Shown here piece after piece: positions 1 to 64,000 of a stretch of DNA of 64,000 nucleotides. A program made the position numbers and the translations under genes. How positions within the stretch are numbered: position 1 is the first letter of the stretch; every line of letters starts with the position of its first letter. The DNA lies in IMG/VR virus record IMGVR_UViG_3300050343_000215, positions 1 through 64,000 of that record. One strand, 5' to 3'. The stretch is from a virus. The notes under the pieces were generated by a model. That model ran no database searches. It was not told the origin of the DNA and saw only the letters and a list, made by a program, of their open reading frames with translations.

Positions 1-34
1 CGCTAAGACAGAAGGACATCCGCACATTATCAAG

Positions 35-79
35 TATTCCACACCTTTTTCCACACATTATCCACAGGCATGTGGAAAA
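35..79. other. Cluster of four DnaA-box-like nonamers
   Basis: Four nonamers lie in 45 bases: TATTCCACA (35-43), TTTTCCACA (47-55), TTATCCACA (58-66) and, on the minus strand, TTTTCCACA (71-79). TTATCCACA is the classical bacterial DnaA box and TTTTCCACA is a form reported for cyanobacteria. An AT-rich stretch follows at about 80-112. No gene is seen in 1-146. Origin function is inference. Confidence 0.5.
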
Positions 80-111
80 CTTAAGTATATTTAAAATGAC
101 ATTTATAATAT

Positions 112-142
112 ACTCCGAATACACCCCACAGTACCTTCGGAG
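112..142. repeat. Inverted repeat after first gene
   Basis: ACTCCGAA (112-119) and TTCGGAGT (135-142) form an 8-bp stem with a 15-base loop, just beyond the stop of the gene at 147-890. No U-run follows, so it may be an mRNA 3' hairpin rather than a full terminator. Confidence 0.45.
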
Positions 143-146
143 TTAC

Positions 147-890
147 TTAGATAAGGTTATTACGGTAGAACTTATCACGTTCTCTCTCCTCTTGATCGTA
201 TGCATGTAACCTAGATCTAATACCATACTCCTTCTCACTCATCTCATCTCTATCTACTTCCGCAATGTTTGCTCTCTGTGATGCCATTGATGCATTAGTC
301 ATCCACCAACCTGCAATAATATACTTATCACCACTAATAGGAGGCACCCCACAATGAACATAAGACCAAGTACAAGGGAAGAAACAAATATGACCACGCT
401 TAGGTAATGCTTTGAAACCATCTACAAATGCAGTCTCTCCTCCTTCCTCTACATCATTCAAATAGATTAGATAAGATATTGCTCTCCAATAACCTTCATG
501 AGCATTAGGATCATAATAGTCATCACTATGCCATTTAAAGAATCCTCCAGGTGTAGTCTTCTGTACGTTAAATCCTGTGATATAAGAGTTCTTACGAAAC
601 AGTGGATAGATTAGATCAGGACATTGATCAGTAATGAGATCAGTATATGTTGCAAGAGTCTTTAGAATAACACGTTGTAGTTCTTGTGATTCAAAGTGAT
701 ACTTACGATTATTATAGATGTGTAGATCAGTAGACTGTTTAATCTTTAGATTTACTTGAGGAGGACCATCTTTATGACCACATACACCCTGATGAACATT
801 CTTATCAGTATTAAACTTTGCAATTAGTTTATCGCAAAATTCTTGTGATAGAAGAGGTTCATCAGAATAATAAATGTAGTTGTTAAACAT
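147..890 (-). CDS. 2OG-Fe(II) oxygenase, prolyl 4-hydroxylase type
   Basis: This 247-residue protein is a 2-oxoglutarate/Fe(II)-dependent dioxygenase of the prolyl 4-hydroxylase fold. The first iron ligands are H and D in FKWHSDDYY. A typical strand-turn YLNDVEEGGETAFVDG follows, and the distal histidine lies in SYVHCGVPP before the oxoglutarate-binding end of the fold. The ligand set looks complete, so it is probably active. The substrate cannot be told. It is one of nine oxygenase-like genes in the window and is transcribed with the small genes upstream of it. Confidence 0.85.
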   Translation of the reverse strand: MFNNYIYYSDEPLLSQEFCDKLIAKFNTDKNVHQGVCGHKDGPPQVNLKIKQSTDLHIYNNRKYHFESQELQRVILKTLATYTDLITDQCPDLIYPLFRKNSYITGFNVQKTTPGGFFKWHSDDYYDPNAHEGYWRAISYLIYLNDVEEGGETAFVDGFKALPKRGHICFFPCTWSYVHCGVPPISGDKYIIAGWWMTNASMASQRANIAEVDRDEMSEKEYGIRSRLHAYDQEERERDKFYRNNLI

Positions 891-913
891 AATGTTTGTG
901 GTCTTGTTGTATA

Positions 914-1036
914 TTACTTATAAAGATAACCACCTGCCCAATCACAGTTCTCTAATACAAACTCACGCTCGGTGATAATGAGAAGATTAAAGCGTACTCC
1001 TTTAGCAGGTTGTTTGAATGATGCTGCCTTGTATAA
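914..1036 (-). pseudogene. Out-of-frame C-terminal tail of the gene starting at 1322
   Basis: In the +1 frame relative to the upstream reading frame, codons read YKAASFKQPAKGVRFNLL and continue through CDWAGGYLYK to a stop at 914-916. This is the expected ending of the cyanophage protein whose start is at 1322, joined after its KKTGEV. The frame change falls at about 1034-1037, where one extra base separates the two parts. It may be a real disruption, a programmed +1 shift or a sequence error. Confidence 0.55.
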
Positions 1037-1676
1037 CTTCACCAGTCTTCTTGTCAATGAAGGCATGAACTGATTCAGTCTCACCATTCACACATTGCAT
1101 GACCTTGTGATACTTACGACCAGAAGAGATTAATGCATAAGAATAGTTCTGACCATTAGGATGTGAACGCTGATGTGACTGTTGCAGTGCATCACACAAC
1201 ATTAGACCATACTTAGTCACATTGAGTTGATTGGTGTTCTGTGCATCCTTCTGAGCACAGTAGTCAGAAAATTCTTTACTATTATAGAATGCTTGATCTT
1301 GGTTGAATGTGGTGGTGGTCATGGTGGTGTCCTTTGCTGATGAATTAATCATAACAGATGCTGGAGCGTCATCGGTGGAGTCCAGTGCCAGTTTAAGAAG
1401 TGGCATGGCACTGTATGCACTAGTCTGATCTAGTGCTACGATCTTACCTATCTTATTTGATCTGATGGGGGCATGGTAAGTGTGCGTAGTGCCTCTCTTT
1501 GTTGTCTTAAATTTGACAAACCCCCAGATTGTGCTGACTGTAGCGCCGCTATTGAAATTATAATGGTTAAGATGGTCACACCAGATGCTAATAACATTTG
1601 GTTTAAATTCAGCGGTTCGGTATCTGTATCCTGATGGTGCTTCATAAGGGAAATCAGTAGGTAATTCGTGCATCAT
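1002..1676 (-). CDS. Two cyanophage hypothetical proteins read as one frame
   Basis: The first part, from about 1676 to 1323, contains SIWCDHLNHYNF and STIWGFVKFKTT and resembles a small cyanophage hypothetical protein that I recall as a separate gene. The second part starts at ATG 1322 (MTTTTFNQ), preceded by AAAGGA and a TATGAT-like box, so it probably starts independently. It contains GRKYHKVMQCVNG and ESVHAFIDKKTGEV. No stop separates the two parts. The frame ends early at 1002 because of a +1 frame change. No function is known. Confidence 0.55.
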   Translation of the reverse strand: MMHELPTDFPYEAPSGYRYRTAEFKPNVISIWCDHLNHYNFNSGATVSTIWGFVKFKTTKRGTTHTYHAPIRSNKIGKIVALDQTSAYSAMPLLKLALDSTDDAPASVMINSSAKDTTMTTTTFNQDQAFYNSKEFSDYCAQKDAQNTNQLNVTKYGLMLCDALQQSHQRSHPNGQNYSYALISSGRKYHKVMQCVNGETESVHAFIDKKTGEVIQGSIIQTTC

Positions 1677-1749
1677 ACAGTTCAGCGTGGCGTTGTAATT
1701 CATTGATGTGATAATCTTCAATCGCACCATCAATGGTCTCATTCATCAT
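1654..1749 (-). CDS. Tiny hypothetical protein, 31 residues
   Basis: The frame begins MMNETIDGAIEDYHINELQR and ends at 1654. It starts two bases after the stop of the previous small gene and overlaps the next start at 1676/1673. The overlapping chain of starts and stops is the main support. No family is recognised. Confidence 0.45.
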   Translation of the reverse strand: MMNETIDGAIEDYHINELQRHAELYDARITY

Positions 1750-1750
1750 T

Positions 1751-1894
1751 TCACTTGAATGAAAAATTGACTCCCACGACTGTTGCTGTTGGGTTCCTTG
1801 CGAGTGCAGTTGTGCGAGCATCATGAGGGTTAGCAGCGATTACTTTTTCTTCAAATAGTTTGCCAGCGGCATACATTTTAACAATGTAAGTCAT
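1751..1894 (-). CDS. Small hypothetical protein, 47 residues
   Basis: The protein reads MTYIVKMYAAGKLFEEKVIA and then NPHDARTTALARNPTATVVG. The ATG overlaps the TGA of the preceding gene (ATGA type), which indicates translational coupling. It is a compact beta-alpha-like small protein of a kind common in cyanophage accessory regions. The function is unknown. Confidence 0.6.
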   Translation of the reverse strand: MTYIVKMYAAGKLFEEKVIAANPHDARTTALARNPTATVVGVNFSFK

Positions 1895-2058
1895 GATCTC
1901 ATTACCTTGTTGAAGAGTTCATTGAAAGTTTTACGATCATCAACGAGAATAGGATGATCAATTAGATCAGTGTTGTCAATCATGATCATCAATTCTTGCA
2001 ACAGAATTAACTCTTCATAATGCAAACCTGTGATACTAAGAGTTTGTTGTGCCATCAT
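1891..2058 (-). CDS. Small hypothetical protein, 54-55 residues
   Basis: It starts at one of two adjacent ATG codons (2058 or 2055) that overlap the stop of the gene at 2055-2267. The protein MMAQQTLSITGLHYEELILL is leucine-rich, probably helical, and acidic in the middle (NTDLIDHPILVDD). The function is unknown. Confidence 0.55.
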   Translation of the reverse strand: MMAQQTLSITGLHYEELILLQELMIMIDNTDLIDHPILVDDRKTFNELFNKVMRS

Positions 2059-2267
2059 GATTCTACCTGAGATCTTTTCTCGTAGTCAATGTTCTGAACA
2101 TTGAATCCATAGAACTCTGTAATCTCATCCACTAGGTCATCTTCATCACAATGCCAGACACGATGTAAACAATCAGTGATGAGTTCTTCCTGAATGTTTG
2201 GAGGCAGTTCAAAATCACTGTCCTCAAAATTAAATGCGATCTCGCATACTTGATACTTACTTGTCAT
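2055..2267 (-). CDS. Small acidic hypothetical protein
   Basis: The start chosen is ATG 2267 (MTSKYQVCEIAFNFED). It overlaps the stop of the upstream gene by one base; a longer frame would need a TTG at 2276. The protein has about 70 residues and is rich in D and E (WHCDEDDLVDEITEFYG). No family is recognised. Confidence 0.6.
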   Translation of the reverse strand: MTSKYQVCEIAFNFEDSDFELPPNIQEELITDCLHRVWHCDEDDLVDEITEFYGFNVQNIDYEKRSQVES

Positions 2268-2467
2268 CAGTTCCAACCAGTTGATTCATCAGGATCACTA
2301 TCTAGTAGGTCAGGATAATACTCCTCAACCTCTTCAGTAATCTCAGCATCAGAATAGTTTGAGTAAGACTCATTCATGAAGTCATACAGAACACTCATTA
2401 CAGTTTTTAAATCCATGTCGTCAAGTGTTTGCTGGATGAGTTGGGATTGAAGTGTTTCTCTGTTCAT
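2267..2467 (-). CDS. Small acidic hypothetical protein
   Basis: The start at 2467 (MNRETLQSQLIQQTLDD) is chosen because a TATAAT box lies about 25 bases upstream. The longer frame reads through that promoter-like sequence. The protein is 66 residues with an acidic C-terminus (EEVEEYYPDLLDSDPDE). It is the first gene of a coupled string of small genes running down to 1654. Confidence 0.6.
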   Translation of the reverse strand: MNRETLQSQLIQQTLDDMDLKTVMSVLYDFMNESYSNYSDAEITEEVEEYYPDLLDSDPDESTGWN

Positions 2468-2534
2468 GAGATTTGTTCCTATGAAGTAATTATAGAGCAC
2501 TGAGAGGACGCTAGGAGCGTCCCTGTGCCACTTA

Positions 2535-2792
2535 TCAGACTGACTGGACCAGATCACCAACGCGGCGAGCATCTGCTACAATACCGCCCAGTGACATGCC
2601 CATAAGATCTTCTGCTTCAACAATCTGAGTCAGTTGTGATACAAATGCCTGAGATTCGCTGGTGAACTCATACATTTTATCAGGATTAGACTGATATGAA
2701 ATAGTTACAACTGCATCTTCAATCTTGATGAATGCAACTGCACTGGATTGTTCAGCAGTGAGAATACGAGCGATAGGAGCGTTCACGATCAT
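2535..2792 (-). CDS. Hypothetical protein, KTSC-like
   Basis: The 85-residue protein contains SSAVAFIKIEDAVVTISYQS followed by NPDKMYEFTSES. This resembles the short beta-sheet KTSC-type domain (V...Y...L.V.F..G..Y.F). The resemblance is weak and no function follows from it. Confidence 0.55.
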   Translation of the reverse strand: MIVNAPIARILTAEQSSAVAFIKIEDAVVTISYQSNPDKMYEFTSESQAFVSQLTQIVEAEDLMGMSLGGIVADARRVGDLVQSV

Positions 2793-2850
2793 GATGATAA
2801 AAAAATGTTAGTGTTTGTTTGTCTAGGTCTTACGCTTAATACTGTGCAGC

Positions 2851-3015
2851 CTAGGAGAATGGAACGAATAAGCAATACTTGTTGTTATCGTAGATACCAA
2901 TGGTTTCACGATCAACTTCAACCCGCTCAAACAATTCGTCCCAATTGTTTACCCACTCTTGGATAGAATAATAGGGGATAATGTTATCCCCATGTAGAGC
3001 GTAGTTAGTATGCAT
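2851..3015 (-). CDS. Small hypothetical protein, 54 residues
   Basis: The protein starts MHTNYALHGDNIIPYYSIQE and continues WVNNWDELFERVEVD. Its ATG overlaps the TGA of the preceding gene (TGATG), a translational coupling arrangement. A plus-strand frame covering the same bases has no such support. The function is unknown. Confidence 0.55.
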   Translation of the reverse strand: MHTNYALHGDNIIPYYSIQEWVNNWDELFERVEVDRETIGIYDNNKYCLFVPFS

Positions 3016-3266
3016 CAGCAGGTCATCGGAGCATACTCAGAGCGTGGCATCTGCTCTACGTTGTAGTTAGTTACCTCAGCACCGTTAGCGATACGCTCTG
3101 CCCACTCATTACGTGCTGTGAGCATGGTGACAGTGCTGTAGGACTTGAGACCGTTAGCATTCCAGGTGACACGCTTCTGGAAACGCTTGACGACAGTGCC
3201 AGACTCTTCAGCGATGAATGCCTCAGGAAAGAAATCAACCGTGGTGACGAGTGTAGTGAGTTGCAT
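3015..3266 (-). CDS. Hypothetical protein, 83 residues
   Basis: The protein begins MQLTTLVTTVDFFPEAF and contains a basic stretch (VVKRFQKRVTW). A promoter-like TTGGCA-N16-TATAAT lies directly upstream and AAGGA precedes the ATG, so this gene probably heads the transcript that also carries the 54-residue protein. The function is unknown. Confidence 0.65.
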   Translation of the reverse strand: MQLTTLVTTVDFFPEAFIAEESGTVVKRFQKRVTWNANGLKSYSTVTMLTARNEWAERIANGAEVTNYNVEQMPRSEYAPMTC

Positions 3267-3289
3267 GGGGTTCCTTGGTTGATGAATTA

Positions 3290-3317
3290 ATTATAGGGCA
3301 TCAGGCAGCGATGCCAA
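3290..3317 (-). promoter_or_regulatory. Sigma70-like promoter
   Basis: On the minus strand, TTGGCA (3317-3312) and TATAAT (3295-3290) are separated by 16 bases. The downstream gene starts at 3266. The promoter sits inside the last codons of the preceding gene. Confidence 0.6.
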
Positions 3318-3885
3318 GGGTCTTAGTACCAGTTTGGGAACTGTCACAGGACCACTGGACAATGGGGCGAGCGATGGCAGTCTGCATCAGTGCTGCAACG
3401 TTGGTGCAGATGTAATCATCATTACCGCCACTCTGTCCACCCTGTTGCACATTGAACAAGCAATCATCACTCTTCAAGTGTGCTTCAAAATCTTCTTTAG
3501 TGATGTAGAACACGCGAATGTCCTGCTCAGAAGGATTAATTCCGCAGAAGATCAGGCGTTCCCAATCCTTACATACGGAAACATGATTAATGATGAACTT
3601 ATCAACGATCACACCACCTTTTTTAGCGCGAGTGGCGATAGAGAACTTAATCTCTGTGAGGATATTACTGATCACACGATCATGTCCTGCCGTAGATGTT
3701 GCGGCACGTTTGACTTCACAGAGCATGTTCTCCATGAACTTAGACACAAAACGCTCACCAAACTCACCCTTCTGCTTAGGTGACATGAACACATAACCCT
3801 CAAAAGGTGTACCTACCCAAGGATCACTCAGATTGCTGTCAACATAGGAGCGGAGACTACCATCAGCGAAAAGATTGTCAAACAT
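3301..3885 (-). CDS. Putative PD-(D/E)XK nuclease-like protein
   Basis: The start at 3885 (MFDNLFADGSLRSYV) is chosen because a promoter and terminator lie upstream of it and the longer frame would read through them. The 194-residue protein contains KQKGEFGERFVSKFMENML and later DRVISNILTEIKFS. A glutamate-containing helix followed by D...ExK is the pattern of PD-(D/E)XK restriction-type nucleases. The call is tentative. The C-terminus (QWSCDSSQTGTKTLG) is not recognised. Confidence 0.5.
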   Translation of the reverse strand: MFDNLFADGSLRSYVDSNLSDPWVGTPFEGYVFMSPKQKGEFGERFVSKFMENMLCEVKRAATSTAGHDRVISNILTEIKFSIATRAKKGGVIVDKFIINHVSVCKDWERLIFCGINPSEQDIRVFYITKEDFEAHLKSDDCLFNVQQGGQSGGNDDYICTNVAALMQTAIARPIVQWSCDSSQTGTKTLGIAA

Positions 3886-3909
3886 GGAGTGCCTTGCGTT
3901 GATACAGAT

Positions 3910-3938
3910 AGTATGGCATAAAAAAAGCACCCTGTCAA
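3910..3938 (-). promoter_or_regulatory. Sigma70-like promoter TTGACA-N17-CATACT
   Basis: TTGACA (3938-3933) and CATACT (3915-3910) on the minus strand are 17 bases apart, upstream of the gene starting at 3885. The -35 hexamer is the loop of the terminator at 3920-3944. Confidence 0.65.
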
Positions 3939-3944
3939 GGATGC
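3920..3944 (-). terminator. Rho-independent terminator overlapping a promoter
   Basis: The minus strand reads GCATCC-TTGACA-GGGTGC followed by seven T. The stem has six pairs (one G-T). It would end transcripts of the gene at 3957-4154 while its loop is the -35 box for the next gene. Confidence 0.65.
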
Positions 3945-3956
3945 TGAACCAGTTCA

Positions 3957-4154
3957 TTAAGTGTCACAGGGGGGATTGTCAATTGGGGTCAATCTGTCCC
4001 ACCATTCTGGATAGATCACTAGATTACTCGGTCCAACTGTCAATGTAATATACTTTCCACCAACATCATCAATGAAGTTTACTACACCATCGTGATCAAA
4101 ACCATTAGAAGTGTAGAGGAATCGTTGTCCCTTTACAAAATCACTAATCTTCAT
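3957..4154 (-). CDS. Small hypothetical protein, 65 residues
   Basis: The protein MKISDFVKGQRFLYTSNGFD contains a likely small beta-barrel-like domain (VVNFIDDVGGKYITLTV) and ends WWDRLTPIDNPPCDT. It overlaps the end of cp12 by 11 bases and is followed by a terminator, so it is the last gene of the cp12 unit. The function is unknown. Confidence 0.6.
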   Translation of the reverse strand: MKISDFVKGQRFLYTSNGFDHDGVVNFIDDVGGKYITLTVGPSNLVIYPEWWDRLTPIDNPPCDT

Positions 4155-4371
4155 AGATTAAACATTCCGGTTCAGATGGATTGGCATCACAATATAGTTC
4201 TAATGGTGATGGGTCATGATGATCACCTGCTTCAATCTCTGCCTTGTGATGTTCTGCATAATCTTCCAGTTCATGCAACTCACCTTCAATGTGGCGACGT
4301 TGATTGGGTGAAATCATAGGATTGTCAAGGATTTCTCTATCCTTGGCGATGTGAGATTCTATGTTCTCCAT
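4144..4371 (-). CDS. cp12: CP12-like Calvin cycle inhibitor
   Basis: The C-terminus PLELYCDANPSEPECLIYED matches the CP12 C-terminal module, in which a cysteine pair (C-x8-C) and the YED end bind glyceraldehyde-3-phosphate dehydrogenase. CP12 joins GAPDH and phosphoribulokinase in an inactive complex, and phage copies are thought to shift carbon from the Calvin cycle to the pentose phosphate pathway. The protein has 75 residues, with a charged helical N-part (QRRHIEGELHELEDYAEHHK). The N-terminal cysteine pair of plant CP12 is absent. A late-type ATAAATA lies about 35 bases upstream of the ATG. Confidence 0.8.
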   Translation of the reverse strand: MENIESHIAKDREILDNPMISPNQRRHIEGELHELEDYAEHHKAEIEAGDHHDPSPLELYCDANPSEPECLIYED

Positions 4372-4404
4372 ATTTTTTGGTAATAGTGAGAGTAAATTTA
4401 TGTA

Positions 4405-4581
4405 TTATTTATCTGAGGTTTGCTCAGACTGTAGACATTTTACCATAAGATGAGTGAAACGTTCCATTTTGTCGTGATGTACTGACGCTGGATGTTCCTT
4501 AAGTGCTTTTCGCAATGCGTTGAGTTCCTCCAGTTCATTAGGAGTTAATGTACTACAGCGATCCGCTGGTAAGAATGACAT
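4405..4581 (-). CDS. Small hypothetical protein, 58 residues
   Basis: The frame starts MSFLPADRCSTLTPNELEEL and contains HHDKMERFTHLMVKCLQSEQ. It sits upstream of cp12, with its stop inside the cp12 late-promoter motif. A hairpin (ATGTTAG/CTAACAT) lies upstream at about 4598-4615. The function is unknown. Confidence 0.5.
   Translation of the reverse strand: MSFLPADRCSTLTPNELEELNALRKALKEHPASVHHDKMERFTHLMVKCLQSEQTSDK
4406..4413 (-). promoter_or_regulatory. T4-type late promoter motif
   Basis: The minus strand reads GATAAATA, 35 bases before the cp12 ATG. T4 and cyanophage late promoters use a TATAAATA/NATAAATA box recognised with gp55 and gp33; a gp33 gene is present in this window. Confidence 0.4.
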
Positions 4582-4656
4582 GTCGTGGTTTTGATTATGT
4601 TAGTATCCTAACATATCTAGGTGACTTACTCAAGTCTGTTAATAATGTTTTAATGT

Positions 4657-5217
4657 TCACTTAAATTGTGTATACACTGAATAACGTATACCTTTAGTCA
4701 CTGGAAGTGTTTCATATGGGAACATGAATGCTGATGGAAACACAATACCAGTGCCAGTAGATGAGTCGGTTTTTTCTGTACCATAGAATTGTAATCCCCC
4801 ACCTTCACAGTCATCATTAAGATGAATTATTGCTGTGATAGCAGCACCACTAGGTTCATGATGAATCGGACAATGATGTTCTACAGTGGATCTTATTAAA
4901 GTATATCCAATATCTGTACTGAAAGATGCTGCTCTAGGATAATCTTTGGCATACGAATACATCAATTTAGAGAATTTATCCATTAAAAGATCATCAATTT
5001 TGCCAGGTCCGATACCAACAACATCACATAATTTGTCACCATTGCTCTCTAACTCCTGCCAATCATCATGTTTATACATACCAATGATTTCTTGACATTC
5101 ATCAGCAGTAAGAGTATTTTTAAACTGTCTGATATAATCTTGGGTTGCTCTATCAATAAAACTACAGTCTTCAAACTTCAGTGGTTCTATTGGGTTTTCT
5201 AAATCAACAACTTTCAT
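4657..5217 (-). CDS. Degenerate 2OG-Fe(II) oxygenase-like protein
   Basis: The 186-residue protein has the prolyl 4-hydroxylase outline: TAIIHLNDDCEGGGLQFYG, PSAFMFPYETLPVTKGIRYS and a terminal TQF. The usual distal histidine (PH before the LPV...G.RY segment) is tyrosine here (FPYETLPV), and the first pair is HHE rather than a plain HxD. Iron binding may therefore be impaired, or the protein may have a non-enzymatic role. The N-terminus overlaps the gene upstream. Confidence 0.7.
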   Translation of the reverse strand: MKVVDLENPIEPLKFEDCSFIDRATQDYIRQFKNTLTADECQEIIGMYKHDDWQELESNGDKLCDVVGIGPGKIDDLLMDKFSKLMYSYAKDYPRAASFSTDIGYTLIRSTVEHHCPIHHEPSGAAITAIIHLNDDCEGGGLQFYGTEKTDSSTGTGIVFPSAFMFPYETLPVTKGIRYSVYTQFK

Positions 5218-5374
5218 CGCTCTTTACTAATTCTTCTAGGTTAGAAATTAACATACCTTGAATCTCCTCTTGTGACATACTGTTGAGAAAACTCCACTGA
5301 GGATCATTCTTATCCCAGTCAATGGTAATTTGACCAGTGTCCTCATCATAATCAATTTTAAGACTATCTTCCAT
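5204..5374 (-). CDS. Small acidic hypothetical protein, 56 residues
   Basis: The protein starts MEDSLKIDYDEDTGQITIDW and contains WSFLNSMSQEEIQGML. Its start abuts the stop of the upstream gene and its end overlaps the oxygenase start by 14 bases. The beta-hairpin plus helix layout resembles other small cyanophage proteins of unknown function. Confidence 0.55.
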   Translation of the reverse strand: MEDSLKIDYDEDTGQITIDWDKNDPQWSFLNSMSQEEIQGMLISNLEELVKSDESC

Positions 5375-5559
5375 TAGTCTTGCTCCTGTTTAAATAGTTT
5401 ACGACACTTTTTAACTTCTTTGAGTTCATCTTTAATCATTTGATAAGCATCTTCAGGTGTTAGTTTCTTTGCCATTTCCATAGCAGTGATCATCTCAACT
5501 CTGGTTCCAAAGTGTTTAAGTGCTTCCTCAAAACAATTGAGTGATTCATACATTGTCAT
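5374..5559 (-). CDS. Small helical hypothetical protein
   Basis: The most likely start is MTMYESLNCFEEALKHFG at 5559, overlapping the end of the upstream gene; 5553 or 5571 are alternatives. The C-terminus is highly charged (KDELKEVKKCRKLFKQEQD) and probably helical. The function is unknown. Confidence 0.55.
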   Translation of the reverse strand: MTMYESLNCFEEALKHFGTRVEMITAMEMAKKLTPEDAYQMIKDELKEVKKCRKLFKQEQD

Positions 5560-5728
5560 CATCCTTAGCAACTATATTATATTGCACTGGATGAATATTG
5601 TCAACAGTTCTCCTCAGATCGGAAACATATTTCTCTAACGATTCAATCCTTGCTTCCAAATCTGTAATTCTATCTTCATACATTTCATCCCGTGGGTCAA
5701 GACCAGAATCCGACATTTGATCAAACAT
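5546..5728 (-). CDS. Small coiled-coil hypothetical protein
   Basis: The 60-residue protein has a heptad-like segment ITDLEARIESLEKYVSDLRR, which predicts a short coiled coil, and an acidic end (VAKDDDNV). It lies 12 bases downstream of the oxygenase at 5741. The function is unknown. Confidence 0.55.
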   Translation of the reverse strand: MFDQMSDSGLDPRDEMYEDRITDLEARIESLEKYVSDLRRTVDNIHPVQYNIVAKDDDNV

Positions 5729-5740
5729 GTTATTCTCCTG

Positions 5741-6394
5741 TTAAACTTTTAATTCGTTTTGGAACTCCAATGACCTTACACTATCTGCATTAAATGAAAA
5801 TGTTAGTCTTTGGTCAGTGACATTTTGATCATCACTGAGTTTCACACAATGATTTAGGTGTGGTGGAAACAGCACTACATCACCATCAACAAAATTAGTG
5901 ATGTAATTATCATCATAGTATTTTCTCAATGGACTACTCTGAACATTTATTGGTCCCTGTGTTTTCATTGAGAGATCTGTTTTTTGAAATGCAAACTGAC
6001 CAGGCAGACAATTCTTTGCAAAGTAAACACCAGACCAGATAGGTGCTAATCCAGCCTCAGGAAGATGATTGTGCCATTCTTGTCCTTGACCTGCATAATA
6101 TGCATTATACCAAAAGTTATAAAACACAATCTCAGTCATTAATCCATAAGATTTATGCAATTTCTTAACTTGAAATAGCAAATCTTTTTGAAGTTGATTT
6201 ACTGCCTCCATCGGTGCATAAGGATCATCCTGCTGTACCTGAGGAAATGATGTATTTAATTCACACTGCCATGATCTAGGTTGACGTTTAACAACATCCC
6301 AGTTATCCCATTTATCATTATATTCATCATGCTTTTCAAACCTGAATTTGATAATGGGTGTTGAAAATAGTTCAATTACTTCAGTATTTTTCAT
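5741..6394 (-). CDS. 2OG-Fe(II) oxygenase, TIGR02466-like
   Basis: The protein has 217 residues. The iron-site region reads GQGQEWHNHLPE then WSGVYFAKN, with the distal part DGDVVLFPPHLNHCVKL and a closing RLTFSFN. This HxH...SGVYF...FP..L.H arrangement is that of the TIGR02466-type putative oxygenases. It is a paralogue of the next gene (6381-7007), overlapping it by 14 bases, which points to tandem duplication. The substrate is unknown. Confidence 0.8.
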   Translation of the reverse strand: MKNTEVIELFSTPIIKFRFEKHDEYNDKWDNWDVVKRQPRSWQCELNTSFPQVQQDDPYAPMEAVNQLQKDLLFQVKKLHKSYGLMTEIVFYNFWYNAYYAGQGQEWHNHLPEAGLAPIWSGVYFAKNCLPGQFAFQKTDLSMKTQGPINVQSSPLRKYYDDNYITNFVDGDVVLFPPHLNHCVKLSDDQNVTDQRLTFSFNADSVRSLEFQNELKV

Positions 6395-7007
6395 TGTTAT
6401 GACTGATGTTGAATGAAAAAGTTAGTCTCTGCTCAGTTCTGTTTGTTGCTCCTACTTTTACTGAATGATGTAAATGTGGTGGAAACAAAACTAAATTGCC
6501 ATCAGAGAATGGAGTGGGATAAAACTCTTCATAATAATCTCTCAATGGTGTGGTTTGATGAGCAAAAGATTGTTGAGTTCTATGTGAGTATTCTGTTTTG
6601 ATAAAATAAAATGATCCAGGGAAACAATTTTTTGCAAAATATACTCCAGACCAAAATGGATCCTTTCCATCAACTGTCAAATGATTATGTGGTTCTTGAC
6701 CCTGACCATCATAATATGCATTATACCAGAACGCTGTATACCTTAAATCAGTCGGCATATTCTTACTGAGCATGATCTTCTTGATCTGGAACATAATATC
6801 TTCCTTCAGATCATCTACAATAGCAGGAGGAACATATGGATCATCCTGTCTCACTTCAGGGAATGATGTATTTAATGGAACGTGCCATGATTCTGGTTTG
6901 CGATCACATTTATCCCAGTTACCAAACTCTCCCGCGTATTTCCGATGAGCATCAAACTCAGTTTGAATAACAGGAGTAGCAAATAAATTTAATATTTTTG
7001 TTTTCAT
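6381..7007 (-). CDS. 2OG-Fe(II) oxygenase, TIGR02466-like paralogue
   Basis: The 208-residue protein shares the blocks WYNAYY.GQGQE.HNHL, WSGVYFAKNC.PG and VLFPPHL.H with its neighbour at 5741-6394. Both start with a hydrophobic NLFATPVI/ELFSTPII strand. The iron ligands appear intact. The pair has diverged clearly, so the duplication is not recent. The gene overlaps the upstream oxygenase by four bases. Confidence 0.8.
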   Translation of the reverse strand: MKTKILNLFATPVIQTEFDAHRKYAGEFGNWDKCDRKPESWHVPLNTSFPEVRQDDPYVPPAIVDDLKEDIMFQIKKIMLSKNMPTDLRYTAFWYNAYYDGQGQEPHNHLTVDGKDPFWSGVYFAKNCFPGSFYFIKTEYSHRTQQSFAHQTTPLRDYYEEFYPTPFSDGNLVLFPPHLHHSVKVGATNRTEQRLTFSFNISHNNEKY

Positions 7008-7612
7008 AGTTTTTCAGACCACACTTTAGTTAGCATATTTTTACGATGCTTTTTACTACAAACAAGAGTATCATCAAGATTCATATTATCCTTATACTCT
7101 TTACAATGTATATTAATAGATATAATAATTCTATCGTTATCATCGTAATCCACAGGATCTACACCATGAGATGCCCATGAAGGAAATGCAATGAAGTCTC
7201 CTGAGTTTTGTGTGTCAGGATAATACTTCTTGCCTTTACTAATAAAGTAAAAGCACTTCTGATCCTTGGGCGCTCTTATAAAATGAACCATTGATAACAA
7301 CTGATCACCACTAAAATGTGTGTGAGTAGGATGAAACCCACTAGTTGTTCTATTATAGATCTGACACCACTTGAATACATCATTTACAGTTCTGTCTAGT
7401 AAATCAAGATGATCTAGAATTTCATTCAGTTTCTCATCATAATAACTCTCTAACTCAGGAGGAAAATGCCGAGATTTTGAAGCATTATATGATGAGTAAA
7501 TAGGAAACTGAACACCCTTACGTGGGTAGATGAAGTTATCAATCTTAATTGACCGACTCAGTTCTTCTACCAGAGCATCACTTAATTTATCATTGAACGT
7601 ATGAATGATCAC
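7004..7612 (-). CDS. 2OG-Fe(II) oxygenase-like protein
   Basis: The 202-residue protein contains SGFHPTHTHFSGDQLLSMVH and later SGDFIAFPSWASHGVDPV, ending the fold with RIIISINIH. This matches the double-stranded beta-helix oxygenase outline with a histidine pair and a distal SH. It is less like the two genes downstream but has the same order of blocks. The third of three consecutive oxygenase genes. Confidence 0.7.
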   Translation of the reverse strand: MIIHTFNDKLSDALVEELSRSIKIDNFIYPRKGVQFPIYSSYNASKSRHFPPELESYYDEKLNEILDHLDLLDRTVNDVFKWCQIYNRTTSGFHPTHTHFSGDQLLSMVHFIRAPKDQKCFYFISKGKKYYPDTQNSGDFIAFPSWASHGVDPVDYDDNDRIIISINIHCKEYKDNMNLDDTLVCSKKHRKNMLTKVWSEKL

Positions 7613-7893
7613 AACTTTCCACTAACAATACCAGAATTTACCACACGAGTATAATTTTGAAGTGTGCCATCTTGAAGACACTTAAGATGCCATCTAGACA
7701 TTTGAACCACACCTTCTTCAGTAGCACCAGTGAGAAAATGAGCACCCAAAGGATTCTTTAGAATGCTAGTATACAATCCAAACATACTCTTCTTGATGTA
7801 GAAGGTATCATCAATCCACACGACATTTTCTGGAATACTCTTTTCAATAGTATTATTTGGTCCTAGTGTACTCTTTAAAGATGGGTGAATCAT
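7609..7893 (-). CDS. Hypothetical protein, about 94 residues
   Basis: The start at 7893 (MIHPSLKSTLGPNNTIEKSI) follows the stop of the upstream gene by one base; a longer frame from 7941 would overlap that gene. The protein contains VVWIDDTFYIKKSMFGLYTS. It overlaps the downstream oxygenase by four bases. The function is unknown. Confidence 0.6.
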   Translation of the reverse strand: MIHPSLKSTLGPNNTIEKSIPENVVWIDDTFYIKKSMFGLYTSILKNPLGAHFLTGATEEGVVQMSRWHLKCLQDGTLQNYTRVVNSGIVSGKL

Positions 7894-7894
7894 G

Positions 7895-8179
7895 TTAGTT
7901 TCTTGGTTCAGTTGCTTTGATAGTTGCTTTTCTTCTGTCAACTTTATACCTCTCTATGTGTGTGTTCATATGACCTTCACATTGGAAATAACAATTTCTA
8001 TTACTGCCATCAGTATCCTTGTAGTGGAGATGGTAAGGAAATACCTTATGAAATCCCCCCTCTGAACAACGAGGAGGATCAATTACAGGTCCACGTTGTT
8101 TTCTAGGGCGTCCTGGTTTGCGTTTGGTAATATCACCATCAGCGGCGACAGTGTTGCCCTTGCGATTACGAATTGCCAT
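7895..8179 (-). CDS. AT-hook-like hypothetical protein
   Basis: Near the N-terminus the protein has ITKRKPGRPRKQRGP, with the GRP core flanked by basic residues that defines an AT-hook for minor-groove DNA binding. The rest holds histidines and cysteines (CSEGGFHKVFPYHLHY, CYFQCEGHMNTHIERY) that could bind metal. The 94-residue size fits a small DNA-binding accessory protein. The role is inference. Confidence 0.6.
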   Translation of the reverse strand: MAIRNRKGNTVAADGDITKRKPGRPRKQRGPVIDPPRCSEGGFHKVFPYHLHYKDTDGSNRNCYFQCEGHMNTHIERYKVDRRKATIKATEPRN

Positions 8180-8364
8180 CAGTTAGTTACTTTACGAAGA
8201 GTGAATGTGCCGTCATTGTTGTTAATCCATTCCACTGTTGTTCCCGGTTCCCAACCAGTTGAGTGAATTAGATCATCTGTAAGGTTGAGAACTGCATCAC
8301 CGTTGTCATCATAGTCAACAGTAAGTGTTGCAATTGCATCAGTCATTAGTCGCTTGCTCTCCAT
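8179..8364 (-). CDS. Small hypothetical protein, AbrB-like layout
   Basis: The 61-residue protein contains DAVLNLTDDLIHSTGWEPGT, VEWINNNDGTFTLRKV. A strand, a short helix with TGW.PG, then a strand of the form EW..N.DGT..L is reminiscent of AbrB/SpoVT swapped-hairpin proteins. This is only a layout similarity. It overlaps the downstream gene by one base. Confidence 0.55.
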   Translation of the reverse strand: MESKRLMTDAIATLTVDYDDNGDAVLNLTDDLIHSTGWEPGTTVEWINNNDGTFTLRKVTN

Positions 8365-8522
8365 CTTGGTAGTGGTTGTGATTTTAAATTCTGGAATTCT
8401 TCTACCAGTGTCAAGATCTTGTATGATGTTTGTTTCGCATTACTTTCACTCCAGTTGTCCTGTTGGTAGACCTTATGCAATTCTTTTGAAATGGCGTTAA
8501 TTACTATGTTGTAGTTCGTCAT
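8346..8522 (-). CDS. Small hypothetical protein, 58 residues
   Basis: The frame starts MTNYNIVINAISKELHKVYQ and continues QDNWSESNAKQTSYKILTLV. Its end overlaps the start of the next gene by 19 bases. The whole gap between 8364 and the oxygenase is taken up by this frame, which supports it. The function is unknown. Confidence 0.5.
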   Translation of the reverse strand: MTNYNIVINAISKELHKVYQQDNWSESNAKQTSYKILTLVEEFQNLKSQPLPRWRASD

Positions 8523-8558
8523 TTAATGAACATAACTATGACTAATTATAACACTTTT

Positions 8559-9044
8559 TTACACCCAAAGGTGCATTACTAATATTTTTTTAATACCTCT
8601 TGTAACACGCAGACCACAATGAGGATAGTTGAATGAAGATGGAAACATTAAAGTTTTACCTGCCGATGGTGTGATTACACGATCAATAAATTGAGTCTCT
8701 CCTGATTCAAAATCATCATTAAGGTAAGTTATAGTAGATAGCATTCTATGCATGTTACCTTCAGACCTTTCATCAGAATGCCATGAGAAGTAATGATTGT
8801 TATCTTTATACTCTGCTATCTTAGCATCAAATTTATAACCACGATTGAGTTGACGATGAAACTCTTGAGCAACCAATGGATAAAGTTGTTTGGTATATGT
8901 CTGAATAAGTTTGGATGTGTCAGGATAAGAAGGCAACCAAATAACATTACGAGAACTAAACTTCGTCTGTTCTTTCTGATTGCACTGATAGTTAGAATAT
9001 AATTCTAACTCCTCCTTAGTCCAAACATAATCATACAATATCAT
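8559..9044 (-). CDS. 2OG-Fe(II) oxygenase, prolyl 4-hydroxylase type
   Basis: The 161-residue protein carries FSWHSDERSEGNMHRMLSTI, then TYLNDDFESGETQFIDR, and the distal ligand in SSFNYPHCGLRVTRGIKK. HxD, the distal H and a basic residue for oxoglutarate are all present, so it is probably catalytic. It resembles the gene at 147-890 in its core. The start overlaps the upstream membrane protein by 14 bases. Confidence 0.85.
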   Translation of the reverse strand: MILYDYVWTKEELELYSNYQCNQKEQTKFSSRNVIWLPSYPDTSKLIQTYTKQLYPLVAQEFHRQLNRGYKFDAKIAEYKDNNHYFSWHSDERSEGNMHRMLSTITYLNDDFESGETQFIDRVITPSAGKTLMFPSSFNYPHCGLRVTRGIKKILVMHLWV

Positions 9045-9255
9045 TCTTCTGCTTTCTAATTTTTTCTACTCTACGCCTCATCATCCATGTATCAAATTTA
9101 ATTCTTGGATACAAACGAGCGATTAGTAACCAGCGTCTAACGTTGACCCAACTTTCCTTAAAAATTAAATTAAAGTATGGGGCAGCGGTAGGGTCTGTGT
9201 AAATTAAAAATATGAGAAATGCAAAGATTACTATAGAGAGTTCATAGTATATCAT
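9031..9255 (-). CDS. Small membrane protein
   Basis: The start at 9255 (MIYYELSIVIFAFLIFLIYT) overlaps the stop of the upstream gene. It has one N-terminal transmembrane segment followed by a strongly basic tail (WMMRRRVEKIRKQKND). The function is unknown. Confidence 0.6.
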   Translation of the reverse strand: MIYYELSIVIFAFLIFLIYTDPTAAPYFNLIFKESWVNVRRWLLIARLYPRIKFDTWMMRRRVEKIRKQKNDIV

Positions 9256-9437
9256 TGCTCGCTCAATACCTCCAGGCACATGACCTCAATATCTTTCTCG
9301 CTCTCATAATCTAGGAACCACTCACCAAATTCTTCTACCAGGGCACGAGCATTCTCACTGTCTCCTGCCTCCAGGGCAGCACCAATCAATCCATCAATGT
9401 CACACAGAATGTTTTCTACTTGGTTGAGATCGCTCAT
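9252..9437 (-). CDS. Small acidic hypothetical protein
   Basis: The start is ATG 9437 (MSDLNQVENILCDIDGLIGA). The remaining residues are helical and acidic (GDSENARALVEEFGEWFLDY). It lies just downstream of the tRNA and overlaps the membrane protein gene by four bases. The function is unknown. Confidence 0.6.
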   Translation of the reverse strand: MSDLNQVENILCDIDGLIGAALEAGDSENARALVEEFGEWFLDYESEKDIEVMCLEVLSEQ

Positions 9438-9480
9438 GAGAAAAAAATGTAGGTAATGGGGGGGTGGAGATAACTCCAAA

Positions 9481-9564
9481 GGAAGATGTGAGATTTGAAC
9501 TCACGGAGGTGTGATCCTCTCCAGTTTTCAAGACTGGTGCAATAAACCGCTCTGCCAACCTTCC
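9481..9564 (-). tRNA. tRNA-Ser (UGA anticodon)
   Basis: The minus strand folds as a class II tRNA: acceptor GGAAGGT/ATCTTCC, anticodon stem CCAGT/ACTGG with loop CTTGAAA (anticodon TGA), a long variable arm closed by AGAGG/CCTCC, and T arm GTGAG-TTCAAAT-CTCAC. CCA is not encoded. The base after the acceptor stem is T, where most serine tRNAs have G. It lies downstream of a terminator and upstream of small genes. Confidence 0.88.
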
Positions 9565-9567
9565 AGC

Positions 9568-9589
9568 AAAAAAGGGTCCGAAGACCCCT
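9568..9589 (-). terminator. Rho-independent terminator with UUCG loop
   Basis: The minus strand reads GGGTC-TTCG-GACCC followed by six T, an almost ideal terminator with a stable tetraloop. It ends the transcript of the beta-barrel-like gene before the tRNA. A TATAAT sits just upstream of it. Confidence 0.85.
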
Positions 9590-9604
9590 AAATTATAGCA
9601 CAGA

Positions 9605-9976
9605 TCAGAAGTTGTACTTCACACCCAATTTTGCTCCATAACCACGGTCAAGATCTTCGTCGCCTGAACCTACGAAGGATACTTCACCATATGCACCGAG
9701 GTTGTCGGTCAAACCGAGACCCAGACCTGCCTTACCTGAAGGGACGGTATCAGCGTCACCACCATCGGGAGTCAGCACGGTAGCACCGCCCTGGACGTAG
9801 TAAGAACCAGCTTCACCAAGAGCACCTTCGTACCCTACGTGAAGGTCTGTTCCAGCGCCGTTATACTCGGATCCAGTCCAGCCAGCATTTGTTTCTACGT
9901 TGACGTAGGGACCAGCGAAAGCAGCACCAGCAGAAGCGAACAGAGCAGCGGTTGCTGCGAATACAGATTTGAACAT
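9605..9976 (-). CDS. Secreted outer-membrane beta-barrel-like protein
   Basis: The first 21 residues (MFKSVFAATAALFASAGAAF) form a clear signal peptide with a likely AFA cleavage site before GPYVNVETNAGW. The mature part alternates glycine, aromatic and acidic residues (HVGYEGALGEAG, GLGLGLTDNLGAYGEV) and ends in KLGVKYNF, a terminal phenylalanine typical of outer-membrane barrels. At 123 residues it would be a small barrel. Similar short proteins occur in marine Synechococcus and their phages. AAGGAG precedes the ATG and a late-type motif lies upstream. Confidence 0.7.
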   Translation of the reverse strand: MFKSVFAATAALFASAGAAFAGPYVNVETNAGWTGSEYNGAGTDLHVGYEGALGEAGSYYVQGGATVLTPDGGDADTVPSGKAGLGLGLTDNLGAYGEVSFVGSGDEDLDRGYGAKLGVKYNF

Positions 9977-10041
9977 TTAAATAATTCTCCTTAGTGAGAT
10001 GAGTTGTTTGTAATAAGTCTTAACGTTAGGTCAAGACGTTG

Positions 10042-10048
10042 TATTTAT
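10042..10048 (-). promoter_or_regulatory. T4-type late promoter motif
   Basis: AATAAATAC is read on the minus strand about 65 bases before the start of the beta-barrel-like gene. A TTGACC further downstream could be part of a second promoter. The assignment is by motif only. Confidence 0.35.
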
Positions 10049-10052
10049 TGTA

Positions 10053-11156
10053 TCAGAAAGTTTGTGGTGTGTCAACCTTTTCGGTTTCCTCACCAACGCT
10101 AGCGTCAAGTTTGTCATACAGTTCAATGAAAGAAGTTTTAGTTTCCTCATCAAAACGGTTCACACAAACCTCAATAGACTTCATGCGTTTGTTGAAAATA
10201 GCGTAGGCACGGATGATGTGGACCAGGCGACGTGTTGAGATCACTTCATCAATGCCTCCGTCATTGAAGGTCTTACGAATAATATCTGCCCACTGAGCAA
10301 GTTTCTCACAGAACTCACGATCTTCTAGACCAAGTTCATGAGATATACCCTCAAGAATACGTTGCTCAACTTTAGGAGTAGGATATTCCTGCTCAAAGGT
10401 GAGAGCGAAACGCTCAAGGAATGCCTCATTCAGTACATTAGTACCGATGAAACGACCGTCATCAGAACCCTTACCTTTAGTATTGGCAGTGGCGATGACA
10501 TTAAAACCAGCAGCGGGTTTTACATATTGACCAGTCTTCTTGAGGAACACACCTTTACCCTCAAGAATAGATTGTAAGCACATAACTTTGTTGCTGGCAA
10601 GATCAATCTCATCCAACAACAAAATAGCACCACGCTCTAATGCTTCAATCACAGGACCATTATGCCATACGGTGTTACCATTGACCAAACGGAATCCACC
10701 GATCAGATCATCCTCATCAGTCTCAATAGTGAGATTGACACGGATAAGTTCGCGACCAAGTGTAGCACATGCCTGTTCAACACTGAGGGTCTTACCATTA
10801 CCAGACATACCAGTAACGAACACAGGGTAGAAGATCTTAGAGCTTATGATCTTCTTCATATCGGTAAAGTTACCGAATGGAACAAAAGTATCGTCCTTAG
10901 TAGGAACAAGATTTTGAACAACAGACTCAGAAACAGCAGCAGGAGCAGCGTAAGTTTGCTCTAGTTTCTCTTGAACAGAGAGATTCCACTTGCCATAACC
11001 AACCTTATACTGCTCAACGCGCTTCATGATGGTAGGATAGGTAACACCAAACTCAGTAGCGGCGGCACGAACTGCATCACCACTAAACTCATCACCATAG
11101 TGAGTTGAGATGAATGCGGTCAGAGCGTTCATATCAATGTTGATCTTACGTGGCAT
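10053..11156 (-). CDS. cobS: CobS-like AAA+ ATPase
   Basis: The protein of 367 residues from ATG 11156 (MPRKINIDMNALTAF) is an AAA+ ATPase of the CobS type, the small subunit of aerobic cobaltochelatase. Walker A is GMSGNGKT near residue 120, Walker B is ILLLDEID near 183, and sensor-like IATANTKGKG follows. An N-terminal segment of about 100 residues precedes the ATPase core. Phage cobS is common in cyanophages and its role there is debated. The nearby HExxH/VWA gene (12265-14415) may be its partner, as in MoxR-VWA pairs. Confidence 0.85.
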   Translation of the reverse strand: MPRKINIDMNALTAFISTHYGDEFSGDAVRAAATEFGVTYPTIMKRVEQYKVGYGKWNLSVQEKLEQTYAAPAAVSESVVQNLVPTKDDTFVPFGNFTDMKKIISSKIFYPVFVTGMSGNGKTLSVEQACATLGRELIRVNLTIETDEDDLIGGFRLVNGNTVWHNGPVIEALERGAILLLDEIDLASNKVMCLQSILEGKGVFLKKTGQYVKPAAGFNVIATANTKGKGSDDGRFIGTNVLNEAFLERFALTFEQEYPTPKVEQRILEGISHELGLEDREFCEKLAQWADIIRKTFNDGGIDEVISTRRLVHIIRAYAIFNKRMKSIEVCVNRFDEETKTSFIELYDKLDASVGEETEKVDTPQTF

Positions 11157-11239
11157 GTGGTGTGTCTCGGTTGCGAACAATGTTAATATACAGTATTTGA
11201 AGGGTCGTGGGCGAGACCCTGTGCCAGTTTACAAACTGT

Positions 11240-11719
11240 CTATTGGGAACCGTATTTTACCGCTAGGGTAAATCGGTGTCGGTTTGTGAACGATGTAGCG
11301 CGATGCCTTAAAGTTGCATCAAATTGAACCATTCTGTTTGAATAAGGAAGAACTCCTGTAATTTGATTATCAATTAAGAATTGTGTCTCTCCCTGCATTT
11401 TTAGATTCCATTTTTGATTAGCATAGAATAGAAACGTATAACCTTGCCTACCATCAACATGATAGTCTGGACTCTCACCAGCAGCGAAACAATTTACATA
11501 CATTCTATCAAATGGATGCTCAGTTATATCAACAATCTCGTCAAGTTTATAACGAAACAATTCGTAAATCCAACTTGCCTCCTCAATGGAATGAATCATA
11601 CCAGTAGGTTTTGCACCGGGATGATCAACCTCACCATAAAGATATGGTGCTGTCATGCAGTATCTTACTACATCTTTATAATCAACTTCAGATAAAAAAT
11701 TATCAAATATCTCAATCAT
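11240..11719 (-). CDS. 2OG-Fe(II) oxygenase
   Basis: The start at 11719 (MIEIFDNFLSEVDYKDVVRY) is chosen because the upstream gene ends at 11724. The 159-residue protein has the first ligand pair in SPDYHVDGRQGYTFLFYAN and the distal histidine in ATLRHRATSFTNRHRFTLA, with the arginine for oxoglutarate after it. All key residues appear present. It lies between cobS and a hypothetical gene. Confidence 0.75.
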   Translation of the reverse strand: MIEIFDNFLSEVDYKDVVRYCMTAPYLYGEVDHPGAKPTGMIHSIEEASWIYELFRYKLDEIVDITEHPFDRMYVNCFAAGESPDYHVDGRQGYTFLFYANQKWNLKMQGETQFLIDNQITGVLPYSNRMVQFDATLRHRATSFTNRHRFTLAVKYGSQ

Positions 11720-11723
11720 AGTT

Positions 11724-12221
11724 TCAGAAATGGATTTCCAGGTCTCCTTTCTTAAACATCTTTGCACCATGTCTCTGTGCCATGGCGAGTAGACGTTCAG
11801 TCTCAGTCTCAGTCACAGTCTCATCAGATCTAGGCACAAGGTCCACAGACAACTGTTCAAAATGCTCATTCAGTGTAGCACTAGACATAGTTTCCTTCTG
11901 TTTCAGGTTCTCTTGACGATTCTTAATGATGTTAGGAAACTGCCTAGCAAAAATATCTGCATTCTTAATGAACTCATCAGGATGATCAGTAAGATATTCA
12001 GAAGCATGTTGCTCTGCACTATGAATTTCATACTCAGTTTTCAAGAATGTCTTTAAGTAGGAACGGAAACCATATGGTTTTTTGACCTGATTATCAGCTT
12101 TCCTTACCGCATGAGATCCCGTAGTAAAGAATTGACGGTTGTCTGTAATCCATAATGCATAGCAGTTGTAAAGTTCACAATAGTTTCTAGCTTCTAAAAG
12201 TTCCCGTTGGTGCATTTTCAT
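11724..12221 (-). CDS. Conserved-type hypothetical protein, 165 residues
   Basis: The protein starts MKMHQRELLEARNYCELYNC and contains a basic helical middle (KKPYGFRSYLKTFLKTEYE). A consensus TTGACA-N17-TATAAT promoter lies directly upstream, so strong early expression is expected. No domain is recognised. Confidence 0.65.
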   Translation of the reverse strand: MKMHQRELLEARNYCELYNCYALWITDNRQFFTTGSHAVRKADNQVKKPYGFRSYLKTFLKTEYEIHSAEQHASEYLTDHPDEFIKNADIFARQFPNIIKNRQENLKQKETMSSATLNEHFEQLSVDLVPRSDETVTETETERLLAMAQRHGAKMFKKGDLEIHF

Positions 12222-12239
12222 GAGTTCATGTGTATAGTA

Positions 12240-12268
12240 ATTATAAAGGCAGATGTCTCATCTGTCAA
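12240..12268 (-). promoter_or_regulatory. Consensus sigma70 promoter TTGACA-N17-TATAAT
   Basis: Both hexamers match the consensus exactly (12268-12263 and 12245-12240) with 17 bases between them. The -35 lies in the loop of a TGTCTC/GAGACA hairpin. It sits at the stop codon of the VWA gene and drives 11724-12221. Confidence 0.8.
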
Positions 12269-14415
12269 GAGACAAGTGAAGCAAAGGAGGAGAGAAGTTT
12301 CTTGTTGGTGGTCTTCTTCTTCAAATTGTCACGAAATGCTTTACGAACCTCAGCAACACTGGCATCATCAGCAACATTGAACTCAGTCTCAACATTCATA
12401 CCAGAGGCAGAAATAGCATAGAATGAATCATAACCAGCAACAAAACTCATCTCAATGGATTTGAATTTGCGCCAGTTCTTCATGATATTCTCAGGAAGTT
12501 CCATGTAAGAACGACCATTGCTAACGTAACGATAGAAGCGGGAGAAGTCAGAACCAGAACAAATACGAAATCCTAAGATATTAACATCAGGGTTGCGATC
12601 CTTCAGATTTTGAAGCAGAATAGCGGTCAAAGATTGTTCATAATCACCACCCCATGTAGAGAACTCTTTGTATGTGCGACCAAGTTGACGATCACGTAGA
12701 GTAGCAGATCCAGTGCAACGACGGCGACCAAGACCATTTGCACCATAAGGATATTCATAATGATAGGCAAGATCACAACCTTCTCCATCAGTAAGAATGA
12801 CACAGTTCACCTTTTGAAGTTTATTATCGCTCTTGAACTTAGGGATGATAGTGTTAAGTGCGATGATACTCTCATTCAGAGGTGTGCCAGACAGTCCCAG
12901 ACCAGCAGGAACTCTATACCAGCAAGAATACTTGAAAGTGTAGGTGCAACGGAACAGATTAATACACTGTTCCTCAAACTGCTTAGCATTAGTACGGGAA
13001 CTAAGCACATTCAGCAGAGTAAAGTGCTTATTAACATCAATCGTACCTGCTTTCTTTACTGATTTCTCTGGGAGACCTTCTGTGCTGTCATAATCAGGAT
13101 CAGTGAAAACAGGATGCCACTCATTAGTGAAAGCATAAACCTCAAAGGGGATCTGCACTTTCTTACAGAACCATGTTAGATTTAACAGTTGCTTTACAGT
13201 ATCAAGAATAACATCTCCCATAGAACCAGACCAATCCAGCACGAAAATCATGCCATGATTCTTACCGTCAGGAAGAACAGTTACTTTTTTGAACAGATCT
13301 TCATTGTACTTGTATGTGTGCAACATTTTAGTATTAAGCACACCAGTACGAGATGTTGCTTGACGAGCATAAGCATCAGCAGATTTCTTACACTCAAACT
13401 CCTTTACAAGATAGTTGACTTCTTTTAAAGAAGATTTCTTGTATGTTTTATATGCATTGTCAACCTGCTCAAAAACATCACCCCAGTGCTGCATACGTTC
13501 TTGCTGTGCAGCAGTAAATTTTTTAGTAATATAAGGAGTCAGAACTTTAGAATCAACAATGATATTATCCATATACAACTCAGGCAGTTCTACATACTCA
13601 GTCTGGTTAGCATATTCAGACTGATTAGCAAGATCTTCAGCATTCTCATCAAAAGCACGTTGAGTCATAGACTCATTCTCATCACAAGTATCAGCAGCAC
13701 CATTGCTATAAGAAGGTGTGTCTAAATCAGCACGCTCAGCATCCTGATTAGTCTCTTCACCCTGAACCTCTCCCTGTTGATTCTCTTCCTCTCCCTGTTC
13801 TTCAGTCTCACCCTGCTGTCCCTGCTGTTGTGGGGGCATAGGAGCGGGTGTCTGTTGCTTCTCCTGTTCTTTCAGGTAGTCAACAATATCTTCACAGATA
13901 GCAAGAACTTCTTCAAATGTCTCAGCATCACCTACACGAGCAACAAATTGCTGCTCAATGTCATTGGCGAAAGGAATCATAGCGAAAGCACCAACCTTGA
14001 AGTGAAGGTTGATACGATCAATGAACGACAAATTCTCAGCGTTGATTTCTTGAATCTCAAAGAAGTCCTGATCATTCAGTTCTTCATAACCCTGATAGAA
14101 ACTACGAGAGAGACCAGGAAACTTACGCTTCATAAGTTTCTCAATACGAGCATCCTCAACAACATTCACAAAGTCTTTAGGAACATTGTTACGAACAGAC
14201 TCACGCCAATCAATATCAGGAGTGTATAATGCATGTCCTACCTCATGCCCCACCAGCATATCGTATACGGTCGCTGACGCCTTATCCCAGACAGGTAAGG
14301 TCAGAACACGGCGAAGAGTATCAAATGACGCTGTAGGCACCGTGCGATGCTCAACGATAAGATTCTCGGTGGCGAGCAGTTTGGCGAGATTGCCTTTGAT
14401 CTCCTGATTAATCAT
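12265..14415 (-). CDS. HExxH peptidase-like protein with VWA domain (CobT-like layout)
   Basis: The 716-residue protein has GHEVGHALY near residue 55, a zinc-protease HExxH motif. A low-complexity Q/E-rich linker at about 190-230 (QQGQQGETEEQGEEENQQG) precedes a von Willebrand A domain whose MIDAS site is DWSGSMGD near residue 397. CobT of cobaltochelatase also has an acidic linker followed by a VWA domain, and this gene is close to cobS. Cyanophage homologues are often called peptidase. The combination suggests a MoxR/VWA-type chaperone or remodelling machine. Confidence 0.75.
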   Translation of the reverse strand: MINQEIKGNLAKLLATENLIVEHRTVPTASFDTLRRVLTLPVWDKASATVYDMLVGHEVGHALYTPDIDWRESVRNNVPKDFVNVVEDARIEKLMKRKFPGLSRSFYQGYEELNDQDFFEIQEINAENLSFIDRINLHFKVGAFAMIPFANDIEQQFVARVGDAETFEEVLAICEDIVDYLKEQEKQQTPAPMPPQQQGQQGETEEQGEEENQQGEVQGEETNQDAERADLDTPSYSNGAADTCDENESMTQRAFDENAEDLANQSEYANQTEYVELPELYMDNIIVDSKVLTPYITKKFTAAQQERMQHWGDVFEQVDNAYKTYKKSSLKEVNYLVKEFECKKSADAYARQATSRTGVLNTKMLHTYKYNEDLFKKVTVLPDGKNHGMIFVLDWSGSMGDVILDTVKQLLNLTWFCKKVQIPFEVYAFTNEWHPVFTDPDYDSTEGLPEKSVKKAGTIDVNKHFTLLNVLSSRTNAKQFEEQCINLFRCTYTFKYSCWYRVPAGLGLSGTPLNESIIALNTIIPKFKSDNKLQKVNCVILTDGEGCDLAYHYEYPYGANGLGRRRCTGSATLRDRQLGRTYKEFSTWGGDYEQSLTAILLQNLKDRNPDVNILGFRICSGSDFSRFYRYVSNGRSYMELPENIMKNWRKFKSIEMSFVAGYDSFYAISASGMNVETEFNVADDASVAEVRKAFRDNLKKKTTNKKLLSSFASLVS

Positions 14416-14502
14416 GCGTTCCTCTCAACTGATACAAGTATAGGGGATGACCCAACGAACGGACCACCCCCTGTGACAGTTATTGAATTGGCACAGGGTG
14501 CC

Positions 14503-17500
14503 TCACATCTTTATAATAAACGTAGTGTTTCTCCATGGTGGTGTAATATCAGAGATACTATGAGTGTGTGATCTATTATCAAGTGTAACCTGACCACCTG
14601 TGCCATGACTATGACCATCTGCTGGACTTTTCAGTCCATAAGCAGTACCTTCACCAGTAGCATTAGGATTATTCCAGGGGTTTGTCACAACACTTTCAGG
14701 GATACTTCCACTACCACTTGCTATGGCATTCGCGACCTCAGAGTAACTAAGGAGTATTCTGTGATCATGAGCGCCACCACCACTTACATGCGGATCCATC
14801 CCCGTAGCCCCGCTAGTTCGGTAAATTCTGTACCTACCACCAGAACCAGAATCTTTACCAGATTCCCAATCATATTGTTCCCCGGACTCATCTGTCCAAA
14901 CAGGCTCTGCATCAGGCCAATAGTTTGTGGAGCCGCCTGTTTCTGAATTAGCAGCTGTAAGGTGATCATCACCGCCAAAGTAGTGATCATGAGCCATTCC
15001 GCTAACTGTGTGTCCGTGGAGTCCGGTGTCTGGCATTGTGTCATAGTCTATTGTGCCGCTCTTTGCAGTAAATGAAGTAACGTCTACTGAACTATGACCA
15101 TGATTCATACCATGTTGATGTTGCGGAAGTTGACCAATGGTTAATGAATGATTAGTAATTGTAAACGCACTCATATTAACTGCAAGTGTTGTTGCGTTAG
15201 TTGCATCACTAGTAGTCTTAGAATGCGAACCACCTAGCATAGAAGTATAATTACCTCCAGCATTATTACCCTTTCCTACAATAAATCTTCCTCTAAAGTC
15301 TGGTGTTGTAAATGATGATCCGTCTCTGCTGGTATATGTGCCACCATCACATAATTTATAACCATTAGGAATACTACTTCCAGCATTTCCACTAGAATCG
15401 TGCCACATAATAACTGCACCAGTAGGAAGAGCATGTTTCATGATTGCACTTCTCATGGTAGAGTTAAACTCATTGCCCTGAGAGGTATAACTTAATGATG
15501 CATCCAGCTCAAACGTACTTGCTTCAACTGTACCCTCAGCTTCTATCTTCTCCAGATTCAATGTTGCAAGAGTTCCTGTTACCTGATTAGTATCAAATCC
15601 ACTAGCATCAGTATAAAGTTTATACTTCATTTCACTGACATCTAGACCCATAAATCCAGATTTTGCAGAACCTGAATAATACTTAAGTTCTAAACCTCTA
15701 TCTTTATTGGCAGCAGAAGCAGCAGCGGCACCATCATCAGTAGTACCACCGAGAGAAATAATAGGATCGTCAAGATCAACAATCGTGCTATTTACATAGG
15801 TTGTAGTACCATTAATTCTCAGATCACCAGTAACTGTAAGGTTATGATTGACAGTTGTTGTGCCTGTGGTGTTACCAATGTTGATGAGAGTAGCGCCAGT
15901 AAACGCATTCATTGTTGCAGAACTAAAGTTGACTGTAGAAGGAATTGTCAAGAAGTTAGTTACGTCTGCAATCGTAGTGATTGTGGCAGTTTTAGAACCG
16001 GTAGTACCAGTGTCATACTTACCATGCATCTCAACATCACCCATGATACGAGTAGTATCACTAGCAATGACTGCAACAGAATTACCACCTTGAGTTCCTG
16101 CACCTAAAGATGCATTAGAGGCAGCAACATTCATTAGTGTTGCATTAGTAGAAAAATTAACTTCAGTAGAAGTAGTAGTATAGTTAAATGTAGTAGCAGT
16201 AGAGGTAAGATCACCACCATTGATTGCTACATCTTCGGTCACAGTCAAGTTGTTATCAAACAGAACATCACCCGTACCAACATGAAGTGATGCGGTAGGT
16301 GCTGTCTGGTTAATACCAAACTTACCAGTAACTTCATAAGGTTCTGGCAAATTACTAGAGAAATTAGGTGCCTGAACATGTGATTCTTCAATAGATGTGA
16401 GGTGTCCAGTACCAATCAATCCGATAGATCTGTAATCACCGACAAGACTTAATGGCGGAGCAGTTTCAGATGAATCACCACCAACAAAAATATATCCCTC
16501 ATGTCTACTTGTACGGTTAATTACTGGTTTATATCTCTTATCGCCAGGAAACTCACCTTCAACACCAGGAGTAGGTTTAGTGTTACCAACACTTAATGCA
16601 ATTTGTTTATTAGTATAATTGGCAAATTCTCCTGCTACGTTAGATACCTTTTGTCTGAAACAAATATCATGACTAATTAACGCTCTATTACTATCTTCCT
16701 CATTAGAGACTTGAGCACCTTCAGTAAATTTAGACAAGTTATTGAAGTTATTTGGAAGTGCGTTTCCTACACCACCATCAGTAGCAAGATTACCTTCAAT
16801 ATAAACGTTCTTAGAACCCGCAACATATGGGACATATTCTTCATTAACAGCAACAGCAGTTCCTGCAACTCTTAGAATTGGTTTATCAAGAATCTCAACT
16901 TCACCAGTAATAGCGTTAATCTTCTGATTACCAACATACAGATCGCCATATGCGTTCAGACCAGAGTAGAATACAACACCAGCACGGCGGCGTTGTGACT
17001 GAGAATAAAGAACTTCTTTATCGGTAAGAACAATTTCCTGCTTAGATGGGAAACCAGTTGAGTAGTTACCTGAACCAAAACCAGTATATTCAAACGTCTG
17101 GTTACCAGCACGAACCTGTGATGTTCTTCTGAGTTCAACATTGATATCAGGAATATTTGCATTAAATGCAATCAATCTATTTTCTTGACCAGAAGTTGCC
17201 TTTCCACTCAAAGAATTTAATGCAGGACTATAACCAGAATCAGCAACCAAGGTGGCAACTGCTTCTTTAGTGATGGAGGATCTATTATCATCCTGGTAAA
17301 CTAAACCATGAACTAAGTTATCAGCAACTGAAACAGCAGCGGCAGGGTCAGCAGCAGGGTTATCTTTATCAAGGTCAGGATAAATCTTAGAAACATCTTG
17401 AGAATACTTCAAGAAATTAAATGTGTTATCCAGAGAATTAAACTGATCTCCTGTAGGAGCAATATCAGCAAGAAGAATAGTCAGATAATAGATACCATCC

Positions 17501-20307
17501 TGCTCATCAGGAATATGTCTAAGAACAGTATCAGATCTATAGATAAAATAGATTCTGTCATATGGAGCAGTTTGATCTGTCTGAGAATTAGTATCATAAG
17601 GTACGATTACATTACTTGCATCAGTTCTTCTTGCAACAACATAACCAATCAGAGGTGGTCTTGCATTAAGTTCAGTCTTAGGAATAACATAACGCATACG
17701 ATATGTTCTGTCAGCTAACTGTCTATTATCAGCAATTCTTCTGAAGAAAATATTTTCTGTATTTGTTAAAGTAACGTTACTGTAGATACTATTTGGGTTA
17801 GTAAGAACTGGATGAATACCATTGTTTGCATTTGATTTTACAGCAAGATACCAGTTTTCTTGCACTGGATCATATCTCAGTGGAGATTTCTGGATATTTC
17901 TATAAACCTTTATCTGATTTACATCTCCTGGTGCATCAATGTTAATCTCAATACCATTGTTTGCATTTGATTCAGTGTCTGAAATCTTAAATGTATAAGC
18001 ATCTACAACAAATACAAAATATTCACTTTTAAGACTGATAGACTGTGTTGTTCCACTCTGCTGAATTTGAGGAAGTTGTCCAGTAGTTTTAACATCAGCA
18101 ATTACTCTACGGCGGAAGAATACTTTATCTCCAGTAGAGAAACCGTGAGGGAAGGTGCCTGTTGAAAATGTCTCAGTGCTTGAATTTGCTTCAACATCAA
18201 ATCTTGGAAGTTCTGGATTAGTATCAGAAACAAATGCCTTTACGACCAAAGAAGATCCTAAAGCTATGATAGATCTGAGGTTTACAATACTATTTGAAGA
18301 AAGAGGATTACTAGAATCTGCACCAGCTCTTGCATCTTCTTCTGAAGGTGCAATTTTAAATGATGTATTATTTACCTTAATAGCATAATAAAGTCTATTA
18401 GACTCCATGCCTAGTGGCAAATAACCTGTGCTGCTGTAAATTCTAATAGGAGTAGCAGTCTCAAATTCATTTGTAGATGCTGTAGTGAATGTATCAGTAG
18501 CGACATCTACATCAGTAACAGTATGTTCTTCAATACCACTAGGATCAATTTCTGCTTCATATACATCTAAACCATTAGTAACAGGATTACTAAGTTTTAC
18601 ATGAATCCTATCGTTAATTTTACCACCAATCTTATAATTGTTGATGTCAAATACTGGTGCCTCAGAGGCATCTCTCTGTCCAAACAAGAATAGTTTGGTG
18701 CCCGTAGTGTTGGCAGCTAAGTTTGCTCTACTCTTCTGAACATCTAATGGATAATACTGAACATCACTTTCAATTGTTGATAATGACTGAGGTGGAACAA
18801 TGTGAGTGAACTTACCTTTCTTATCAAGTGTGAACGAATCTGGACGGAAACCATCAGCAATTAGAGCCTGAGTACCAAAGTTAGAGTTAGAGTTAGTGAT
18901 AGAATAATCACCACCAGACTCAATCAGGTGCTGCTCAGCGTAACCAACGGCGAACACAGAGACTGACTGAATGAATGCATTATTAGACACACGGATGTGA
19001 TAATGTCTCCAACCAGTGCTAGCATCACCACGATAGTACACACCTCTGGTAGAATCTTGGTGAAGTGCAACAGCATCAGAAGCACCATTCTCTAGTACAA
19101 AACTAGGATTAGGAACTGTAGTTTCAGTAAACTTAACAAATGCACGATCATCCTTCTGAAGTGAAACTCCAGTAAACTGTGCAACAACCATGGATTTAAA
19201 TCCACTGACTCTACTACCATCTGCCCATAGACCACAAAGACCATAAGTGGATCTTAATGAACAGTTAAAGATGTATGGTGAAGATGAGTCAACCGTATCA
19301 ATCTCAGCTTTAACAATAGCCTGATCAATATCACTAACAGGAATATTACCCGGAGCCAGACCATTTAGAGTAACTACTAATTCAGTATCATTATTAACTC
19401 TAGTAACATAGTAAGTTCCATTCAAATCAGTATAAGAACCTGCAACATTCTCAATGGTGATTTGCTGACCTTCAAATACTTCATGAGGACCATCAGTTAC
19501 GATAGTAATCAATGCACCAGAAACACTTGCTGTTGAAATTTCTTTTTGTCCTGCCTGTTGTAGAGGACCAACAATTCTATTTTCTTGTGTTCTAGATTCT
19601 AATTCACCTGGAGTTGTGGGGATTGATGCAAATGCTTTAGATGCTTTTGAATAGAAAAGATCTAGATCGGTTTGATCAGCATATGTAAAGCAAGTAACTT
19701 TATGGTGAGAATAGTTAGAGTTTACAATAGCAGTGCTAGTAGGATCAGAATAAACACCACCGTTACCAGAGACATCAGATGTGGGAAGAGCATCAAACAG
19801 TGAGAACTGCCAGAAATAACATGCACCAGTTACCTTAAAGATTGATGTTCTACCAATAGAATCATCAGCAGGATTAGGAACATAACGAGGACGAACTCTC
19901 GTTTTTCTAAGGTCCATACCAACGAGTGAAGTACCTCTAGGTACAACTAAACCACCGATTACGGAGTTAAACTTATGAAGATCATTATTAGGATCTAAAA
20001 TATCAAAGTTAGATTGATCCGATAGTTCAGCAACTTCAGCAGTGTTTGCCTTACCAGGACGGTTATCAACGATATACTCACCGGGTGACAGGTTGATCGT
20101 AAACTGATCATACTTGTCATTATTCTGACCTTGAATATATGAAAATCTTGCTACTTCCAGCAGCGCACGCTGAATAGTTTTGAACGGTCTAGTGGGAGAG
20201 TTTCCGTTATTTGAAATCAAGTCCGACGCATTAAAATCGTCAGGGTTGACATACAACATCCTTCCAGTTCTGGAAGCAATCAAATTAGTTAGTCTGGTTA
20301 ATGCCAT
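14503..20307 (-). CDS. Very large tail fibre-type protein with collar domain
   Basis: The 1934-residue protein begins MALTRLTNLIASRTGRMLYV with RPFKTIQRALLEVARFSY, a beginning typical of beta-helical phage structural proteins. Near residue 1629 is a phage tail-collar domain (GAVIMWHDSSGNAGSSIPNG, then TPDFRGRFIVGKGN). The last 200 residues hold seven HxH motifs (QHQHG, NHGH, LHGH, AHDH twice, GHSH, SHTH) and end PPWRNTTFIIKM. Collar domains occur in T4 gp12-type short fibres. A late promoter motif and double hairpin precede the gene. Host recognition is the likely role. Confidence 0.75.
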   Translation of the reverse strand: MALTRLTNLIASRTGRMLYVNPDDFNASDLISNNGNSPTRPFKTIQRALLEVARFSYIQGQNNDKYDQFTINLSPGEYIVDNRPGKANTAEVAELSDQSNFDILDPNNDLHKFNSVIGGLVVPRGTSLVGMDLRKTRVRPRYVPNPADDSIGRTSIFKVTGACYFWQFSLFDALPTSDVSGNGGVYSDPTSTAIVNSNYSHHKVTCFTYADQTDLDLFYSKASKAFASIPTTPGELESRTQENRIVGPLQQAGQKEISTASVSGALITIVTDGPHEVFEGQQITIENVAGSYTDLNGTYYVTRVNNDTELVVTLNGLAPGNIPVSDIDQAIVKAEIDTVDSSSPYIFNCSLRSTYGLCGLWADGSRVSGFKSMVVAQFTGVSLQKDDRAFVKFTETTVPNPSFVLENGASDAVALHQDSTRGVYYRGDASTGWRHYHIRVSNNAFIQSVSVFAVGYAEQHLIESGGDYSITNSNSNFGTQALIADGFRPDSFTLDKKGKFTHIVPPQSLSTIESDVQYYPLDVQKSRANLAANTTGTKLFLFGQRDASEAPVFDINNYKIGGKINDRIHVKLSNPVTNGLDVYEAEIDPSGIEEHTVTDVDVATDTFTTASTNEFETATPIRIYSSTGYLPLGMESNRLYYAIKVNNTSFKIAPSEEDARAGADSSNPLSSNSIVNLRSIIALGSSLVVKAFVSDTNPELPRFDVEANSSTETFSTGTFPHGFSTGDKVFFRRRVIADVKTTGQLPQIQQSGTTQSISLKSEYFVFVVDAYTFKISDTESNANNGIEINIDAPGDVNQIKVYRNIQKSPLRYDPVQENWYLAVKSNANNGIHPVLTNPNSIYSNVTLTNTENIFFRRIADNRQLADRTYRMRYVIPKTELNARPPLIGYVVARRTDASNVIVPYDTNSQTDQTAPYDRIYFIYRSDTVLRHIPDEQDGIYYLTILLADIAPTGDQFNSLDNTFNFLKYSQDVSKIYPDLDKDNPAADPAAAVSVADNLVHGLVYQDDNRSSITKEAVATLVADSGYSPALNSLSGKATSGQENRLIAFNANIPDINVELRRTSQVRAGNQTFEYTGFGSGNYSTGFPSKQEIVLTDKEVLYSQSQRRRAGVVFYSGLNAYGDLYVGNQKINAITGEVEILDKPILRVAGTAVAVNEEYVPYVAGSKNVYIEGNLATDGGVGNALPNNFNNLSKFTEGAQVSNEEDSNRALISHDICFRQKVSNVAGEFANYTNKQIALSVGNTKPTPGVEGEFPGDKRYKPVINRTSRHEGYIFVGGDSSETAPPLSLVGDYRSIGLIGTGHLTSIEESHVQAPNFSSNLPEPYEVTGKFGINQTAPTASLHVGTGDVLFDNNLTVTEDVAINGGDLTSTATTFNYTTTSTEVNFSTNATLMNVAASNASLGAGTQGGNSVAVIASDTTRIMGDVEMHGKYDTGTTGSKTATITTIADVTNFLTIPSTVNFSSATMNAFTGATLINIGNTTGTTTVNHNLTVTGDLRINGTTTYVNSTIVDLDDPIISLGGTTDDGAAAASAANKDRGLELKYYSGSAKSGFMGLDVSEMKYKLYTDASGFDTNQVTGTLATLNLEKIEAEGTVEASTFELDASLSYTSQGNEFNSTMRSAIMKHALPTGAVIMWHDSSGNAGSSIPNGYKLCDGGTYTSRDGSSFTTPDFRGRFIVGKGNNAGGNYTSMLGGSHSKTTSDATNATTLAVNMSAFTITNHSLTIGQLPQHQHGMNHGHSSVDVTSFTAKSGTIDYDTMPDTGLHGHTVSGMAHDHYFGGDDHLTAANSETGGSTNYWPDAEPVWTDESGEQYDWESGKDSGSGGRYRIYRTSGATGMDPHVSGGGAHDHRILLSYSEVANAIASGSGSIPESVVTNPWNNPNATGEGTAYGLKSPADGHSHGTGGQVTLDNRSHTHSISDITPPWRNTTFIIKM

Positions 20308-20340
20308 CTGGAGTTATTATACAAAATGGTTCTTCTGGGG

Positions 20341-20348
20341 TATTTATC
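20341..20348 (-). promoter_or_regulatory. T4-type late promoter motif
   Basis: GATAAATA on the minus strand lies about 34 bases before the start of the 1934-residue fibre-type gene and directly after a terminator, as expected for a late structural transcript. Confidence 0.55.
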
Positions 20349-20351
20349 ATT

Positions 20352-20379
20352 AAAAAAGATCAGATATTAATACCTGATC
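20352..20379 (-). terminator. Rho-independent terminator
   Basis: GATCAG/CTGATC with a 10-base AT-rich loop is followed by six T on the minus strand. It ends transcripts of the small genes upstream. Confidence 0.8.
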
Positions 20380-20385
20380 TTTAAG

Positions 20386-20404
20386 ACTTCCTTCACACGG
20401 AAGT
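20386..20404 (-). repeat. Second hairpin beside the terminator
   Basis: ACTTCC and GGAAGT form a 6-bp stem with a 7-base loop, about 10 bases before the main terminator. It has no U-run of its own and may assist termination or protect the 3' end. Confidence 0.45.
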
Positions 20405-20413
20405 TAAATTCTA

Positions 20414-20596
20414 TCACTCATATTCTATTGTGTCAAGTATGTATTCTACAGTGTTGGCAACATCATCCATAGCATCACGTAAAACTGGTTGTTGTCCAGA
20501 ATATTGTTCTGTTTTAGGTTCGCCATTTTTCAATTCTTCAGCAAGAGTCCAACGCCATTGCTGCATACCCTTAGAATACCACAGGTTTATTTTCAT
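20414..20596 (-). CDS. Small hypothetical protein, 60 residues
   Basis: The protein MKINLWYSKGMQQWRWTLAE ends with an acidic helix (DVANTVEYILDTIEYE). It overlaps the upstream gene by four bases and is the last gene before a double hairpin. The function is unknown. Confidence 0.6.
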   Translation of the reverse strand: MKINLWYSKGMQQWRWTLAEELKNGEPKTEQYSGQQPVLRDAMDDVANTVEYILDTIEYE

Positions 20597-20853
20597 TCTG
20601 GTAAAATACTTTCAGGATCTAATTCTATGCCACTTAACATGGGATGTAAACCTTCCTCTAACAAATATGCTGATTTCTGATGAATCAGTTCAATTGAAAT
20701 GCAAGGAGAATCTATTGCTTCTGCCAACACTGCTTCTGTTTCTTTTGCCTCATCATCTAAAGAATCAAATGTAAATGGAGTGCCATTTAATAAGTATGCT
20801 TTTACTATTCCTTCCTCATCAGTGAGGATATGCTTAGTGGTTACTTTATACAT
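20593..20853 (-). CDS. Acidic hypothetical protein, 86 residues
   Basis: The protein contains ILTDEEGIVKAYLLNGTPFT and an acidic middle (SLDDEAKETEAVLAEAID). It lies one base after speD and overlaps the next gene by four bases, so it belongs to the speD transcript. The function is unknown. Confidence 0.6.
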   Translation of the reverse strand: MYKVTTKHILTDEEGIVKAYLLNGTPFTFDSLDDEAKETEAVLAEAIDSPCISIELIHQKSAYLLEEGLHPMLSGIELDPESILPE

Positions 20854-20854
20854 A

Positions 20855-21187
20855 TTAGCGTTTTATGCATTTAAGGTTATATTCTCTCGCTTTAAGTGCC
20901 TCAATCATATACATCATCGCTACTTCTGGATTCGTTTCCCCACATGTAAAAACATCTAGGGCGGCAGACCCTCGTTCGGGCCAAGTGTGGATGCTGATGT
21001 GACTCTCTGAGAGTAATGCTACAATAGTAACACCTTGTGGTTCAAACTTATGAGATGAGATATCCAATAAGGTTAAACTAGTTTTATTTAGAGACTGAAT
21101 AATTTGCTCTTTTAAATAATTTTCATCATCAAGAAGTTCACGAGGGCATTCATATGCCTCGGTGAAGCAATGCTTACCAAGTGTCAT
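20855..21187 (-). CDS. speD: S-adenosylmethionine decarboxylase proenzyme (SpeD)
   Basis: The 110-residue protein has the SpeD core LLSESHISIHTWPERGSAAL followed by DVFTCG. The SES serine is the site of self-cleavage that forms the pyruvoyl cofactor; the following histidines and the cysteine in TCG are catalytic. The enzyme makes decarboxylated SAM for spermidine synthesis. Phage spermidine may help DNA packing or photosystem stability. The size matches prokaryotic class 1B enzymes. The ATG overlaps the stop of the upstream structural gene (TAATG). Confidence 0.92.
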   Translation of the reverse strand: MTLGKHCFTEAYECPRELLDDENYLKEQIIQSLNKTSLTLLDISSHKFEPQGVTIVALLSESHISIHTWPERGSAALDVFTCGETNPEVAMMYMIEALKAREYNLKCIKR

Positions 21188-22380
21188 TAGTTCAATCTAA
21201 TAATAAGAGCAGTACCTGCAATTTCCTTTGTTGCTACCATTGAAATCATACCCATGGCACCAGTTGCTTGTATTGCAACAGAACCACCTAAGTTTTGTAG
21301 GAGGATTGTATTCAGTGGCGTGGGACCAGTTTGAATGCCAATATTACCTACTGCTGTTGCCTGGAGAACACAATCACCTTTAACCAAAGATCCAGCAGAC
21401 CATGCTGTTAGTCCTGGTGCAGCAGTGCCAACCTGACAGTAAGAATTACCCACAGGGATATTAACAAAATCTTGAGAATATTGTAGAAGAGGATCCATCA
21501 GCAATGTTGATGTCCTACTACCAACAATTTCATATTTTAATGCCTCAGTCGGCATTTCTATTTGCAGTGGTCCAACTTTTTTAATTGGGTTATTGTTGAC
21601 CTTGACTTTCATCTTGCCATCAACCTCAAGAATATAGTCATGACCTACTTTATGATGAAGTGTTCCCTGAGTTTCGTGGGTGGTAATATGAGCTCCTGGT
21701 CCCAAAACAGAGGGTTCCAGAATATTCATCTTCTGTTCCTGAATTACTTCACCATAATTCTCCTCCATCTTACTACCAGTAACAGTTTCTTTGAAACTGG
21801 TTGTAGAAAGTTCATACTGACCTGTGGAAATACTTAATTTGCCACTACCAACACTTTTTGTTAACCCAAATGGTACAGGATCTTGACTTCCAGTGTTTAA
21901 ACTAATTTGCTCTGCTGCTTTCAGTTTAATACTACCGCCTGCATTCAGTTCAATATCCTTAGCGGCAGAAATATAAATTCCTCCCTTACCATTAGATTGA
22001 ATACATATGTCTCCAGTGCCAAAGATTTCAACACTTTTTTCCTCATCTTCACCAGCCTCACCACCACCAGTAACTCTATGACCTTCAGCAATTAACTTAA
22101 TGTTATGCCCTGACTTGAAGTGCATATACCCCACTGATTTAACATCAAGGTATCCCTCATTAGGGGTCATATCTGAACTTCTAGCATTAATTAAAACTGC
22201 ACCATTCTCCTGCCAACGAACAAATGATCCGCGATAATGTCGCATCTCATAGTTCCTATCGTCAGGACCACATGTTTCTCTAATGGCAAAGGAGCTATCA
22301 GTGAGAGTCTCCCTTACCTCATTTATTTCCTCCGTAATTTTGGAAGATTCTTGTACAAGGGACTGTTTAGTATCTAACAT
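21187..22380 (-). CDS. Baseplate spike-type structural protein
   Basis: The 397-residue protein contains short repeating strands (GDICIQSNGKGGIYISAAKD, IELNAGGSIKLKAAEQISLN), the pattern of the intertwined beta-helix of gp5/VgrG-type spikes. The N-terminus (about 40 residues) is helical. It directly follows the 1843-residue hub-type gene, as if the T4 gp5 spike part were encoded separately here. The C-terminus (VATKEIAGTALIIRLN) is not a typical metal-binding tip. Confidence 0.6.
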   Translation of the reverse strand: MLDTKQSLVQESSKITEEINEVRETLTDSSFAIRETCGPDDRNYEMRHYRGSFVRWQENGAVLINARSSDMTPNEGYLDVKSVGYMHFKSGHNIKLIAEGHRVTGGGEAGEDEEKSVEIFGTGDICIQSNGKGGIYISAAKDIELNAGGSIKLKAAEQISLNTGSQDPVPFGLTKSVGSGKLSISTGQYELSTTSFKETVTGSKMEENYGEVIQEQKMNILEPSVLGPGAHITTHETQGTLHHKVGHDYILEVDGKMKVKVNNNPIKKVGPLQIEMPTEALKYEIVGSRTSTLLMDPLLQYSQDFVNIPVGNSYCQVGTAAPGLTAWSAGSLVKGDCVLQATAVGNIGIQTGPTPLNTILLQNLGGSVAIQATGAMGMISMVATKEIAGTALIIRLN

Positions 22381-22381
22381 T

Positions 22382-25300
22382 TTATGGGCAATCTACGATG
22401 AACACGGTTCCAATTGTACTATCATTATATTTATTGACGACTCTGAGATAGCGTTCAGCAACTTCACTACAAGGAACAAATTGGATAATTGGTTTAGCAG
22501 ATCCACCAAATCCATTAGCACCTCTGATTCTAATATCAGGAAGTTTATCATAAACTATATTTTGTGGATTGGTGATTCTAATCTCAACAAGTTTTCCATC
22601 CTCAATAGCAGCAAATGCTATAGTTGGGTCGCCATTAACATAAACAGTAGGCGATGATTCATAATAACCACCGACATTCGTAAGAGCAATCTCACTAAGA
22701 ATTCCGCATTCACCTGCTATATCAACGTTTGGAGTATATCCAATACCTGGAGATTTTACTATAATATTAATTAAACATCCATGCTCATCTAACTCTGCTT
22801 TAGCAATAGCACCAGTCCCAAGACCGCTGATAGCAATTAAAGGAGGTTGCTTATATCGCACATTACAGTCTTGCAATTCAGGAGGAATAGGCACAGAAAC
22901 TACACCACCAGGAGGACCAACAATAACTGGTGTACTAGGAGGTGGATCGTCAGTAAACAAATCATCCTCATCATCATCATCAGGTACACAAACACCATTA
23001 ACACACACATATCCTTCAGGACAATCAGAATCTATCGTACATGCAAGTACACATACACCATTAACACACACATATCCTTCAGGACAGTCGTCATCTATTT
23101 TACATCCTATCACACACTTACCATTAACACATATCATACCTTCAGGGCAGTCTTCATCTATTTTACATTCATCAGGTTCAAGAGTAGGCGGTGGATCATC
23201 ATCAGGTTCATCAAATGGAGGAGGCGGGTCAATTATATCATCAACAGATACACAAACACCATCAATACATACCTGTCCTTTAGGGCAGTCAGCATCTATT
23301 GTACATTCTGGAGCAGGATCAGGTACACATTCACCATTGATACATATTTGACCTTCAGGACAGTCAGAATCTACTAAACATCCCGTAGTAGGAATAATAT
23401 CCTCATCTGGACAATAATATTCTTTGTTAGTTTTATCCTTCCAATATCCTTCTTTCTCCTTCATATATGTAAGAGAGTTTGGATCTTCAAACAACATTCT
23501 TCTCACGACCGTGCAATCATCATCAGGATCATCATCAGGAAAATCTTCTGGAACATCTTTGTTATCAGTAGGTTCAATAATATCACACAGCCCAGAATCA
23601 GGAGCAACACCAAAATCAACAGTGAGAAGTTTTACAAGTTCTCCCATTCCACTGAAAGAATATCCACCCTGGTCTGGGAATGATAATGTGTTCCCAACCG
23701 TGTAGTTTTGACCAGGGTTAACAATTTTAAGAATTGTATATCTGGTATTCTTAGGTTCGTTATTTTCATCAAAGAGTGCCTCAAATCTTGCTTTTACTCT
23801 AAGACCTGTTCCATCACCGCCAACTAAGTCAAACTCACTTTCATAAGAATCTTTCATATTAGCCCAGTTAAGGGCAGTACCATAAGTATGCTGTGCGAAT
23901 TCACCAATCCTCTTCGGATAGAACCCTGCTTCAAAATCATTGATTAACTTATTTTTAACACTAGATTCATTAGGTGTAACAGAAAGAATGGTCAATCTAG
24001 CATTTTCATCAAAACCATTCTCAGGATTGTCATCCCATCTAGCTACTTGACCTTTTGAAATAATTTGTGGCTTACTTTGTTCTTTACCAACTTCAACAGA
24101 AGCTGTAGTAGTAGCGTCAACTGCAATAGTTTTTCTATCAGTACCCGATGTACCTTTTTGTTGAGTCGTCCAACTAACCTTTTCACCATTACCAACTTTC
24201 AAAGTTCCTACAGCGAGACCAGATGTACTAGGGTTATCATTCCAAGTAAACTTTAAGGAGACATCCCCCTTCCCAGTAACAAGCATTTGAGTTCCATCAT
24301 CATTAAACTTTGCAGTGACACCGGAAGATGTATCTTCAATTTCTAACGCAGCATTTTTATCAAAACCATTAGAGGCACGATCATCAAACTGGACTTCTTT
24401 ACCACCACGGACAACTTTTCTGCCCGCCGTAGAGGATTCACCTTCAGTTCTGATAGCAAATGATTTTTGAGCATCAGTAGTTTCGGTGGTGGTGGAAAGT
24501 TGATTCCCTTTATATTTGAATTTATAAGTTTCTCCAGAACTAACAAATACGGTTTTCGTTACTGAACCTTTTTCTTTTAACTGTTTAAAAGTTTTACCCG
24601 CGACAAAAAGTTCTCCAACTGCTAAACCACTTTTATCAGGATCATCATCCCATTCAAATCTTAATTTAACAGCACCTTCCCCAACATCACCAGTAACCTT
24701 TAAACCAGACCCATCATTAAGGAACTTTGCATCAAGTTCATTAAGAACACTTTCTGCGGTCATCCTAGGTTTAAAGTTTTCAAAAAGTTCTATAGACTCA
24801 CCAAAACCGGCAGGAGTAGCAGCTACATCAGTATATGAGATTAAATCCCCATCCTGAAGTGTTCCAGGAGGAGCACAGTTTACAGTGCTAGAATAACACC
24901 CCTTTTTAGTGATTCCAATATATGTTTGCTTAGTTGTAAATGTAATTACAGGAGTAAATGCTGATGGAGTTGAAGGTGTTCCAGTAATCGTACAACGATA
25001 ATACTCCTCATCCATAATCAAATAAGATGGTTGAGCAACTTTTAATCTATTAGTTACAGCGCCAGAATATGTAATGCTAGCAGACTGTGGAACAGTAGAT
25101 GTTGACCATTTATCAAGGGTAGTTCCACCAATAGTAACACCAGACGGACCAAAGGTGGTTACTCTTTCATTAATAGTTTCAGATCTAACACCATCGGCAA
25201 CAGCAGTCCATGTACCAGAAGGATCATAAGTTCTCTCCCATGCATAAGATAATGTATAACCAGGAACACTCGCTTTAGCAACAAATCCAATCTTTAGAGG

Positions 25301-27913
25301 AATAGATTCCTCCTGAACCAAACAAGTAATAGGTTCAGATGTCAATACAATTTCAGGTTCACATACGGGAGATGGTTTAAAGTTTGTGCTATAGTTAATA
25401 ACTGCAGTTCTCTCTACACCTTCACCTACTTGAGTTGATCCTTGTTGTCCAACTCCACCAAGATTTGATCCTGTTTTTACTGGAAGTAATTCATCTGTAA
25501 ATTTAACTTTAAATGTTTTTGTAGTATTATTCAGTGAAAAATCAGTGAAAGTTGGGACAGAGAAAATTTTCATACTTTCCCCTGCTGCAAATGTAAGAAT
25601 ACCTTCTCCACCAGTATAATGTGTGCCTTGAACAGCAGGGAAAGTTAAAGTATTATCCTGAATCGTTTCGCATTTAACTCTAGTGGTAAAATTTACCACA
25701 GGGGTACGAATTACTTTGAATTGTGCAGGTTGTCCTGCAACTACACTAACAGGACCGACTACATAATTTACATTTTTAGTAATAATCTCAGGTGGGAAGT
25801 AAATATCACTTACTGCTTGAGCTTTCTTTTCAATCGGTTTAAATTTAATCTTCAGTTTAGTGGTATTAAGAATTTCTGATGTACTAGGAAAATTTTTATA
25901 TGGAAATTTTTTGTCATTAAAATCAGATGATGATCTGTAAATTGAAGCAGTATATGTTACTTCTTCAGTAGTTTGAACACCTGCTTCATCCTTAGGAGGT
26001 TCAGCAACTACCGTGGGGATATCTATGGTAACTTCATTTTGCCCCTTTTTAAATACAACTTCCTCAGAAAAAATTACATTTTTTCTTTTTGGGAACTGTT
26101 GAATAATTTTTTTCCTTTTATTCCTCGGCGCTTTACCATATTTGTTATCACCTAAAGAAGATCCTTTGATGATATCACCGCCAGATGTAAGACCTTCAGT
26201 AATACCAACAACTCTGGCAGTGTCATTTGGGTTCAAATATGCAGCAAAAATAATTACACCTTGGTACTCAGTATTATTTCTTCGGATTTGTACCTTCTGA
26301 GTTTTACCACTCTTGACAGTTTCCTTTTTAGGGAAAATCATATATTCGGAATCATATCTATCATCTGGTTTGCCAATAACAACAGCATATGTTGAGGAGG
26401 GAGAATATGGAGCTGGATCACCAGGAACTGATGGCGGAGCATCAGAACCATCTCCATTCTTTCCGTTACTAAGGTTATTGCAAAAATCAAATACGTCAGA
26501 TACTTTTGACGAAGCAATATTAGTTGCTGTGGTGAATGCATTTCTTAACGCTTGGTTATCTGTAGAGACTCCAGGAACATTTGCCGTTCCAAGATCAACA
26601 CCCTTTGCAAACGCTGCTGCTTCTGCGTTTGCTGAGGCAGTAGACTTATTAATATCATTTGATAAATTGTTGATGCCCTGCAATCCACCCTCAAGAGAAG
26701 ATTTAATACCTGTTGTTAGACCAAACTCACCAGGATTATTAAACGCAGTGATAAGAGCATTTGAAGCAGAAGTGGAACATGATCCAGAACCACCACAACT
26801 AATTCCTAGGAAGTCTAATACAGCATTGATTGCTTCACCTAAAAGATTACCAAAACCACCAATGATACCAGCAATAGACTCAATAGCACCCATGATACTC
26901 TCAATAAGACCTAGGACTTCTCCCATAATCTCATTAAGAATACCATCAACTAATGTATCCAGACAACCAAATACACTACTAATTGCTGAATCTACAAGTG
27001 TATTAAGAAGACCTTCAATCATATTGCCAACTAGTCCCTCAATATTACCAAAACTACAGAACACCATGTTGAGAATTTTCTCAATGGTTTCATTAATTGT
27101 TGATGTGACGCCTTTAAGAGGAACCATGATCAACTTCACTAATTGATCAATAGCTTTTCTAGCATATTTGGTGATGATTGCTTTAACCCAACCAATTCCA
27201 CTACGAATAACACCACTAATAGAAGCAAGATATTTTTGAACATATCCTGTCATGGAGAATAACTCTCCAGTTAAACCATTAACAAACTTAGATCCAATTT
27301 TACCATCCGTATTCTGAACGATCTTTAAGAAATCGCCAATGAATGCTCCAATGTCTGATGATAATGACCCACTGTCACCACACTTATCAGCACCCTTTAT
27401 ACTTTCACCATTTTCAGGAATCTTGGATGCTTTTGTTACAACCTTAAAGCAACCATTATCTCCTTGAATACCACTCTTATTCTCTTTAAGAGGTTCTACA
27501 AGTTGGGCAGCAACATAAGGAGATGTTTGATCAAAATCTTCTTTTTTGCCTAGAACTGGGTGCTTTGCTTTATGTGCAGATATGATTACAGGACTACTAT
27601 AATCTGGTCCATCAAATCTAACAACAACAAATTGACCTTTACCATATTGTCTAACATTATTATTTCTTACCGCACTATTAGCAGACTCAGTTCCAATAGT
27701 AGCAATCCAAGGAAGTGCTGCCTTTGCTACTACATCTTCCTCACAATTATTTTCATCAATATCACAATATCCATGAATAGCAGGACATCTGACTTGATAG
27801 TATCCCCCACCACCTTCTGATTTCGCACTGGTAATCCAACCAAGTAAATTAGTGCCTGGTTTGGTAAGTTCTTTACCTTGATACGATAAATTTTTGGAAA
27901 AGTCTGTGTTCAT
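22382..27913 (-). CDS. Giant gp5-like baseplate hub protein with Cys-rich repeats
   Basis: The 1843-residue protein begins with a gp5-like OB-fold region (LLGWITSAKSEGGGGYYQVR, ALPWIATIGT, GKGQFVVVRFDGPDYSSPVI). Residues about 190-380 are hydrophobic and helical (FGNLLGEAINAVLDFLG). The middle holds Calx-beta-like and immunoglobulin-like beta segments. At about 1508-1644 there are five cysteine repeats of the type C.ID.DCPEGYVCVNGVCV, separated by acidic or proline-rich linkers. It starts at the stop of the gp27-like gene. The lysozyme domain of T4 gp5 is not seen here but hydrolase domains occur in the neighbours. Confidence 0.6.
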   Translation of the reverse strand: MNTDFSKNLSYQGKELTKPGTNLLGWITSAKSEGGGGYYQVRCPAIHGYCDIDENNCEEDVVAKAALPWIATIGTESANSAVRNNNVRQYGKGQFVVVRFDGPDYSSPVIISAHKAKHPVLGKKEDFDQTSPYVAAQLVEPLKENKSGIQGDNGCFKVVTKASKIPENGESIKGADKCGDSGSLSSDIGAFIGDFLKIVQNTDGKIGSKFVNGLTGELFSMTGYVQKYLASISGVIRSGIGWVKAIITKYARKAIDQLVKLIMVPLKGVTSTINETIEKILNMVFCSFGNIEGLVGNMIEGLLNTLVDSAISSVFGCLDTLVDGILNEIMGEVLGLIESIMGAIESIAGIIGGFGNLLGEAINAVLDFLGISCGGSGSCSTSASNALITAFNNPGEFGLTTGIKSSLEGGLQGINNLSNDINKSTASANAEAAAFAKGVDLGTANVPGVSTDNQALRNAFTTATNIASSKVSDVFDFCNNLSNGKNGDGSDAPPSVPGDPAPYSPSSTYAVVIGKPDDRYDSEYMIFPKKETVKSGKTQKVQIRRNNTEYQGVIIFAAYLNPNDTARVVGITEGLTSGGDIIKGSSLGDNKYGKAPRNKRKKIIQQFPKRKNVIFSEEVVFKKGQNEVTIDIPTVVAEPPKDEAGVQTTEEVTYTASIYRSSSDFNDKKFPYKNFPSTSEILNTTKLKIKFKPIEKKAQAVSDIYFPPEIITKNVNYVVGPVSVVAGQPAQFKVIRTPVVNFTTRVKCETIQDNTLTFPAVQGTHYTGGEGILTFAAGESMKIFSVPTFTDFSLNNTTKTFKVKFTDELLPVKTGSNLGGVGQQGSTQVGEGVERTAVINYSTNFKPSPVCEPEIVLTSEPITCLVQEESIPLKIGFVAKASVPGYTLSYAWERTYDPSGTWTAVADGVRSETINERVTTFGPSGVTIGGTTLDKWSTSTVPQSASITYSGAVTNRLKVAQPSYLIMDEEYYRCTITGTPSTPSAFTPVITFTTKQTYIGITKKGCYSSTVNCAPPGTLQDGDLISYTDVAATPAGFGESIELFENFKPRMTAESVLNELDAKFLNDGSGLKVTGDVGEGAVKLRFEWDDDPDKSGLAVGELFVAGKTFKQLKEKGSVTKTVFVSSGETYKFKYKGNQLSTTTETTDAQKSFAIRTEGESSTAGRKVVRGGKEVQFDDRASNGFDKNAALEIEDTSSGVTAKFNDDGTQMLVTGKGDVSLKFTWNDNPSTSGLAVGTLKVGNGEKVSWTTQQKGTSGTDRKTIAVDATTTASVEVGKEQSKPQIISKGQVARWDDNPENGFDENARLTILSVTPNESSVKNKLINDFEAGFYPKRIGEFAQHTYGTALNWANMKDSYESEFDLVGGDGTGLRVKARFEALFDENNEPKNTRYTILKIVNPGQNYTVGNTLSFPDQGGYSFSGMGELVKLLTVDFGVAPDSGLCDIIEPTDNKDVPEDFPDDDPDDDCTVVRRMLFEDPNSLTYMKEKEGYWKDKTNKEYYCPDEDIIPTTGCLVDSDCPEGQICINGECVPDPAPECTIDADCPKGQVCIDGVCVSVDDIIDPPPPFDEPDDDPPPTLEPDECKIDEDCPEGMICVNGKCVIGCKIDDDCPEGYVCVNGVCVLACTIDSDCPEGYVCVNGVCVPDDDDEDDLFTDDPPPSTPVIVGPPGGVVSVPIPPELQDCNVRYKQPPLIAISGLGTGAIAKAELDEHGCLINIIVKSPGIGYTPNVDIAGECGILSEIALTNVGGYYESSPTVYVNGDPTIAFAAIEDGKLVEIRITNPQNIVYDKLPDIRIRGANGFGGSAKPIIQFVPCSEVAERYLRVVNKYNDSTIGTVFIVDCP
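22965..23385 (-). repeat. Coding repeats for five cysteine-rich modules
   Basis: Five segments of about 60-120 bases encode near-identical modules with six cysteines per module pattern C-x5-C-P-x4-C-x4-C. The two nearest the C-terminus are almost identical in DNA (both encode DCPEGYVCVNGVCV), which suggests recent duplication. They lie within the gene at 22382-27913. Confidence 0.7.
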
Positions 27914-29283
27914 CAGGACTCTACTAGTTTACAAATTTCCATATGAGTATACACATGAGTAATATCTTCAATCCTATGATTGATCTTCGTGATCAAATAT
28001 ACTCCTGAATATTTATCACTCGCCTGATCAGCCTTTCCAGAGTCTCCCTTAATTAAAGGAAAATCAAGATATAAATGACCACCAGCGGACAGTGATAAAT
28101 TGCCAGGAACTCTAATCGTAGATGCCCTAGCTTTTAACATATCTAACATAGCACCATAATTCATAGAGGACAATGTTGGATTAACTGGTTCATTATCTAG
28201 GGCAGTCTCGTCACATACATTATAATACTCAATCTGATATTCTGTTTCCTCAATGTATTTAACTGTCGTAAACTCACCATCTGATGCACATTTTAAACAT
28301 TTATCCTCCATGGTTTTTGGAGGTAATTTTTCAATAGACTTAAGTTTATTTCGTTGACCATCAATGAGAATAGTTTTGGTTTTACCTCTCTTCTTTGTCG
28401 CGATCTCCTCAAGAAGACTAGATTGAGTGGCACCATCATAGAACTTATAACTTAAAATAGTTTGAGATGCAAGCGCAGGACCAGTTTGATTATCATTAAC
28501 AAACTTAACTTGATATGCAGTTCCACTCTTGGTATCTAATCTAAAAGGCTCTGTGAGTATCGTATTAATTGAATCAAATCTATACTCATCGTAGGTCTCA
28601 TAGAATACATAACCAGCAGGTCTGGTTTCTTCTTTACCAGAACCATCAGTTCCTTTTGGTGTAGCAGGCTTACACATACTGTTAAGGAGTTGATAAACTA
28701 ACTTGTTATGCCCCTGTATTTTTGCAACACTTTCTGTCATTTGTTCCATAACAGGTGCTTTATTCTTGGCAGTTTGTATATACCTACCAAGTACATCATC
28801 AACAACAGTATTATAATCTACCTTTGTAGTTTCATCAGGAGGCCAAGAACTTTTAACATTTTTAGATAATGCCACAATAGCATCTTTATTGATAAGTTCT
28901 AAAGTATATTGCTTTTTCTTACCTTTAATTACTTGATTGACAACTCTATTAACATAGAAACAGTTACTACCAAAAAATTCAAATTTTGGGCGTTTTTTCT
29001 GCCAGTCAGTTCCACTACTAGGATCATTAACAACGATCTCTACAGGACAAAATTGACGCACACCACATTTGTTAAATGCTTCATCAACAGCACCAGCAGA
29101 GTCTAGGATAGTAATATCAGCAGTGATAAAAGATTCGTATAATGATTCATAATAATTAAACGAAATTACTTCAGGAAATTCTACTGGATCTCCTGAAGGT
29201 GCTAATCCAACCAGTTTATTACTATCAGGAATATCATATACTTTTGCTTGTATAGCCCTTACGTTAGGTTCAGTAACTGACAT
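27913..29283 (-). CDS. gp27-like baseplate hub protein
   Basis: The 456-residue protein contains FPEVISFNYYESLYESFITA and DITILDSAG near the N-terminus and GVYLITKINHRIEDITHVYT near the end. These are features of gp27/tail hub proteins that form the trimeric ring above the spike (the last segment resembles the ...HI...YTT... end of hub proteins). Its position directly upstream of a gp5-like gene matches T4-like hub organisation. The assignment is by context and pattern. Confidence 0.55.
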   Translation of the reverse strand: MSVTEPNVRAIQAKVYDIPDSNKLVGLAPSGDPVEFPEVISFNYYESLYESFITADITILDSAGAVDEAFNKCGVRQFCPVEIVVNDPSSGTDWQKKRPKFEFFGSNCFYVNRVVNQVIKGKKKQYTLELINKDAIVALSKNVKSSWPPDETTKVDYNTVVDDVLGRYIQTAKNKAPVMEQMTESVAKIQGHNKLVYQLLNSMCKPATPKGTDGSGKEETRPAGYVFYETYDEYRFDSINTILTEPFRLDTKSGTAYQVKFVNDNQTGPALASQTILSYKFYDGATQSSLLEEIATKKRGKTKTILIDGQRNKLKSIEKLPPKTMEDKCLKCASDGEFTTVKYIEETEYQIEYYNVCDETALDNEPVNPTLSSMNYGAMLDMLKARASTIRVPGNLSLSAGGHLYLDFPLIKGDSGKADQASDKYSGVYLITKINHRIEDITHVYTHMEICKLVES

Positions 29284-29284
29284 A

Positions 29285-29668
29285 TTATTCCTCTGTTGCG
29301 TAGATATCTTGTGTCATTAATATTGTTTTAGCACCAAAAACATTTTGGGTTGTTTGCGATACAGTATCTATATTAGATATTGATCTTTGTGTAGTGGTCT
29401 GCGATTGTCTAGTAATTTCTGAAATCTTACTAGTAACCTTTATAAGATTACTTTGAATACTATCAATAGAGGTATCTCTTGTAATAGATTCTACCCCCAT
29501 ATCATCATTATTAGATAGTGATGATTGTTGTTGACGTTGAAGATAACTTGATGTAGGTTTACTTGATTCAGGAATCGGTGATCTATTAATAGAAGTGGTA
29601 TTGTTTTGAATAGGTGTCTGTGCTTTTGACTCCTGCTCTCTTGTCATTTCTTTCAAAAATTTCTTCAA
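29285..29668 (-). CDS. Structural-cluster hypothetical protein, 127 residues
   Basis: The protein begins MKKFLKEMTREQESKAQTPI and is rich in S, T, Q and N with little predicted fold (SSYLQRQQQSSLSNNDD). It overlaps the upstream SleB-like gene by 83 bases in another frame, and it ends one base before the gp27-like gene. It is probably a minor virion or assembly protein. Confidence 0.5.
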   Translation of the reverse strand: MKKFLKEMTREQESKAQTPIQNNTTSINRSPIPESSKPTSSYLQRQQQSSLSNNDDMGVESITRDTSIDSIQSNLIKVTSKISEITRQSQTTTQRSISNIDTVSQTTQNVFGAKTILMTQDIYATEE

Positions 29669-30971
29669 TTTTTTTGAAAGGTTGCTTGAATAAGATATTT
29701 AAGATTTGCTGACCAATCGGTCTCTCAGTAGGAATAACAATCAAAGGTTCACCCACCTGCTGCAGATCAACTATAGTAGGTTTGTTTACAATGAATTGAG
29801 CAAGGTCATCAGTCTTGTCATTGACATTATAGTAGATATTATGTTTTACGTCAAATAATTGAGGTAAAATAATAGCACCAGTAGAATATGCATCTCTAAA
29901 GAAGTTTCCGCCCTCGCCTCTCTTTCGTTCATTCAGTCCACCTGTCTCATATTTCATAAAGTATTCTGCACCACCAACAAATTCTGCCGCTGCTTCTGAC
30001 ATTGGTCCTTCAGATTCAAAGTCATCTAACACTTGCTGAGCAACAGCAGCATTACCATTACCAAATTTCTCAACTAATAATTGCATTCCATTTGGTTTAG
30101 CAGCAATCTCAAAAATTTCTTTCTTAGTGATGCCTATATCACCATACACACTAGCGGCGGCGGTGTCAGCACTAGTCCCATAAATTGCAGCAGAATATGG
30201 CGAGAACTGTTCTTTCTCAGTAATAACAACAGATAGTGGTTGATTTCTTTTTTTAGCTCTATTCAACATAACCTGGAATGCATCAGCAACATTTTGTGCT
30301 CCAGAAGCTTCAAGTGTGGCAAGATGAGCAGCAGCAACTAAATCTGCACCAGATGCTTTAGCATCTTTTATACTTGCAGCATCTAATGGGTCAGCAGCAC
30401 CGAAAGAACCCGCTGCAGCTCCTGCTAGCACTGCTAGAAAACCTGTTAAATCTTCTTGATTGATGTTTAGATCAGTCAATTTAGTTTTAGCTTCTTCTTC
30501 CTTCTCCCCAGTTTTTTCTAATAATTTTTCAGTAAGTTTTAATTTTCTATTTTGAATTTCACGCTCAAGTAATTTGTTATAAACAATTTTATGATAATCA
30601 ACCCTTCTAACATTATTCAACAACTTAGTCAGATTAGCAAGAAGATTATTAAATCTCTCTAGCAGATAGTTCCAATCGTCCACATCCTCATCAGATACTA
30701 GAAGATTAAATTGATTTTTAGGCACTAGATAATGTTTCTTATCTTGATCAAACTCCAACATCCATGGCGGAATGATTGGCACAAACATGCTCGCAAAGTT
30801 CTTCAACTCCTGCTTAAACTTTGCAGCAGGAATTATCTTGGTAAGTGCCTTGATCTTAACACTTTTACCAGATCCAACCATCGGCGTTTCCGCCGTCATT
30901 TTTTCATAAGTTAGGTTTTTCCTTGACTGCTCCAACTGGAACGGGGATATGCCCTGACGTGGTTTAATCAT
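29586..30971 (-). CDS. Tail protein with SleB-like cell-wall hydrolase domain
   Basis: The 461-residue protein has a helical, charged N-part (residues 60-160), then an Ala-rich segment and a domain at about 220-330: HLATLEASGAQNVADAFQVM, LNRAKKR, EKEQFSPYSAAIYG. This matches the SleB/Hydrolase_2 pattern (A.VILNR......QFS....G), a family that cleaves the peptidoglycan glycan strand. Its place in the hub cluster suggests a tail-associated hydrolase for DNA entry. Confidence 0.6.
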   Translation of the reverse strand: MIKPRQGISPFQLEQSRKNLTYEKMTAETPMVGSGKSVKIKALTKIIPAAKFKQELKNFASMFVPIIPPWMLEFDQDKKHYLVPKNQFNLLVSDEDVDDWNYLLERFNNLLANLTKLLNNVRRVDYHKIVYNKLLEREIQNRKLKLTEKLLEKTGEKEEEAKTKLTDLNINQEDLTGFLAVLAGAAAGSFGAADPLDAASIKDAKASGADLVAAAHLATLEASGAQNVADAFQVMLNRAKKRNQPLSVVITEKEQFSPYSAAIYGTSADTAAASVYGDIGITKKEIFEIAAKPNGMQLLVEKFGNGNAAVAQQVLDDFESEGPMSEAAAEFVGGAEYFMKYETGGLNERKRGEGGNFFRDAYSTGAIILPQLFDVKHNIYYNVNDKTDDLAQFIVNKPTIVDLQQVGEPLIVIPTERPIGQQILNILFKQPFKKIEEIFERNDKRAGVKSTDTYSKQYHFY

Positions 30972-32953
30972 GACTCAGTATAATAGACAGTTGGTTGATA
31001 GAATGCGACGACCTCACCACGAACATCACCAAATGAGAATTGTTCTTCTGTCTCATTAGCAACTTGCATTTGCTCATTGCCTGGTATATTATTTAACGAA
31101 GATTGATTACCAGGACTTTGGAACATTTTTTTAATGGTTAGATCAGGAACAAATGGAATTCCAGAACCCACCTTACCAGGACCAACTTTACCCTCACCAA
31201 CAATCTTAGGACCAACAATTTGTGGAGGTCCAGATAATAAAAGCATCTTCTCAATCTTCTCTCTAGTAGGAAGTCCTCTACCATTTTGTTCGGATGCTTC
31301 CCTAAGATTTCCCTCTTCTATAGCTTTACTAAAGTCAGGAGCACTATACCAGAAGTATGGTTGATTAAATCCATACAATATGACACCAGCCTGCTGTTCG
31401 GGTGTGAAGTATTTAAATTTTGGAAAATATTTTGTGTTTAAGAAATTATCATGATAGTCTCTAACTTGAAATTCAAGTAACTGATCAGCTTCCTTTTTGG
31501 TCATTGTCATATTAGGAAATACTGCTCTATTACCTTTAGTTATTTCATCAAGGAATGTGAATCCCCAACCGATAGTAGTTCTATCATTATCAACTCCAGT
31601 CTCATAAGCATGGAACACCGTATCATCAGTAATATTTTTATATCTTGGTTCTGATGGTTTCACCCACATATTTCTACCAGGAACTAATGAAGAGATTCCT
31701 TCCTCTTCCTTAATCCACTCAATACCTTTAGCAATTCCACCCTCACCCATCATATTCAGACTAAAACCAGATTGTCTCTCAACACCAAGATCATTATATC
31801 TACCATAAGGAGGATTATATAAAGGATTTAAAGATTTAATCTTCTCCTCCATCATCAACTGAGCAAAAATTGGCATTTGACTCATTGGAATAACAAATTC
31901 AGCACCAGCTTCACCGACCATCACTCTACCAACTCTTTCAATAGATCCTTCAGATCTCTGCTCCATCATTTCATCACCAGCGATCACATAATCAATGTAT
32001 GGCATGGGATTCTCTCCACCATAATCAGGTCTTACCTCAGGATGAACTTCAATATGGAAGTGAGGACCAGTAGAGAATCCAGTATTACCAGACTTACCTA
32101 ATACTTCACCAGCATCAATAGTATCTCCATCCTTCACTGCAACCTCACTGAGGTGAGCAAATCTAAACATTTTATTTAATGATGGCACCCAAGCATCTAA
32201 AAGTAATCCATAACCTACTGATGGATCATCAGCATTCTGATAACCAACATATTTAATGATAGATTTCTTTTTAAGTGCAAACATTGTCCCGACAGGAACA
32301 CCAATATCAACACCACCATGCATTTTTCCCCAACGATGACCATATGCAGAGGTTAGTTCATAACCACTAACATCAGATCCCTCTGTTTCACCTTTTGCTT
32401 TAAGTTGCCCCGCGACTGGTTGATATGGAACAATTACAATAGACTCTGCTTGATTAGAAATTCTATTTTCAAATCCTTTGGCGAGAAAGTTTGCCGCCAT
32501 AAGTCCAAGAATATTATCAGTCAAAAGTCCGCCACCAGTAGCAGGGTTAAATGAGTTGCTTAATTTATTTGTAGCAAATTTTCTGGCAGTTCTTTTGGCA
32601 CGGGAAGTTTTTTGTTTTTGATCGCTGGTCTCAAGTCCATGCAGAGATCTCTTCTGCTCAACTGCTTTCAAATAGTTTGAATGCATCTCGGAGAGAAAAT
32701 TCTCCATTGAGTCAAGATAAGTTCCCAATCTAACAAAGAATTTACTCATTGGGTTGGTAGACTTATTCTCAATAATAAGTTGCTTTACCTTCTTTTCAGG
32801 AACAACCTCAAGATTTTCTACATCATCTAACTTGAGAATTCCATCAACACTAGCAATAGCAATAGGTGTAATATTATCAGCTACAACAAAGACTTCGGAA
32901 GCAAATGCCTCCGAATCTCTCTCTATCATTTTAGTCTTTGCTTTAAACATCAA
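30968..32953 (-). CDS. Tail lysin with M23 endopeptidase and lysozyme-like domains
   Basis: The 661-residue protein has two hydrolase modules. At about 205-305 is an M23 zinc endopeptidase (WGKMHGGVDIGVPVGT, RFAHLSEVAV, TGPHFHIEVH), which cuts peptide cross-links. At about 405-560 is a T4-lysozyme-like domain (GIEWIKEEEGISSL, HAYETGVDNDRTTIGWGF, MTKKEADQLLEFQV). It overlaps its neighbours by four bases. It probably opens the cell wall during infection. Confidence 0.8.
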   Translation of the reverse strand: MMFKAKTKMIERDSEAFASEVFVVADNITPIAIASVDGILKLDDVENLEVVPEKKVKQLIIENKSTNPMSKFFVRLGTYLDSMENFLSEMHSNYLKAVEQKRSLHGLETSDQKQKTSRAKRTARKFATNKLSNSFNPATGGGLLTDNILGLMAANFLAKGFENRISNQAESIVIVPYQPVAGQLKAKGETEGSDVSGYELTSAYGHRWGKMHGGVDIGVPVGTMFALKKKSIIKYVGYQNADDPSVGYGLLLDAWVPSLNKMFRFAHLSEVAVKDGDTIDAGEVLGKSGNTGFSTGPHFHIEVHPEVRPDYGGENPMPYIDYVIAGDEMMEQRSEGSIERVGRVMVGEAGAEFVIPMSQMPIFAQLMMEEKIKSLNPLYNPPYGRYNDLGVERQSGFSLNMMGEGGIAKGIEWIKEEEGISSLVPGRNMWVKPSEPRYKNITDDTVFHAYETGVDNDRTTIGWGFTFLDEITKGNRAVFPNMTMTKKEADQLLEFQVRDYHDNFLNTKYFPKFKYFTPEQQAGVILYGFNQPYFWYSAPDFSKAIEEGNLREASEQNGRGLPTREKIEKMLLLSGPPQIVGPKIVGEGKVGPGKVGSGIPFVPDLTIKKMFQSPGNQSSLNNIPGNEQMQVANETEEQFSFGDVRGEVVAFYQPTVYYTES

Positions 32954-35340
32954 TCAATATCACTATCATGTGTAGATCTAGTAAATACACTCGTTCTCAT
33001 AAAAATATCAGGAGAATCATCACCGACAAAACTAGGTGCTTTCTTCTTACCAGGAATCTTAATATAATCAGGCGGCAGTGGTGTAATGTCTAGTTTCTGC
33101 TCATTTTTACCAGACATCATACTACCTTGAGCATTCTCAAGATTTTGTGATGGCATCGGACCCTTATATCCAGGAGCATTATAATAAGCATTGGGACCAG
33201 TAACCTGATCATACGTGGCTGTAGAAGCAGGATTAACTAATTCATTAATAATTAACTCAGCAAATAATGCAAATGGATTCAGTGCAGAAGAAGGATTGAT
33301 ACCTCTTCCTACAGCACGAACAGGTCTTTCAAATGCCTGACGAACAGCAGGAGTAGGACCAGTTTTTACCATATCAGGTGTGAATGCCTTGAAAGGATTC
33401 CATCCTTTCATTCCTGTTGCACCAGATTTAAATGCTTTATTACTTCTAGTAATTTGTCTGGCATCATCTGCCATCAAACCATCTGGTCCTCTCCATCGCG
33501 CAGTATTCTCATTAGGAACTCTAGTATTTCTACCCTTATTCCACCATCCGGCAAGACCACCATCTGCCATAGGCATAATCTTACTAGACATTCCTCTAAA
33601 ATAATTTAATGATTCACTATTATACAATTGAACATCACCATATCCACCACTTGATTTAGTTTTAATTTTTGGTATTATATCACTACCTTGTAAAAAGTCT
33701 TCTATTTTGGTTTTAGCGGCTGGTTTGTTAAGACTTTCTTGTAAACTTCTCGCATTCATATCTCTTTGAATACCTGCAGGTGCTGGTTGATCCGACAAAT
33801 TTCTAACTTGTCTTTCAATTCCTTTTTGATCTCTTTGTTTTTGGGATACTTTTCTACCAGTGCGAGTTACCTTTCCTCCACCACCTTGCATACGCGCTAA
33901 TGCTCTCTGTCTAGCAGTCATTCCTGCTCCAGGTTTCACTGGTGTAGCAATAGGTTTAGGCGCAACTGTAGTTACAGGTTTAGGAGCAGCAACAGTTGTA
34001 GCAGCAACATCATCTGCCACACCAGTGCCTGCTTTTCCTGCCTTAACAGTAATCTCAGCAACATCATCACTTAAACCAAATAATCTTTTAAGACCAGGAA
34101 CTCTAGAAACAAATGGAACTCCAAGTCTTCTAACGGTGTTTGCGATTGCAGGTGCTTTTGCGGCACCCTGTTGTAATGCACCACCGCCACTCATCATCAT
34201 GACAGTTTCTAATGCAAATTCTAAATCCTTACTGATAGGAAGACCAGTAACTTCAGCTAATGATTTAGGATTAGTAAATCCATCCAACATTGTCTGTAAG
34301 GGATTTACTGCTGGAGGTGGTTCTGAAATTACTGGTGATACTGGTGAGTATTCAGTTTGTTCACCATTAATTTCTTCATTAAGTTGTTTGAGTGCTTCCT
34401 TTGGTGTGAGTGCAGGAGCAGCTGCCTGAGATGCTGCATCAAATTCACCACTGCGTAAAAACTCTTCCGTTTGACCATTAGAATTTGAAAAAGCTAATGG
34501 TGTAGTTGCATCTGCAGATTCATTACTAGCTACCCCTGGATTTAATAAAGGTCCAAAAAGAAACGGTAGGAGTTTTAAAATATCTGGGAACGCAAACCCA
34601 GGTTCAAATTCTGGTTCTTCTTTCTTAGGAGGAATAAGAACACCGGGTGGATTAGGTTGCAGAGGAGGTTTAACCTTAGTCCCTTCGGCAGCAGGATTTA
34701 GAGATGGCTTTGGATTTTTGCTTGGTACAGGAGCGGTGCCAGGGGATCCGCCGGGTCCTCTACCACCGCCACGGCGACCGCCACCAAAAAATGGAAATCC
34801 ACCACCACCAGGCAGTTTAGGTTTCTTAGATCCACCGCCCATGGCGTCAGGATTTTCAAAATCAACAGTCTTATCTAATAGATACTCTTCAAATGTATTT
34901 TGATATAACTCTCTCTTACGCTCAAATAATTCTTTCTCTGTGAGAATCTGTACTTTCTGAAGTTTGACAACATCCTTCATCAACTTTTCAGTTGCTGCCA
35001 TCTTAGCTTCAATCGCCTTCAGATGCCCCTGGATAGTCTTATTCTTTACAGGGGGGATCTTAATATTTTCAATTTTAGGCAGATCCAGAGTCGCAGCAGC
35101 AGGCATCTCTGCCATCCCAACAACCTGATCAGGAGTAACAGGAGGATTGACTGCCTTTACAACAATCTTAGGATCTGTACTGGGGTCTAACCCAGGATTG
35201 CCAACCTTAGGTGGACCCTGTTGAGCAGCAGGTTGACCCTGTTGAGCAGCAGCAGGTTGCTGTTTATTATTAGCAGCAGGTTGCTGACCAGCAGCTGGCT
35301 GATTATTATTAGGTGGTTGATTTGCTGCGGGTACTGCCAT
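32950..35340 (-). CDS. Large tail-cluster structural protein, 796 residues
   Basis: The N-terminus is a low-complexity Q/N/A/P stretch (NNNQPAAGQQPAANNKQQPA). A coiled-coil-like segment follows at about 95-150 (KAIEAKMAATEKLMKDVVKL), then a glycine-rich stretch and long helical or disordered parts. It lies immediately after the gp26 frameshift extension, where lambda-type phages keep the tape measure gene. A tape-measure or hub-assembly role is possible but unproven. Confidence 0.5.
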   Translation of the reverse strand: MAVPAANQPPNNNQPAAGQQPAANNKQQPAAAQQGQPAAQQGPPKVGNPGLDPSTDPKIVVKAVNPPVTPDQVVGMAEMPAAATLDLPKIENIKIPPVKNKTIQGHLKAIEAKMAATEKLMKDVVKLQKVQILTEKELFERKRELYQNTFEEYLLDKTVDFENPDAMGGGSKKPKLPGGGGFPFFGGGRRGGGRGPGGSPGTAPVPSKNPKPSLNPAAEGTKVKPPLQPNPPGVLIPPKKEEPEFEPGFAFPDILKLLPFLFGPLLNPGVASNESADATTPLAFSNSNGQTEEFLRSGEFDAASQAAAPALTPKEALKQLNEEINGEQTEYSPVSPVISEPPPAVNPLQTMLDGFTNPKSLAEVTGLPISKDLEFALETVMMMSGGGALQQGAAKAPAIANTVRRLGVPFVSRVPGLKRLFGLSDDVAEITVKAGKAGTGVADDVAATTVAAPKPVTTVAPKPIATPVKPGAGMTARQRALARMQGGGGKVTRTGRKVSQKQRDQKGIERQVRNLSDQPAPAGIQRDMNARSLQESLNKPAAKTKIEDFLQGSDIIPKIKTKSSGGYGDVQLYNSESLNYFRGMSSKIMPMADGGLAGWWNKGRNTRVPNENTARWRGPDGLMADDARQITRSNKAFKSGATGMKGWNPFKAFTPDMVKTGPTPAVRQAFERPVRAVGRGINPSSALNPFALFAELIINELVNPASTATYDQVTGPNAYYNAPGYKGPMPSQNLENAQGSMMSGKNEQKLDITPLPPDYIKIPGKKKAPSFVGDDSPDIFMRTSVFTRSTHDSDID

Positions 35341-35522
35341 TACTGTTGTGCTGCTCTACGTGCGTTTTCTTTTTCAATAAAATCAACTAATAAACTCACA
35401 TAGACATCCCGTTCCCACGGCATCATATTTTCTATCTCTGTCAAACTATATTTATGATGCTGCATGAGATTAAAATTTAGTCGGAAATAGTTTTCCAGAT
35501 TATTCTGAAAAACCGCTATGCG
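35340..35522 (-). CDS. Predicted -1 frameshift extension of gp26 (60 codons)
   Basis: Reading in the -1 frame from the end of gp26 gives RIAVFQNNLENYFRLNFNLM and then QHHKYSLTEIENMMPWERDV, ending with a TAA that overlaps the ATG at 35340. The gp26 end contains overlapping slippery heptamers A-AAT-TTT and T-TTT-TTC (35522-35531). The segment resembles the C-terminal part of tail assembly chaperones made by frameshifting in many phages. A separate 41-residue protein from ATG 35465 is the alternative. Confidence 0.65.
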   Translation of the reverse strand, partial: RIAVFQNNLENYFRLNFNLMQHHKYSLTEIENMMPWERDVYVSLLVDFIEKENARRAAQQ

Positions 35523-36229
35523 AAAAAATTTGCTAATCCCTCAATTGTGACATCAGATTTCACACCCGTCTTAGGATTAGTTACCTTTACCGTATGAGTA
35601 AGTCTAGGCATAGTTGAAAAGAATGACTGAACTTTCTGATACTGCTTAGAATTTAGTTGCTCAACAAACTCTTCAATTTCTTTCTTAGTAGAATCTGCTA
35701 CCTCCCATGTCTCTTCATCATTGTAGATAGTATCAATACATTCAACAGCATATTCAAAAGTGCTGTCAATAAGACTTTTCTCGTCATCGGGTTTCTTTTC
35801 CATGATGTATTTCATCGTAGGATACTTCATTTTAATAAAGTAACCATTCTCAAGATCAATCGTATCACTATGTTCTTTAGACTTAACTACCTGAATATCA
35901 TCAATATTGATCTCAACCTCTGCCTGTGTCTCACCATCATCAGGACAGGTGATGGAAAACTCAAGGATCTCGCCAACAGACTTGGCACGAACGTTGAGGA
36001 AGATATACTCAACATCAAATGTAGAAAGAGTATCTAAATCAATCTTAGTTTGTACGCAATTTTCAATGATTTGAATAATAGCACTGGTAACTTCATCTTG
36101 GCTTTCAGACTCCAATGCAAGAAGAAGGATTTTTTCTTCTCTAACTACAAATGGTCTGTATTTTACTTTTTTTCCTGTAGATGGAATTTTCAGTTCATGG
36201 ACAGGGGTGTTAATCTGGGGTAATGACAT
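35516..36229 (-). CDS. gp26: gp26 baseplate hub assembly protein
   Basis: The 237-residue protein starts MSLPQINTPVHELKIPSTGK and continues KVKYRPFVVREEKILLLALE, a close match to the T4 gp26 opening (...SGKKVKFRPFTVREEK...). The rest is mixed alpha/beta with acidic stretches. T4 gp26 acts in building the baseplate hub. The gene ends GLANFFA at a run of T that could allow a -1 frameshift. Confidence 0.85.
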   Translation of the reverse strand: MSLPQINTPVHELKIPSTGKKVKYRPFVVREEKILLLALESESQDEVTSAIIQIIENCVQTKIDLDTLSTFDVEYIFLNVRAKSVGEILEFSITCPDDGETQAEVEINIDDIQVVKSKEHSDTIDLENGYFIKMKYPTMKYIMEKKPDDEKSLIDSTFEYAVECIDTIYNDEETWEVADSTKKEIEEFVEQLNSKQYQKVQSFFSTMPRLTHTVKVTNPKTGVKSDVTIEGLANFFA

Positions 36230-36243
36230 AGTTCAAAAAATAA

Positions 36244-36924
36244 TTAGAATTCTGCTCCTTTTGTATCGTAAAAGATTACGACATGTTTTTCATACCTAAA
36301 GGATACTCTCAATTTATTTAGTGTGCTAGCACCATACGCTAATGGCACACTCTCAATGTTATAAGGGTATACATTAATCATATCATAATAGCATGAATTA
36401 GATCCAGAAGGACCAGTTCTATCTTTATAACTTTTAGTCACAGTCATCCTAGGACAAACCATTTCATCATAATAACGTAATCCAACAGTGTTGGTTGCCA
36501 TTCTTCTTTTTTCTTTTTCTTCTGGGATAATTTCACCACCTTCGCTATTCATGCTCTGTTCAGGAAACATGCCACCCATCCATGCTTCAAAGAATTTTGA
36601 AGGGCTGAGTTGATTAGTCTGAATAAAACTCAATCGCATATCATTATAAAGTTTAGCATGAGGATATTGAATTAATCTACCTGCATATACACCATCAACT
36701 TCCTGTGTAGCAGTAAATGTTCCCGGCAATGATGCTTCATCACACAAGAACATCATATTCTCAAATGCTCCATCTCCAGAAGTCATACCAAATCCATAAT
36801 ATTGTAATCTGGTTAGAATCTCGGCATTTTTTATAGAATCAAAGCTTAACTTTACCTCATACTCGTTAGAATATGATCCACCCTTATCAACATTGAATAT
36901 CCCTCTAAGCTTAGATATAGACAT
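36244..36924 (-). CDS. gp54-like tail tube initiator / tube-type protein
   Basis: The start at 36924 (MSISKLRGIFNVDKGGSYSN) is chosen because a late promoter motif lies at 36956-36962. The 226-residue protein has a tail-tube-type fold pattern: FLCDEASLPGTFTATQEVDG near the N-terminus and YPYNIESVPLAYGASTLNKL then RVSFRYEKH near the end. T4 gp54 and gp19 share this pattern. Its position next to gp26 and gp48 favours gp54. Confidence 0.6.
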   Translation of the reverse strand: MSISKLRGIFNVDKGGSYSNEYEVKLSFDSIKNAEILTRLQYYGFGMTSGDGAFENMMFLCDEASLPGTFTATQEVDGVYAGRLIQYPHAKLYNDMRLSFIQTNQLSPSKFFEAWMGGMFPEQSMNSEGGEIIPEEKEKRRMATNTVGLRYYDEMVCPRMTVTKSYKDRTGPSGSNSCYYDMINVYPYNIESVPLAYGASTLNKLRVSFRYEKHVVIFYDTKGAEF

Positions 36925-36929
36925 TAACT

Positions 36930-36962
36930 CTAAATAGAAATACTTGTTCTTCATATATTTAT
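36930..36962. promoter_or_regulatory. Divergent late-promoter motifs
   Basis: CTAAATAG lies on the plus strand (36930-36937) before gp4 at 36961, and CATAAATA lies on the minus strand (36963-36956) before the tube-type gene at 36924. The two motifs point away from each other across about 30 bases, at the border of the plus-strand island. Confidence 0.45.
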
Positions 36963-37395
36963 GGCATATTCTGGCAAGTTCAGACCAAAGAACCCAAAGA
37001 AATATAAAGGTGATCCGAGGTTGGTAATATACAGATCATTATGGGAACTAAAATTTATGAAGTGGTGTGACGACCACGATCATATACTTGAGTGGGGCAG
37101 TGAAGAAATTGTAGTTCCCTATCGTTCTCCTTTAGATGGAAGAGTTCACAGATACTTTGTTGATTTCTATGCCAAAGTTCGTAATAAATCTGGGACAGCA
37201 AAGAAATATTTGATTGAAGTTAAACCAAAGAAACAGACAGTTGAACCTAAACTACCTAAAAGAAAAACTAAACGTTATCTCACTGAGGTTACCACATATA
37301 TCACCAATCAAGCGAAGTGGGAAGCAGCAAGGGAATGGTGTGCAGATCATGGACTTGAGTTCATCATACTCACAGAGGATCATTTAAATGTCTAA
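36961..37395 (+). CDS. gp4: gp4 head completion protein
   Basis: The 144-residue protein begins MAYSGKFRPKNPKKYKGDPR and continues YRSLWELKFMKWCDDHDHIL, EWGSEEIVVPYRSPLDGRVH and RYFVDFYAK. These blocks are the hallmarks of T4 gp4/gp50, with a TnsA-like nuclease fold (E, D and ExK in YLIEVKPKK). It acts late in capsid completion before tail joining. First gene of the plus-strand island; its stop overlaps the next ATG. Confidence 0.9.
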   Translation: MAYSGKFRPKNPKKYKGDPRLVIYRSLWELKFMKWCDDHDHILEWGSEEIVVPYRSPLDGRVHRYFVDFYAKVRNKSGTAKKYLIEVKPKKQTVEPKLPKRKTKRYLTEVTTYITNQAKWEAAREWCADHGLEFIILTEDHLNV

Positions 37396-37846
37396 GGGAT
37401 TTGGTAGTAATGACAGAACACAAGGTGGATTGGAGAAACATATCATAAAGAATTCTGGCGGTCAGAAAAAAAGTAGAGAGTGGTATCGCAGAGAAGTCTT
37501 TGAATACCTCTACGATAACATGACTGATGAGATTGAACCAGAAAAACTTTACTTCTATGAATATGATCCGAAATATAAAGAAAAGATGGATAAATATGAC
37601 ATATATCCTTTAGTATATGCCTTTGATCGTGGTAAAGATAACTTTCTAGGTTCAAATATTCATTACCTTCGTGACAGAGAGAAAGGTCCGTATGCTCTTG
37701 CCCTCCTAAATAAAAAAGCAAGGATTATTGAAAAAACAATCCATCGTTATATCTTCAAACAAGCTGATAATTTATTCTTTGAAGTGAAAGAAGAAGATTG
37801 GGAATTTATAGCATCTCTACCCATCCATAAGTTTATAGACAACTAA
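37388..37846 (+). CDS. Conserved-type cyanophage protein between gp4 and gp48
   Basis: The 152-residue protein starts MSKGFGSNDRTQGGLEKHII and contains LYFYEYDPKYKEKMDKYDIY and FLGSNIHYLRDR. I recall related proteins at the same position in other T4-like marine phages, but no function. It overlaps gp4 by eight bases and gp48 by one, so a head- or baseplate-completion role is plausible. Confidence 0.7.
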   Translation: MSKGFGSNDRTQGGLEKHIIKNSGGQKKSREWYRREVFEYLYDNMTDEIEPEKLYFYEYDPKYKEKMDKYDIYPLVYAFDRGKDNFLGSNIHYLRDREKGPYALALLNKKARIIEKTIHRYIFKQADNLFFEVKEEDWEFIASLPIHKFIDN

Positions 37847-38904
37847 TGCCATCCGCTGCTTTTTTACCATCAACGCGATATCCAGTAGAATTTTCCTCTA
37901 ATGGTCCTTCTGTGGACTATCTTGAGATGCAATTTATTAGAAGAGATTATAAGAGCACAGATATAAAATATTTTCCAGAACCTTCATTAAACAAGATCTT
38001 AGTTTACGTTCCTCAAAAAGTAACTGAAGCAATCTCGCAGCAGTTTAATCAAACTACACTTGGTGAATTAGGTAGTTTTCTTGGATCAAGAGCAGACGCT
38101 GGTGTGGCTGTTAAAAATGCACTTACAAGAACTGCTGAGCAGTTTTTATTAAATAAATCTGTTGATGTCGCTAATAAATTAGGTGCAACAAACCTCTCTG
38201 CTTCTGGATTGCTTTCAGCAACTAGTGGTGTTGTGTTCAACCCAAATCTTGAAGTTCTTTATGAAGGACCAGACTTCAGGACATTTAATTTCCAGTTTAA
38301 CTTATTCACTAAGTCAAGAGCAGATGCATCAGCAATTTTTAACATTGTAGAAACTTTAAGAGTGGCAAGTTTACCTAGTTCATCTGGCAATCCTAATACA
38401 AAAGCGATGGCAGATGTATTTACAGATACATCTGCTATTGACACTGCAACAGGGTTATTAGACATCGGTGCAGGAGCAGTAACTGGGGCTATTTCAGGTA
38501 AGATAAGCTCAGCATCCACTGCTGCAAAAGGAGGTAAACAGGGAGCTTTAGATAAACTTTCAGGTCTTTTTGCTCCAGCAGGAACGCTCCTAGGAGCTGC
38601 TGCAACTGCTGGCGGTTTCTTATTTAACGGTGGTTCTAGATTTATCAAACAACCTCCATTCATACTTCTTACATATAAGAGAGGAGCAGATGATCATCCT
38701 TTTATCAAACCACTGCTCCCATGCGCTATTAATCAGATTAATTTTGATTTTACGCCAACTGGAAACTACACTACAGTAGGTGAATTTAATGCTGACCCAA
38801 AGGCAACTACTGTTGGAGTCACAATTACTATGAATCTCACTGAAGTGACAAATCTATTTGCTGATAAAATGTTCACCGAAAGAGCACCAGGAGTCAAAAG
38901 CTAA
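37846..38904 (+). CDS. gp48: gp48-like baseplate tube cap protein
   Basis: The 352-residue protein opens with VEFSSNGPSVDYLEMQFIRR and has a long Ala/Gly-rich helical middle (LLDIGAGAVTGAISGKISSA). It ends with a tube-type strand region (FILLTYKRGADDHPFIKPLL, INQINFDFTPTGNYTTVGEF). This fits gp48, which caps the baseplate and starts the tail tube. Its placement before gp53 matches other cyanophages. Confidence 0.7.
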   Translation: MPSAAFLPSTRYPVEFSSNGPSVDYLEMQFIRRDYKSTDIKYFPEPSLNKILVYVPQKVTEAISQQFNQTTLGELGSFLGSRADAGVAVKNALTRTAEQFLLNKSVDVANKLGATNLSASGLLSATSGVVFNPNLEVLYEGPDFRTFNFQFNLFTKSRADASAIFNIVETLRVASLPSSSGNPNTKAMADVFTDTSAIDTATGLLDIGAGAVTGAISGKISSASTAAKGGKQGALDKLSGLFAPAGTLLGAAATAGGFLFNGGSRFIKQPPFILLTYKRGADDHPFIKPLLPCAINQINFDFTPTGNYTTVGEFNADPKATTVGVTITMNLTEVTNLFADKMFTERAPGVKS

Positions 38905-39599
38905 TGCCCGGATTTTTCTCATATCTACCAAAAATAGAATATACTCCAACTAGAACTAAATTTCAGTTTACTAATCAAGATTTTGTAGTCGCTGTAAATA
39001 TTTTTAAAGGATTGAGTATTAATAATTCTGTATATACTACAGATTTATTTAAAGAATTTCAATTAAGAGATGGTGTTAGACCGGACCAAGTTGCTGAGGC
39101 AGTTTATGGTGATTCTAGTTATGATTGGGTTATTTTACTAACTAATAAAATTGTTGACCTTAAAAATGATTGGCCATTAAGTAATTCAGAATTTGAAAAA
39201 CTTATTACTAAAAAATATACTAATCCACACTTAGTAAAAAACTACCTTACCAAAGAAGTCAAAAATGACATTGGTGAGATAATTCTTCCTAGTGGATTAG
39301 AAGTATATTATAATCCAAACGATCAAGACTCATTTAAAATTACATACATTAAATCATATAATCCAATAGTAGAAGAAACTGAGAATGGTGCAACATTATT
39401 GACATCAATTACTTATTATGAGTGGGAACAACAACTCAATGAAGAAAAAAGAGTATTGCAAGTTCTTAAACCAGATTATCTTGAGACCTTTGTAAAAATC
39501 TTCAATGCATCAGCAAATTATATGCGTGATGTAAAAGCTGATGCTGGAATAAAGCAAACTTTAAACAAAACTAGCATCTTTAACAATATTACTCTATAA
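38904..39599 (+). CDS. gp53: gp53 baseplate wedge protein
   Basis: The 231-residue protein contains RPDQVAEAVYGDSSYDWVIL and LTNKIVDLKNDWPLS, the LysM-like segment of T4 gp53 (...ELANAIYGNPQLYWVLLMCN...). T4 gp53 joins wedges into the baseplate hexagon. A strong bidirectional terminator follows 13 bases after the stop, closing the plus-strand island. Confidence 0.85.
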   Translation: MPGFFSYLPKIEYTPTRTKFQFTNQDFVVAVNIFKGLSINNSVYTTDLFKEFQLRDGVRPDQVAEAVYGDSSYDWVILLTNKIVDLKNDWPLSNSEFEKLITKKYTNPHLVKNYLTKEVKNDIGEIILPSGLEVYYNPNDQDSFKITYIKSYNPIVEETENGATLLTSITYYEWEQQLNEEKRVLQVLKPDYLETFVKIFNASANYMRDVKADAGIKQTLNKTSIFNNITL

Positions 39600-39611
39600 A
39601 ACCTCACAGAC

Positions 39612-39644
39612 AAAAAAATACCCCGAATTTTTTTTCGGGGTTTT
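39612..39644. terminator. Bidirectional rho-independent terminator
   Basis: CCCCGAA and TTCGGGG form a stem flanked by A7 upstream and T4 downstream, so it can end the plus-strand gp53 transcript and the minus-strand transcript coming from 39652 onward. Confidence 0.85.
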
Positions 39645-39651
39645 ATGGAAT

Positions 39652-39861
39652 TTAAAAACCCAATTCGTAGCAGGAAGATCTTGCTAGGTCTGGGTTTTTT
39701 TTGAGTGTTCTATGAACATGACCATGCACGTCTGCTTCTAAAGTAAGGTGTGCTTTAGTATGCACAAACTGAATCACAAATAACATTCCAACAAAAGTAA
39801 GATTTAGATAAGTAACTGGGTGATTCAGACCTTTCCAAAGAAACTTGATCACTTTATTCAC
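39652..39861 (-). CDS. Small membrane protein, 69 residues
   Basis: The start is a GTG at 39861 that overlaps the TGA of the upstream gene. A single hydrophobic segment (NHPVTYLNLTFVGMLFVIQF) follows a basic N-terminus. Several histidines follow (VHTKAHLTLEADVHGHVHRT). The function is unknown. Confidence 0.6.
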   Translation of the reverse strand: MNKVIKFLWKGLNHPVTYLNLTFVGMLFVIQFVHTKAHLTLEADVHGHVHRTLKKNPDLARSSCYELGF

Positions 39862-39971
39862 TTAATGAACTTGTCCATACGAAGTTTGACATAATACATT
39901 CCGATGACCCATACGGAGAAGAGGAACCCCTCCCCGTAGGACATGGAGTTCCAAGCATGTACTGCTTCCAT
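39858..39971 (-). CDS. Tiny membrane protein, 37 residues
   Basis: The frame reads MEAVHAWNSMSYGEGFLFSV and WVIGMYYVKLRMDKF, with one transmembrane segment and a basic end. Its ATG overlaps the stop of the upstream gene and its stop overlaps the next start. The coupled layout supports it. The function is unknown. Confidence 0.6.
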   Translation of the reverse strand: MEAVHAWNSMSYGEGFLFSVWVIGMYYVKLRMDKFIK

Positions 39972-40174
39972 CACTCTTGATTCTTCTTATTGAATCCGAA
40001 TGGTCCTTCTTTATCTTCCAATGCAAATTTTAATGCAATACCACCAACAGCTTCCATAACCTTTAGGATGTCCTCTGACTTAGCATTCTCACCCAGTTCT
40101 TTGGCAACATACCAATACTTTGGCCAGAATGTTTCACCTGCTTTTTGATAGTCTTCAACAGTTAAGATTTTCAT
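39971..40174 (-). CDS. Small hypothetical protein, 67 residues
   Basis: The protein MKILTVEDYQKAGETFWPKY contains KSEDILKVMEAVGGIALKFA, probably helical. It overlaps the gp32 stop by four bases, so it is co-transcribed with gp32. The function is unknown. Confidence 0.65.
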   Translation of the reverse strand: MKILTVEDYQKAGETFWPKYWYVAKELGENAKSEDILKVMEAVGGIALKFALEDKEGPFGFNKKNQE

Positions 40175-41136
40175 GAATCTTCTTCAGCAAGGCGAGCGAA
40201 GTATGACAGGGTGTCATCATTGTCAGTCGTAGGAGCAGAACGTGTTGCAACAGTGGGTTGCAGTTCACTCAGTTCCTTACGGATTTCTGGAGTGGCAGGA
40301 CGTGAAGGAAATGAAGGTGCTCCCATGATGTCAGAATCATTGAAACCACCACGACCTTCAGACTCATCTTCCATAGTTTCACGATCAAACTTCTTGCTGG
40401 TTGTACGACCGAGCACAACATTCAAACGTGACTCAAGTTCCTCATAGGACTTAAAGTTCTTAGCATCCATGAACTCATTCAAAGAATGCTGTGACTTCCA
40501 TACTTGCTCCAGTTCAGAGTCAGCCATGTCCTCAAGGGTAGAAGGGACAGCAAAATCAGACTTATCATAGTTCCAATAACCATCCTTCTTCTGCAGCTTC
40601 AGTTTGAAGTTAGCACCCTGCCACATATCAAATGGATTGATAGGAGTCTCATCTTGAAACTCAGGTTGCATTGCTGCCTGAATCTTGTCAAAGATCTTCT
40701 TACCAAACTTATAGAGGAAAACTTTACCCTCGTTACCAGGGTTAGTAGGATCACTTACAACATAGATGTTGGAGTAGTAAGAGAGTTTACGCTTCTGCTT
40801 ACGAGCAACCTCCTTGTCGCTGTCAAGACCACTGTTCCATAGTGTACGGTTGAGTTCCGACACGGGATCTTTCTTACCCAGAGTGGTTAGAGAGTTTTCA
40901 ATATACCATCCACCAGTACCTTGGAAACCGTGGGACCAGACCTTTGCCCAGGGAAGTTCTTCACCATCAGGAGCAGGCAGGAAGCGGATTACTGCGTAAC
41001 CGTTACCAGACTTATCCATCTCGGGTTTCCAGAAACGATCATCACTGCTACCACCAGTAGCTTGGAGTTTGTCAATCTCCTTAGTCAGACGATCAAAACC
41101 AAATTTAGAGCTGTTTTTAAGATCAGCAAAAGACAT
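40171..41136 (-). CDS. gp32: gp32 single-stranded DNA-binding protein
   Basis: The 321-residue protein begins MSFADLKNSSKFGFDRLTKE. It contains FWKPEMDKSGNGYAVIRFLP and SYYSNIYVVSDPTNPGNEGK, which are typical of T4 gp32, and an acidic tail (TDNDDTLSYFARLAEEDS). gp32 coats ssDNA and organises replication and recombination proteins. I see no cysteine in the sequence, so the zinc site of T4 gp32 is missing. It stands near gp59, its helicase-loading partner. Confidence 0.9.
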   Translation of the reverse strand: MSFADLKNSSKFGFDRLTKEIDKLQATGGSSDDRFWKPEMDKSGNGYAVIRFLPAPDGEELPWAKVWSHGFQGTGGWYIENSLTTLGKKDPVSELNRTLWNSGLDSDKEVARKQKRKLSYYSNIYVVSDPTNPGNEGKVFLYKFGKKIFDKIQAAMQPEFQDETPINPFDMWQGANFKLKLQKKDGYWNYDKSDFAVPSTLEDMADSELEQVWKSQHSLNEFMDAKNFKSYEELESRLNVVLGRTTSKKFDRETMEDESEGRGGFNDSDIMGAPSFPSRPATPEIRKELSELQPTVATRSAPTTDNDDTLSYFARLAEEDS

Positions 41137-41202
41137 TCGTATTACCTTGTATTGTTTGTATTTGTTGGATTACGATGACCCAACAGGATCATCATACACT
41201 AT

Positions 41203-41544
41203 TTAGAGGTCGCCGTCAAGCACCTGCTGACGGACATTCTCCATGTTTTTACGGAAACTATCATAGATCCCTAACATGTCAAGACCATCGGCATCCATGC
41301 CTAGTGTCTTAGCAGCACGTCGGAATTCTGCTTGCAGTTCCTTTGCCATAGGATCATCAGAAAGATTTAATCTCATGTAAAATATTTTTTGACGCTCAAT
41401 CAAGTCCAGCATTGCATCAAAAAAATCTATACGATCATCTGATGTCATCATAGGAATAAATGGCATCCTATTAACAATTTCTTGCTGCTTAAGACTAATC
41501 TCTTCAGCTTCTTGTTGTACTATTTTTGAATCAAAGAAAGACAT
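41203..41544 (-). CDS. DUF1825 family protein
   Basis: The 113-residue protein starts MSFFDSKIVQQEAEEISLKQ and contains FFDAMLDLIERQKIFYMRLN then LSDDPMAKELQAEF. This matches DUF1825, a family of cyanobacteria and their phages with unknown function. The gene overlaps the gp59 end by 25 bases and precedes gp32. Confidence 0.8.
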   Translation of the reverse strand: MSFFDSKIVQQEAEEISLKQQEIVNRMPFIPMMTSDDRIDFFDAMLDLIERQKIFYMRLNLSDDPMAKELQAEFRRAAKTLGMDADGLDMLGIYDSFRKNMENVRQQVLDGDL

Positions 41545-42137
41545 TGGTGATCTAATACTTTTTCCTTTAACGTATGCTTATATTTAACAGTATCCACAGT
41601 TATGAATGAGGAATACTTTATGACGGTTCTCCTTACATCACTCCAGACTATAGTCTCAGTAATCTTATTATCAAACTGTGGTATGAAATTTAAAATTTGA
41701 TTTAAAATAACAAAAGTTTCCATGGAAATTTGTTTTCCCAAAAGAAACTTTAGTAATGGTGGGTGAGTCTCTATGATCTTGAATAGTTGATCAAACTCAT
41801 TTACCTGTTGTAATAAAAAATCTACATCCTCACTAAAGTTATAGTGAAGACTCTCCATACGTTTCTTCCATGCTCTGTAATTGTCATCACCATCTGTTCT
41901 GACCATCTTACCAATCCATCCAGATGAATCAGCAATAAAATTTGCTACAAAGTATGGAAGAATTTCTGCATCCTTCTTACGATTCGTAAGTTTTTTAAAG
42001 AAGTAACGATCTTTTCTTTTTTCAAAGTTAGTCTCTGTTACTCTAGTTTTACCATTGAATTTAAAGTAATCATAACTGTCGGTAGTGAAGTGTAACTTCA
42101 GTGCGACATACATTTTATAGGATTCAAAAGCGGTCAT
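41520..42137 (-). CDS. gp59: gp59 loader of DNA helicase
   Basis: The 205-residue protein opens MTAFESYKMYVALKLHFTTD then SYDYFKFNGKTRVT and FEKRKDRYFFKKL, the recognisable start of T4 gp59. gp59 loads the gp41 helicase onto gp32-coated forks. The rest is helical and basic as expected for the HMG-like fold. It lies in the replication cluster, upstream of DUF1825 and gp32. Confidence 0.88.
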   Translation of the reverse strand: MTAFESYKMYVALKLHFTTDSYDYFKFNGKTRVTETNFEKRKDRYFFKKLTNRKKDAEILPYFVANFIADSSGWIGKMVRTDGDDNYRAWKKRMESLHYNFSEDVDFLLQQVNEFDQLFKIIETHPPLLKFLLGKQISMETFVILNQILNFIPQFDNKITETIVWSDVRRTVIKYSSFITVDTVKYKHTLKEKVLDHQCLSLIQK

Positions 42138-42140
42138 TTT

Positions 42141-42899
42141 TTAGTTCTGTTCTTGCCACCAATCTATTAAATCAGCGTCATTAATCATAGGATCATAATC
42201 AAGAGCATTCCGCCCAGTTCTTCTTTTATAATCTATAAACGTAGTAACAGCATACCTTCCATTACCACTATAATAGTCATCACTATCAATTTTTACAGTG
42301 CGAACACCATGCGCTGCATAAGGTGGAATAATAATCATGGTGTTATTATTACATGGAAATTCATAATTATCAAAATGCTCAAAGAATAATTCACCACCAG
42401 TAAACTTCTTCGGTTCTTTATAAAGATATGTGAAAAGTATGTATGCAAATGGTGCATCAGTATGCGTTTCATACCCCTCATTGTTATGATAATACCTAAG
42501 TTTCGTGAAGGTATCAGTAGGAGCAGGAATACTACGCACACTGTAGTGCGATTGTTTCCATTCTCGTAAATATGGTTTCAACCTATTAAGAAGAATAGTC
42601 TCTATAGTTAATATTCCTGACAGATTTCTTGCCTTACCAGTAAATGTTGGTGTCAAAGGAATTGCAAGCGCACTGGTCAATGGCACCCCACCGCGATTGC
42701 TTTGCAACGCTGGATTGAAATTCTGAGGTTGTCCAGGAGTAGGTTTCTTTTCGGCAGCACCATAATCCTTCGGCAACATTAATTTTCCTGGTTTGGTGAA
42801 AAAATTAAGTTCTTCCCAGATAAGTTCTAATTCATGATCTTCATATACTTCCTCAACAATTACATGTGGGAAGGGTTCCGTCAAAATTTTAACTTTCAT
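42141..42899 (-). CDS. 2OG-Fe(II) oxygenase
   Basis: The 252-residue protein has the iron pair in YETHTDAPFAYILFTYLY, the strand-turn KKFTGGELFFEHF, and the distal histidine in IIPPYAAHGVRTVKID with a following arginine. The ligand set is complete. It overlaps gp33 by four bases and lies inside the replication block. The substrate is unknown. Confidence 0.8.
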   Translation of the reverse strand: MKVKILTEPFPHVIVEEVYEDHELELIWEELNFFTKPGKLMLPKDYGAAEKKPTPGQPQNFNPALQSNRGGVPLTSALAIPLTPTFTGKARNLSGILTIETILLNRLKPYLREWKQSHYSVRSIPAPTDTFTKLRYYHNNEGYETHTDAPFAYILFTYLYKEPKKFTGGELFFEHFDNYEFPCNNNTMIIIPPYAAHGVRTVKIDSDDYYSGNGRYAVTTFIDYKRRTGRNALDYDPMINDADLIDWWQEQN

Positions 42900-43159
42900 A
42901 AAATAAGTCGTGCCTTTGATGATCTTTTCATAAAGTTAAGACGTTGAGCATCAAACTTTAGTTTTTCTTTCAGTGGTTTAGAAATTAATTTTGATACTGT
43001 TTCAATCTCAATGTTGTTTTCAGCGCAATAGTGGATTACACATTCAATGTAATTCATTGTACCATTACTAATCTTCTTCAGATTCTCAATTTCCATGGAG
43101 AATTTTGAAGCAGTCATGAATTTCTTTTCAAGAATGTCATTAAGGTTTTCCTCAGACAT
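42896..43159 (-). CDS. gp33: gp33 late transcription co-activator
   Basis: The start at 43159 (MSEENLNDILEKKFMTASKF) is chosen because the upstream exonuclease ends at 43152. The 87-residue protein contains NYIECVIHYCAENNIEIETV and SKLISKPLKEKLKFDAQRLN, the segments found in cyanophage proteins annotated as gp33. gp33 bridges RNA polymerase and the sliding clamp at late promoters. Confidence 0.8.
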   Translation of the reverse strand: MSEENLNDILEKKFMTASKFSMEIENLKKISNGTMNYIECVIHYCAENNIEIETVSKLISKPLKEKLKFDAQRLNFMKRSSKARLIL

Positions 43160-43844
43160 TAGCAAACTTTTCCCCCTTATGATAGTTAACAAACTCATTA
43201 ATGTACTGCTCCAATAGTTTCATATAGTACATTTTATCATACTTTTCAAACAATTGCACCTCCCCATCTTCACATGCTTGAATAATTACAAGTTTTTCTA
43301 CTTCAATGCCTGTGAGATCGTAATATAAAGCACCATAAGCAGCACATTGAACAAAATAATGCTCAATCCACTTCTCAGGTTTTTGTTTCCGTGAAGTTTT
43401 GAAGTCTACAATTGCCAGCTCACCTTTATATTCTGCGATACAATCAACGCGACCTGCGAGACCGAAATACTCACTATAGAGGGGAGCTTCTAGAGCGTGT
43501 ATATTATTTATGTCACTGAAATAAGGAAGGGAATTCTGAAACAATTGATATGGTTTACTGATCTGTTCCATAAGATCTTTTGGTTTAACCTCAAGATTAT
43601 TGAAATGATCCTCCGCATATGCATGATACTTAGTACCACGAGTTGTACCTTGTTTAGAGATACGATCTGCTTCAACAGCACCAACACGTTTACGCCATTC
43701 TGCAATACTCTTGCGAGATTTCAATGATGTGATAGACGTGATTGATGGTAGTTTCCTACCACTAGGAGTACAATAATAACGTACTCCATTTATCGTAGTA
43801 GGATCAGGGAGTTCACTTAAAGAATTACCAACATGATTAAACAT
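43152..43844 (-). CDS. PD-(D/E)XK exonuclease (RecB/Cas4-like)
   Basis: The 230-residue protein has TTRGTKYHAYAEDHF in the first half and then GLAGRVDCIAEYKGELAIVD followed by FKTSRKQK. GxxD...(D/E)xK with an upstream histidine/glutamate helix and a downstream Q/Y motif (QCAAYGALYYD) is the RecB-family nuclease pattern. Cyanophage homologues are called exonuclease. It overlaps the gp33 start by eight bases. Confidence 0.8.
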   Translation of the reverse strand: MFNHVGNSLSELPDPTTINGVRYYCTPSGRKLPSITSITSLKSRKSIAEWRKRVGAVEADRISKQGTTRGTKYHAYAEDHFNNLEVKPKDLMEQISKPYQLFQNSLPYFSDINNIHALEAPLYSEYFGLAGRVDCIAEYKGELAIVDFKTSRKQKPEKWIEHYFVQCAAYGALYYDLTGIEVEKLVIIQACEDGEVQLFEKYDKMYYMKLLEQYINEFVNYHKGEKFANV

Positions 43845-43845
43845 A

Positions 43846-44601
43846 CTAAAGACCGAGATTCATTTTACTTACAAGGTAGGACTTCACTAGTCCAGAACGG
43901 ACAATATCATCAATGCCAAACTCAATAGAACTAAACTCTTCCATGTCCTCTAGGATCTTCATGAAATCAATAATACCATTTTTCTCATGTTGTTTGACTA
44001 GATCAGTCTGAACTACGTCACCACAGAACATAATCTTAGAGTTCTCACCAACACGAGTGATGATACTATCAAGTTCATGGAAGTTCAGGTTCTGTGCTTC
44101 ATCAATCAGAAGGATAGCATTATCAAACGTAGTGCCACGAATGAATGATGTAGACCAGAACGACACAGTTCCCTGTGATTTTAAGTTAGTGTATAAGAGA
44201 TCAAATGAATTATCATCTGGCATTTTGAACATGTACTTCACCATGTTCTTGTATGGAATCTGGTAGAGCGAAGATTTATCTTCGTGGTCTCCAGGAAGAA
44301 AACCAATTTCTCTAGTTGCTACCAAAGAACGAACGATGTAGATCTTCTCATAGGGAGAGTTCTCATCCAGGACATCTTTAAGCGCAAGATATAATGCGAT
44401 GAAAGTTTTACCTGTTCCAGCAGCACCATAAGCAAAAATATTCTGATCCTTACTCCAATCATTAAAAAACTTTTCCTGATTTTCAGTGAGTGGTTCAATA
44501 GTTTTGAGATAATCACTATTAATGGGCTTCTTTCGCTTCATCTGTTTGGTGGACATACCACCAGTTACTGGGTTAGATGATGTGTGTCTTTTTCTAGGCA
44601 T
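43846..44601 (-). CDS. phoH: PhoH-like ATPase
   Basis: The 251-residue protein has Walker A GAAGTGKT near residue 60 and Walker B ILLIDEAQN near 165, with the PhoH sequence TENQEKFFNDWSKDQNIFAY and ARXL-type region VRSLVATREIGFLPGD. PhoH is common in cyanophages and related to the ATPase core of superfamily 1 helicases. Its role is unclear; links to phosphate stress or RNA metabolism have been proposed. Confidence 0.9.
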   Translation of the reverse strand: MPRKRHTSSNPVTGGMSTKQMKRKKPINSDYLKTIEPLTENQEKFFNDWSKDQNIFAYGAAGTGKTFIALYLALKDVLDENSPYEKIYIVRSLVATREIGFLPGDHEDKSSLYQIPYKNMVKYMFKMPDDNSFDLLYTNLKSQGTVSFWSTSFIRGTTFDNAILLIDEAQNLNFHELDSIITRVGENSKIMFCGDVVQTDLVKQHEKNGIIDFMKILEDMEEFSSIEFGIDDIVRSGLVKSYLVSKMNLGL

Positions 44602-44613
44602 TTAATTCTTTAA

Positions 44614-44847
44614 TCAAGTATAACGGGAGAGGTTTGCGTTGGGGTGTCGCTTTTGCACTTTCTGCATTACTTCCTTGAACCCAGCAGATTGTTTAGGTTC
44701 CCCATATATTGTACCACCAAATGACGCTTGTGACCAGTCCTTGTCCCATTGAGGGTTATCCTTTCGCCACTGTTCATACTCAGAGATTGACATCTTGAGT
44801 TCTAGAGTGTCTCCGTTTTTCAAGTTTTTGACGTTGTATGTCGGCAT
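44614..44847 (-). CDS. Small FmdB-like hypothetical protein
   Basis: The 77-residue protein starts MPTYNVKNLKNGDTLELKMS and continues ISEYEQWRKDNPQWDKDWSQ. The MPTY start resembles FmdB-type small proteins, but the zinc-binding cysteines are absent. The C-terminus is basic (MQKVQKRHPNANLSRYT). The function is unknown. Confidence 0.65.
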   Translation of the reverse strand: MPTYNVKNLKNGDTLELKMSISEYEQWRKDNPQWDKDWSQASFGGTIYGEPKQSAGFKEVMQKVQKRHPNANLSRYT

Positions 44848-44874
44848 GTTTTTGCTCTCAGTTAAGTATCTATA

Positions 44875-45402
44875 TCAAACCCAGTCTGGTTTGCGGGATG
44901 GGTCACGAAGATAATTAGATGCAACCCAAGGTTTGCTGCTAATGTACATTTTGTAAGCAGTAATAGTATCAATGCTTGTGTCAAATTTAAACTCATCGGG
45001 CATAGCACGAACAAAGGGCGTTGTATGCTTCCCTGAGCGTCCTTGAGGATCAGCAGTAGGAAGTATATCTTTTGCTGCTAGAAGGGTCTTCTGGCAGGTG
45101 TGGACCTTACCGTAGCGAGCAGTATACTCATCACACATAGCAAGACCATGTGCAAGTAACCACTGCCAGTTAGTTACGAACTCATTCGCCCAGATAGTAC
45201 AGGGGTGATTACGAAAAGCACCCTTCTCAGTAGCATAAGGAGTACCGTCTGCTTTGGGAAGAGTGCCGAAGTTATGTCCCCATTTGTCCGAGCATACAAT
45301 AGCAAGCATCTGGCAAGTCTCTAGGGGCATCTTGACAATGTGCTTGTCAGGGAGAACCACAGCAGACTTATATGGACTAGGATCAGTTACAAAGATGTTC
45401 AT
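44875..45402 (-). CDS. Hypothetical protein of cyanophage type, 175 residues
   Basis: The protein starts MNIFVTDPSPYKSAVVLPDK and contains HIVKMPLETCQMLA, NHPCTIWANEFVTNWQWLLA and YTARYGKVHTCQK. The conserved histidines and cysteines suggest a metal site or catalysis. I recall relatives in T4-like marine phages but no assigned role. Confidence 0.65.
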   Translation of the reverse strand: MNIFVTDPSPYKSAVVLPDKHIVKMPLETCQMLAIVCSDKWGHNFGTLPKADGTPYATEKGAFRNHPCTIWANEFVTNWQWLLAHGLAMCDEYTARYGKVHTCQKTLLAAKDILPTADPQGRSGKHTTPFVRAMPDEFKFDTSIDTITAYKMYISSKPWVASNYLRDPSRKPDWV

Positions 45403-45608
45403 ATCAATTTAGATAACGAGATGAAGAGCAGGAATGCTAACATTATAACCACATCCCAGGATTTTGTCTTTATAAAGTAAGGAACTGAAATAAGATCCGC
45501 AATGAAGTGTGCGCCCACACCAACTAATACATTTACATGAAGGACGATGAAGTAGGCAACAATGACGAGAGCACTACCTATGATCCTTAAACGAACTACA
45601 TTTACCAT
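45399..45608 (-). CDS. Small membrane protein, 69 residues
   Basis: The protein has two or three hydrophobic segments (IIGSALVIVAYFIVLHVNVL, VVIMLAFLLFISLSKL). Its start overlaps the thyX stop by seven bases and its end overlaps the next gene by four. The function is unknown. Confidence 0.6.
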   Translation of the reverse strand: MVNVVRLRIIGSALVIVAYFIVLHVNVLVGVGAHFIADLISVPYFIKTKSWDVVIMLAFLLFISLSKLI

Positions 45609-46234
45609 TCAAGTGCTTCTGATACTGCAGGGAACTGTTCTTTGAAAACGTCACGAACACCTTCAGCAACAATCATATGTTCCTTCTGAGTGCCATGAGC
45701 GGACCTTAGATCAATATAATGTACCCATGACCGAACTGAGCCTGTCATGTAGATTTTTGTGGGCGTACAGAGTGGAAGCACATTTCTTGCACATTCCTTT
45801 GCCACACCTCGCTCTAGCATTTGTTGATACAATGCCATTGCCGAATCAAATAATGTCGTCATTTGGATTTCCATATTCTGGACATCAAATGCATCCAGAT
45901 CATCAATGGAATTCTGACGATTCTTGGTGTCCTGCCTACGGAGTTCTGGTAGGGGGATCTTCGGACCCAGTAAGGAACTATCAGCATAACGTTGGGAAAA
46001 TTCTTGGAATGTAAATGAACGGTGCCTCAGGATCTGAGCTGCGATTGCCCTAGTCGTTTCAATTTCAACAGTCATGTATGCCTGCTCAAAGATACTCCAG
46101 TGTTGATGCTTAATACAATACTTCAGAAGACCACTGAACTTCTCATTATCCTGGTTATTGGGGTTAGACACACGAGCACAGTATGCCATGTGTTTTTCGG
46201 CATCTGGGGTAACAGAGACAATCTTAACAGTCAT
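45602..46234 (-). CDS. thyX: Flavin-dependent thymidylate synthase (ThyX)
   Basis: The start at 46234 (MTVKIVSVTPDAEKHMAYCA) is chosen because the promoter lies at 46259-46287. The 210-residue protein has the ThyX motif RHRSFTFQEFSQRY (RHRxxSxNExSxRY family) and the later R...H.....AQ.E-type region (SWVHYIDLRSAHGTQKEH). ThyX makes dTMP from dUMP using FAD and methylene-tetrahydrofolate. The phage needs it for DNA synthesis. Confidence 0.92.
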   Translation of the reverse strand: MTVKIVSVTPDAEKHMAYCARVSNPNNQDNEKFSGLLKYCIKHQHWSIFEQAYMTVEIETTRAIAAQILRHRSFTFQEFSQRYADSSLLGPKIPLPELRRQDTKNRQNSIDDLDAFDVQNMEIQMTTLFDSAMALYQQMLERGVAKECARNVLPLCTPTKIYMTGSVRSWVHYIDLRSAHGTQKEHMIVAEGVRDVFKEQFPAVSEALEW

Positions 46235-46258
46235 TCTACGATGAAACAATATGGAGTT

Positions 46259-46287
46259 ATTTTAGCAATAAAAAAGGAGGGCGTCAA
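46259..46287 (-). promoter_or_regulatory. Sigma70-like promoter TTGACG-N17-TAAAAT for thyX
   Basis: TTGACG (46287-46282) and TAAAAT (46264-46259) are 17 bases apart, just upstream of thyX. The spacer shares CCCTCCTTTTTT with the promoter at 46758-46785, but here no full hairpin forms. Confidence 0.65.
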
Positions 46288-46736
46288 GGGGGGTCAGTCA
46301 GAAATGATTCTACTTCATCGCAATCAAGAACATAGAATTGAGATGATTTGATTCCTCTGTTCAACATCTGCATGATCCTATGCTTACCATCAATCATTCT
46401 ATACCTGTTCCCATATGGATTAGGAGCACCTTCTACAATTATTCCTGGAATTGTTATGTCTGCATTAAGATATCTTAATGATGGTCTTTCTTCACAACAG
46501 AAACAATTCTCTCCAGTGTTATGTGGATGATGATGCTTCCCTAACCAAGCGATGTTGTGTAGTTCTACAGTTTGTATGTTGTCATGGGTAAGTAAATGAT
46601 AAATGTCTTTCATGCGAATGAAATGAAGTGTTCCTAGTTCTTCATTGGGTTTTGCCCACTCCCAATTACCTGTTGCTACGGTATACCATGCTTTATGACG
46701 CCTCCTTCCAGGAAATGGTTCTGGTGGTAATGTCAA
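46284..46736 (-). CDS. ParB/Srx-fold-like hypothetical protein
   Basis: The frame starts at a TTG (46736), preceded by GAGGA at good spacing; no ATG lies in frame upstream. The 150-residue protein contains NPYGNRYRMIDGKHRIMQML NRGI, close to the ParB/sulfiredoxin motif (..V.DGkHR..A...) that binds nucleotides. A CC pair and several histidines (KHHHPHNTGENCFCCEERP) could bind metal. The ParB link is tentative. Confidence 0.55.
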   Translation of the reverse strand: MTLPPEPFPGRRRHKAWYTVATGNWEWAKPNEELGTLHFIRMKDIYHLLTHDNIQTVELHNIAWLGKHHHPHNTGENCFCCEERPSLRYLNADITIPGIIVEGAPNPYGNRYRMIDGKHRIMQMLNRGIKSSQFYVLDCDEVESFLTDPP

Positions 46737-46757
46737 TTGTTCCTCATAGTTTTTTGC

Positions 46758-46785
46758 ATCATAGCATAAAAAAGGAGGGCGTCAA
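46758..46785 (-). promoter_or_regulatory. Sigma70-like promoter TTGACG-N16-TATGAT
   Basis: TTGACG (46785-46780) and TATGAT (46763-46758) precede the gene starting at 46736. The -35 lies in the loop and 3' stem of the terminator at 46768-46792. Confidence 0.65.
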
Positions 46786-46792
46786 GCCCTCC
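46768..46792 (-). terminator. Rho-independent terminator overlapping a promoter
   Basis: The minus strand reads GGAGGGC-TTGAC-GCCCTCC followed by six T: a perfect 7-bp stem with the TTGAC loop. It ends the transcript from 46953 and contains the -35 of the next promoter. Confidence 0.8.
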
Positions 46793-46800
46793 TCCACAAA

Positions 46801-46953
46801 TCAATCTGGATAACCGTCATCGTCATCCCCTACTTTATAATTATCTGTACTTTTATACAGATCTATATCGGAATATATTTCGCTTTCCAACGCATCTACA
46901 AGTAACTTTAAATTCGTAAGTATTAACTTTAGCCTATCCCTATCTACCTGCAT
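46801..46953 (-). CDS. Small acidic hypothetical protein, 50 residues
   Basis: The frame starts MQVDRDRLKLILTNLKLLVD and ends in an acidic tail (KVGDDDDGYPD). GGAGG lies at ideal spacing before the ATG, and the gene is framed by two terminators. The function is unknown. Confidence 0.6.
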   Translation of the reverse strand: MQVDRDRLKLILTNLKLLVDALESEIYSDIDLYKSTDNYKVGDDDDGYPD

Positions 46954-46967
46954 GAAACCTCCATAAT

Positions 46968-46992
46968 AAAAAAAGGAGGGTTACCCCCTCCC
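46968..46992 (-). terminator. Rho-independent terminator
   Basis: GGAGGG and CCCTCC flank a short loop and are followed by eight T-rich bases on the minus strand, ending the transcript of the DUF4278-like gene. Confidence 0.75.
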
Positions 46993-47014
46993 GATTATTT
47001 ATACTACTGTAATA

Positions 47015-47182
47015 TCACTTACTGTAGGTGCGTCCACGATAACAAAATGTACCATGGGTTTGCTTACTCTCTACACAACGTGTATCATACTCAACACCAC
47101 GATATGAGGTGTGAAGAACTTGTGCGTCGTGAAGTGCAGATACTTTATTGATCTGCTTCTTGATCATGTTTAGCGTGTTCAT
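47015..47182 (-). CDS. DUF4278-like small protein, 55 residues
   Basis: The protein contains two YRG motifs, SYRGVEYDTRCV and FCYRGRTYSK, spaced as in DUF4278, a small family of cyanobacteria and cyanophages with unknown function. The N-terminus is basic (MNTLNMIKKQINKVSALHDA). AGGAG lies before the ATG and a terminator follows. Confidence 0.7.
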   Translation of the reverse strand: MNTLNMIKKQINKVSALHDAQVLHTSYRGVEYDTRCVESKQTHGTFCYRGRTYSK

Positions 47183-47225
47183 TTAATTTACTCCTGAAAG
47201 TTAGGGTTTTTAATTCCCCGTTCCT

Positions 47226-47390
47226 TCAGTCGTGTGCGTCCCATGGATAACATTCAGGGGTTGATTCCTTCATGACCTCAATCAATTCCACCTTATATTC
47301 GGGAGGAATATTCTCATTTGTTCTCATCCGAATCATAATTGAATCGGCTTGAGCACAGCTGAGAGTTGAATAGAATAGTAATTCTAACAT
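47226..47390 (-). CDS. Small protein, possibly longer at its N-terminus
   Basis: The protein from ATG 47390 reads MLELLFYSTLSCAQADSIMI and ends CYPWDAHD (54 residues). The frame stays open upstream and reads RKEDASKSRNGAVHP before the methionine, which looks like protein sequence, but no standard start codon lies in that frame. A +1 shift at CCC-CCG-TAA from ATG 47463 would supply one. A hairpin sits at 47396-47409 and GGAGG lies about 35 bases before ATG 47390. The true start is unsettled. Confidence 0.6.
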   Translation of the reverse strand: MLELLFYSTLSCAQADSIMIRMRTNENIPPEYKVELIEVMKESTPECYPWDAHD

Positions 47391-47454
47391 GGGATGAACG
47401 GCTCCGTTCCGCGACTTACTTGCGTCCTCCTTACGGGGGATGAACGATGGTAAC

Positions 47455-47483
47455 AGTGTACATTACTATTTAGTATATGTCAA
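47455..47483 (-). promoter_or_regulatory. Sigma70-like promoter TTGACA-N17-TACACT
   Basis: TTGACA (47483-47478) and TACACT (47460-47455) are 17 bases apart, upstream of the 54-residue protein gene. A transcript from here would begin downstream of the ATG at 47463. Confidence 0.5.
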
Positions 47484-47502
47484 CTGTATAATGCAATACA
47501 CT

Positions 47503-47700
47503 TTAATATTTTCTTAAAGTTTTAAGATGTTCTACGATGTTATCACGTACCCACATAAGTTCATGATAGCATTGTTGGTTATGAGCACACTGACGCAGTG
47601 CAGGATCTGGTTTCAATACACTCTCAATAAACAAATCTAGACCACGATTCCACTTTACTTCTTGAGATTCACTGCCATCAATAACATACTGATCTTTCAT
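47503..47700 (-). CDS. Small hypothetical protein, 65 residues
   Basis: The protein MKDQYVIDGSESQEVKWNRG contains LRQCAHNQQCYHELMWVRDN, with two cysteines and histidines close together. It overlaps the glutaredoxin-like gene by one base. The function is unknown. Confidence 0.6.
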   Translation of the reverse strand: MKDQYVIDGSESQEVKWNRGLDLFIESVLKPDPALRQCAHNQQCYHELMWVRDNIVEHLKTLRKY

Positions 47701-47936
47701 TAAATCATTCCTCGTTCTTTCATGTGGTGAAGGGTTTCTTTGAGGTTACCGAGATGCTTAGCACCAATGGCTACCTGTGGGTATGTAGCACCAGATCCAA
47801 ATTCTGCTTCAAATGCTCTTTGAGTAAAATGTTCGTTGAGGTTATACTCAAGAAATTCTCCACCCATAGACCTAAGTAGTGAAGCAATACGCTCACATTC
47901 TTGACTACCGTTTGTGTAGATTACTGCTGTGGTCAT
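47700..47936 (-). CDS. Glutaredoxin-like protein lacking the CxxC
   Basis: The 78-residue protein follows the glutaredoxin order: AVIYTNGSQECERIASLLRS, a strand EFLEYNL, then ATYPQVAIGAKHLGNLKETL with the cis-proline (TYPQV) and GN motif. At the active-site position SQEC replaces CPYC, so only one cysteine, at the second position, is left. It may bind glutathione or a cluster rather than act as a normal dithiol glutaredoxin. Confidence 0.7.
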   Translation of the reverse strand: MTTAVIYTNGSQECERIASLLRSMGGEFLEYNLNEHFTQRAFEAEFGSGATYPQVAIGAKHLGNLKETLHHMKERGMI

Positions 47937-47939
47937 TTG

Positions 47940-48104
47940 TTATTTTTTAGCGTGATTGTATTCTATAACAATTTTTTCGTGCTTCGTATTTTTATCTGAG
48001 CAATAAAAATGTCTTACACTCTTAGCATTTAATAACTCAGCAACACTGTCTATTAAGTCTTTTGCAATAACTTTATTAGTTGCTTCTTTCCAGTCCTCAG
48101 TCAT
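47940..48104 (-). CDS. Small hypothetical protein, 54 residues
   Basis: The frame starts MTEDWKEATNKVIAKDLIDS and ends KIVIEYNHAKK. Its ATG overlaps the stop of the upstream gene. It fills the gap before the glutaredoxin-like gene. The function is unknown. Confidence 0.5.
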   Translation of the reverse strand: MTEDWKEATNKVIAKDLIDSVAELLNAKSVRHFYCSDKNTKHEKIVIEYNHAKK

Positions 48105-48307
48105 TCATCATCATCCATATTTTTAATTTTTTCTTCAAGTGTATCAAAAATACTATCCATAGATGTAATGTTTTCAATTTCACTGAGCAATCCAGAAATT
48201 TGCGTACAAACAACCGGGCGTTCATTTCTAGCAGCATATGCTAGTGCATTGCGTAAATTTCCTGACGCTTCATCAAGTGAAATTTTAACCGAATTAGATA
48301 GTGCCAT
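48101..48307 (-). CDS. Small hypothetical protein
   Basis: The start at 48307 (MALSNSVKISLDEASGNLRN) follows GAGGACG at the end of the upstream gene. The protein is helical with an acidic end (EEKIKNMDDDE). It overlaps genes at both ends by a few bases. The function is unknown. Confidence 0.6.
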   Translation of the reverse strand: MALSNSVKISLDEASGNLRNALAYAARNERPVVCTQISGLLSEIENITSMDSIFDTLEEKIKNMDDDE

Positions 48308-48506
48308 CAGGTCGTCCTCCAATTTTGTCCCACATTTCTTGTACCATATCTACTGCTGGTGGTGTTTCATAAGGTGGTGCTGGTTGTGATTGCCACTTAT
48401 CAATTGCTTCCTGTGTAGGCACAGCAATTCTAAATGGATAATCTTCCTCTTCAAACTCCTTATTCATATCAATATATGTTTGAGGAGTGATCTTAATTTT
48501 TTTCAT
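48294..48506 (-). CDS. Small hypothetical protein, 70 residues
   Basis: The protein MKKIKITPQTYIDMNKEFEE has a proline-rich middle (KWQSQPAPPYETPPAVD). It overlaps both neighbours. The function is unknown. Confidence 0.6.
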   Translation of the reverse strand: MKKIKITPQTYIDMNKEFEEEDYPFRIAVPTQEAIDKWQSQPAPPYETPPAVDMVQEMWDKIGGRPDGTI

Positions 48507-48802
48507 AATGTTCTATTTAATCTAGTTTCTGCTTGGTCTGGGAAGTCTCTGGGTCTACTATCAGTAGCATTATCAGTCTTAGGAGAACCTTCATTCGCCT
48601 TCATGGTGTGTTGATAGTTAGGTCGTGGGTATCTCATATAGAATGGATCAGGCATCCAGTATGTTACCTGCCATTCTTGTTCAGGACATAGCTCAAGATG
48701 CTTCTCTACACTATGGCAGAAACTACCGAGTTGAATGTATCCATCGTGAGTGATGCATTTGTTGTCGCCATTAGCAACTAAGAACATCATCTTACTACTC
48801 AT
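48503..48802 (-). CDS. Hypothetical protein, 99 residues
   Basis: The protein begins MSSKMMFLVANGDNKCITHD and contains WQVTYWMPDPFYMRYPRPNY. The C-terminus is polar and charged (DNATDSRPRDFPDQAETRLN). It overlaps neighbours by four bases at each end. The function is unknown. Confidence 0.6.
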   Translation of the reverse strand: MSSKMMFLVANGDNKCITHDGYIQLGSFCHSVEKHLELCPEQEWQVTYWMPDPFYMRYPRPNYQHTMKANEGSPKTDNATDSRPRDFPDQAETRLNRTL

Positions 48803-48945
48803 AGCACTTCTTGCTCTGGGTTAAGATTCTTGACGAATTGCACAGGATCCTTTTCGGACTTATGTACCCAATGATAACGCATCATCTCAAAAATAGGATC
48901 CCATGTCGCGACACAAACATAATCAGTCACGTTGCCTCCAGTCAT
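48799..48945 (-). CDS. Small hypothetical protein, 48 residues
   Basis: The start at 48945 (MTGGNVTDYVCVATWDPIFE) is nearest the end of the upstream gene at 48923. It contains MMRYHWVHKSEKDPVQF. The function is unknown. Confidence 0.5.
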   Translation of the reverse strand: MTGGNVTDYVCVATWDPIFEMMRYHWVHKSEKDPVQFVKNLNPEQEVL

Positions 48946-49237
48946 CAGGTTTGTCTCGTTGGAACCAATCTTTGATGTCATCAGCACTGTTGAACCCCGT
49001 TCTATGATTGGATGGATCGGGGTCTCCTAAACCCATCCTATTCAGAAAATCGTCAGTGCTTCCTTCTTCAATGTTTTGAGAAGCTTGGCGGCGTGCTTGC
49101 TTCAACCAATCCCTAGCAAGTGTATGTGCCTTTGCTAGTTTCTCTACCCAGATCATATCATCTAATTGCACTTCCTCCTTGTTTGCAATTTTTTTACAGA
49201 TAAATTCTAGTCGTAGTCTATATTTGGTAGAAAGCAT
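48923..49237 (-). CDS. Hypothetical protein, 104 residues
   Basis: The protein has a basic helical first half (FICKKIANKEEVQLDDMIWV, DWLKQARRQASQNIEEG) and an acidic, polar end (DDIKDWFQRDKPDDWRQRD). I see no domain. It is one of a series of small overlapping genes. Confidence 0.6.
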   Translation of the reverse strand: MLSTKYRLRLEFICKKIANKEEVQLDDMIWVEKLAKAHTLARDWLKQARRQASQNIEEGSTDDFLNRMGLGDPDPSNHRTGFNSADDIKDWFQRDKPDDWRQRD

Positions 49238-49242
49238 ATTGT

Positions 49243-49443
49243 TTAGTCTCTAAAATCTAGTTTGAGTTCTAAGTCTTCTAATTTAAGATATTCAGCATGT
49301 GCTTTCTCTTGACGATCACACACAATACCAAGAATATCATTCATAATAGTATCATTATCAATATAATCATCCAGATACTTATCAATTGCTTCTTTTAAGT
49401 ATCTGTATCTGTGCCATTCTGGTGAATAGGGTTTGTAATCCAT
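49243..49443 (-). CDS. Small hypothetical protein, 66 residues
   Basis: The protein MDYKPYSPEWHRYRYLKEAI contains an acidic segment (KYLDDYIDNDTIMNDILG) and a helical end (EYLKLEDLELKLDFRD). The function is unknown. Confidence 0.6.
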   Translation of the reverse strand: MDYKPYSPEWHRYRYLKEAIDKYLDDYIDNDTIMNDILGIVCDRQEKAHAEYLKLEDLELKLDFRD

Positions 49444-49450
49444 AATAAAA

Positions 49451-49687
49451 TCATTTCTTTGGGATATTGTAAAGTCTAGGACTTATTCTACCTTCACATT
49501 GAGTGATGTTTTTTAAATCACTCCGATAGTTATCCCAATAATGATCAAAAATATCAACTTGTTTTGATGACATAACAACATCAAACTTTGTGATAGTATC
49601 TTGAAGATATTCAACAATGAAAGCATTAGTTGGTAGAGTTCGTTCTTCTCTCACACTGGGATCGCAATCAGAATAGATTGTCTTCAT
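49451..49687 (-). CDS. Small hypothetical protein
   Basis: The start at 49687 (MKTIYSDCDPSVREERTLPT) overlaps the stop of the upstream gene by four bases. It continues NAFIVEYLQDTITKFDVVMS. The function is unknown. Confidence 0.6.
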   Translation of the reverse strand: MKTIYSDCDPSVREERTLPTNAFIVEYLQDTITKFDVVMSSKQVDIFDHYWDNYRSDLKNITQCEGRISPRLYNIPKK

Positions 49688-50121
49688 GCAGTACGACCTC
49701 CCCAATTAATCTGAGGAAATGCTTCAGTAACACATGCTCTAGTAATTTTGTATTTTTTACCCAGTTTCTTGTCCTTAACCAGACAGACAACGTTTGCATC
49801 ATCTTTATGAAGACCCTCAAGCAGTTGAATAAACATATTCTCACGCCTAGTTTGAGTTAGACCGTTATTGCCACCCTGGACAAAATTATAAAACAAACGA
49901 GACTCTTTCTCTAGTACAGTATGTTCAGTACCAATGGGTGCTTCATTTTTTTCATAAGGAACTTCACCAACTGGAAGTTCACTGATAACACTTTCATCAA
50001 AGTTCCAAATAAGAAGCATTCGGAGTCCATCACTATTATGTTCTTGGAGAAGTTTAATCTTCTCCGGTTTGGTTTTCGCGTTGCTTATTTTTTGCAGCAC
50101 TTCAGAAATTAAGAGTTTCAT
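49684..50121 (-). CDS. DUF6433-like protein
   Basis: The 145-residue protein starts MKLLISEVLQKISNAKTKPE and contains LRMLLIWNFDESVISELPVG, PYEKNEAPIGTEHT and TRRENMFIQLLEGLH. I recall this set of blocks in a T4-like phage family (DUF6433). Its function is not established. Confidence 0.7.
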   Translation of the reverse strand: MKLLISEVLQKISNAKTKPEKIKLLQEHNSDGLRMLLIWNFDESVISELPVGEVPYEKNEAPIGTEHTVLEKESRLFYNFVQGGNNGLTQTRRENMFIQLLEGLHKDDANVVCLVKDKKLGKKYKITRACVTEAFPQINWGGRTA

Positions 50122-50140
50122 TTTAATAAATTAATTGTGT

Positions 50141-50353
50141 TTAGTCTTCATCGTCATCAACAACAAAACGAACAGAGTATAAGTCGGATGTAATTGGGTT
50201 GCCATTGTCATCAATCATCTCAGGATGATCAGACAATCTGTTCGTGACAATAGAGTTTTCATAATACTCTCTGCCCATCCAACCAAACCCAAATCCAACA
50301 GCACTGAACAGGATAATTAGGAATCCTGAGCAGAAAAGAGCTACTGAGATCAT
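50141..50353 (-). CDS. Small membrane protein
   Basis: The start at 50353 (MISVALFCSGFLIILFSAVG) overlaps the stop of the upstream gene. One transmembrane segment is followed by an outer or inner polar part (NRLSDHPEMIDDNGNPITSD) and an acidic end. The function is unknown. Confidence 0.6.
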   Translation of the reverse strand: MISVALFCSGFLIILFSAVGFGFGWMGREYYENSIVTNRLSDHPEMIDDNGNPITSDLYSVRFVVDDDED

Positions 50354-50490
50354 TTGCTTTCTCCTGACTTTAAACTTTTGGTGGAGAACCAAAAATCAAG
50401 ATGGAAGTTGTACTCACGTCCCCATAACTTCAGAATTCTTTTGGAGGAAATTCTAAAATCAGGATCATGAGATCGCTTCCTCCTTGTCAT
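50350..50490 (-). CDS. Small basic hypothetical protein, 46 residues
   Basis: The frame starts MTRRKRSHDPDFRISSKRIL and continues KLWGREYNFHLDFWF. It is strongly basic and its TGA overlaps the next ATG (ATGA). The function is unknown; nucleic-acid binding is possible. Confidence 0.5.
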   Translation of the reverse strand: MTRRKRSHDPDFRISSKRILKLWGREYNFHLDFWFSTKSLKSGESK

Positions 50491-50503
50491 TGTTTCTACA
50501 CTT

Positions 50504-50776
50504 TTATTTAGTTTCATTTTTATACAAATAATCTAGAGCATCCTGCATATCACCAACATACTTTCCATCAAAATAAACTTGAGGAAAAACACATCGTTTC
50601 GCTACAGGAATGTCTGGTTCAAGTTTAAGATATTCAGTAAAGGACATACCTTCACCTTCACCTTCAACTAACCTACGAACCTTTACTTCAACAAAAGGAA
50701 TATAAGATTCCAGCAGTACAGTTTTGAGTGCATCACAATACTTACAATTACTGATGCTGTAAACTTTTACTTCCAT
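50504..50776 (-). CDS. Glutaredoxin
   Basis: The 90-residue protein has the active-site CKYC in SISNCKYCDALKTVLLESY, the TVP-like site CVFPQVYFDGKYVGDMQDAL and a final helix. It is a standard dithiol glutaredoxin, probably the electron donor for ribonucleotide reductase or other phage enzymes. A charged insertion (RRLVEGEGEGMSF) lies in the middle. It overlaps the upstream small gene by 29 bases. Confidence 0.88.
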   Translation of the reverse strand: MEVKVYSISNCKYCDALKTVLLESYIPFVEVKVRRLVEGEGEGMSFTEYLKLEPDIPVAKRCVFPQVYFDGKYVGDMQDALDYLYKNETK

Positions 50777-50927
50777 GTCTCAACTCCTCATAGTATTCCA
50801 GCAGTTCATCATCAGAAATTTCATTGTAATGCCCGCTAAAAAATTTAGCATTCAATACAGATAGACTCTCATCGTAGTCATCAAAAAGAATAAACTGAAT
50901 CTTCTTAATTAAGGATGAACGATCCAT
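50748..50927 (-). CDS. Small acidic hypothetical protein, 59 residues
   Basis: The frame starts MDRSSLIKKIQFILFDDYDE and contains NEISDDELLEYYEELRHG. It overlaps the glutaredoxin start by 29 bases, which is more than usual for real neighbours here, so the call is moderate. The function is unknown. Confidence 0.5.
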   Translation of the reverse strand: MDRSSLIKKIQFILFDDYDESLSVLNAKFFSGHYNEISDDELLEYYEELRHGSKSLQHQ

Positions 50928-50960
50928 TGTAGAAACTGTATTGTGTTCTTATTTATTCTA

Positions 50961-51110
50961 TCAGTTAGGCGGTTTATTGTCAAGGTTTGCTGCAATAACT
51001 ACGGGATTTCTCAAAGCATTTTTGAGTTCCTTTCCTGCACGATCTAATGCCGATTTTAAATTCTTTGGCATTGTTTTTTTGTGTTCTGTTGGGTTGAATC
51101 CTTTTTTCAT
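50961..51110 (-). CDS. Small basic hypothetical protein, 49 residues
   Basis: The start at 51110 (MKKGFNPTEHKKTMPKNLKS) lies just after a terminator at 51128-51161. A longer frame from 51206 would read through that terminator and is not favoured. The protein is basic and helical. The function is unknown. Confidence 0.5.
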   Translation of the reverse strand: MKKGFNPTEHKKTMPKNLKSALDRAGKELKNALRNPVVIAANLDNKPPN

Positions 51111-51127
51111 AAAAAACCTTTTGAGTG

Positions 51128-51161
51128 AAAAATTTGCCCGAATTTTTTTAGGGCGATTTTT
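51128..51161. terminator. Bidirectional terminator-like hairpin
   Basis: GCCC and GGGC flank a T-rich loop, with TTTTT/AAAAA runs on both sides. It lies downstream of the oxygenase gene that ends at 51184. The stem is short, so strength is uncertain. Confidence 0.55.
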
Positions 51162-51183
51162 GGAATTAAAAGTTGAATTTCGT

Positions 51184-51825
51184 TCAGACAGCGACATTAA
51201 AGACACTGATTACTCTAAGATTTCCTGGCGAAGGTGGTCTTATAGTATGTAAATACTTTCCATTAAAGATAAGCATCTTTCCAAACTCTGGTTCAGCTTC
51301 GTACTTAATTGGGAGAGGATCATTGTCCCAATCAATAGCATCATAGTCTATCACACCAGGATCAGTGTAATTATATTTACGACCTCTTGAATAAAATACT
51401 TCACCTTCTTCTGGTCGGTTTTCAGCATCAAAGATAACTGTGTTTCCATCAGACTCATTAAGATATAGTATTGTACTATAATGATCCATGGGATTGTCTA
51501 CATGGGGATCAAAGAAATCATATCCAGGAACATGATAGGTCATGTTTAAACATGCTCTAATGCATCCTTTATAATCTAAGTTTAAATCAGTGAAGGTATT
51601 ATCAACTATCTCATAAAAAAGATCAAAGAATTTTGATACTGGTTTATTATCTGACCTACCAAACATATTATGTGACATCTGTGGAAACTTAGCTGTCGTA
51701 GTTTCAGGAGTATAATACCACGGAACTATTCTTTTAGCCTTAGGATTCTTACATTCAATAAAATCATCACAAAATTTTCTAAGTTTATCAATGTCCCTAA
51801 TCTTAACTTCTACAAAATCAATCAT
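51184..51825 (-). CDS. 2OG-Fe(II) oxygenase next to carbamoyltransferase
   Basis: The start at 51825 (MIDFVEVKIRDIDKLRKFCD) overlaps the end of the carbamoyltransferase by eight bases. The 213-residue protein has the iron pair in FFDPHVDNPMDHYSTILYLN and the distal histidine with arginine in GKYLHTIRPPSPGNLRVISV. The set is complete. Coupling to the carbamoyltransferase suggests they act on the same compound or polymer. Confidence 0.8.
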   Translation of the reverse strand: MIDFVEVKIRDIDKLRKFCDDFIECKNPKAKRIVPWYYTPETTTAKFPQMSHNMFGRSDNKPVSKFFDLFYEIVDNTFTDLNLDYKGCIRACLNMTYHVPGYDFFDPHVDNPMDHYSTILYLNESDGNTVIFDAENRPEEGEVFYSRGRKYNYTDPGVIDYDAIDWDNDPLPIKYEAEPEFGKMLIFNGKYLHTIRPPSPGNLRVISVFNVAV

Positions 51826-53335
51826 CAGAAAATACCTCGTCTCCAAATACTAGAGTATTAAGTTTAGTGTTGCACCATAGATCTAATGCATTCTCTTTAC
51901 GTGCAGCGATTGGTTTACCTCCTACGTTCAGTGATGTATTTAACAACATTGGAATACCAGTAAGAGATTCAAATTCTTCTATCAATGAATAGTATACCTC
52001 AAGATCTTGAGATACTGTCTGTGCCCTACAAGTGCCATCAACATGTGTAACTGGAGGATATAACTCCATGTCAATCATATCCATAACGTAAAGCATATAA
52101 GGAGATGGATGAGGAAAATCAAAGTAATTATGTGCTTTTTCTTCTAACACAGAAGCACCGAAAGGTCTGAAATATTCTCTATTTTTTACATTCTTATTAA
52201 TAATGTCCTTACCATCTGGGATAGAAGGATTCATTAGAATACTTCTATTACCTAGTGCTCTAGGTCCAACCTCTCCATGTCCCTGATACCAACCAACTAT
52301 CTCACCTTTCGCCAAACGCTCAGCAGTTTTCTTAATAGTTAATTTACTTGGGACTGTACTTGGTGCCTCATCATCTTCCCAAAAAGGAAATCCTGTAGTA
52401 TCAAATTCTTCCTGATCATAATATCTCCTGAGAAACTCAACTGCACCTAAAGATAATCCACAATCACTACAATGAGGTGCAACATTTAAGTTTGGTCTAA
52501 CCTTTATAATCTCGCTATTGATTACAGTATTTTGTGCGACACCACCTGTATATCCAATGACATCATCTTCATTTGTATATTCCAAGAAGGCATTAACATA
52601 TACCTTCTCAGAAATAGTATGAGCTTTAGATACCCAATCACAAATAGTTGGAAAGTGTTCGTTACTTTTTATTGATACAGTATTCCATGGAAAATCAAAC
52701 CATGCTGTCTGAAGATTCCTAAGATCATGCCTTAGTTTTTTAACCCCATGAATAGATCCATATGCTTTCATCCCCATAATTTTTCCTGCATGGTCTAAAG
52801 GATTGCCATTTATGTCTATGGACTGACCAACATCACTAAGAATCATTGCAAGACTTTGATAAGGAATAATTCCATTCCTTTTTTCCTGTTCTTTATACCT
52901 TACAACAATTTTATCATTCCTAAACACAGAAAAATTAACTTTATCATCACCAAATCCATCAGAAACCACACTGACAGTAGGTTTAATTCCCAATGGCCAT
53001 ACACTGAGGGCATGACAATAGTGATGATCAACTCTATAAATCGGACAATCAAATCCAAGAACACTAAAAATCTTTAATTTAATTTCATTAAATAAAGAAT
53101 CTTCAGCATACTCTAAAAAATGATGACTAAATTTATCAATAGAAATAGCAATTGCATCTAATTCTGAAGGATTAATACCCCACTTCCTAATAACTTGAAC
53201 CCAACTATTTAAATCTTTGAATCCATAGTGTTTATCTTGGATATTTCTTTCGCAGTGAGTATATTTTACCTTACTACCATCTGTGTAGGTGATATTAGAA
53301 TCATGATCGTCTAATCTAAGACCTATAAATTTCAT
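51818..53335 (-). CDS. Carbamoyltransferase (NodU/CmcH family)
   Basis: The 505-residue protein has the two-domain layout of the family. The N-terminal actin-like part contains VDHHYCHALSVWPLG and VSDGFGDDKVNFSVF. The C-terminal part has GWYQGHGEVGPRALGNRSIL near residue 350, EYFRPFGASVL and LLNTSLNVGGKPIA. These enzymes transfer a carbamoyl group from carbamoyl phosphate to hydroxyls of sugars, antibiotics or Nod factors. The phage substrate is unknown; a modified glycan is possible. Confidence 0.9.
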   Translation of the reverse strand: MKFIGLRLDDHDSNITYTDGSKVKYTHCERNIQDKHYGFKDLNSWVQVIRKWGINPSELDAIAISIDKFSHHFLEYAEDSLFNEIKLKIFSVLGFDCPIYRVDHHYCHALSVWPLGIKPTVSVVSDGFGDDKVNFSVFRNDKIVVRYKEQEKRNGIIPYQSLAMILSDVGQSIDINGNPLDHAGKIMGMKAYGSIHGVKKLRHDLRNLQTAWFDFPWNTVSIKSNEHFPTICDWVSKAHTISEKVYVNAFLEYTNEDDVIGYTGGVAQNTVINSEIIKVRPNLNVAPHCSDCGLSLGAVEFLRRYYDQEEFDTTGFPFWEDDEAPSTVPSKLTIKKTAERLAKGEIVGWYQGHGEVGPRALGNRSILMNPSIPDGKDIINKNVKNREYFRPFGASVLEEKAHNYFDFPHPSPYMLYVMDMIDMELYPPVTHVDGTCRAQTVSQDLEVYYSLIEEFESLTGIPMLLNTSLNVGGKPIAARKENALDLWCNTKLNTLVFGDEVFSDD

Positions 53336-53341
53336 ACCTAC

Positions 53342-53365
53342 AAAAAAAAGGGTCGTTACACCCTC
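53342..53365 (-). terminator. Rho-independent terminator
   Basis: AGGGT/ACCCT with a 6-base loop is followed by eight T on the minus strand. It closes the transcript coming from psbD and the small genes, just before the carbamoyltransferase start. A TATAAT lies directly upstream. Confidence 0.8.
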
Positions 53366-53380
53366 TAATTATAACAGTTA

Positions 53381-53458
53381 TTAAGTAGTTTGTCTAGGAG
53401 GTGGTCTGAATGGGCAGTCGCGACATCCAGCACCACAGCATCCTCTATTCTTTATCAT
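53381..53458 (-). CDS. Tiny cysteine-motif protein, 25 residues
   Basis: The frame reads MIKNRGCCGAGCRDCPFRPP and ends in QTT. CCGxGCxxCPF is a recognisable short cysteine motif found at the start of some bacterial DUF5522-type proteins. Here it stands alone. The ATG overlaps the end of the membrane protein gene at 53445. It may bind metal or a cluster. Confidence 0.55.
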   Translation of the reverse strand: MIKNRGCCGAGCRDCPFRPPPRQTT

Positions 53459-53651
53459 AAAGTTTCTCTAGTTTTTCTCTAGAAAGATCCACATACATAA
53501 CCTTCTCACCTAGTTGAGGTGCTTCAGGATGTCTCCGAGATCTAGCACCCCAGTAAATAGATTTAAGGTTGTAGTACATAAGAGCAAAGGCACCGCCAGC
53601 AATGATAGCGAAGCATGTGAAATAAAGAAATACTTCAAAGTTATTCATCAT
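53445..53651 (-). CDS. Small membrane protein, 68 residues
   Basis: The protein has one transmembrane segment (FLYFTCFAIIAGGAFALMYY) followed by a charged tail (REKLEKLYDKE). It overlaps neighbours by a few bases and is in the psbD transcript. The function is unknown. Confidence 0.6.
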   Translation of the reverse strand: MMNNFEVFLYFTCFAIIAGGAFALMYYNLKSIYWGARSRRHPEAPQLGEKVMYVDLSREKLEKLYDKE

Positions 53652-53893
53652 GCCCCCTGAAGGGACTGAAGTGTGTTGTGAAGTTCTCCAATATCTAGGA
53701 GACCTTCAGCACTGAACCATGGAGCATTTGCCCAACTGAATCCTTCACCCATGGTGCTATCGGGTGCAACGATATACCAATGACATGCTGTGTCGGGTAC
53801 ATCTACGGCACACTTAGACCAATCATCACTCCACTGTGGGACTTGCACCCACATCAGAGCAGCAAACATAATACTAAAGAATGATTTAATCAT
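53648..53893 (-). CDS. Small secreted or membrane-anchored protein
   Basis: The first 18 residues ([18 protein letters not shown]) look like a signal peptide. The mature part has two cysteines (WSKCAVDVPDTACHWYIVAP) that may form a disulfide in the periplasm, and a helical end. It overlaps the DoxX-like gene by eight bases. The function is unknown. Confidence 0.6.
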   Translation of the reverse strand: MIKSFFSIMFAALMWVQVPQWSDDWSKCAVDVPDTACHWYIVAPDSTMGEGFSWANAPWFSAEGLLDIGELHNTLQSLQGA

Positions 53894-54284
53894 TTGTAAG
53901 TTTCCTTTTTATGAGATGGTCTATTGAGAAATTACCAGGACCACTGAGAACGATACATGCTGCACCTCCCCAGTAAAGAACTAAGAGTTCTAACAAATAG
54001 ATGTTGAAACCAGATGTAAACAGAGCATGATAAATTGCGAATGATATTGTACCTAAGATTGCTAAGGCACCCAGACGAGTGCCTAGTCCACAGATAACCA
54101 TCCAACTCCCGATGACTTCAGCAAATGCTGCGAAGTATGAGGAGACGATTGGGAATGGGAGATGCAATGGTCGTACAAATGCATCCGCAAAGTTTTCAAT
54201 GTTCTCTAGTTTCTCATAACCATGATGGATAAGCATGGTGCCTAACGCTATACGAAGTAATAAGAATCCTAGAGATTGAATCAC
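53886..54284 (-). CDS. DoxX-like membrane protein
   Basis: The 132-residue protein has four hydrophobic helices and the DoxX signature at the start ([20 protein letters not shown]), then [20 protein letters not shown] and [19 protein letters not shown]. DoxX/DoxD proteins are integral membrane proteins linked to quinone or sulfur redox chemistry. Its ATG overlaps the psbD stop by four bases, so the two are co-expressed. Confidence 0.8.
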
Positions 54285-55336
54285 AATGCATTACCTCTAG
54301 GTAGAACTTCTTCAGGGAATACGAATGACTCATGTGGTTGGTCAACTGGTGCTAACCATGCACGGAGTCCTTCATTTAGAAGAATGTTCTTGGTATAGAA
54401 CGTCTCAAATTCAGGATCTTCTGCTGCTCTTATTTCTTGGGAGACAAAATCGTAAGCACGAAGGTTAAGAGCAAGACCAATAATGCCAATGCTGCTGGTC
54501 CAAAGACCCATAACAGGAACAAAAAGCATGAAGAAATGTAGCCACCTTTTATTACTGAATGCAATACCGAAGATCTGCGACCAGAACCTGTTCGCTGTGA
54601 CCATTGAATACGTTTCTTCTTCTTGCGTGCTGTCAAATGCTTTGAATGTGTTTGCTTGTTCGCCATCTTCATAAAGTGTGTTTTCTACTGTGACGCCATG
54701 GATTGCTGATAGCAATGCTCCACCTAGTATACCAGCAACTCCCATCATATGGAATGGGTTGAGCGTCCAGTTATGGAAGCCCTGTAGGAAGAGTAGGAAC
54801 CTAAATATCGCTGCAACACCAAACGACGGTGCAAAGAACCAACTGGACTGTCCGAGTGGATAGATGAGAAACACACTGACAAAAACAGCGATAGGCCCAG
54901 AGAACGCAATAGCATTGTACGGACGGATACCAATGAGACGTGACAGTTCAAACTGTCGGAGCATGAAACCAATTAGGGCGAAGGCACCGTGGAGAGCCAC
55001 GAAATTCCATAGTCCCCCAAGTTGGATCCACCTGACGAAATCCCCCTGAGCCTCAGGACCCCAGAGAAGAAGAAGAGAATGACCCATAGCATCAGCTGGA
55101 GTGCTAACTGCCGCTGTAAGAAAGTTTGCACCCTCAAGATAGGAAGTAGCGAGTCCGTGGGTATACCAGCTCGTAACGAAAGTTGTGCCAGTAAGCCAGC
55201 CGCCAATAGCAAGATAAGCAGTGGGAAGAAGAAGAAGTCCAGACCAGCCAATAAAAACGAAACGATCTCGTTTAAGCCAGTCGTCAAGGATGTCAAACCA
55301 TCCCCTCCGTTGTTGTTGTAATGTTGACGCGACCAT
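54281..55336 (-). CDS. psbD: Photosystem II D2 protein (PsbD)
   Basis: The 351-residue protein is full length and starts [20 protein letters not shown]. It contains the D2 helices and ligand regions, including [40 protein letters not shown] (chlorophyll histidine), and [21 protein letters not shown]2 pairs with D1 in the reaction centre. AAGAGG precedes the ATG. Phage D2 would be made with D1 to maintain PSII during infection. Confidence 0.96.
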
Positions 55337-55375
55337 TGTTAAAACCTCTTAATTTATTTGATGTGTTTTCTAATA

Positions 55376-55591
55376 TCATTGAAAACCTTTTGATTGTTTT
55401 ACATCTAGTATTTCTATATGAGATAGAAATTGTGTAGGTGCTTCAAACCATCTAGATTGTACTTGTTCCCATGAAGGGTAATGCTCCGACTGACCGTTAG
55501 AAAATACAATGTTGTATGTGTGACGATCATATGGAGCATCAGACGTTTTAGTAAAATACCGTTCGTCTGAGGGATCAATTACTTGTGTCAT
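55376..55591 (-). CDS. Hypothetical protein, 71 residues
   Basis: The protein begins MTQVIDPSDERYFTKTSDAP and contains YNIVFSNGQSEHYPSWEQVQ then SRWFEAPTQFLSHIEIL. It lies between psbA and psbD and overlaps the upstream gene by four bases. The function is unknown. Confidence 0.65.
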   Translation of the reverse strand: MTQVIDPSDERYFTKTSDAPYDRHTYNIVFSNGQSEHYPSWEQVQSRWFEAPTQFLSHIEILDVKQSKGFQ

Positions 55592-55971
55592 TTTCCTGAA
55601 GTATCGTAACCTAATTCATCATCGGTCTGTTTCATTTCTTCCACAGTCCATGAACCACCTACACCACCATCCATATTAACAGTAATATCTTGTGGTTCAA
55701 CAGTTTCATTTAAATGATGGGGTTTATGTTCCCTATCCATAGGTTGAGACTTAGTGTCATCATTGCGAGAAAGATTCTTAATCACAATAAATGCATCCTT
55801 ATTATACTTACGATGACCAAAAGGGGATGCCCACTTCTTATTGTAATCTTTGGGTTGTTCAATGCCACTCACTTGAGTGCCACCAACTTCAATTACAATG
55901 TTATCATTCATCACATCCCAACCAAGGGTTGCAATGGTTTCCCATAATTCATCCTGTGTCATGTTAGACAT
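55588..55971 (-). CDS. Hypothetical protein between psbA and psbD
   Basis: The likely start is 55971 (MSNMTQDELWETIATLGWDV); 56004 (MIGNLEPEENV) is possible. The protein has about 127 residues and ends in a polar tail (GSWTVEEMKQTDDELGYDTS). It lies directly after the psbA terminator. The function is unknown. Confidence 0.6.
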   Translation of the reverse strand: MSNMTQDELWETIATLGWDVMNDNIVIEVGGTQVSGIEQPKDYNKKWASPFGHRKYNKDAFIVIKNLSRNDDTKSQPMDREHKPHHLNETVEPQDITVNMDGGVGGSWTVEEMKQTDDELGYDTSGK

Positions 55972-56051
55972 AACGTTTTCTTCTGGTTCAAGATTGCCAA
56001 TCATAATAGTAGCACACAAAGTAACGGAACGACAATGGTAAGAATACCTAT

Positions 56052-56080
56052 AAAAAACCCCCCCACATATGTGAGGGGGT
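56052..56080 (-). terminator. psbA terminator
   Basis: CCCCC-T-CACAT and ATGTG-GGGGGG form a long stem (one G-T pair) followed by six T on the minus strand, about 20 bases after the psbA stop. It allows psbA to be a single-gene transcript. Confidence 0.88.
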
Positions 56081-56100
56081 GAAGACTACCATCAGGCATA

Positions 56101-57180
56101 TCAGCCAACAGCAGGTGCAGTGAGTGCAACAGGTGTTGACTCAGCAGCAGCAAGATCCAGTGGGAAGTTGTGTGCGTTACGCTCATGCATAACTTCCATA
56201 CCAAGACCTGCACGGTTCAATACGTCTGCCCAGGTGTTGAGCACACGACCCTGACCATCAAGGATGGACTGGTTGAAGTTGAAACCGTTGAGGTTGAACG
56301 CCATCGTGGAGACACCAAGTGCGGTGAACCAGATACCAACAACAGGCCATGCAGCGAGGAAGAAGTGCAGTGAACGTGAGTTGTTGAATGAAGCGTATTG
56401 GAAGATCAAACGACCGAAGTAACCATGGGCTGCGACGATGTTGTAGGTCTCTTCTTCTTGACCGAACTTGTAACCGTAGTTCTGTGACTCAGTTTCAGTC
56501 GTCTCACGGACGAGTGAAGAAGTAACGAGACTTCCATGCATAGCAGAGAACAAAGATCCACCGAATACCCCAGCAACGCCGAGCATGTGGAACGGGTGCA
56601 TAAGGATATTGTGCTCTGCCTGGAATACAAGCATGTAGTTAAAAGTACCAGAGATACCAAGAGGCATAGCATCGGAGAAAGAACCTTGACCGAAAGGATA
56701 GACGAGGAATACTGCACTCGCGGCAGCGACTGGAGCAGAATATGCTACACAGATCCATGGACGCATACCTAAACGGTATGACAGTTCCCATTCACGTCCC
56801 ATATAAGCATAGATGCCGATCAGGAAGTGGAAGACTACCAATTGGAAAGGACCACCATTGTAAAGCCATTCATCCAAGGATGCTGCTTCCCAAATGGGGT
56901 AGAAGTGAAGACCGATTGCGTTTGAAGATGGAACTACAGCACCAGAGATGATGTTGTTACCGTACATGAGTGAACCAGCAACGGGTTCACGGATACCGTC
57001 AATGTCCACGGGGGGAGCAGCGACGAATGCGACGATGAAACAGATGGTTGCCGCCAACAGTGTTGGGATCATCAGCACGCCAAACCAACCGACATACAGA
57101 CGGTTGTTAGTTGATGTTACCCACTCGCAGAATGATTCCCACGAGGAAGTAGATTGTTGTCTTGAAAGAGTTGAAGCCAT
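56101..57180 (-). CDS. psbA: Photosystem II D1 protein (PsbA)
   Basis: The start is ATG 57180 ([20 protein letters not shown]), giving 359 residues, full length and without an intron. It contains QYGYKFG-type loop sequence [20 protein letters not shown], the QB pocket [20 protein letters not shown] and the C-terminal NFPLDLA cleavage site before AAESTP. Residue 130 is glutamate (MGREWELS), the form linked to high-light D1. The phage copy replaces photodamaged host D1. It has its own promoter region and terminator. Confidence 0.97.
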
Positions 57181-57342
57181 TGTATTTGAAAAAAGTAAGA
57201 CCATCAGGGTAATGGTGGAGTTACTATTCCCTCTGCACCCTTAGCAGAGGTATTAGAGACGTTGTTTATACACCCTATAGGTCTCGGTTTGAGGGGTGTT
57301 ACGAACGGTTAAGAAATGTTTTGGTTTCTTAACCAACTGACT

Positions 57343-57377
57343 TATTTATAATAACAGGAAACCCTAGATCTGTCAAC
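57343..57377 (-). promoter_or_regulatory. psbA promoter region, sigma70-like plus late motif
   Basis: TTGACA (57377-57372), then 18 bases, then TATTAT (57353-57348) form a sigma70-like promoter. A perfect T4 late box TATAAATA (57350-57343) overlaps the -10. The leader to the ATG at 57180 is about 160 bases. psbA could therefore be read both early and late. Confidence 0.6.
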
Positions 57378-57405
57378 CTTTTTGCGTAGGTAAATGTGCT
57401 TATCT

Positions 57406-57705
57406 TTAAAGGTCTCCAAATTTATCTCGCATATCTTCCATTGCTTTTTTCTTCTCGGCGTAAATACCATCAATGTATCCAGCACGGTACTCCCATGTCT
57501 GCCCACCCTCTGTTCCTTTTACTGGGTTAATACATTGATTGTCGCCTAATTTATTGCAAACGAGACCAGCAAGGTCTAGTTCACTTCTATCATAGGATGC
57601 AGCTGTGCCTCTAAACATATGCTTGCCGTTAATCCAAGTAGCACCACATTTAGGACATTCTTTTCTCTCTAGTTTGAGATCCGACAGTTCCTTATCGTTG
57701 GTCAT
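57406..57705 (-). CDS. Zinc-ribbon-like hypothetical protein
   Basis: The 99-residue protein has an N-terminal CPKCGATWINGKH, a half zinc ribbon, and further cysteines in LVCNKLGDNQCINPV that may complete it. The C-terminus is basic and helical. It lies just upstream of psbA on the same strand. The function is unknown. Confidence 0.65.
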   Translation of the reverse strand: MTNDKELSDLKLERKECPKCGATWINGKHMFRGTAASYDRSELDLAGLVCNKLGDNQCINPVKGTEGGQTWEYRAGYIDGIYAEKKKAMEDMRDKFGDL

Positions 57706-57726
57706 AGTTTTAATTTCGTATAGTTT

Positions 57727-57849
57727 TTAAGAGGAAAATATAATCTTGCCTAATAGTCTTATAGCATCAAGATGCTTTTTTCCCCAGGGAATGGTATGCC
57801 AACATGTGGAACCATCATCTTTTAAGATCCAGACATTAATTGATCTCAT
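57727..57849 (-). CDS. Tiny hypothetical protein, 40 residues
   Basis: The frame reads MRSINVWILKDDGSTCWHTI and PWGKKHLDAIRLLGKI. It lies directly after a terminator and before the zinc-ribbon-like gene. The layout strand-hairpin-helix is plausible for a real small protein. The function is unknown. Confidence 0.45.
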   Translation of the reverse strand: MRSINVWILKDDGSTCWHTIPWGKKHLDAIRLLGKIIFSS

Positions 57850-57874
57850 AAAAAAATACCCATAATGGGTATTT
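57850..57874 (-). terminator. Rho-independent terminator
   Basis: AATACCCA/TGGGTATT with a 3-base loop is followed by a run of T on the minus strand. It ends the hli transcript. Confidence 0.8.
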
Positions 57875-57917
57875 AGGTAGAATTTATATGATTTTATAAG
57901 TATATGTTGATATGATA

Positions 57918-58043
57918 TTAAATGCCCTGAGTGGCAGGAACCATCATACCACCACCACCTTGATCGTCATCATCAACATCAATATCAGATAAGACTGCAT
58001 TAATAATAAAAAGAATTACCAGACCCGATGCTAATACTAACAT
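57918..58043 (-). CDS. Tiny membrane protein, 41 residues
   Basis: The frame reads MLVLASGLVILFIINAVLSD then IDVDDDDQGGGG. It has a single transmembrane helix followed by an acidic and glycine-rich part. It starts at the base after the short hli stop, so it is co-translated with it. The function is unknown. Confidence 0.6.
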   Translation of the reverse strand: MLVLASGLVILFIINAVLSDIDVDDDDQGGGGMMVPATQGI

Positions 58044-58151
58044 TTACCATACTCCTGGAATGATTTGTCCTGTTGATGCATATGCACCCATTGCTGCAAT
58101 GACTCCGATCATTGCTGCCCAACCATTAATACGTTCTGCGTTTTCGTTCAT
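58044..58151 (-). CDS. hli: Minimal high-light-inducible protein (Hli), 35 residues
   Basis: The frame reads MNENAERINGWAAMIGVIAA and MGAYASTGQIIPGVW. E.xNGxxAMxGxxAA...GQ..PG is the chlorophyll-binding Hli helix with almost nothing else. Hli proteins protect photosystems under light stress. Arginine of the usual NGR is tryptophan here. The start overlaps the upstream gene by four bases. Confidence 0.82.
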   Translation of the reverse strand: MNENAERINGWAAMIGVIAAMGAYASTGQIIPGVW

Positions 58152-58375
58152 GAGTTTTCTCCGAGTGTAAGATAGAATTTAGTTTGATCTGTTGATGCAT
58201 TCTCATAAAATGAGATATCACCATAAGTTTTGTGGTCTTTGTATCCAACCATACGACCTTTCGTATTTTGGATAGCTCCCATCATAGCAATGATGAGAAA
58301 GATTGCAGGTGGTCCAATGATAAGAGCACCACCGATCACATAATATGTGAGGACTTCAAGTAGAGAGGGTTCCAT
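58148..58375 (-). CDS. Small membrane protein in hli cluster
   Basis: The 75-residue protein has one transmembrane segment (YYVIGGALIIGPPAIFLIIA) and a soluble C-part (YKDHKTYGDISFYENASTDQ). It lies between the two hli genes and is translationally coupled to the short one. The function is unknown. Confidence 0.65.
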   Translation of the reverse strand: MEPSLLEVLTYYVIGGALIIGPPAIFLIIAMMGAIQNTKGRMVGYKDHKTYGDISFYENASTDQTKFYLTLGENS

Positions 58376-58517
58376 TCAGTTCCAAAGTTTTGTTGTAAAT
58401 AATTACTCTACCATTATCATGAGTGAATACTAATTCGTCATGATGACCCCAGCAGAGTTCTTCATAGAGGGCATTCAACCGCTCCATGTCTTCATAGAGT
58501 TGATTGGGGTTAGTCAT
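58356..58517 (-). CDS. Small hypothetical protein, 53 residues
   Basis: The frame starts MTNPNQLYEDMERLNALYEE and continues LCWGHHDELVFTHDNGRVII. It overlaps the next gene by 20 bases and follows the longer hli. The function is unknown. Confidence 0.6.
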   Translation of the reverse strand: MTNPNQLYEDMERLNALYEELCWGHHDELVFTHDNGRVIIYNKTLELNGTLST

Positions 58518-58539
58518 TAATAGTCAAGGGTCTCCTTAA

Positions 58540-58758
58540 TCAGAATCCAAATGCACCGAAGAAGAAAACACTGCCACTAAAAGCGTATGAGACTACTGCC
58601 GAAACAAATCCTAGCATAGCAACACGACCGTTCAACTTCTCGGCACGTTCAGCATAGGTCTCAATACCATATCTGTCAAGTGCTTCCTTTGTCATATACA
58701 TGGTAGGTTCTGTGGCATACATGTTTGTGCGTCCACCATCCTCAGTTGTTACAGTCAT
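58540..58758 (-). CDS. hli: High-light-inducible protein (Hli), 72 residues
   Basis: The C-terminal half has YAERAEKLNGRVAMLGFVSA then VVSYAFSGSVFFFGAFGF, the ExxNGRxAMxGF chlorophyll-binding helix of Hli/CAB-like proteins. The N-terminal 35 residues are a polar extension. Hli proteins dissipate energy and stabilise photosystems in the thylakoid. A strong TTGACA-N17-TATACT promoter precedes it. Confidence 0.92.
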   Translation of the reverse strand: MTVTTEDGGRTNMYATEPTMYMTKEALDRYGIETYAERAEKLNGRVAMLGFVSAVVSYAFSGSVFFFGAFGF

Positions 58759-58785
58759 GTTACGTTCCGTAATGTTTCTTTACAT

Positions 58786-58814
58786 AGTATATAGCAAATC
58801 TTAAATCTTGTCAA
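58786..58814 (-). promoter_or_regulatory. Sigma70-like promoter TTGACA-N17-TATACT for hli
   Basis: TTGACA (58814-58809) and TATACT (58791-58786) are 17 bases apart, about 28 bases before the hli start. Confidence 0.78.
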
Positions 58815-58823
58815 GCCCCTATA

Positions 58824-59792
58824 TCAGTCAAATTTCACAAAGAATGTAACGGTAACTACTTCTAGCTGAGTAATGTTAGCATATGATACCCTAAAGTTTA
58901 CTCTATCTCCTGATGTAAATGCAATGGGAGAACTACTCCAGTCTTCAATAACAGAAAAATTCTGTGCTGAATTACTTCCATTCATTTCCAACGTATTAGT
59001 TGTATTAGTTGTGTCACCATTAATTGACAATGCTAGACGGAAAGATTGAATTTGATTTTCAGAATGAACTGAAGCGGCATATACTTTACCAGCATAAGGC
59101 ATTACAGCACCCTCGGTGTTGTCTGTTCCTCCTTGAAACTCAGACCCACCAAAGACCATCGTAGAGTTTACAGCAGGCAATCCAATTCTACCATTAATAC
59201 CACAAGTAAATGCCATTGCAAGACCACCTAGGACCCCTGCAGACGATGTAGTACCTGCCCATCCATCAGTTGATGTAGTAGTACCAGTTACTGCTGCTCC
59301 AGTAGAAGTTGTATTTAAGTATGCTGATGTAAGTCCTGAAGAACCAGTTGACAAATATGTTGATGCAATATCTCCACTGACATCAATACCACTACTAGTA
59401 GTTTCAAATCTTGGTGTTCCTGAATATCTAAGTTCTACACTTCCGCCCTGAGTACATGTAATATAAGGATCACCGAGTCCTTGCTTAGCTCTAATAAGTA
59501 ATTTATCAGTTTGAATAGTTGATGCTGCAGGCGAATTACTATGATAGATCGTAAGTTCCTGAGATGTCCCCATCCTAACAGCATTTGTAGCAGGAGAACT
59601 ATTATTATATCCTATATTTACTTGATCTAAAGTTAATGTTGAAGTAGTAAGTGACGTTCCATCAAGAACTGTAGGTTCACTGGCATCATTAAAGGTAATA
59701 TTTTTTCCTACAGGAATATTAATCCCCTCCGTTGCAAGGAATGGTCCTAATGCGTCCTTACTTAATACTTCGTCTGCTCTTAGTCTTGACAT
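58824..59792 (-). CDS. Structural protein, short fibre-like
   Basis: The 322-residue protein begins MSRLRADEVLSKDALGPFLA with EGINIPVGKNITFNDASEP, and has a beta-rich, S/T/G-rich middle (TSTDGWAGTTSSAGVLGG). It ends in a strand-rich domain (FVKFD end). The N-terminus is related to the neighbouring gene at 59797. It is likely a tail fibre or fibre accessory protein. Confidence 0.6.
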   Translation of the reverse strand: MSRLRADEVLSKDALGPFLATEGINIPVGKNITFNDASEPTVLDGTSLTTSTLTLDQVNIGYNNSSPATNAVRMGTSQELTIYHSNSPAASTIQTDKLLIRAKQGLGDPYITCTQGGSVELRYSGTPRFETTSSGIDVSGDIASTYLSTGSSGLTSAYLNTTSTGAAVTGTTTSTDGWAGTTSSAGVLGGLAMAFTCGINGRIGLPAVNSTMVFGGSEFQGGTDNTEGAVMPYAGKVYAASVHSENQIQSFRLALSINGDTTNTTNTLEMNGSNSAQNFSVIEDWSSSPIAFTSGDRVNFRVSYANITQLEVVTVTFFVKFD

Positions 59793-59796
59793 TTAA

Positions 59797-60027
59797 TTAC
59801 CACGTAGCGATTGCAACTCTCTTCCATGTATCTGTGCCAACGCAAACATAAAGATAGTTTGCATCCCAACAAATCTCCCCTTCAGTACCAGTATCACTAG
59901 CAGAAGCAATAGTTCTGGCACCTGTCACTGTTAATTTTTTACCCGTGGGAATAGTAAGACCTTCAACCGCAGAGACGGCACCAGTCTCTGTAAAGTTACA
60001 GATTTCATCTACTTTAATTCTGGACAT
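59797..60027 (-). CDS. Short structural protein, 76 residues
   Basis: The protein reads MSRIKVDEICNFTETGAVSA then GLTIPTGKKLTVTGART, and ends EGEICWDANYLYVCVGTDTW. Both ends are modules seen in longer phage fibre and virion proteins. A late-type GATAAATA lies just upstream. It may be a small fibre or cap protein. Confidence 0.6.
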   Translation of the reverse strand: MSRIKVDEICNFTETGAVSAVEGLTIPTGKKLTVTGARTIASASDTGTEGEICWDANYLYVCVGTDTWKRVAIATW

Positions 60028-60037
60028 GATTTTTGAT

Positions 60038-60045
60038 TATTTATC
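60038..60045 (-). promoter_or_regulatory. T4-type late promoter motif
   Basis: GATAAATA on the minus strand is about 11-18 bases before the start of the 76-residue structural gene, overlapping the end of the preceding gene. The spacing is short for a leader, so its use is uncertain. Confidence 0.4.
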
Positions 60046-60298
60046 GTGGGTATAGTTGACCGGAAGAAGGTCTTCTAGTATGAAATGCTTCTGCTGCTGT
60101 ATCGTAAAGACCACCACTAGGAAACCTAGAAAGTATAAAGTTTTTTGGAACATAAGGTCCGATTGGATTTTCTCCAAATATAAATGTAGGAGCAACAAAA
60201 GCAGTATTTGTTGTTGGTAGACCACCACTGAAACCAAAATCAACTGCTCCCGCAGCAGGAGCAAGTGAAAGTGTATGTGATACTGGTGTATAAGGCAT
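60041..60298 (-). CDS. Structural-cluster hypothetical protein, 85 residues
   Basis: The protein MPYTPVSHTLSLAPAAGAVD contains FGFSGGLPTTNTAFVAPTFI and ends FHTRRPSSGQLYPR. It overlaps the 881-residue structural gene by one base. The composition is that of a virion protein. The function is unknown. Confidence 0.55.
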   Translation of the reverse strand: MPYTPVSHTLSLAPAAGAVDFGFSGGLPTTNTAFVAPTFIFGENPIGPYVPKNFILSRFPSGGLYDTAAEAFHTRRPSSGQLYPR

Positions 60299-62943
60299 TA
60301 GGTTGTCCTCGCGAGAAGTAAGAGACCCATACTAGAGCTGTTATCAAGATCATCCAGAGAGTTTTGGTTGGTTTGCCATGCTGCTCTGATCACTTCATAA
60401 ACCTCAGATGCACTGATAGTAATCGTATCTCCTGGTCTAAAGTTAGTTAAACCTGGAGATGTAGAAACCTGAAGTAATACAAAATCATCAGGTAAAGTAT
60501 AAGGAACTGGCATCATCTTTCTAGACAATGGAATTCCTTTCATGGGACGATAGTAATCTGCAGATGCACTTACAGTGTATCCAGCATAATTGTCATAGGT
60601 AGCATCTCTAAAGTATGGTGTTGCTTGGGTACTAAAGTTATTGTTGGTATCAATATTACATGAATATTCATCTGCATAATCGTCCTGGTAGTAATCAGTG
60701 GAGTCTCTATAGTATCCATAAAAAGCTTCTCTAGCTAATGTCTGACTGTCTGTAGGTTCATCACCCGCACCCTGCCCATAATACTTATATCCAGGAGTGA
60801 TAAAGTTATTATATAAAGTCCTACCGCTGCTGGTCCAATTACCAACACAACCCATCCAAACATGATCTAAATCAAAGATATTTGAACCAATTTGATCTCC
60901 TTTGATTAGGTAGAATGTTCCATATTGGTGATCAATCTCATTAATAGTCTGCACAAATTGAATTATGGCAAAGTTACCATCTTGAGGAGACTGTGCGTTA
61001 TAAGAATAAATCTTTAAAGGATATGCTGTGGGAGTAGTGCTTGTAGCAAACTCAATGGTTGTCCAGTGATTTGAAGAATTAGTAACTCCTTGGTAACTAG
61101 CTTGATAATCTAAACCCGCTCTACCTGTATGGAATCCATAATCATCTCCATTACTATTTCCACCTGTTGTTCCCTTACGGTTCAACCAATGCATGAATGA
61201 ACCAGAAGAAATCCACATAGTGTGAGGATCAGCATCAGTATGAATTCCAAATGTATAGTATGAAGTACCGTATTTTTTAGTAGCATCATTTTCTAGTTTT
61301 ATTGTACCAAAGTAACCATTATCAGATTTTTGGAAGAAGTTAGGTCCAGCACCAAGAGTAGTAGTTACAATTTCTAATTTAGCATCAAAAGCATCAGTGA
61401 CAGTTTGATCTGCAGCAACACCAAAATCAACATCGTTATCAGGACTAACTCCCCCAATCTGATCACCAGGAACTGTAAATACTTCTCCAGTAGTCCATCC
61501 TTCTGCAACATTCATAATGGTGACACCGTAAAGCTTGCCGCCGTTGTAGTAAGGATATGAGTCCGAAAAACCCACATAGAATCTAAGATCTAATGCCCCT
61601 CTACCACCAGATGCAGGAACAGTATAGTCAAAATGAACATATGGTTCACCACTGCTTCCGTTGACGCGGGTATTTGCATGAAGAATAATATTTCCTGCCA
61701 TACCAGGAGTGGTATTATTGGCATAGATATATTTCTGCATACTATTCTCTTCATACTCATTAGCATTAAAATCAGGAAATCTGAGTTCAGTAGGCAAGTA
61801 TGAATTTAATTCAGTTTGGCGATAGTATAGTGTATCCAACCTCAATCCATTCTGATTTGCACCACCATCAAGATCAAGCGTTGGTGGATTTAACTCATTA
61901 CCAGTGAAATCATCTGGCCAGGAGACGTGACTAGTACTATATGGTCTATAATTACCACCTGCTTCTGTGTATTGTCTTAAAAGTTTATCTGAAGCATAGT
62001 CATCTGTATTTGAACACAATGTAAATTTCTGACCAAGTGATCCAGAAATTCTATCAACTGTAAATGTTGCATCACCATTACCAGTAGTAATTGTGATAAC
62101 ATCACCCCTAATATATCCAGTTCCTGAAGTATTAATTGTAGCGGTCTCCAAAATACCAGCACTTGAGGTAAAGTCAATCGTCAACCCTGTACCAGATCCA
62201 CCAGTAGTAGCAACATCAGTTCCAGTTACCCCATAACCTGTGCCCGCATTGGTCAAAGTAGTATGAGTAGGAATACCAGGAGTCCTATTATAAAAATAAA
62301 TCTGGTCACCACACAATACATTAATATCATTGTTATCAGCAACACTAGAAAATGCCTGGACAAGAGGAGCTTGTCTATTAGGGTTCATGGCAGAAATTGC
62401 AATTTCTGTTGCACCATTAGCATCTGATAAAGTTGCTGCAAGTTTAAAAGTATCGTTATCTACTTTGATAATATAATATGTTGTACCAAATGTCAGTTCG
62501 GGGATAGCAGCAAGAGGATCCGTTGGTGCATAAGTAGTATAACCCCAAACAACAGCATCACCAGTGCTAAATTGATGGTTTGCCGTAGTAAATGTATTGG
62601 TAGTTTCATCAACTTCAACTGAATCAATAAAAAGTTTCCTTAAAACTCTATATGCAGTAGTACCATTTGCATGTACATCATAGTACACATTCTGTCGTGT
62701 CCGAAATGGCGCTTGACCATAAGCATTGTGATAAGAGCTGTCAAATCCAGTTTGTAAATAATTGCCGGTGGGGCGGGCAGCATCACCATCATGCGATCGT
62801 ACACTCTGAGGAACTCCATCCTGTTGAGTACCTGAGTTCCATCCTAAATCACCAAAGACTTCTTCCAGAGCATCCATAACGTGCCCTGCATTCCATCCAG
62901 TGTTTCCATTATTAACTTGAACTGTGTTTTTTAAAACTGACAT
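60298..62943 (-). CDS. Large structural protein, 881 residues
   Basis: The protein begins MSVLKNTVQVNNGNTGWNAG with HVMDALEEVFGDLGWNSGTQ. It contains strand-rich repeats such as FTTANHQFSTGDAVVWGYTT and NAGTGYGVTGTDVATTGGSG, a GTGY-type motif also seen in the hub-type gene. The composition (N, T, G, Y rich) fits a tail fibre or other virion protein. The start is one base after the stop of the cupredoxin-like gene. Confidence 0.65.
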   Translation of the reverse strand: MSVLKNTVQVNNGNTGWNAGHVMDALEEVFGDLGWNSGTQQDGVPQSVRSHDGDAARPTGNYLQTGFDSSYHNAYGQAPFRTRQNVYYDVHANGTTAYRVLRKLFIDSVEVDETTNTFTTANHQFSTGDAVVWGYTTYAPTDPLAAIPELTFGTTYYIIKVDNDTFKLAATLSDANGATEIAISAMNPNRQAPLVQAFSSVADNNDINVLCGDQIYFYNRTPGIPTHTTLTNAGTGYGVTGTDVATTGGSGTGLTIDFTSSAGILETATINTSGTGYIRGDVITITTGNGDATFTVDRISGSLGQKFTLCSNTDDYASDKLLRQYTEAGGNYRPYSTSHVSWPDDFTGNELNPPTLDLDGGANQNGLRLDTLYYRQTELNSYLPTELRFPDFNANEYEENSMQKYIYANNTTPGMAGNIILHANTRVNGSSGEPYVHFDYTVPASGGRGALDLRFYVGFSDSYPYYNGGKLYGVTIMNVAEGWTTGEVFTVPGDQIGGVSPDNDVDFGVAADQTVTDAFDAKLEIVTTTLGAGPNFFQKSDNGYFGTIKLENDATKKYGTSYYTFGIHTDADPHTMWISSGSFMHWLNRKGTTGGNSNGDDYGFHTGRAGLDYQASYQGVTNSSNHWTTIEFATSTTPTAYPLKIYSYNAQSPQDGNFAIIQFVQTINEIDHQYGTFYLIKGDQIGSNIFDLDHVWMGCVGNWTSSGRTLYNNFITPGYKYYGQGAGDEPTDSQTLAREAFYGYYRDSTDYYQDDYADEYSCNIDTNNNFSTQATPYFRDATYDNYAGYTVSASADYYRPMKGIPLSRKMMPVPYTLPDDFVLLQVSTSPGLTNFRPGDTITISASEVYEVIRAAWQTNQNSLDDLDNSSSMGLLLLARTT

Positions 62944-62944
62944 T

Positions 62945-64000
62945 TTATGCCTCTAATCTAATTGCGGTAAGGGTTACGTTAATGGTTGCTGCAGCACCAG
63001 AACGATTGGTAACTGCAAGATATACTGTATCTGTCGCGCTAGGCGAATCATTGTTATAACCAAAAGCAGCAGGTGCCATCCTAACTACTCCTGATCCTCT
63101 GGATTCAGCGATGACTCCTGACCCAGTGCCAGGATCATTTCCTTCACTTCGGGTAGCATCTGCTGTTCTAGCAGCAGCATCAGTATAGACTCGCACCCAT
63201 GCATCAGCATCAGTTTCAATTTTAAGCAAAGTATATGCTTTGTATGCTGTTATATTTAGGTCTCCTGTAATATTATCTGCCAGTGAGGATGTAGTTCCGG
63301 TGAAACTTTGACGTGCCTGAAGACCCACAGATCCACCAGCAGCAACAGTGACAACTCCACCAGCATCAATAGAAAGACCTGCGCCAATTTTAATACCACC
63401 CAAGGTGGCGGCGGCAGCGATTGGTAATACATATCCTCCAGCGGCAGCTGCGATATTACCATTAGAATCTACAGTAATAGTAGTACCGTCAGGGATAACC
63501 CCACCCAGTGCTGATGTTGTAGCAGCGGGTAATGAATATGCAGCTGGAACAGATGGTTTATTAAGAATCTGTGCTAACCCAGTAGTAGCATTCCAATCCG
63601 ATTGAACTGGTGCTGTACTAGAAATGGTTGCTGCTTTATTAACAGAGTCCCATGAGATATTAGTACCACCAGCACCAGAAAACTCAATCTGATCTGTTGT
63701 TCCTACAGAGGGATCAAGGTTCAGGAAGACATTATTTGATGTGGTGTTAGTACCGTAAAGATCATACAAGATTGCAGATCCACCACCGCCGCCACCAGAG
63801 GAGAGAACCGTGATGGTTCCAACCATATTAGAGTGAGCACTACACTGGTAGTAATATGTCCCAGCAACTGTAGGTGTCCAAGAAACTGTAGCAGTTCCTT
63901 CTCCAGAAGCAGCAGGATTGTTTACGCTAGAACCACCATTCGCAACCCTAATATACATTGGGTGCCCTACATATGTGGCAGTATTATCAAAGGTAATTGT
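62945..64000 (-). CDS. Structural protein with cupredoxin-like domain, 5' end outside window
   Basis: The frame is open to the window edge: upstream of the methionine at 63958 it still reads TFDNTATYVGHPMYIRV, so the gene starts outside. That part with GTATVSWTPTVAGTYYYQCS and AHSNMVGTITV forms a plastocyanin/azurin-like domain with possible copper ligands (H, C, H, M; the last three as CxxHxxM). The C-terminal 280 residues are a beta-rich fibre-like region with GGV repeats (SALGGVIPDGT, ATLGGIKIGAG). Confidence 0.7.
   Translation of the reverse strand, partial: TITFDNTATYVGHPMYIRVANGGSSVNNPAASGEGTATVSWTPTVAGTYYYQCSAHSNMVGTITVLSSGGGGGGSAILYDLYGTNTTSNNVFLNLDPSVGTTDQIEFSGAGGTNISWDSVNKAATISSTAPVQSDWNATTGLAQILNKPSVPAAYSLPAATTSALGGVIPDGTTITVDSNGNIAAAAGGYVLPIAAAATLGGIKIGAGLSIDAGGVVTVAAGGSVGLQARQSFTGTTSSLADNITGDLNITAYKAYTLLKIETDADAWVRVYTDAAARTADATRSEGNDPGTGSGVIAESRGSGVVRMAPAAFGYNNDSPSATDTVYLAVTNRSGAAATINVTLTAIRLEA

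Follow-up and report, generated by a model that had tools for sequence, protein, structure and literature searches.

The short protein gp26 of a T4-like marine phage is in all likelihood extended by a −1 frameshift at the end of its gene, which would yield a gp26-gp51 fusion beside gp26 itself and hence a pair of products like G and GT of phage lambda. The window analyzed here, a stretch of 64,000 nucleotides, belongs to a virus record of 177,686 bases (IMGVR_UViG_3300050343_000215), and the nearest named relatives of this phage are cyanophages. What the analysis shows is the anatomy of the site, its conservation, covariation and the homology of the fusion to T4 gp51; slippage itself, which very probably takes place, and its rate are inferred.

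Gene 26 and the −1 reading frame

On the minus strand of the window, gp26 (35516-36229, 237 amino acids) matches PF12322 (E 1e-72) and phrog_150 (E 5e-78) and represents the zero-frame short product, TAC-N. Its 3' end reads GAG GGA TTA GCA AAT TTT TTC GCA TAG CGG, with the stop codon TAG at 35518-35516 and the slippery heptamer T TTT TTC (35522-35528) two codons before it. In the −1 frame, 60 codons are open and are followed by a TAA (35342-35340) that shares a base with the start codon of the next gene (ATG at 35340) in the sequence TAATG, so that the extension, or TAC-C domain, spans 35340-35522 and the whole unit, a predicted 296-amino-acid gp26-gp51 fusion (TAC-NC), spans 35340-36229, both on the minus strand. 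The first-pass annotation had proposed a −1 frameshift here that makes gp26 part of a G/GT-type pair, and its coordinates, including the 60 codons and the TAATG overlap, were all right. The frameshift and the pair that it proposed are supported by the conserved heptamer, the open −1 frame and the gp51 homology described below.

That annotation had also likened the extension to the C-terminal part of a tail assembly chaperone. What it underestimated is that other records already carry this segment as a gene of its own, gp51. With an E value of 3e-28, the extension matches phrog_634, the family of gp51 or "baseplate hub assembly catalyst", from residue 2 of the 63-residue translation onward, and it also matches the gp26 family, phrog_150, at that family's C-terminal end. 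Two of its residues, L9 and F17, are invariant among 111 aligned relatives and both lie before the ATG at 35465, the start of a 41-amino-acid open reading frame that covers only part of the gp51 extension. We rejected this smaller frame as the gene because it would cut off conserved residues. The protein of 41 residues, whose production alone would have counted against a frameshift, is thus not the conserved unit.

Conservation of the heptamer and the open frame

We gathered 113 distinct loci through protein similarity to gp26. Since the loci were chosen on that similarity only, the junction played no part in the choice, save for a few phage records retrieved by a DNA search in which it was included. 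In 112 of the 113 loci gp26 ends with T TTT TTN in the same phase (C in 106, A in 3 and T in 3), and the single locus that lacks the heptamer belongs to an Ackermannviridae phage. Of the 112 loci that carry the heptamer, 111 have 56-66 open codons in the −1 frame. Given a chance of ~0.008 per locus for 59 open −1 codons, an open frame in 111 of 112 lies well beyond chance. A check for stops in the −1 frame and for loss of the slippery site in homologues, proposed at first pass as a possible refutation, turned up one stop among the heptamer loci and one missing heptamer, and the proposal withstood it.

The single stop occurs in S-SCSM1 (locus L035, about 2200-2260), where ~13 extra nucleotides follow the gp26 stop and gp51 lies in the +1 frame. 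This insertion means that the frameshift was truly lost there, or else that the sequence is in error. We did not accept S-SCSM1 as a counter-example, as it is one isolate with an insertion of ~13 nucleotides and the frame is intact in its relative SynMITS9220M01 (L137).

The terminal Phe-Phe codons were compared with the Phe-Phe pairs found elsewhere in gp26 (n = 114), which are written TTCTTT in 74 cases, TTTTTT in 32, TTCTTC in 6 and TTTTTC in 2. At the terminal position TTTTTC occurs in 106 loci against 2 of 114 elsewhere (Fisher p ~4e-54, a nominal value that overstates independence because the sequences are related, although the contrast holds without it). Codon bias therefore does not account for the terminal TTT TTC, and codon use here shows selection. 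The heptamer opens with the wobble position of a Ser, Asn, Ala, Asp or Gly codon, and this base is always T. Two overlapping heptamers had been suggested at the outset, and only T TTT TTN is conserved: A AAT TTT (35531-35525), which overlaps it, was rejected as a general slip site because the codon preceding T TTT TTN varies among relatives, being AGT, TCT, AAT, GCT, GAT or GGT.

Elements flanking the slip site

A Shine-Dalgarno-like AGGG lies within GAG GGA at 35538-35541 on the minus strand, 9 nucleotides upstream of the heptamer, and AGGG is found 8-9 nucleotides upstream in 105 of 112 loci. The conserved Glu-Gly pair is encoded as GAG GGN in 91 of 110 loci, whereas GAG makes up 31% of the Glu codons elsewhere in gp26. 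Of the 19 loci in which GAA instead encodes Glu, 14 have GGG as the Gly codon, as against 5 of 91 otherwise, so that AGGG is restored.

Downstream of the heptamer, after a spacer of 7 nucleotides, the minus strand of the window can form a probable stimulatory hairpin (35489-35514) with a loop of 4 nucleotides and an 11-bp stem that pairs 35514-35504 with 35499-35489 (z −2.7 against synonymous shuffles at this locus). Hairpins with a minimum free energy of −8 kcal/mol or lower occur in 79% of loci, compared with 13% of control windows. Compared with synonymously recoded versions of the −1 frame, the loci gave a mean z of −2.63, and a downstream control segment gave +0.10. Only weak hairpins were found in some loci, e.g., those of DSL-LC03 and HTVC008M.

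The register of the stem differs among clades, and a single consensus hairpin for all relatives was rejected on that ground; covariation was for the same reason counted inside one register class. In the clade of the window, pairing of the stem is preserved in 99% of cells, by one-sided consistent changes only. Within the largest register class, whose members were picked for pairing in that register, a choice that favors a high paired percentage, one stem pair occurs as U-A (28), G-C (7) and A-U (2), and 11 double-change cells were counted against 2.3 expected in shuffles. The partner change at the covarying pair turns a Glu of gp51 into Ala or Val (LES to LAS or LVS), so the RNA pairing is kept at the expense of the protein residue.

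Proposed mechanism and alternatives

If the signal works as its parts suggest, then most ribosomes would stop at the TAG of gp26 and release the short tail assembly chaperone, TAC-N. The remaining minority, carrying Phe-tRNAs at UUU and UUC, would slip back by one base on U UUU UUC and translate the 60 codons of the −1 frame, giving the 296-amino-acid fusion, TAC-NC, as the counterpart of T4 gp51. The upstream AGGG could pair with the anti-Shine-Dalgarno sequence of 16S rRNA and very probably stimulates the slip, as very probably does the hairpin just downstream, in a dnaX-like manner. In E. coli dnaX, a Shine-Dalgarno-like element ~10 nucleotides upstream, an A AAA AAG heptamer and a downstream hairpin are combined. 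The three-part layout is common to both, whereas the dnaX gene is unrelated and its heptamer is A AAA AAG.

Production of gp51 as a separate small protein, by termination and re-initiation or from a start of its own after the gp26 stop, would agree with the records of P-SSM2, S-SCSM1, phiM12 and HTVC008M, which annotate gp51 as its own gene. It would also agree with 56 of 112 loci having, as their first start codon, an ATG at index 3 past the slip site, and with a Met at position 4 of the extension in 65 of 111 relatives (loci L019-L121), often from an ATG just past the gp26 stop; a free gp51 made by re-initiation is therefore possible in those clades. As a general account it is improbable. 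In 26 of 112 loci, including that of the window, the gp51 frame has no ATG, GTG or TTG among its first 13 codons, although this region encodes conserved protein, and in the window a start at the first in-frame ATG (35465) would remove 19 residues of the conserved region. Moreover, a separate gp51 accounts for neither the invariant T TTT TTN nor the AGGG nor the hairpin, and the T4 homologue is itself a fusion.

Less probable still is a change of frame made by RNA polymerase, slipping on the T run during transcription, instead of by the ribosome. A T6 run does form the center of the motif, and it is longer in phages of Pelagibacter and Methylophilales, but T6 is short for slippage by RNA polymerase. 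Moreover, the heptamer always has the same phase relative to the reading frame, and a slipping polymerase needs neither an upstream AGGG nor a downstream hairpin at ribosomal spacings.

Relation to T4 gp26 and gp51

The conceptual 296-amino-acid fusion of the window aligns with T4 gp51 continuously across the junction (BLASTP E 1e-5), and the gp26 and gp51 domains at the window locus are collinear with T4 gp51 by phrog_150, phrog_634 and PF12322. T4 gp51 is the product of a normal single gene and matches phrog_150 over its whole length, to position 280, including the C domain, whereas the match of T4 gp26, which is without the C domain, stops at 235. In T4 and a Karamvirus, separate genes occupy the places of 26 and 51, and the end of gp26 is without the heptamer. 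The first-pass annotation was right that T4 gp26 and gp51 come from separate genes, and it underestimated T4 gp51, which is itself a full-length fusion with N and C domains. It follows that T4 has two divergent genes for what the phage of the window would make from one gene and a frameshift. Since the fusion aligns with T4 gp51, while T4 gp26 has neither the C domain nor the slippery site, the two products of the window are best read as a pair like lambda G/GT.

T4 gp51 is required for assembly and is absent from the particle (PMC3004832), and a chaperone role for the products of the window would follow by analogy with T4 gp51 and lambda G/GT. A fold search with an AlphaFold model of gp26 (pLDDT 84) gave no significant match, with the HK97 tail assembly chaperone 2ob9 in fifth place (E 1.8), and sequence searches of solved structures with gp26 and with the extension returned nothing significant. 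The gp51 of cyanophages has been described as ~20% of the usual length and as being without the first ~200 residues (Sullivan et al., 2010, PMC3037559). It looks "truncated" because the missing N-terminal ~200 residues would come from gp26 via the frameshift.

Neighboring genes

Pairs of the G/GT type lie between the genes for the tail tube and the tape measure. The gene upstream of gp26 (36244-36954) encodes a tail tube protein. Directly downstream of gp51, a Pro/Gly/Gln-rich open reading frame of 796 amino acids (32950-35340, minus strand) had no match in Pfam or PHROGs, and its identity as a tape measure found no support in these family searches; in HTVC008M a tape-measure-like gene lies two genes downstream of gp51. 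A further open reading frame of 661 amino acids (30968-32953, minus strand) carries an M23 peptidase domain and a weak match to phage lysozyme, and is possibly a tail-tip cell-wall enzyme or part of a tape measure.

Distribution across T4-like phages

Phages Aeromonas 65, ValKK3, V05, phiWae14 and LPCS28 likewise combine T TTT TTN with an open −1 frame, as do Rhizobium AF3, Sinorhizobium phiM12, Stenotrophomonas Bhz51, Pelagibacter HTVC008M and Methylophilales Melnitz-2. By this comparison, the predicted frameshift signal is conserved across T4-like phages.

In Ackermannviridae and two related Vibrio phages (loci L041, L128, L130, L131, L132 and L134), the gp51-like frame is −1 and open and the heptamer is gone; one such junction reads ATT TTC ATT TAA. 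The gp26 stop forms a TAATG in four of these loci, which suggests re-initiation or another slip site.

Discussion

Vladimirov, Gautam and Davidson (Virology 2022, 566:9-15) are said to have recognized genes 26 and 51 as the tail assembly chaperone genes of T4-like phages, and their abstract reportedly describes frameshifting as conserved in several T4-like groups. The gene families concerned, 26 (TAC-N) and 51 (TAC-NC), are the same as those treated here, and the assignment of T4 gp51 to the long form and of T4 gp26 to the short form is reproduced by our comparisons. The principle is thus already known at the level of the class, and the window locus is a further member of it; with the T4-like chaperone scheme in print since 2022, the surprise is modest. 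To go by the title of that paper and the relevant passages of papers citing it, some T4-like phages are reported to use a short and a long gene with no frameshift (PMC10885494, PMC12846349), and poly-T −1 signals have been reported for T4-like TAC-N genes (passage of PMC12846349 citing Vladimirov et al., 2022). A literature search, which extended to works other than the full text of Vladimirov et al. (2022), found no paper on 26/51 frameshifting in cyanophages.

Among the known systems, the lambda heptamer is a different one from U UUU UUC, and the proteins of the window, likened to G/GT by analogy, belong to the gp26 and gp51 families. Lambda G/GT likewise consists of a short protein and its −1 extension, adjoining the tail tube gene (Xu, Hendrix and Duda, 2004, via PMC5009743). 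Pseudomonas phage Adele (Vandenendeviridae) also has a −1 frameshift, on a poly-T motif GTTTTT at the end of TAC-N, and its C domain was likewise mis-annotated as a separate gene; it differs in belonging to another phage family, and the passages on Adele in that paper mention neither a Shine-Dalgarno-like element nor a hairpin (PMC12846349).

Set against the title and citations of the 2022 paper and the reported content of its abstract, what is added here would be the Shine-Dalgarno-like element, the hairpin with its covariation, and a survey of wide reach. The chances seem to us about even that a complete dnaX-like signal, composed of AGGG, U UUU UUN and a hairpin whose pairing was re-formed in several registers and is maintained even at the price of changes in gp51 residues, is undescribed for the gene pair 26/51, that it is ancestral to the T4-like phages outside Tevenvirinae, and that it disappeared where a separate, full-length gene 51 took its place.

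In the public records that we examined, gp51 is either a separate gene just after gp26 or unannotated, and gp26 and gp51 are joined in none. The gp26 and gp51 annotated in the cyanophage records examined would accordingly be half-products, and the recorded oddity of the short cyanophage gp51 would be explained, its "missing" part being gp26, joined to it by frameshifting. With these elements, a defined RNA signal is now open to testing in a cyanobacterial virus.

Follow-up and report, generated by a model that had tools for sequence, protein, structure and literature searches.

T4-like cyanophages appear to carry a composite element that fuses an intrinsic terminator and a sigma-70 promoter of the host type, both on one strand, a reading to which we assign a probability of about 0.8. 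The same segment of DNA would be read in two ways, as an RNA hairpin that stops one transcript and as duplex DNA that starts the next. This overlap is apparently real and recurrent in these phages, and it looks selected rather than accidental because relatives alter the letters of the stem yet keep the arrangement.

The window that we analyzed is a stretch of 64,000 nucleotides corresponding to bases 1-64000 of an IMG/VR virus record of 177,686 bp. This record is of the T4-like cyanophage type, with DNA matches to Synechococcus and Prochlorococcus phages. The minus strand holds most of the genes and most of the strong terminators of the window, and all the features of the window described below lie on that strand.

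Predicted terminators and promoters in the window

The composite at 46792-46758 (site 1) reads GGAGGGC-TTGAC-GCCCTCC-TTTTTT-ATGC-TATGAT. Its predicted intrinsic terminator (46768..46792) comprises the 5' arm GGAGGGC (46792-46786), the loop TTGAC (46785-46781), the 3' arm GCCCTCC (46780-46774) and a T6 run (46773-46768). It is overlapped by a predicted sigma-70-type promoter with a TG extension, TTGACG-N16-TATGAT (46758..46785). The -35 TTGACG (46785-46780) of this promoter is the terminator loop plus one base, its 16-nt spacer contains the T-run and its -10 TATGAT occupies 46763-46758. The sequence-only reading of this DNA had described a hairpin with a TTGAC loop, a T6 run and this same promoter, and the sequence, the fold and a terminator scan agree exactly with that description. 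The predicted folding energy of the RNA hairpin is -19.2 kcal/mol (z = -3.9), and the site has the form of an intrinsic terminator: a GC-rich hairpin with a short loop, a T-run directly after it and the end of an upstream gene nearby. The promoter matches the sigma-70 consensus at 10/12 positions, with a spacing within 16-18 nt. We rejected a bidirectional terminator at this site, where the plus strand presents A6 before the hairpin and no T-run after it.

Site 1 is followed by an open reading frame of 150 aa (46284..46736; phrog_35149, E 1.5e-49), a PHROG 35149 gene with relatives in cyanophages. Upstream lies a 50-aa gene of PHROG 878 (46801..46953; phrog_878, E 8.7e-14), whose stop codon is 15 nt ahead of the site 1 -35 and whose transcript is presumably ended by the site 1 terminator. 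This 50-aa gene is itself preceded by a terminator-only hairpin, GGGAGGG-GGTAA-CCCTCCT-T (46970..46992), whose loop is not a -35. Unlike this gene, similar small genes in other contigs, for example L055, L061, L088 and L089, follow a full composite.

The arrangement had also been claimed to recur at 3910-3944 and, with a weaker hairpin, at 12240-12280. The former recurrence holds, as a second composite at 3910..3945 (AGCATCC-TTGACA-GGGTGCT-T6) whose sequence and fold include one G-U pair in the stem, a T-run and the predicted promoter TTGACA-N17-CATACT. The portion at 3920-3945 presents the same intrinsic-terminator form as site 1 (GC-rich hairpin, short loop, T-run and nearby upstream gene end), and the promoter matches 10/12 sigma-70 consensus positions. 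Its weaknesses are a -10 with two mismatches and a fold (z = -1.8) less striking than that of site 1. The downstream gene encodes a 194-aa protein of PHROG 6927 (3301..3885; phrog_6927, E 4.3e-82) whose homology begins near the ATG at 3885; this start lies 53 nt after the -35. At 12240-12280, only the promoter part of the claim survived (predicted promoter TTGACA-N17-TATAAT, 12240..12268). The weak hairpin there, with its loop of 9 nt and the absence of a T-run, does not qualify as an intrinsic terminator, and we rejected the site as a composite.

A further site, which the sequence-only reading did not mention, is a predicted promoter at 46259..46288, TTGACG-N17-TAAAAT with T6 in the spacer and a 21-nt match to site 1. 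It is part of the sequence TGACCCCCC-TTGACGCCCTCCTTTTTTAT-TGC-TAAAAT, located between the 150-aa gene and thyX, in which the repeat and promoter span 46288-46259. Downstream, thyX encodes thymidylate synthase (45602..46249; PF02511, E 1e-46), and its true start is likely the ATG near 46234. The 5' arm of this site is unpaired and the promoter hexamers are retained. From the letters, the predicted terminator would have been lost here and the promoter kept, so that the terminator and promoter functions would be separable.

The real record contains two composites. When its full 177,686 bp were shuffled 60 times with dinucleotide composition preserved, no composite appeared. A high copy number was rejected, since intact copies amount to 2 per 178 kb in this record.

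Conservation in related phages

The PHROG 35149 gene (46284-46736) has relatives in 16 viral contigs, and the close ones retain site 1. In L014/L015 (79% amino-acid identity), the composite presents a different, complementary stem (GAGACCCC-TTGACA-GGGGTC-T6-ATGC-TATTAT), and its loop, spacing and -10 position are the same as in site 1. The more distant Sf-FP1 (42% identity) presents GGGGCA-CTTGACA-TGCCCC with a T-run. Other orthologous sites keep the hairpin with a drifted -35 (TTAACA in ACG-2014i and approximately TTGCGA in S-SKS1), and that of S-RIM32 keeps the hairpin with no clear -10; these cases count against the composite reading. In a set of 12 composites whose loop is TTGACN, each of the 8 stem pairs varies on both sides and 95.8% of the cells pair; the covariation score of this set was reached by 0 of 500 shuffles. 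The stems of the composites pair in three registers around the loop.

These compensated stem changes, with the TTGAC loop and the -10 retained, support the earlier proposal that one stretch serves as a terminator and as the next promoter. Covariation makes it possible to separate a freely varying stem from a fixed loop. The pattern was also sought in relatives as a check capable of refuting that proposal, and it was present in viral contigs numbering in the dozens. Among named cyanophages, the arrangement was found in S-SKS1, S-PM2, P-SSM2, P-SSM7, ACG-2014i and Sf-FP1.

Distribution of the composite

We scanned viral and bacterial/archaeal contigs for the pattern TTGAC-N5-9-T6-N2-6-TATNAT and defined as composites the matches whose TTGAC is enclosed by a stem of 6 bp or more. 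Among the matches listed, composites represented 35/123 (28%) in viral contigs, where the sites are partly related to each other, and 3/121 (2%) in bacterial and archaeal contigs. To estimate the chance level, we matched these 3' arms with upstream sequence taken from a displaced position, which gave about 0.4%. The low frequency among the matches listed in bacterial and archaeal contigs led us to reject a general bacterial feature. At least 43 distinct composites were listed. Among the proteins encoded downstream of composites, several have matches in phage families, and a search linked one of them to cyanophages; searches with two other such proteins returned no match, so not every contig was placed. 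The searched contigs usually contained one match to the pattern and most searched records hold a single site, whereas S-SKS1 carries about 5-6 copies when those with drifted -35s are included.

A feature general to T4-like phages is unsupported, as RB49 and T4 have a tandem form. Scanning RB49, T4 and KVP40 for TTGAC followed by a T-run and a -10 yielded no match, and Syn9 presented no composite by pattern scan or by terminator/promoter geometry. We further conducted a census of 124 distinct terminators in 1.37 Mb of DNA from T4-like cyanophages and relatives, in which a -35-like loop was required to be within one mismatch of TTGACA and a -10 to be within one mismatch at the right distance. 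Such a loop was found in 20/124 terminators, and a correctly spaced -10 accompanied 15/20 of these vs. 17/104 of the others (P = 5e-7; Fisher test). None of the 41 terminators of T4 and RB49 presented a -35-like loop. In cyanophage terminators, the -35 is most frequent at the loop, and the -10 shows a sharp maximum about 20 nt from the loop center (40/124), whereas the -35 of T4 and RB49 is most frequent at +25 to +30 and at +40, past the T-run. At individual sites, the -35 lies at about +28 to +45 relative to the loop start in RB49/T4 and at -1 to +1 in cyanophages. The terminator-promoter geometries of cyanophages and of T4/RB49 are different.

Position relative to genes

The start codons downstream of composites are mostly found 49-56 nt past the first T of the -35, which leaves a short leader, and in many composites the upstream stop codon stands just ahead of the stem. 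The composite of S-PM2 is located between ORF 171 and hli03, that of P-SSM2 at the end of regA and that of P-SSM7 before nrdC. In S-SKS1 (region 22000-34000), one composite directly precedes an hli gene and another lies about 270 nt upstream of psbA, with a long leader. The TGA within TTGAC closes an open frame of at least 60 codons in 6/52 composites, including those of S-PM2 and P-SSM2. In these two phages the annotated stop codon is this very TGA (ORF 171 in S-PM2; regA in P-SSM2, region 142300-143400), and both the terminator loop and the -35 box overlap this codon. The motif is simple enough to serve in the prediction of promoters and operon ends of cyanophages, with candidates before hli genes and before psbA of S-SKS1.

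At some composites (L035, L047, L065, L054, L080, L103 and L142), the start codon is only 34-38 nt past the start of the -35, near the expected transcription start. This suggests leaderless or near-leaderless mRNAs.

Proposed mechanism and alternatives

We propose that, as RNA, the GC-rich hairpin and the U-run would release the upstream transcript. As duplex DNA, the loop TTGAC(A/G) would be read as a -35 box by the host RNA polymerase holoenzyme, the 3' arm and the T-run would form the 16-17-nt spacer and the -10 would come directly after. Cyanomyoviruses are thought to use unmodified host sigma-70 polymerase for their early genes (PMC2984593), and the composite would be used early. The next gene would gain its own transcript within about 35 bp and be shielded from upstream read-through. 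The stem would be free to vary as long as it remains complementary, and selection on the promoter would hold the loop and the -10. With the release point inside the spacer, a polymerase in the course of terminating would block the overlapping promoter for a time. Since release of the RNA would take place within the next promoter, the composite also lends itself naturally to testing whether polymerases are recycled once they terminate. In our view, it is a long shot that this amounts to a relay in which the polymerase releasing in the T-run sits in the next spacer, rebinds sigma and restarts in place. If true, termination would feed initiation and the downstream gene would be tuned by upstream transcription, not merely excluded.

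If only the terminator worked, a short loop and an AT-rich tail would have produced the TTGAC loop and the -10-like letters by accident. Many terminators of this phage do have other loops (TTAA, ATAT, GAAA, TTCG) and no -10, and AT-rich DNA often yields -10-like hexamers, promoter-like sites numbering 21 vs. 19 expected. However, the co-occurrence of -35-like loops with correctly spaced -10s in the census exceeds chance, TTGAC is retained when the stem changes and the shuffled records contained no composite, which makes this explanation very unlikely. The converse, that only the promoter works and that the hairpin is a by-product or another structure, such as a cruciform or a protein site hiding the -35, would fit the site at 46259-46288, with its lost hairpin and retained hexamers, and a stem extruded around the -35 could in principle bar sigma. 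Yet GC-rich stems followed directly by T5-T8 and mostly placed just past an upstream stop codon are the signature of intrinsic terminators, and freely varying stem letters argue against a sequence-specific protein site. We regard this converse as highly improbable.

The composite might instead be kept mainly as a recombination module, allowing gene gain, loss or swap through short repeats, with the regulatory overlap being secondary. In the window phage, a 21-bp direct repeat (regions 46259-46288 and 46766-46786, 498 bp apart) flanks the PHROG 35149 gene. In L014, the two corresponding sites share 21 bases (CTTGACAGGGGTCTTTTTTAT) unlike those of the window phage, and both hairpins are intact; in S-SKS1, a 23-nt repeat (96% identity) is found on both sides of the same gene. 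Each of these is the sole direct repeat of at least 16 nt found in its region, and when sites of this kind are paired at random across loci, 18 or more bases are shared in only about 0.4% of draws. The location of the gene also differs, near thyX in some phages and adjoining regA in S-SKS1. The simplest reading of these observations is that the copies on either side of the 150-aa gene underwent exchange or conversion, and the matched copies may have arisen in this way. This would apply to these lineages only and not constitute a general rule, because the flanking repeat was not found in ACG-2014i and other lineages that carry the gene. Most other near pairs of sites lack a long shared run, and the single site of most searched records likewise weighs against a role in recombination as the main reason for keeping the composite, which we consider unlikely. 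The fusion of a terminator with a promoter remains our preferred reading.

Comparison with known systems

The composite resembles ordinary intrinsic (Rho-independent) terminators in its GC-rich stem, short loop and T-run, but its loop has to spell a -35 hexamer and the T-run is followed by a -10. Host-type sigma-70 early promoters have been reported for the cyanomyoviruses S-PM2 and Syn9 (reviewed in PMC2984593). These promoters are similar in their TTGACA/TATAAT-like hexamers, their 16-17-nt spacing and their location upstream of phage genes; in the composite, however, the -35 is inside a terminator hairpin and the spacer consists of the 3' arm and the T-run. The haloarchaeal virus HGTV-1 presents an intergenic motif made of a TATA-like box and an inverted repeat, which its authors likened to PeSLs (PMC3950731). 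Like the composite, this is a repeated unit of promoter and inverted repeat ahead of genes, but the promoter is of the archaeal type and no -35 lies within a terminator loop. Our literature search, in which most subscription literature was out of reach, found no publication that places a -35 within the loop of a terminator or describes an overlapping terminator and promoter.

Arbiol et al. 2010 and Comeau et al. 2014 reportedly described PeSLs (promoter-early stem-loops) in T4-type phages such as RB49, phi1, PST and nt-1. PeSLs have been proposed as recombination modules, and their copies have been implicated in gene exchange. Both elements occur in T4-like phages and bring together, on one strand and within a small unit between genes, a stem-loop terminator and a promoter of the sigma-70 type. 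They differ in that the promoter of RB49 and T4 follows the T-run in tandem, whereas the cyanophage -35 coincides with the loop and the T-run serves as the spacer. Cyanophage copies are also fewer, in contrast to PeSLs, whose many copies cluster in variable regions, and their stems differ from one another. With respect to the gene shuffling associated with PeSL membership, matched repeats flank one gene in three lineages and are absent in others. One region of S-PM2 has been described as containing a host-like early promoter and separate stem-loops, unlike the dense PeSLs of other T4-like phages (PMC4503421). In this comparison, the cyanophage composite is an overlapped variant of the PeSL idea, and its nearest known relative is the PeSL of RB49-type phages.
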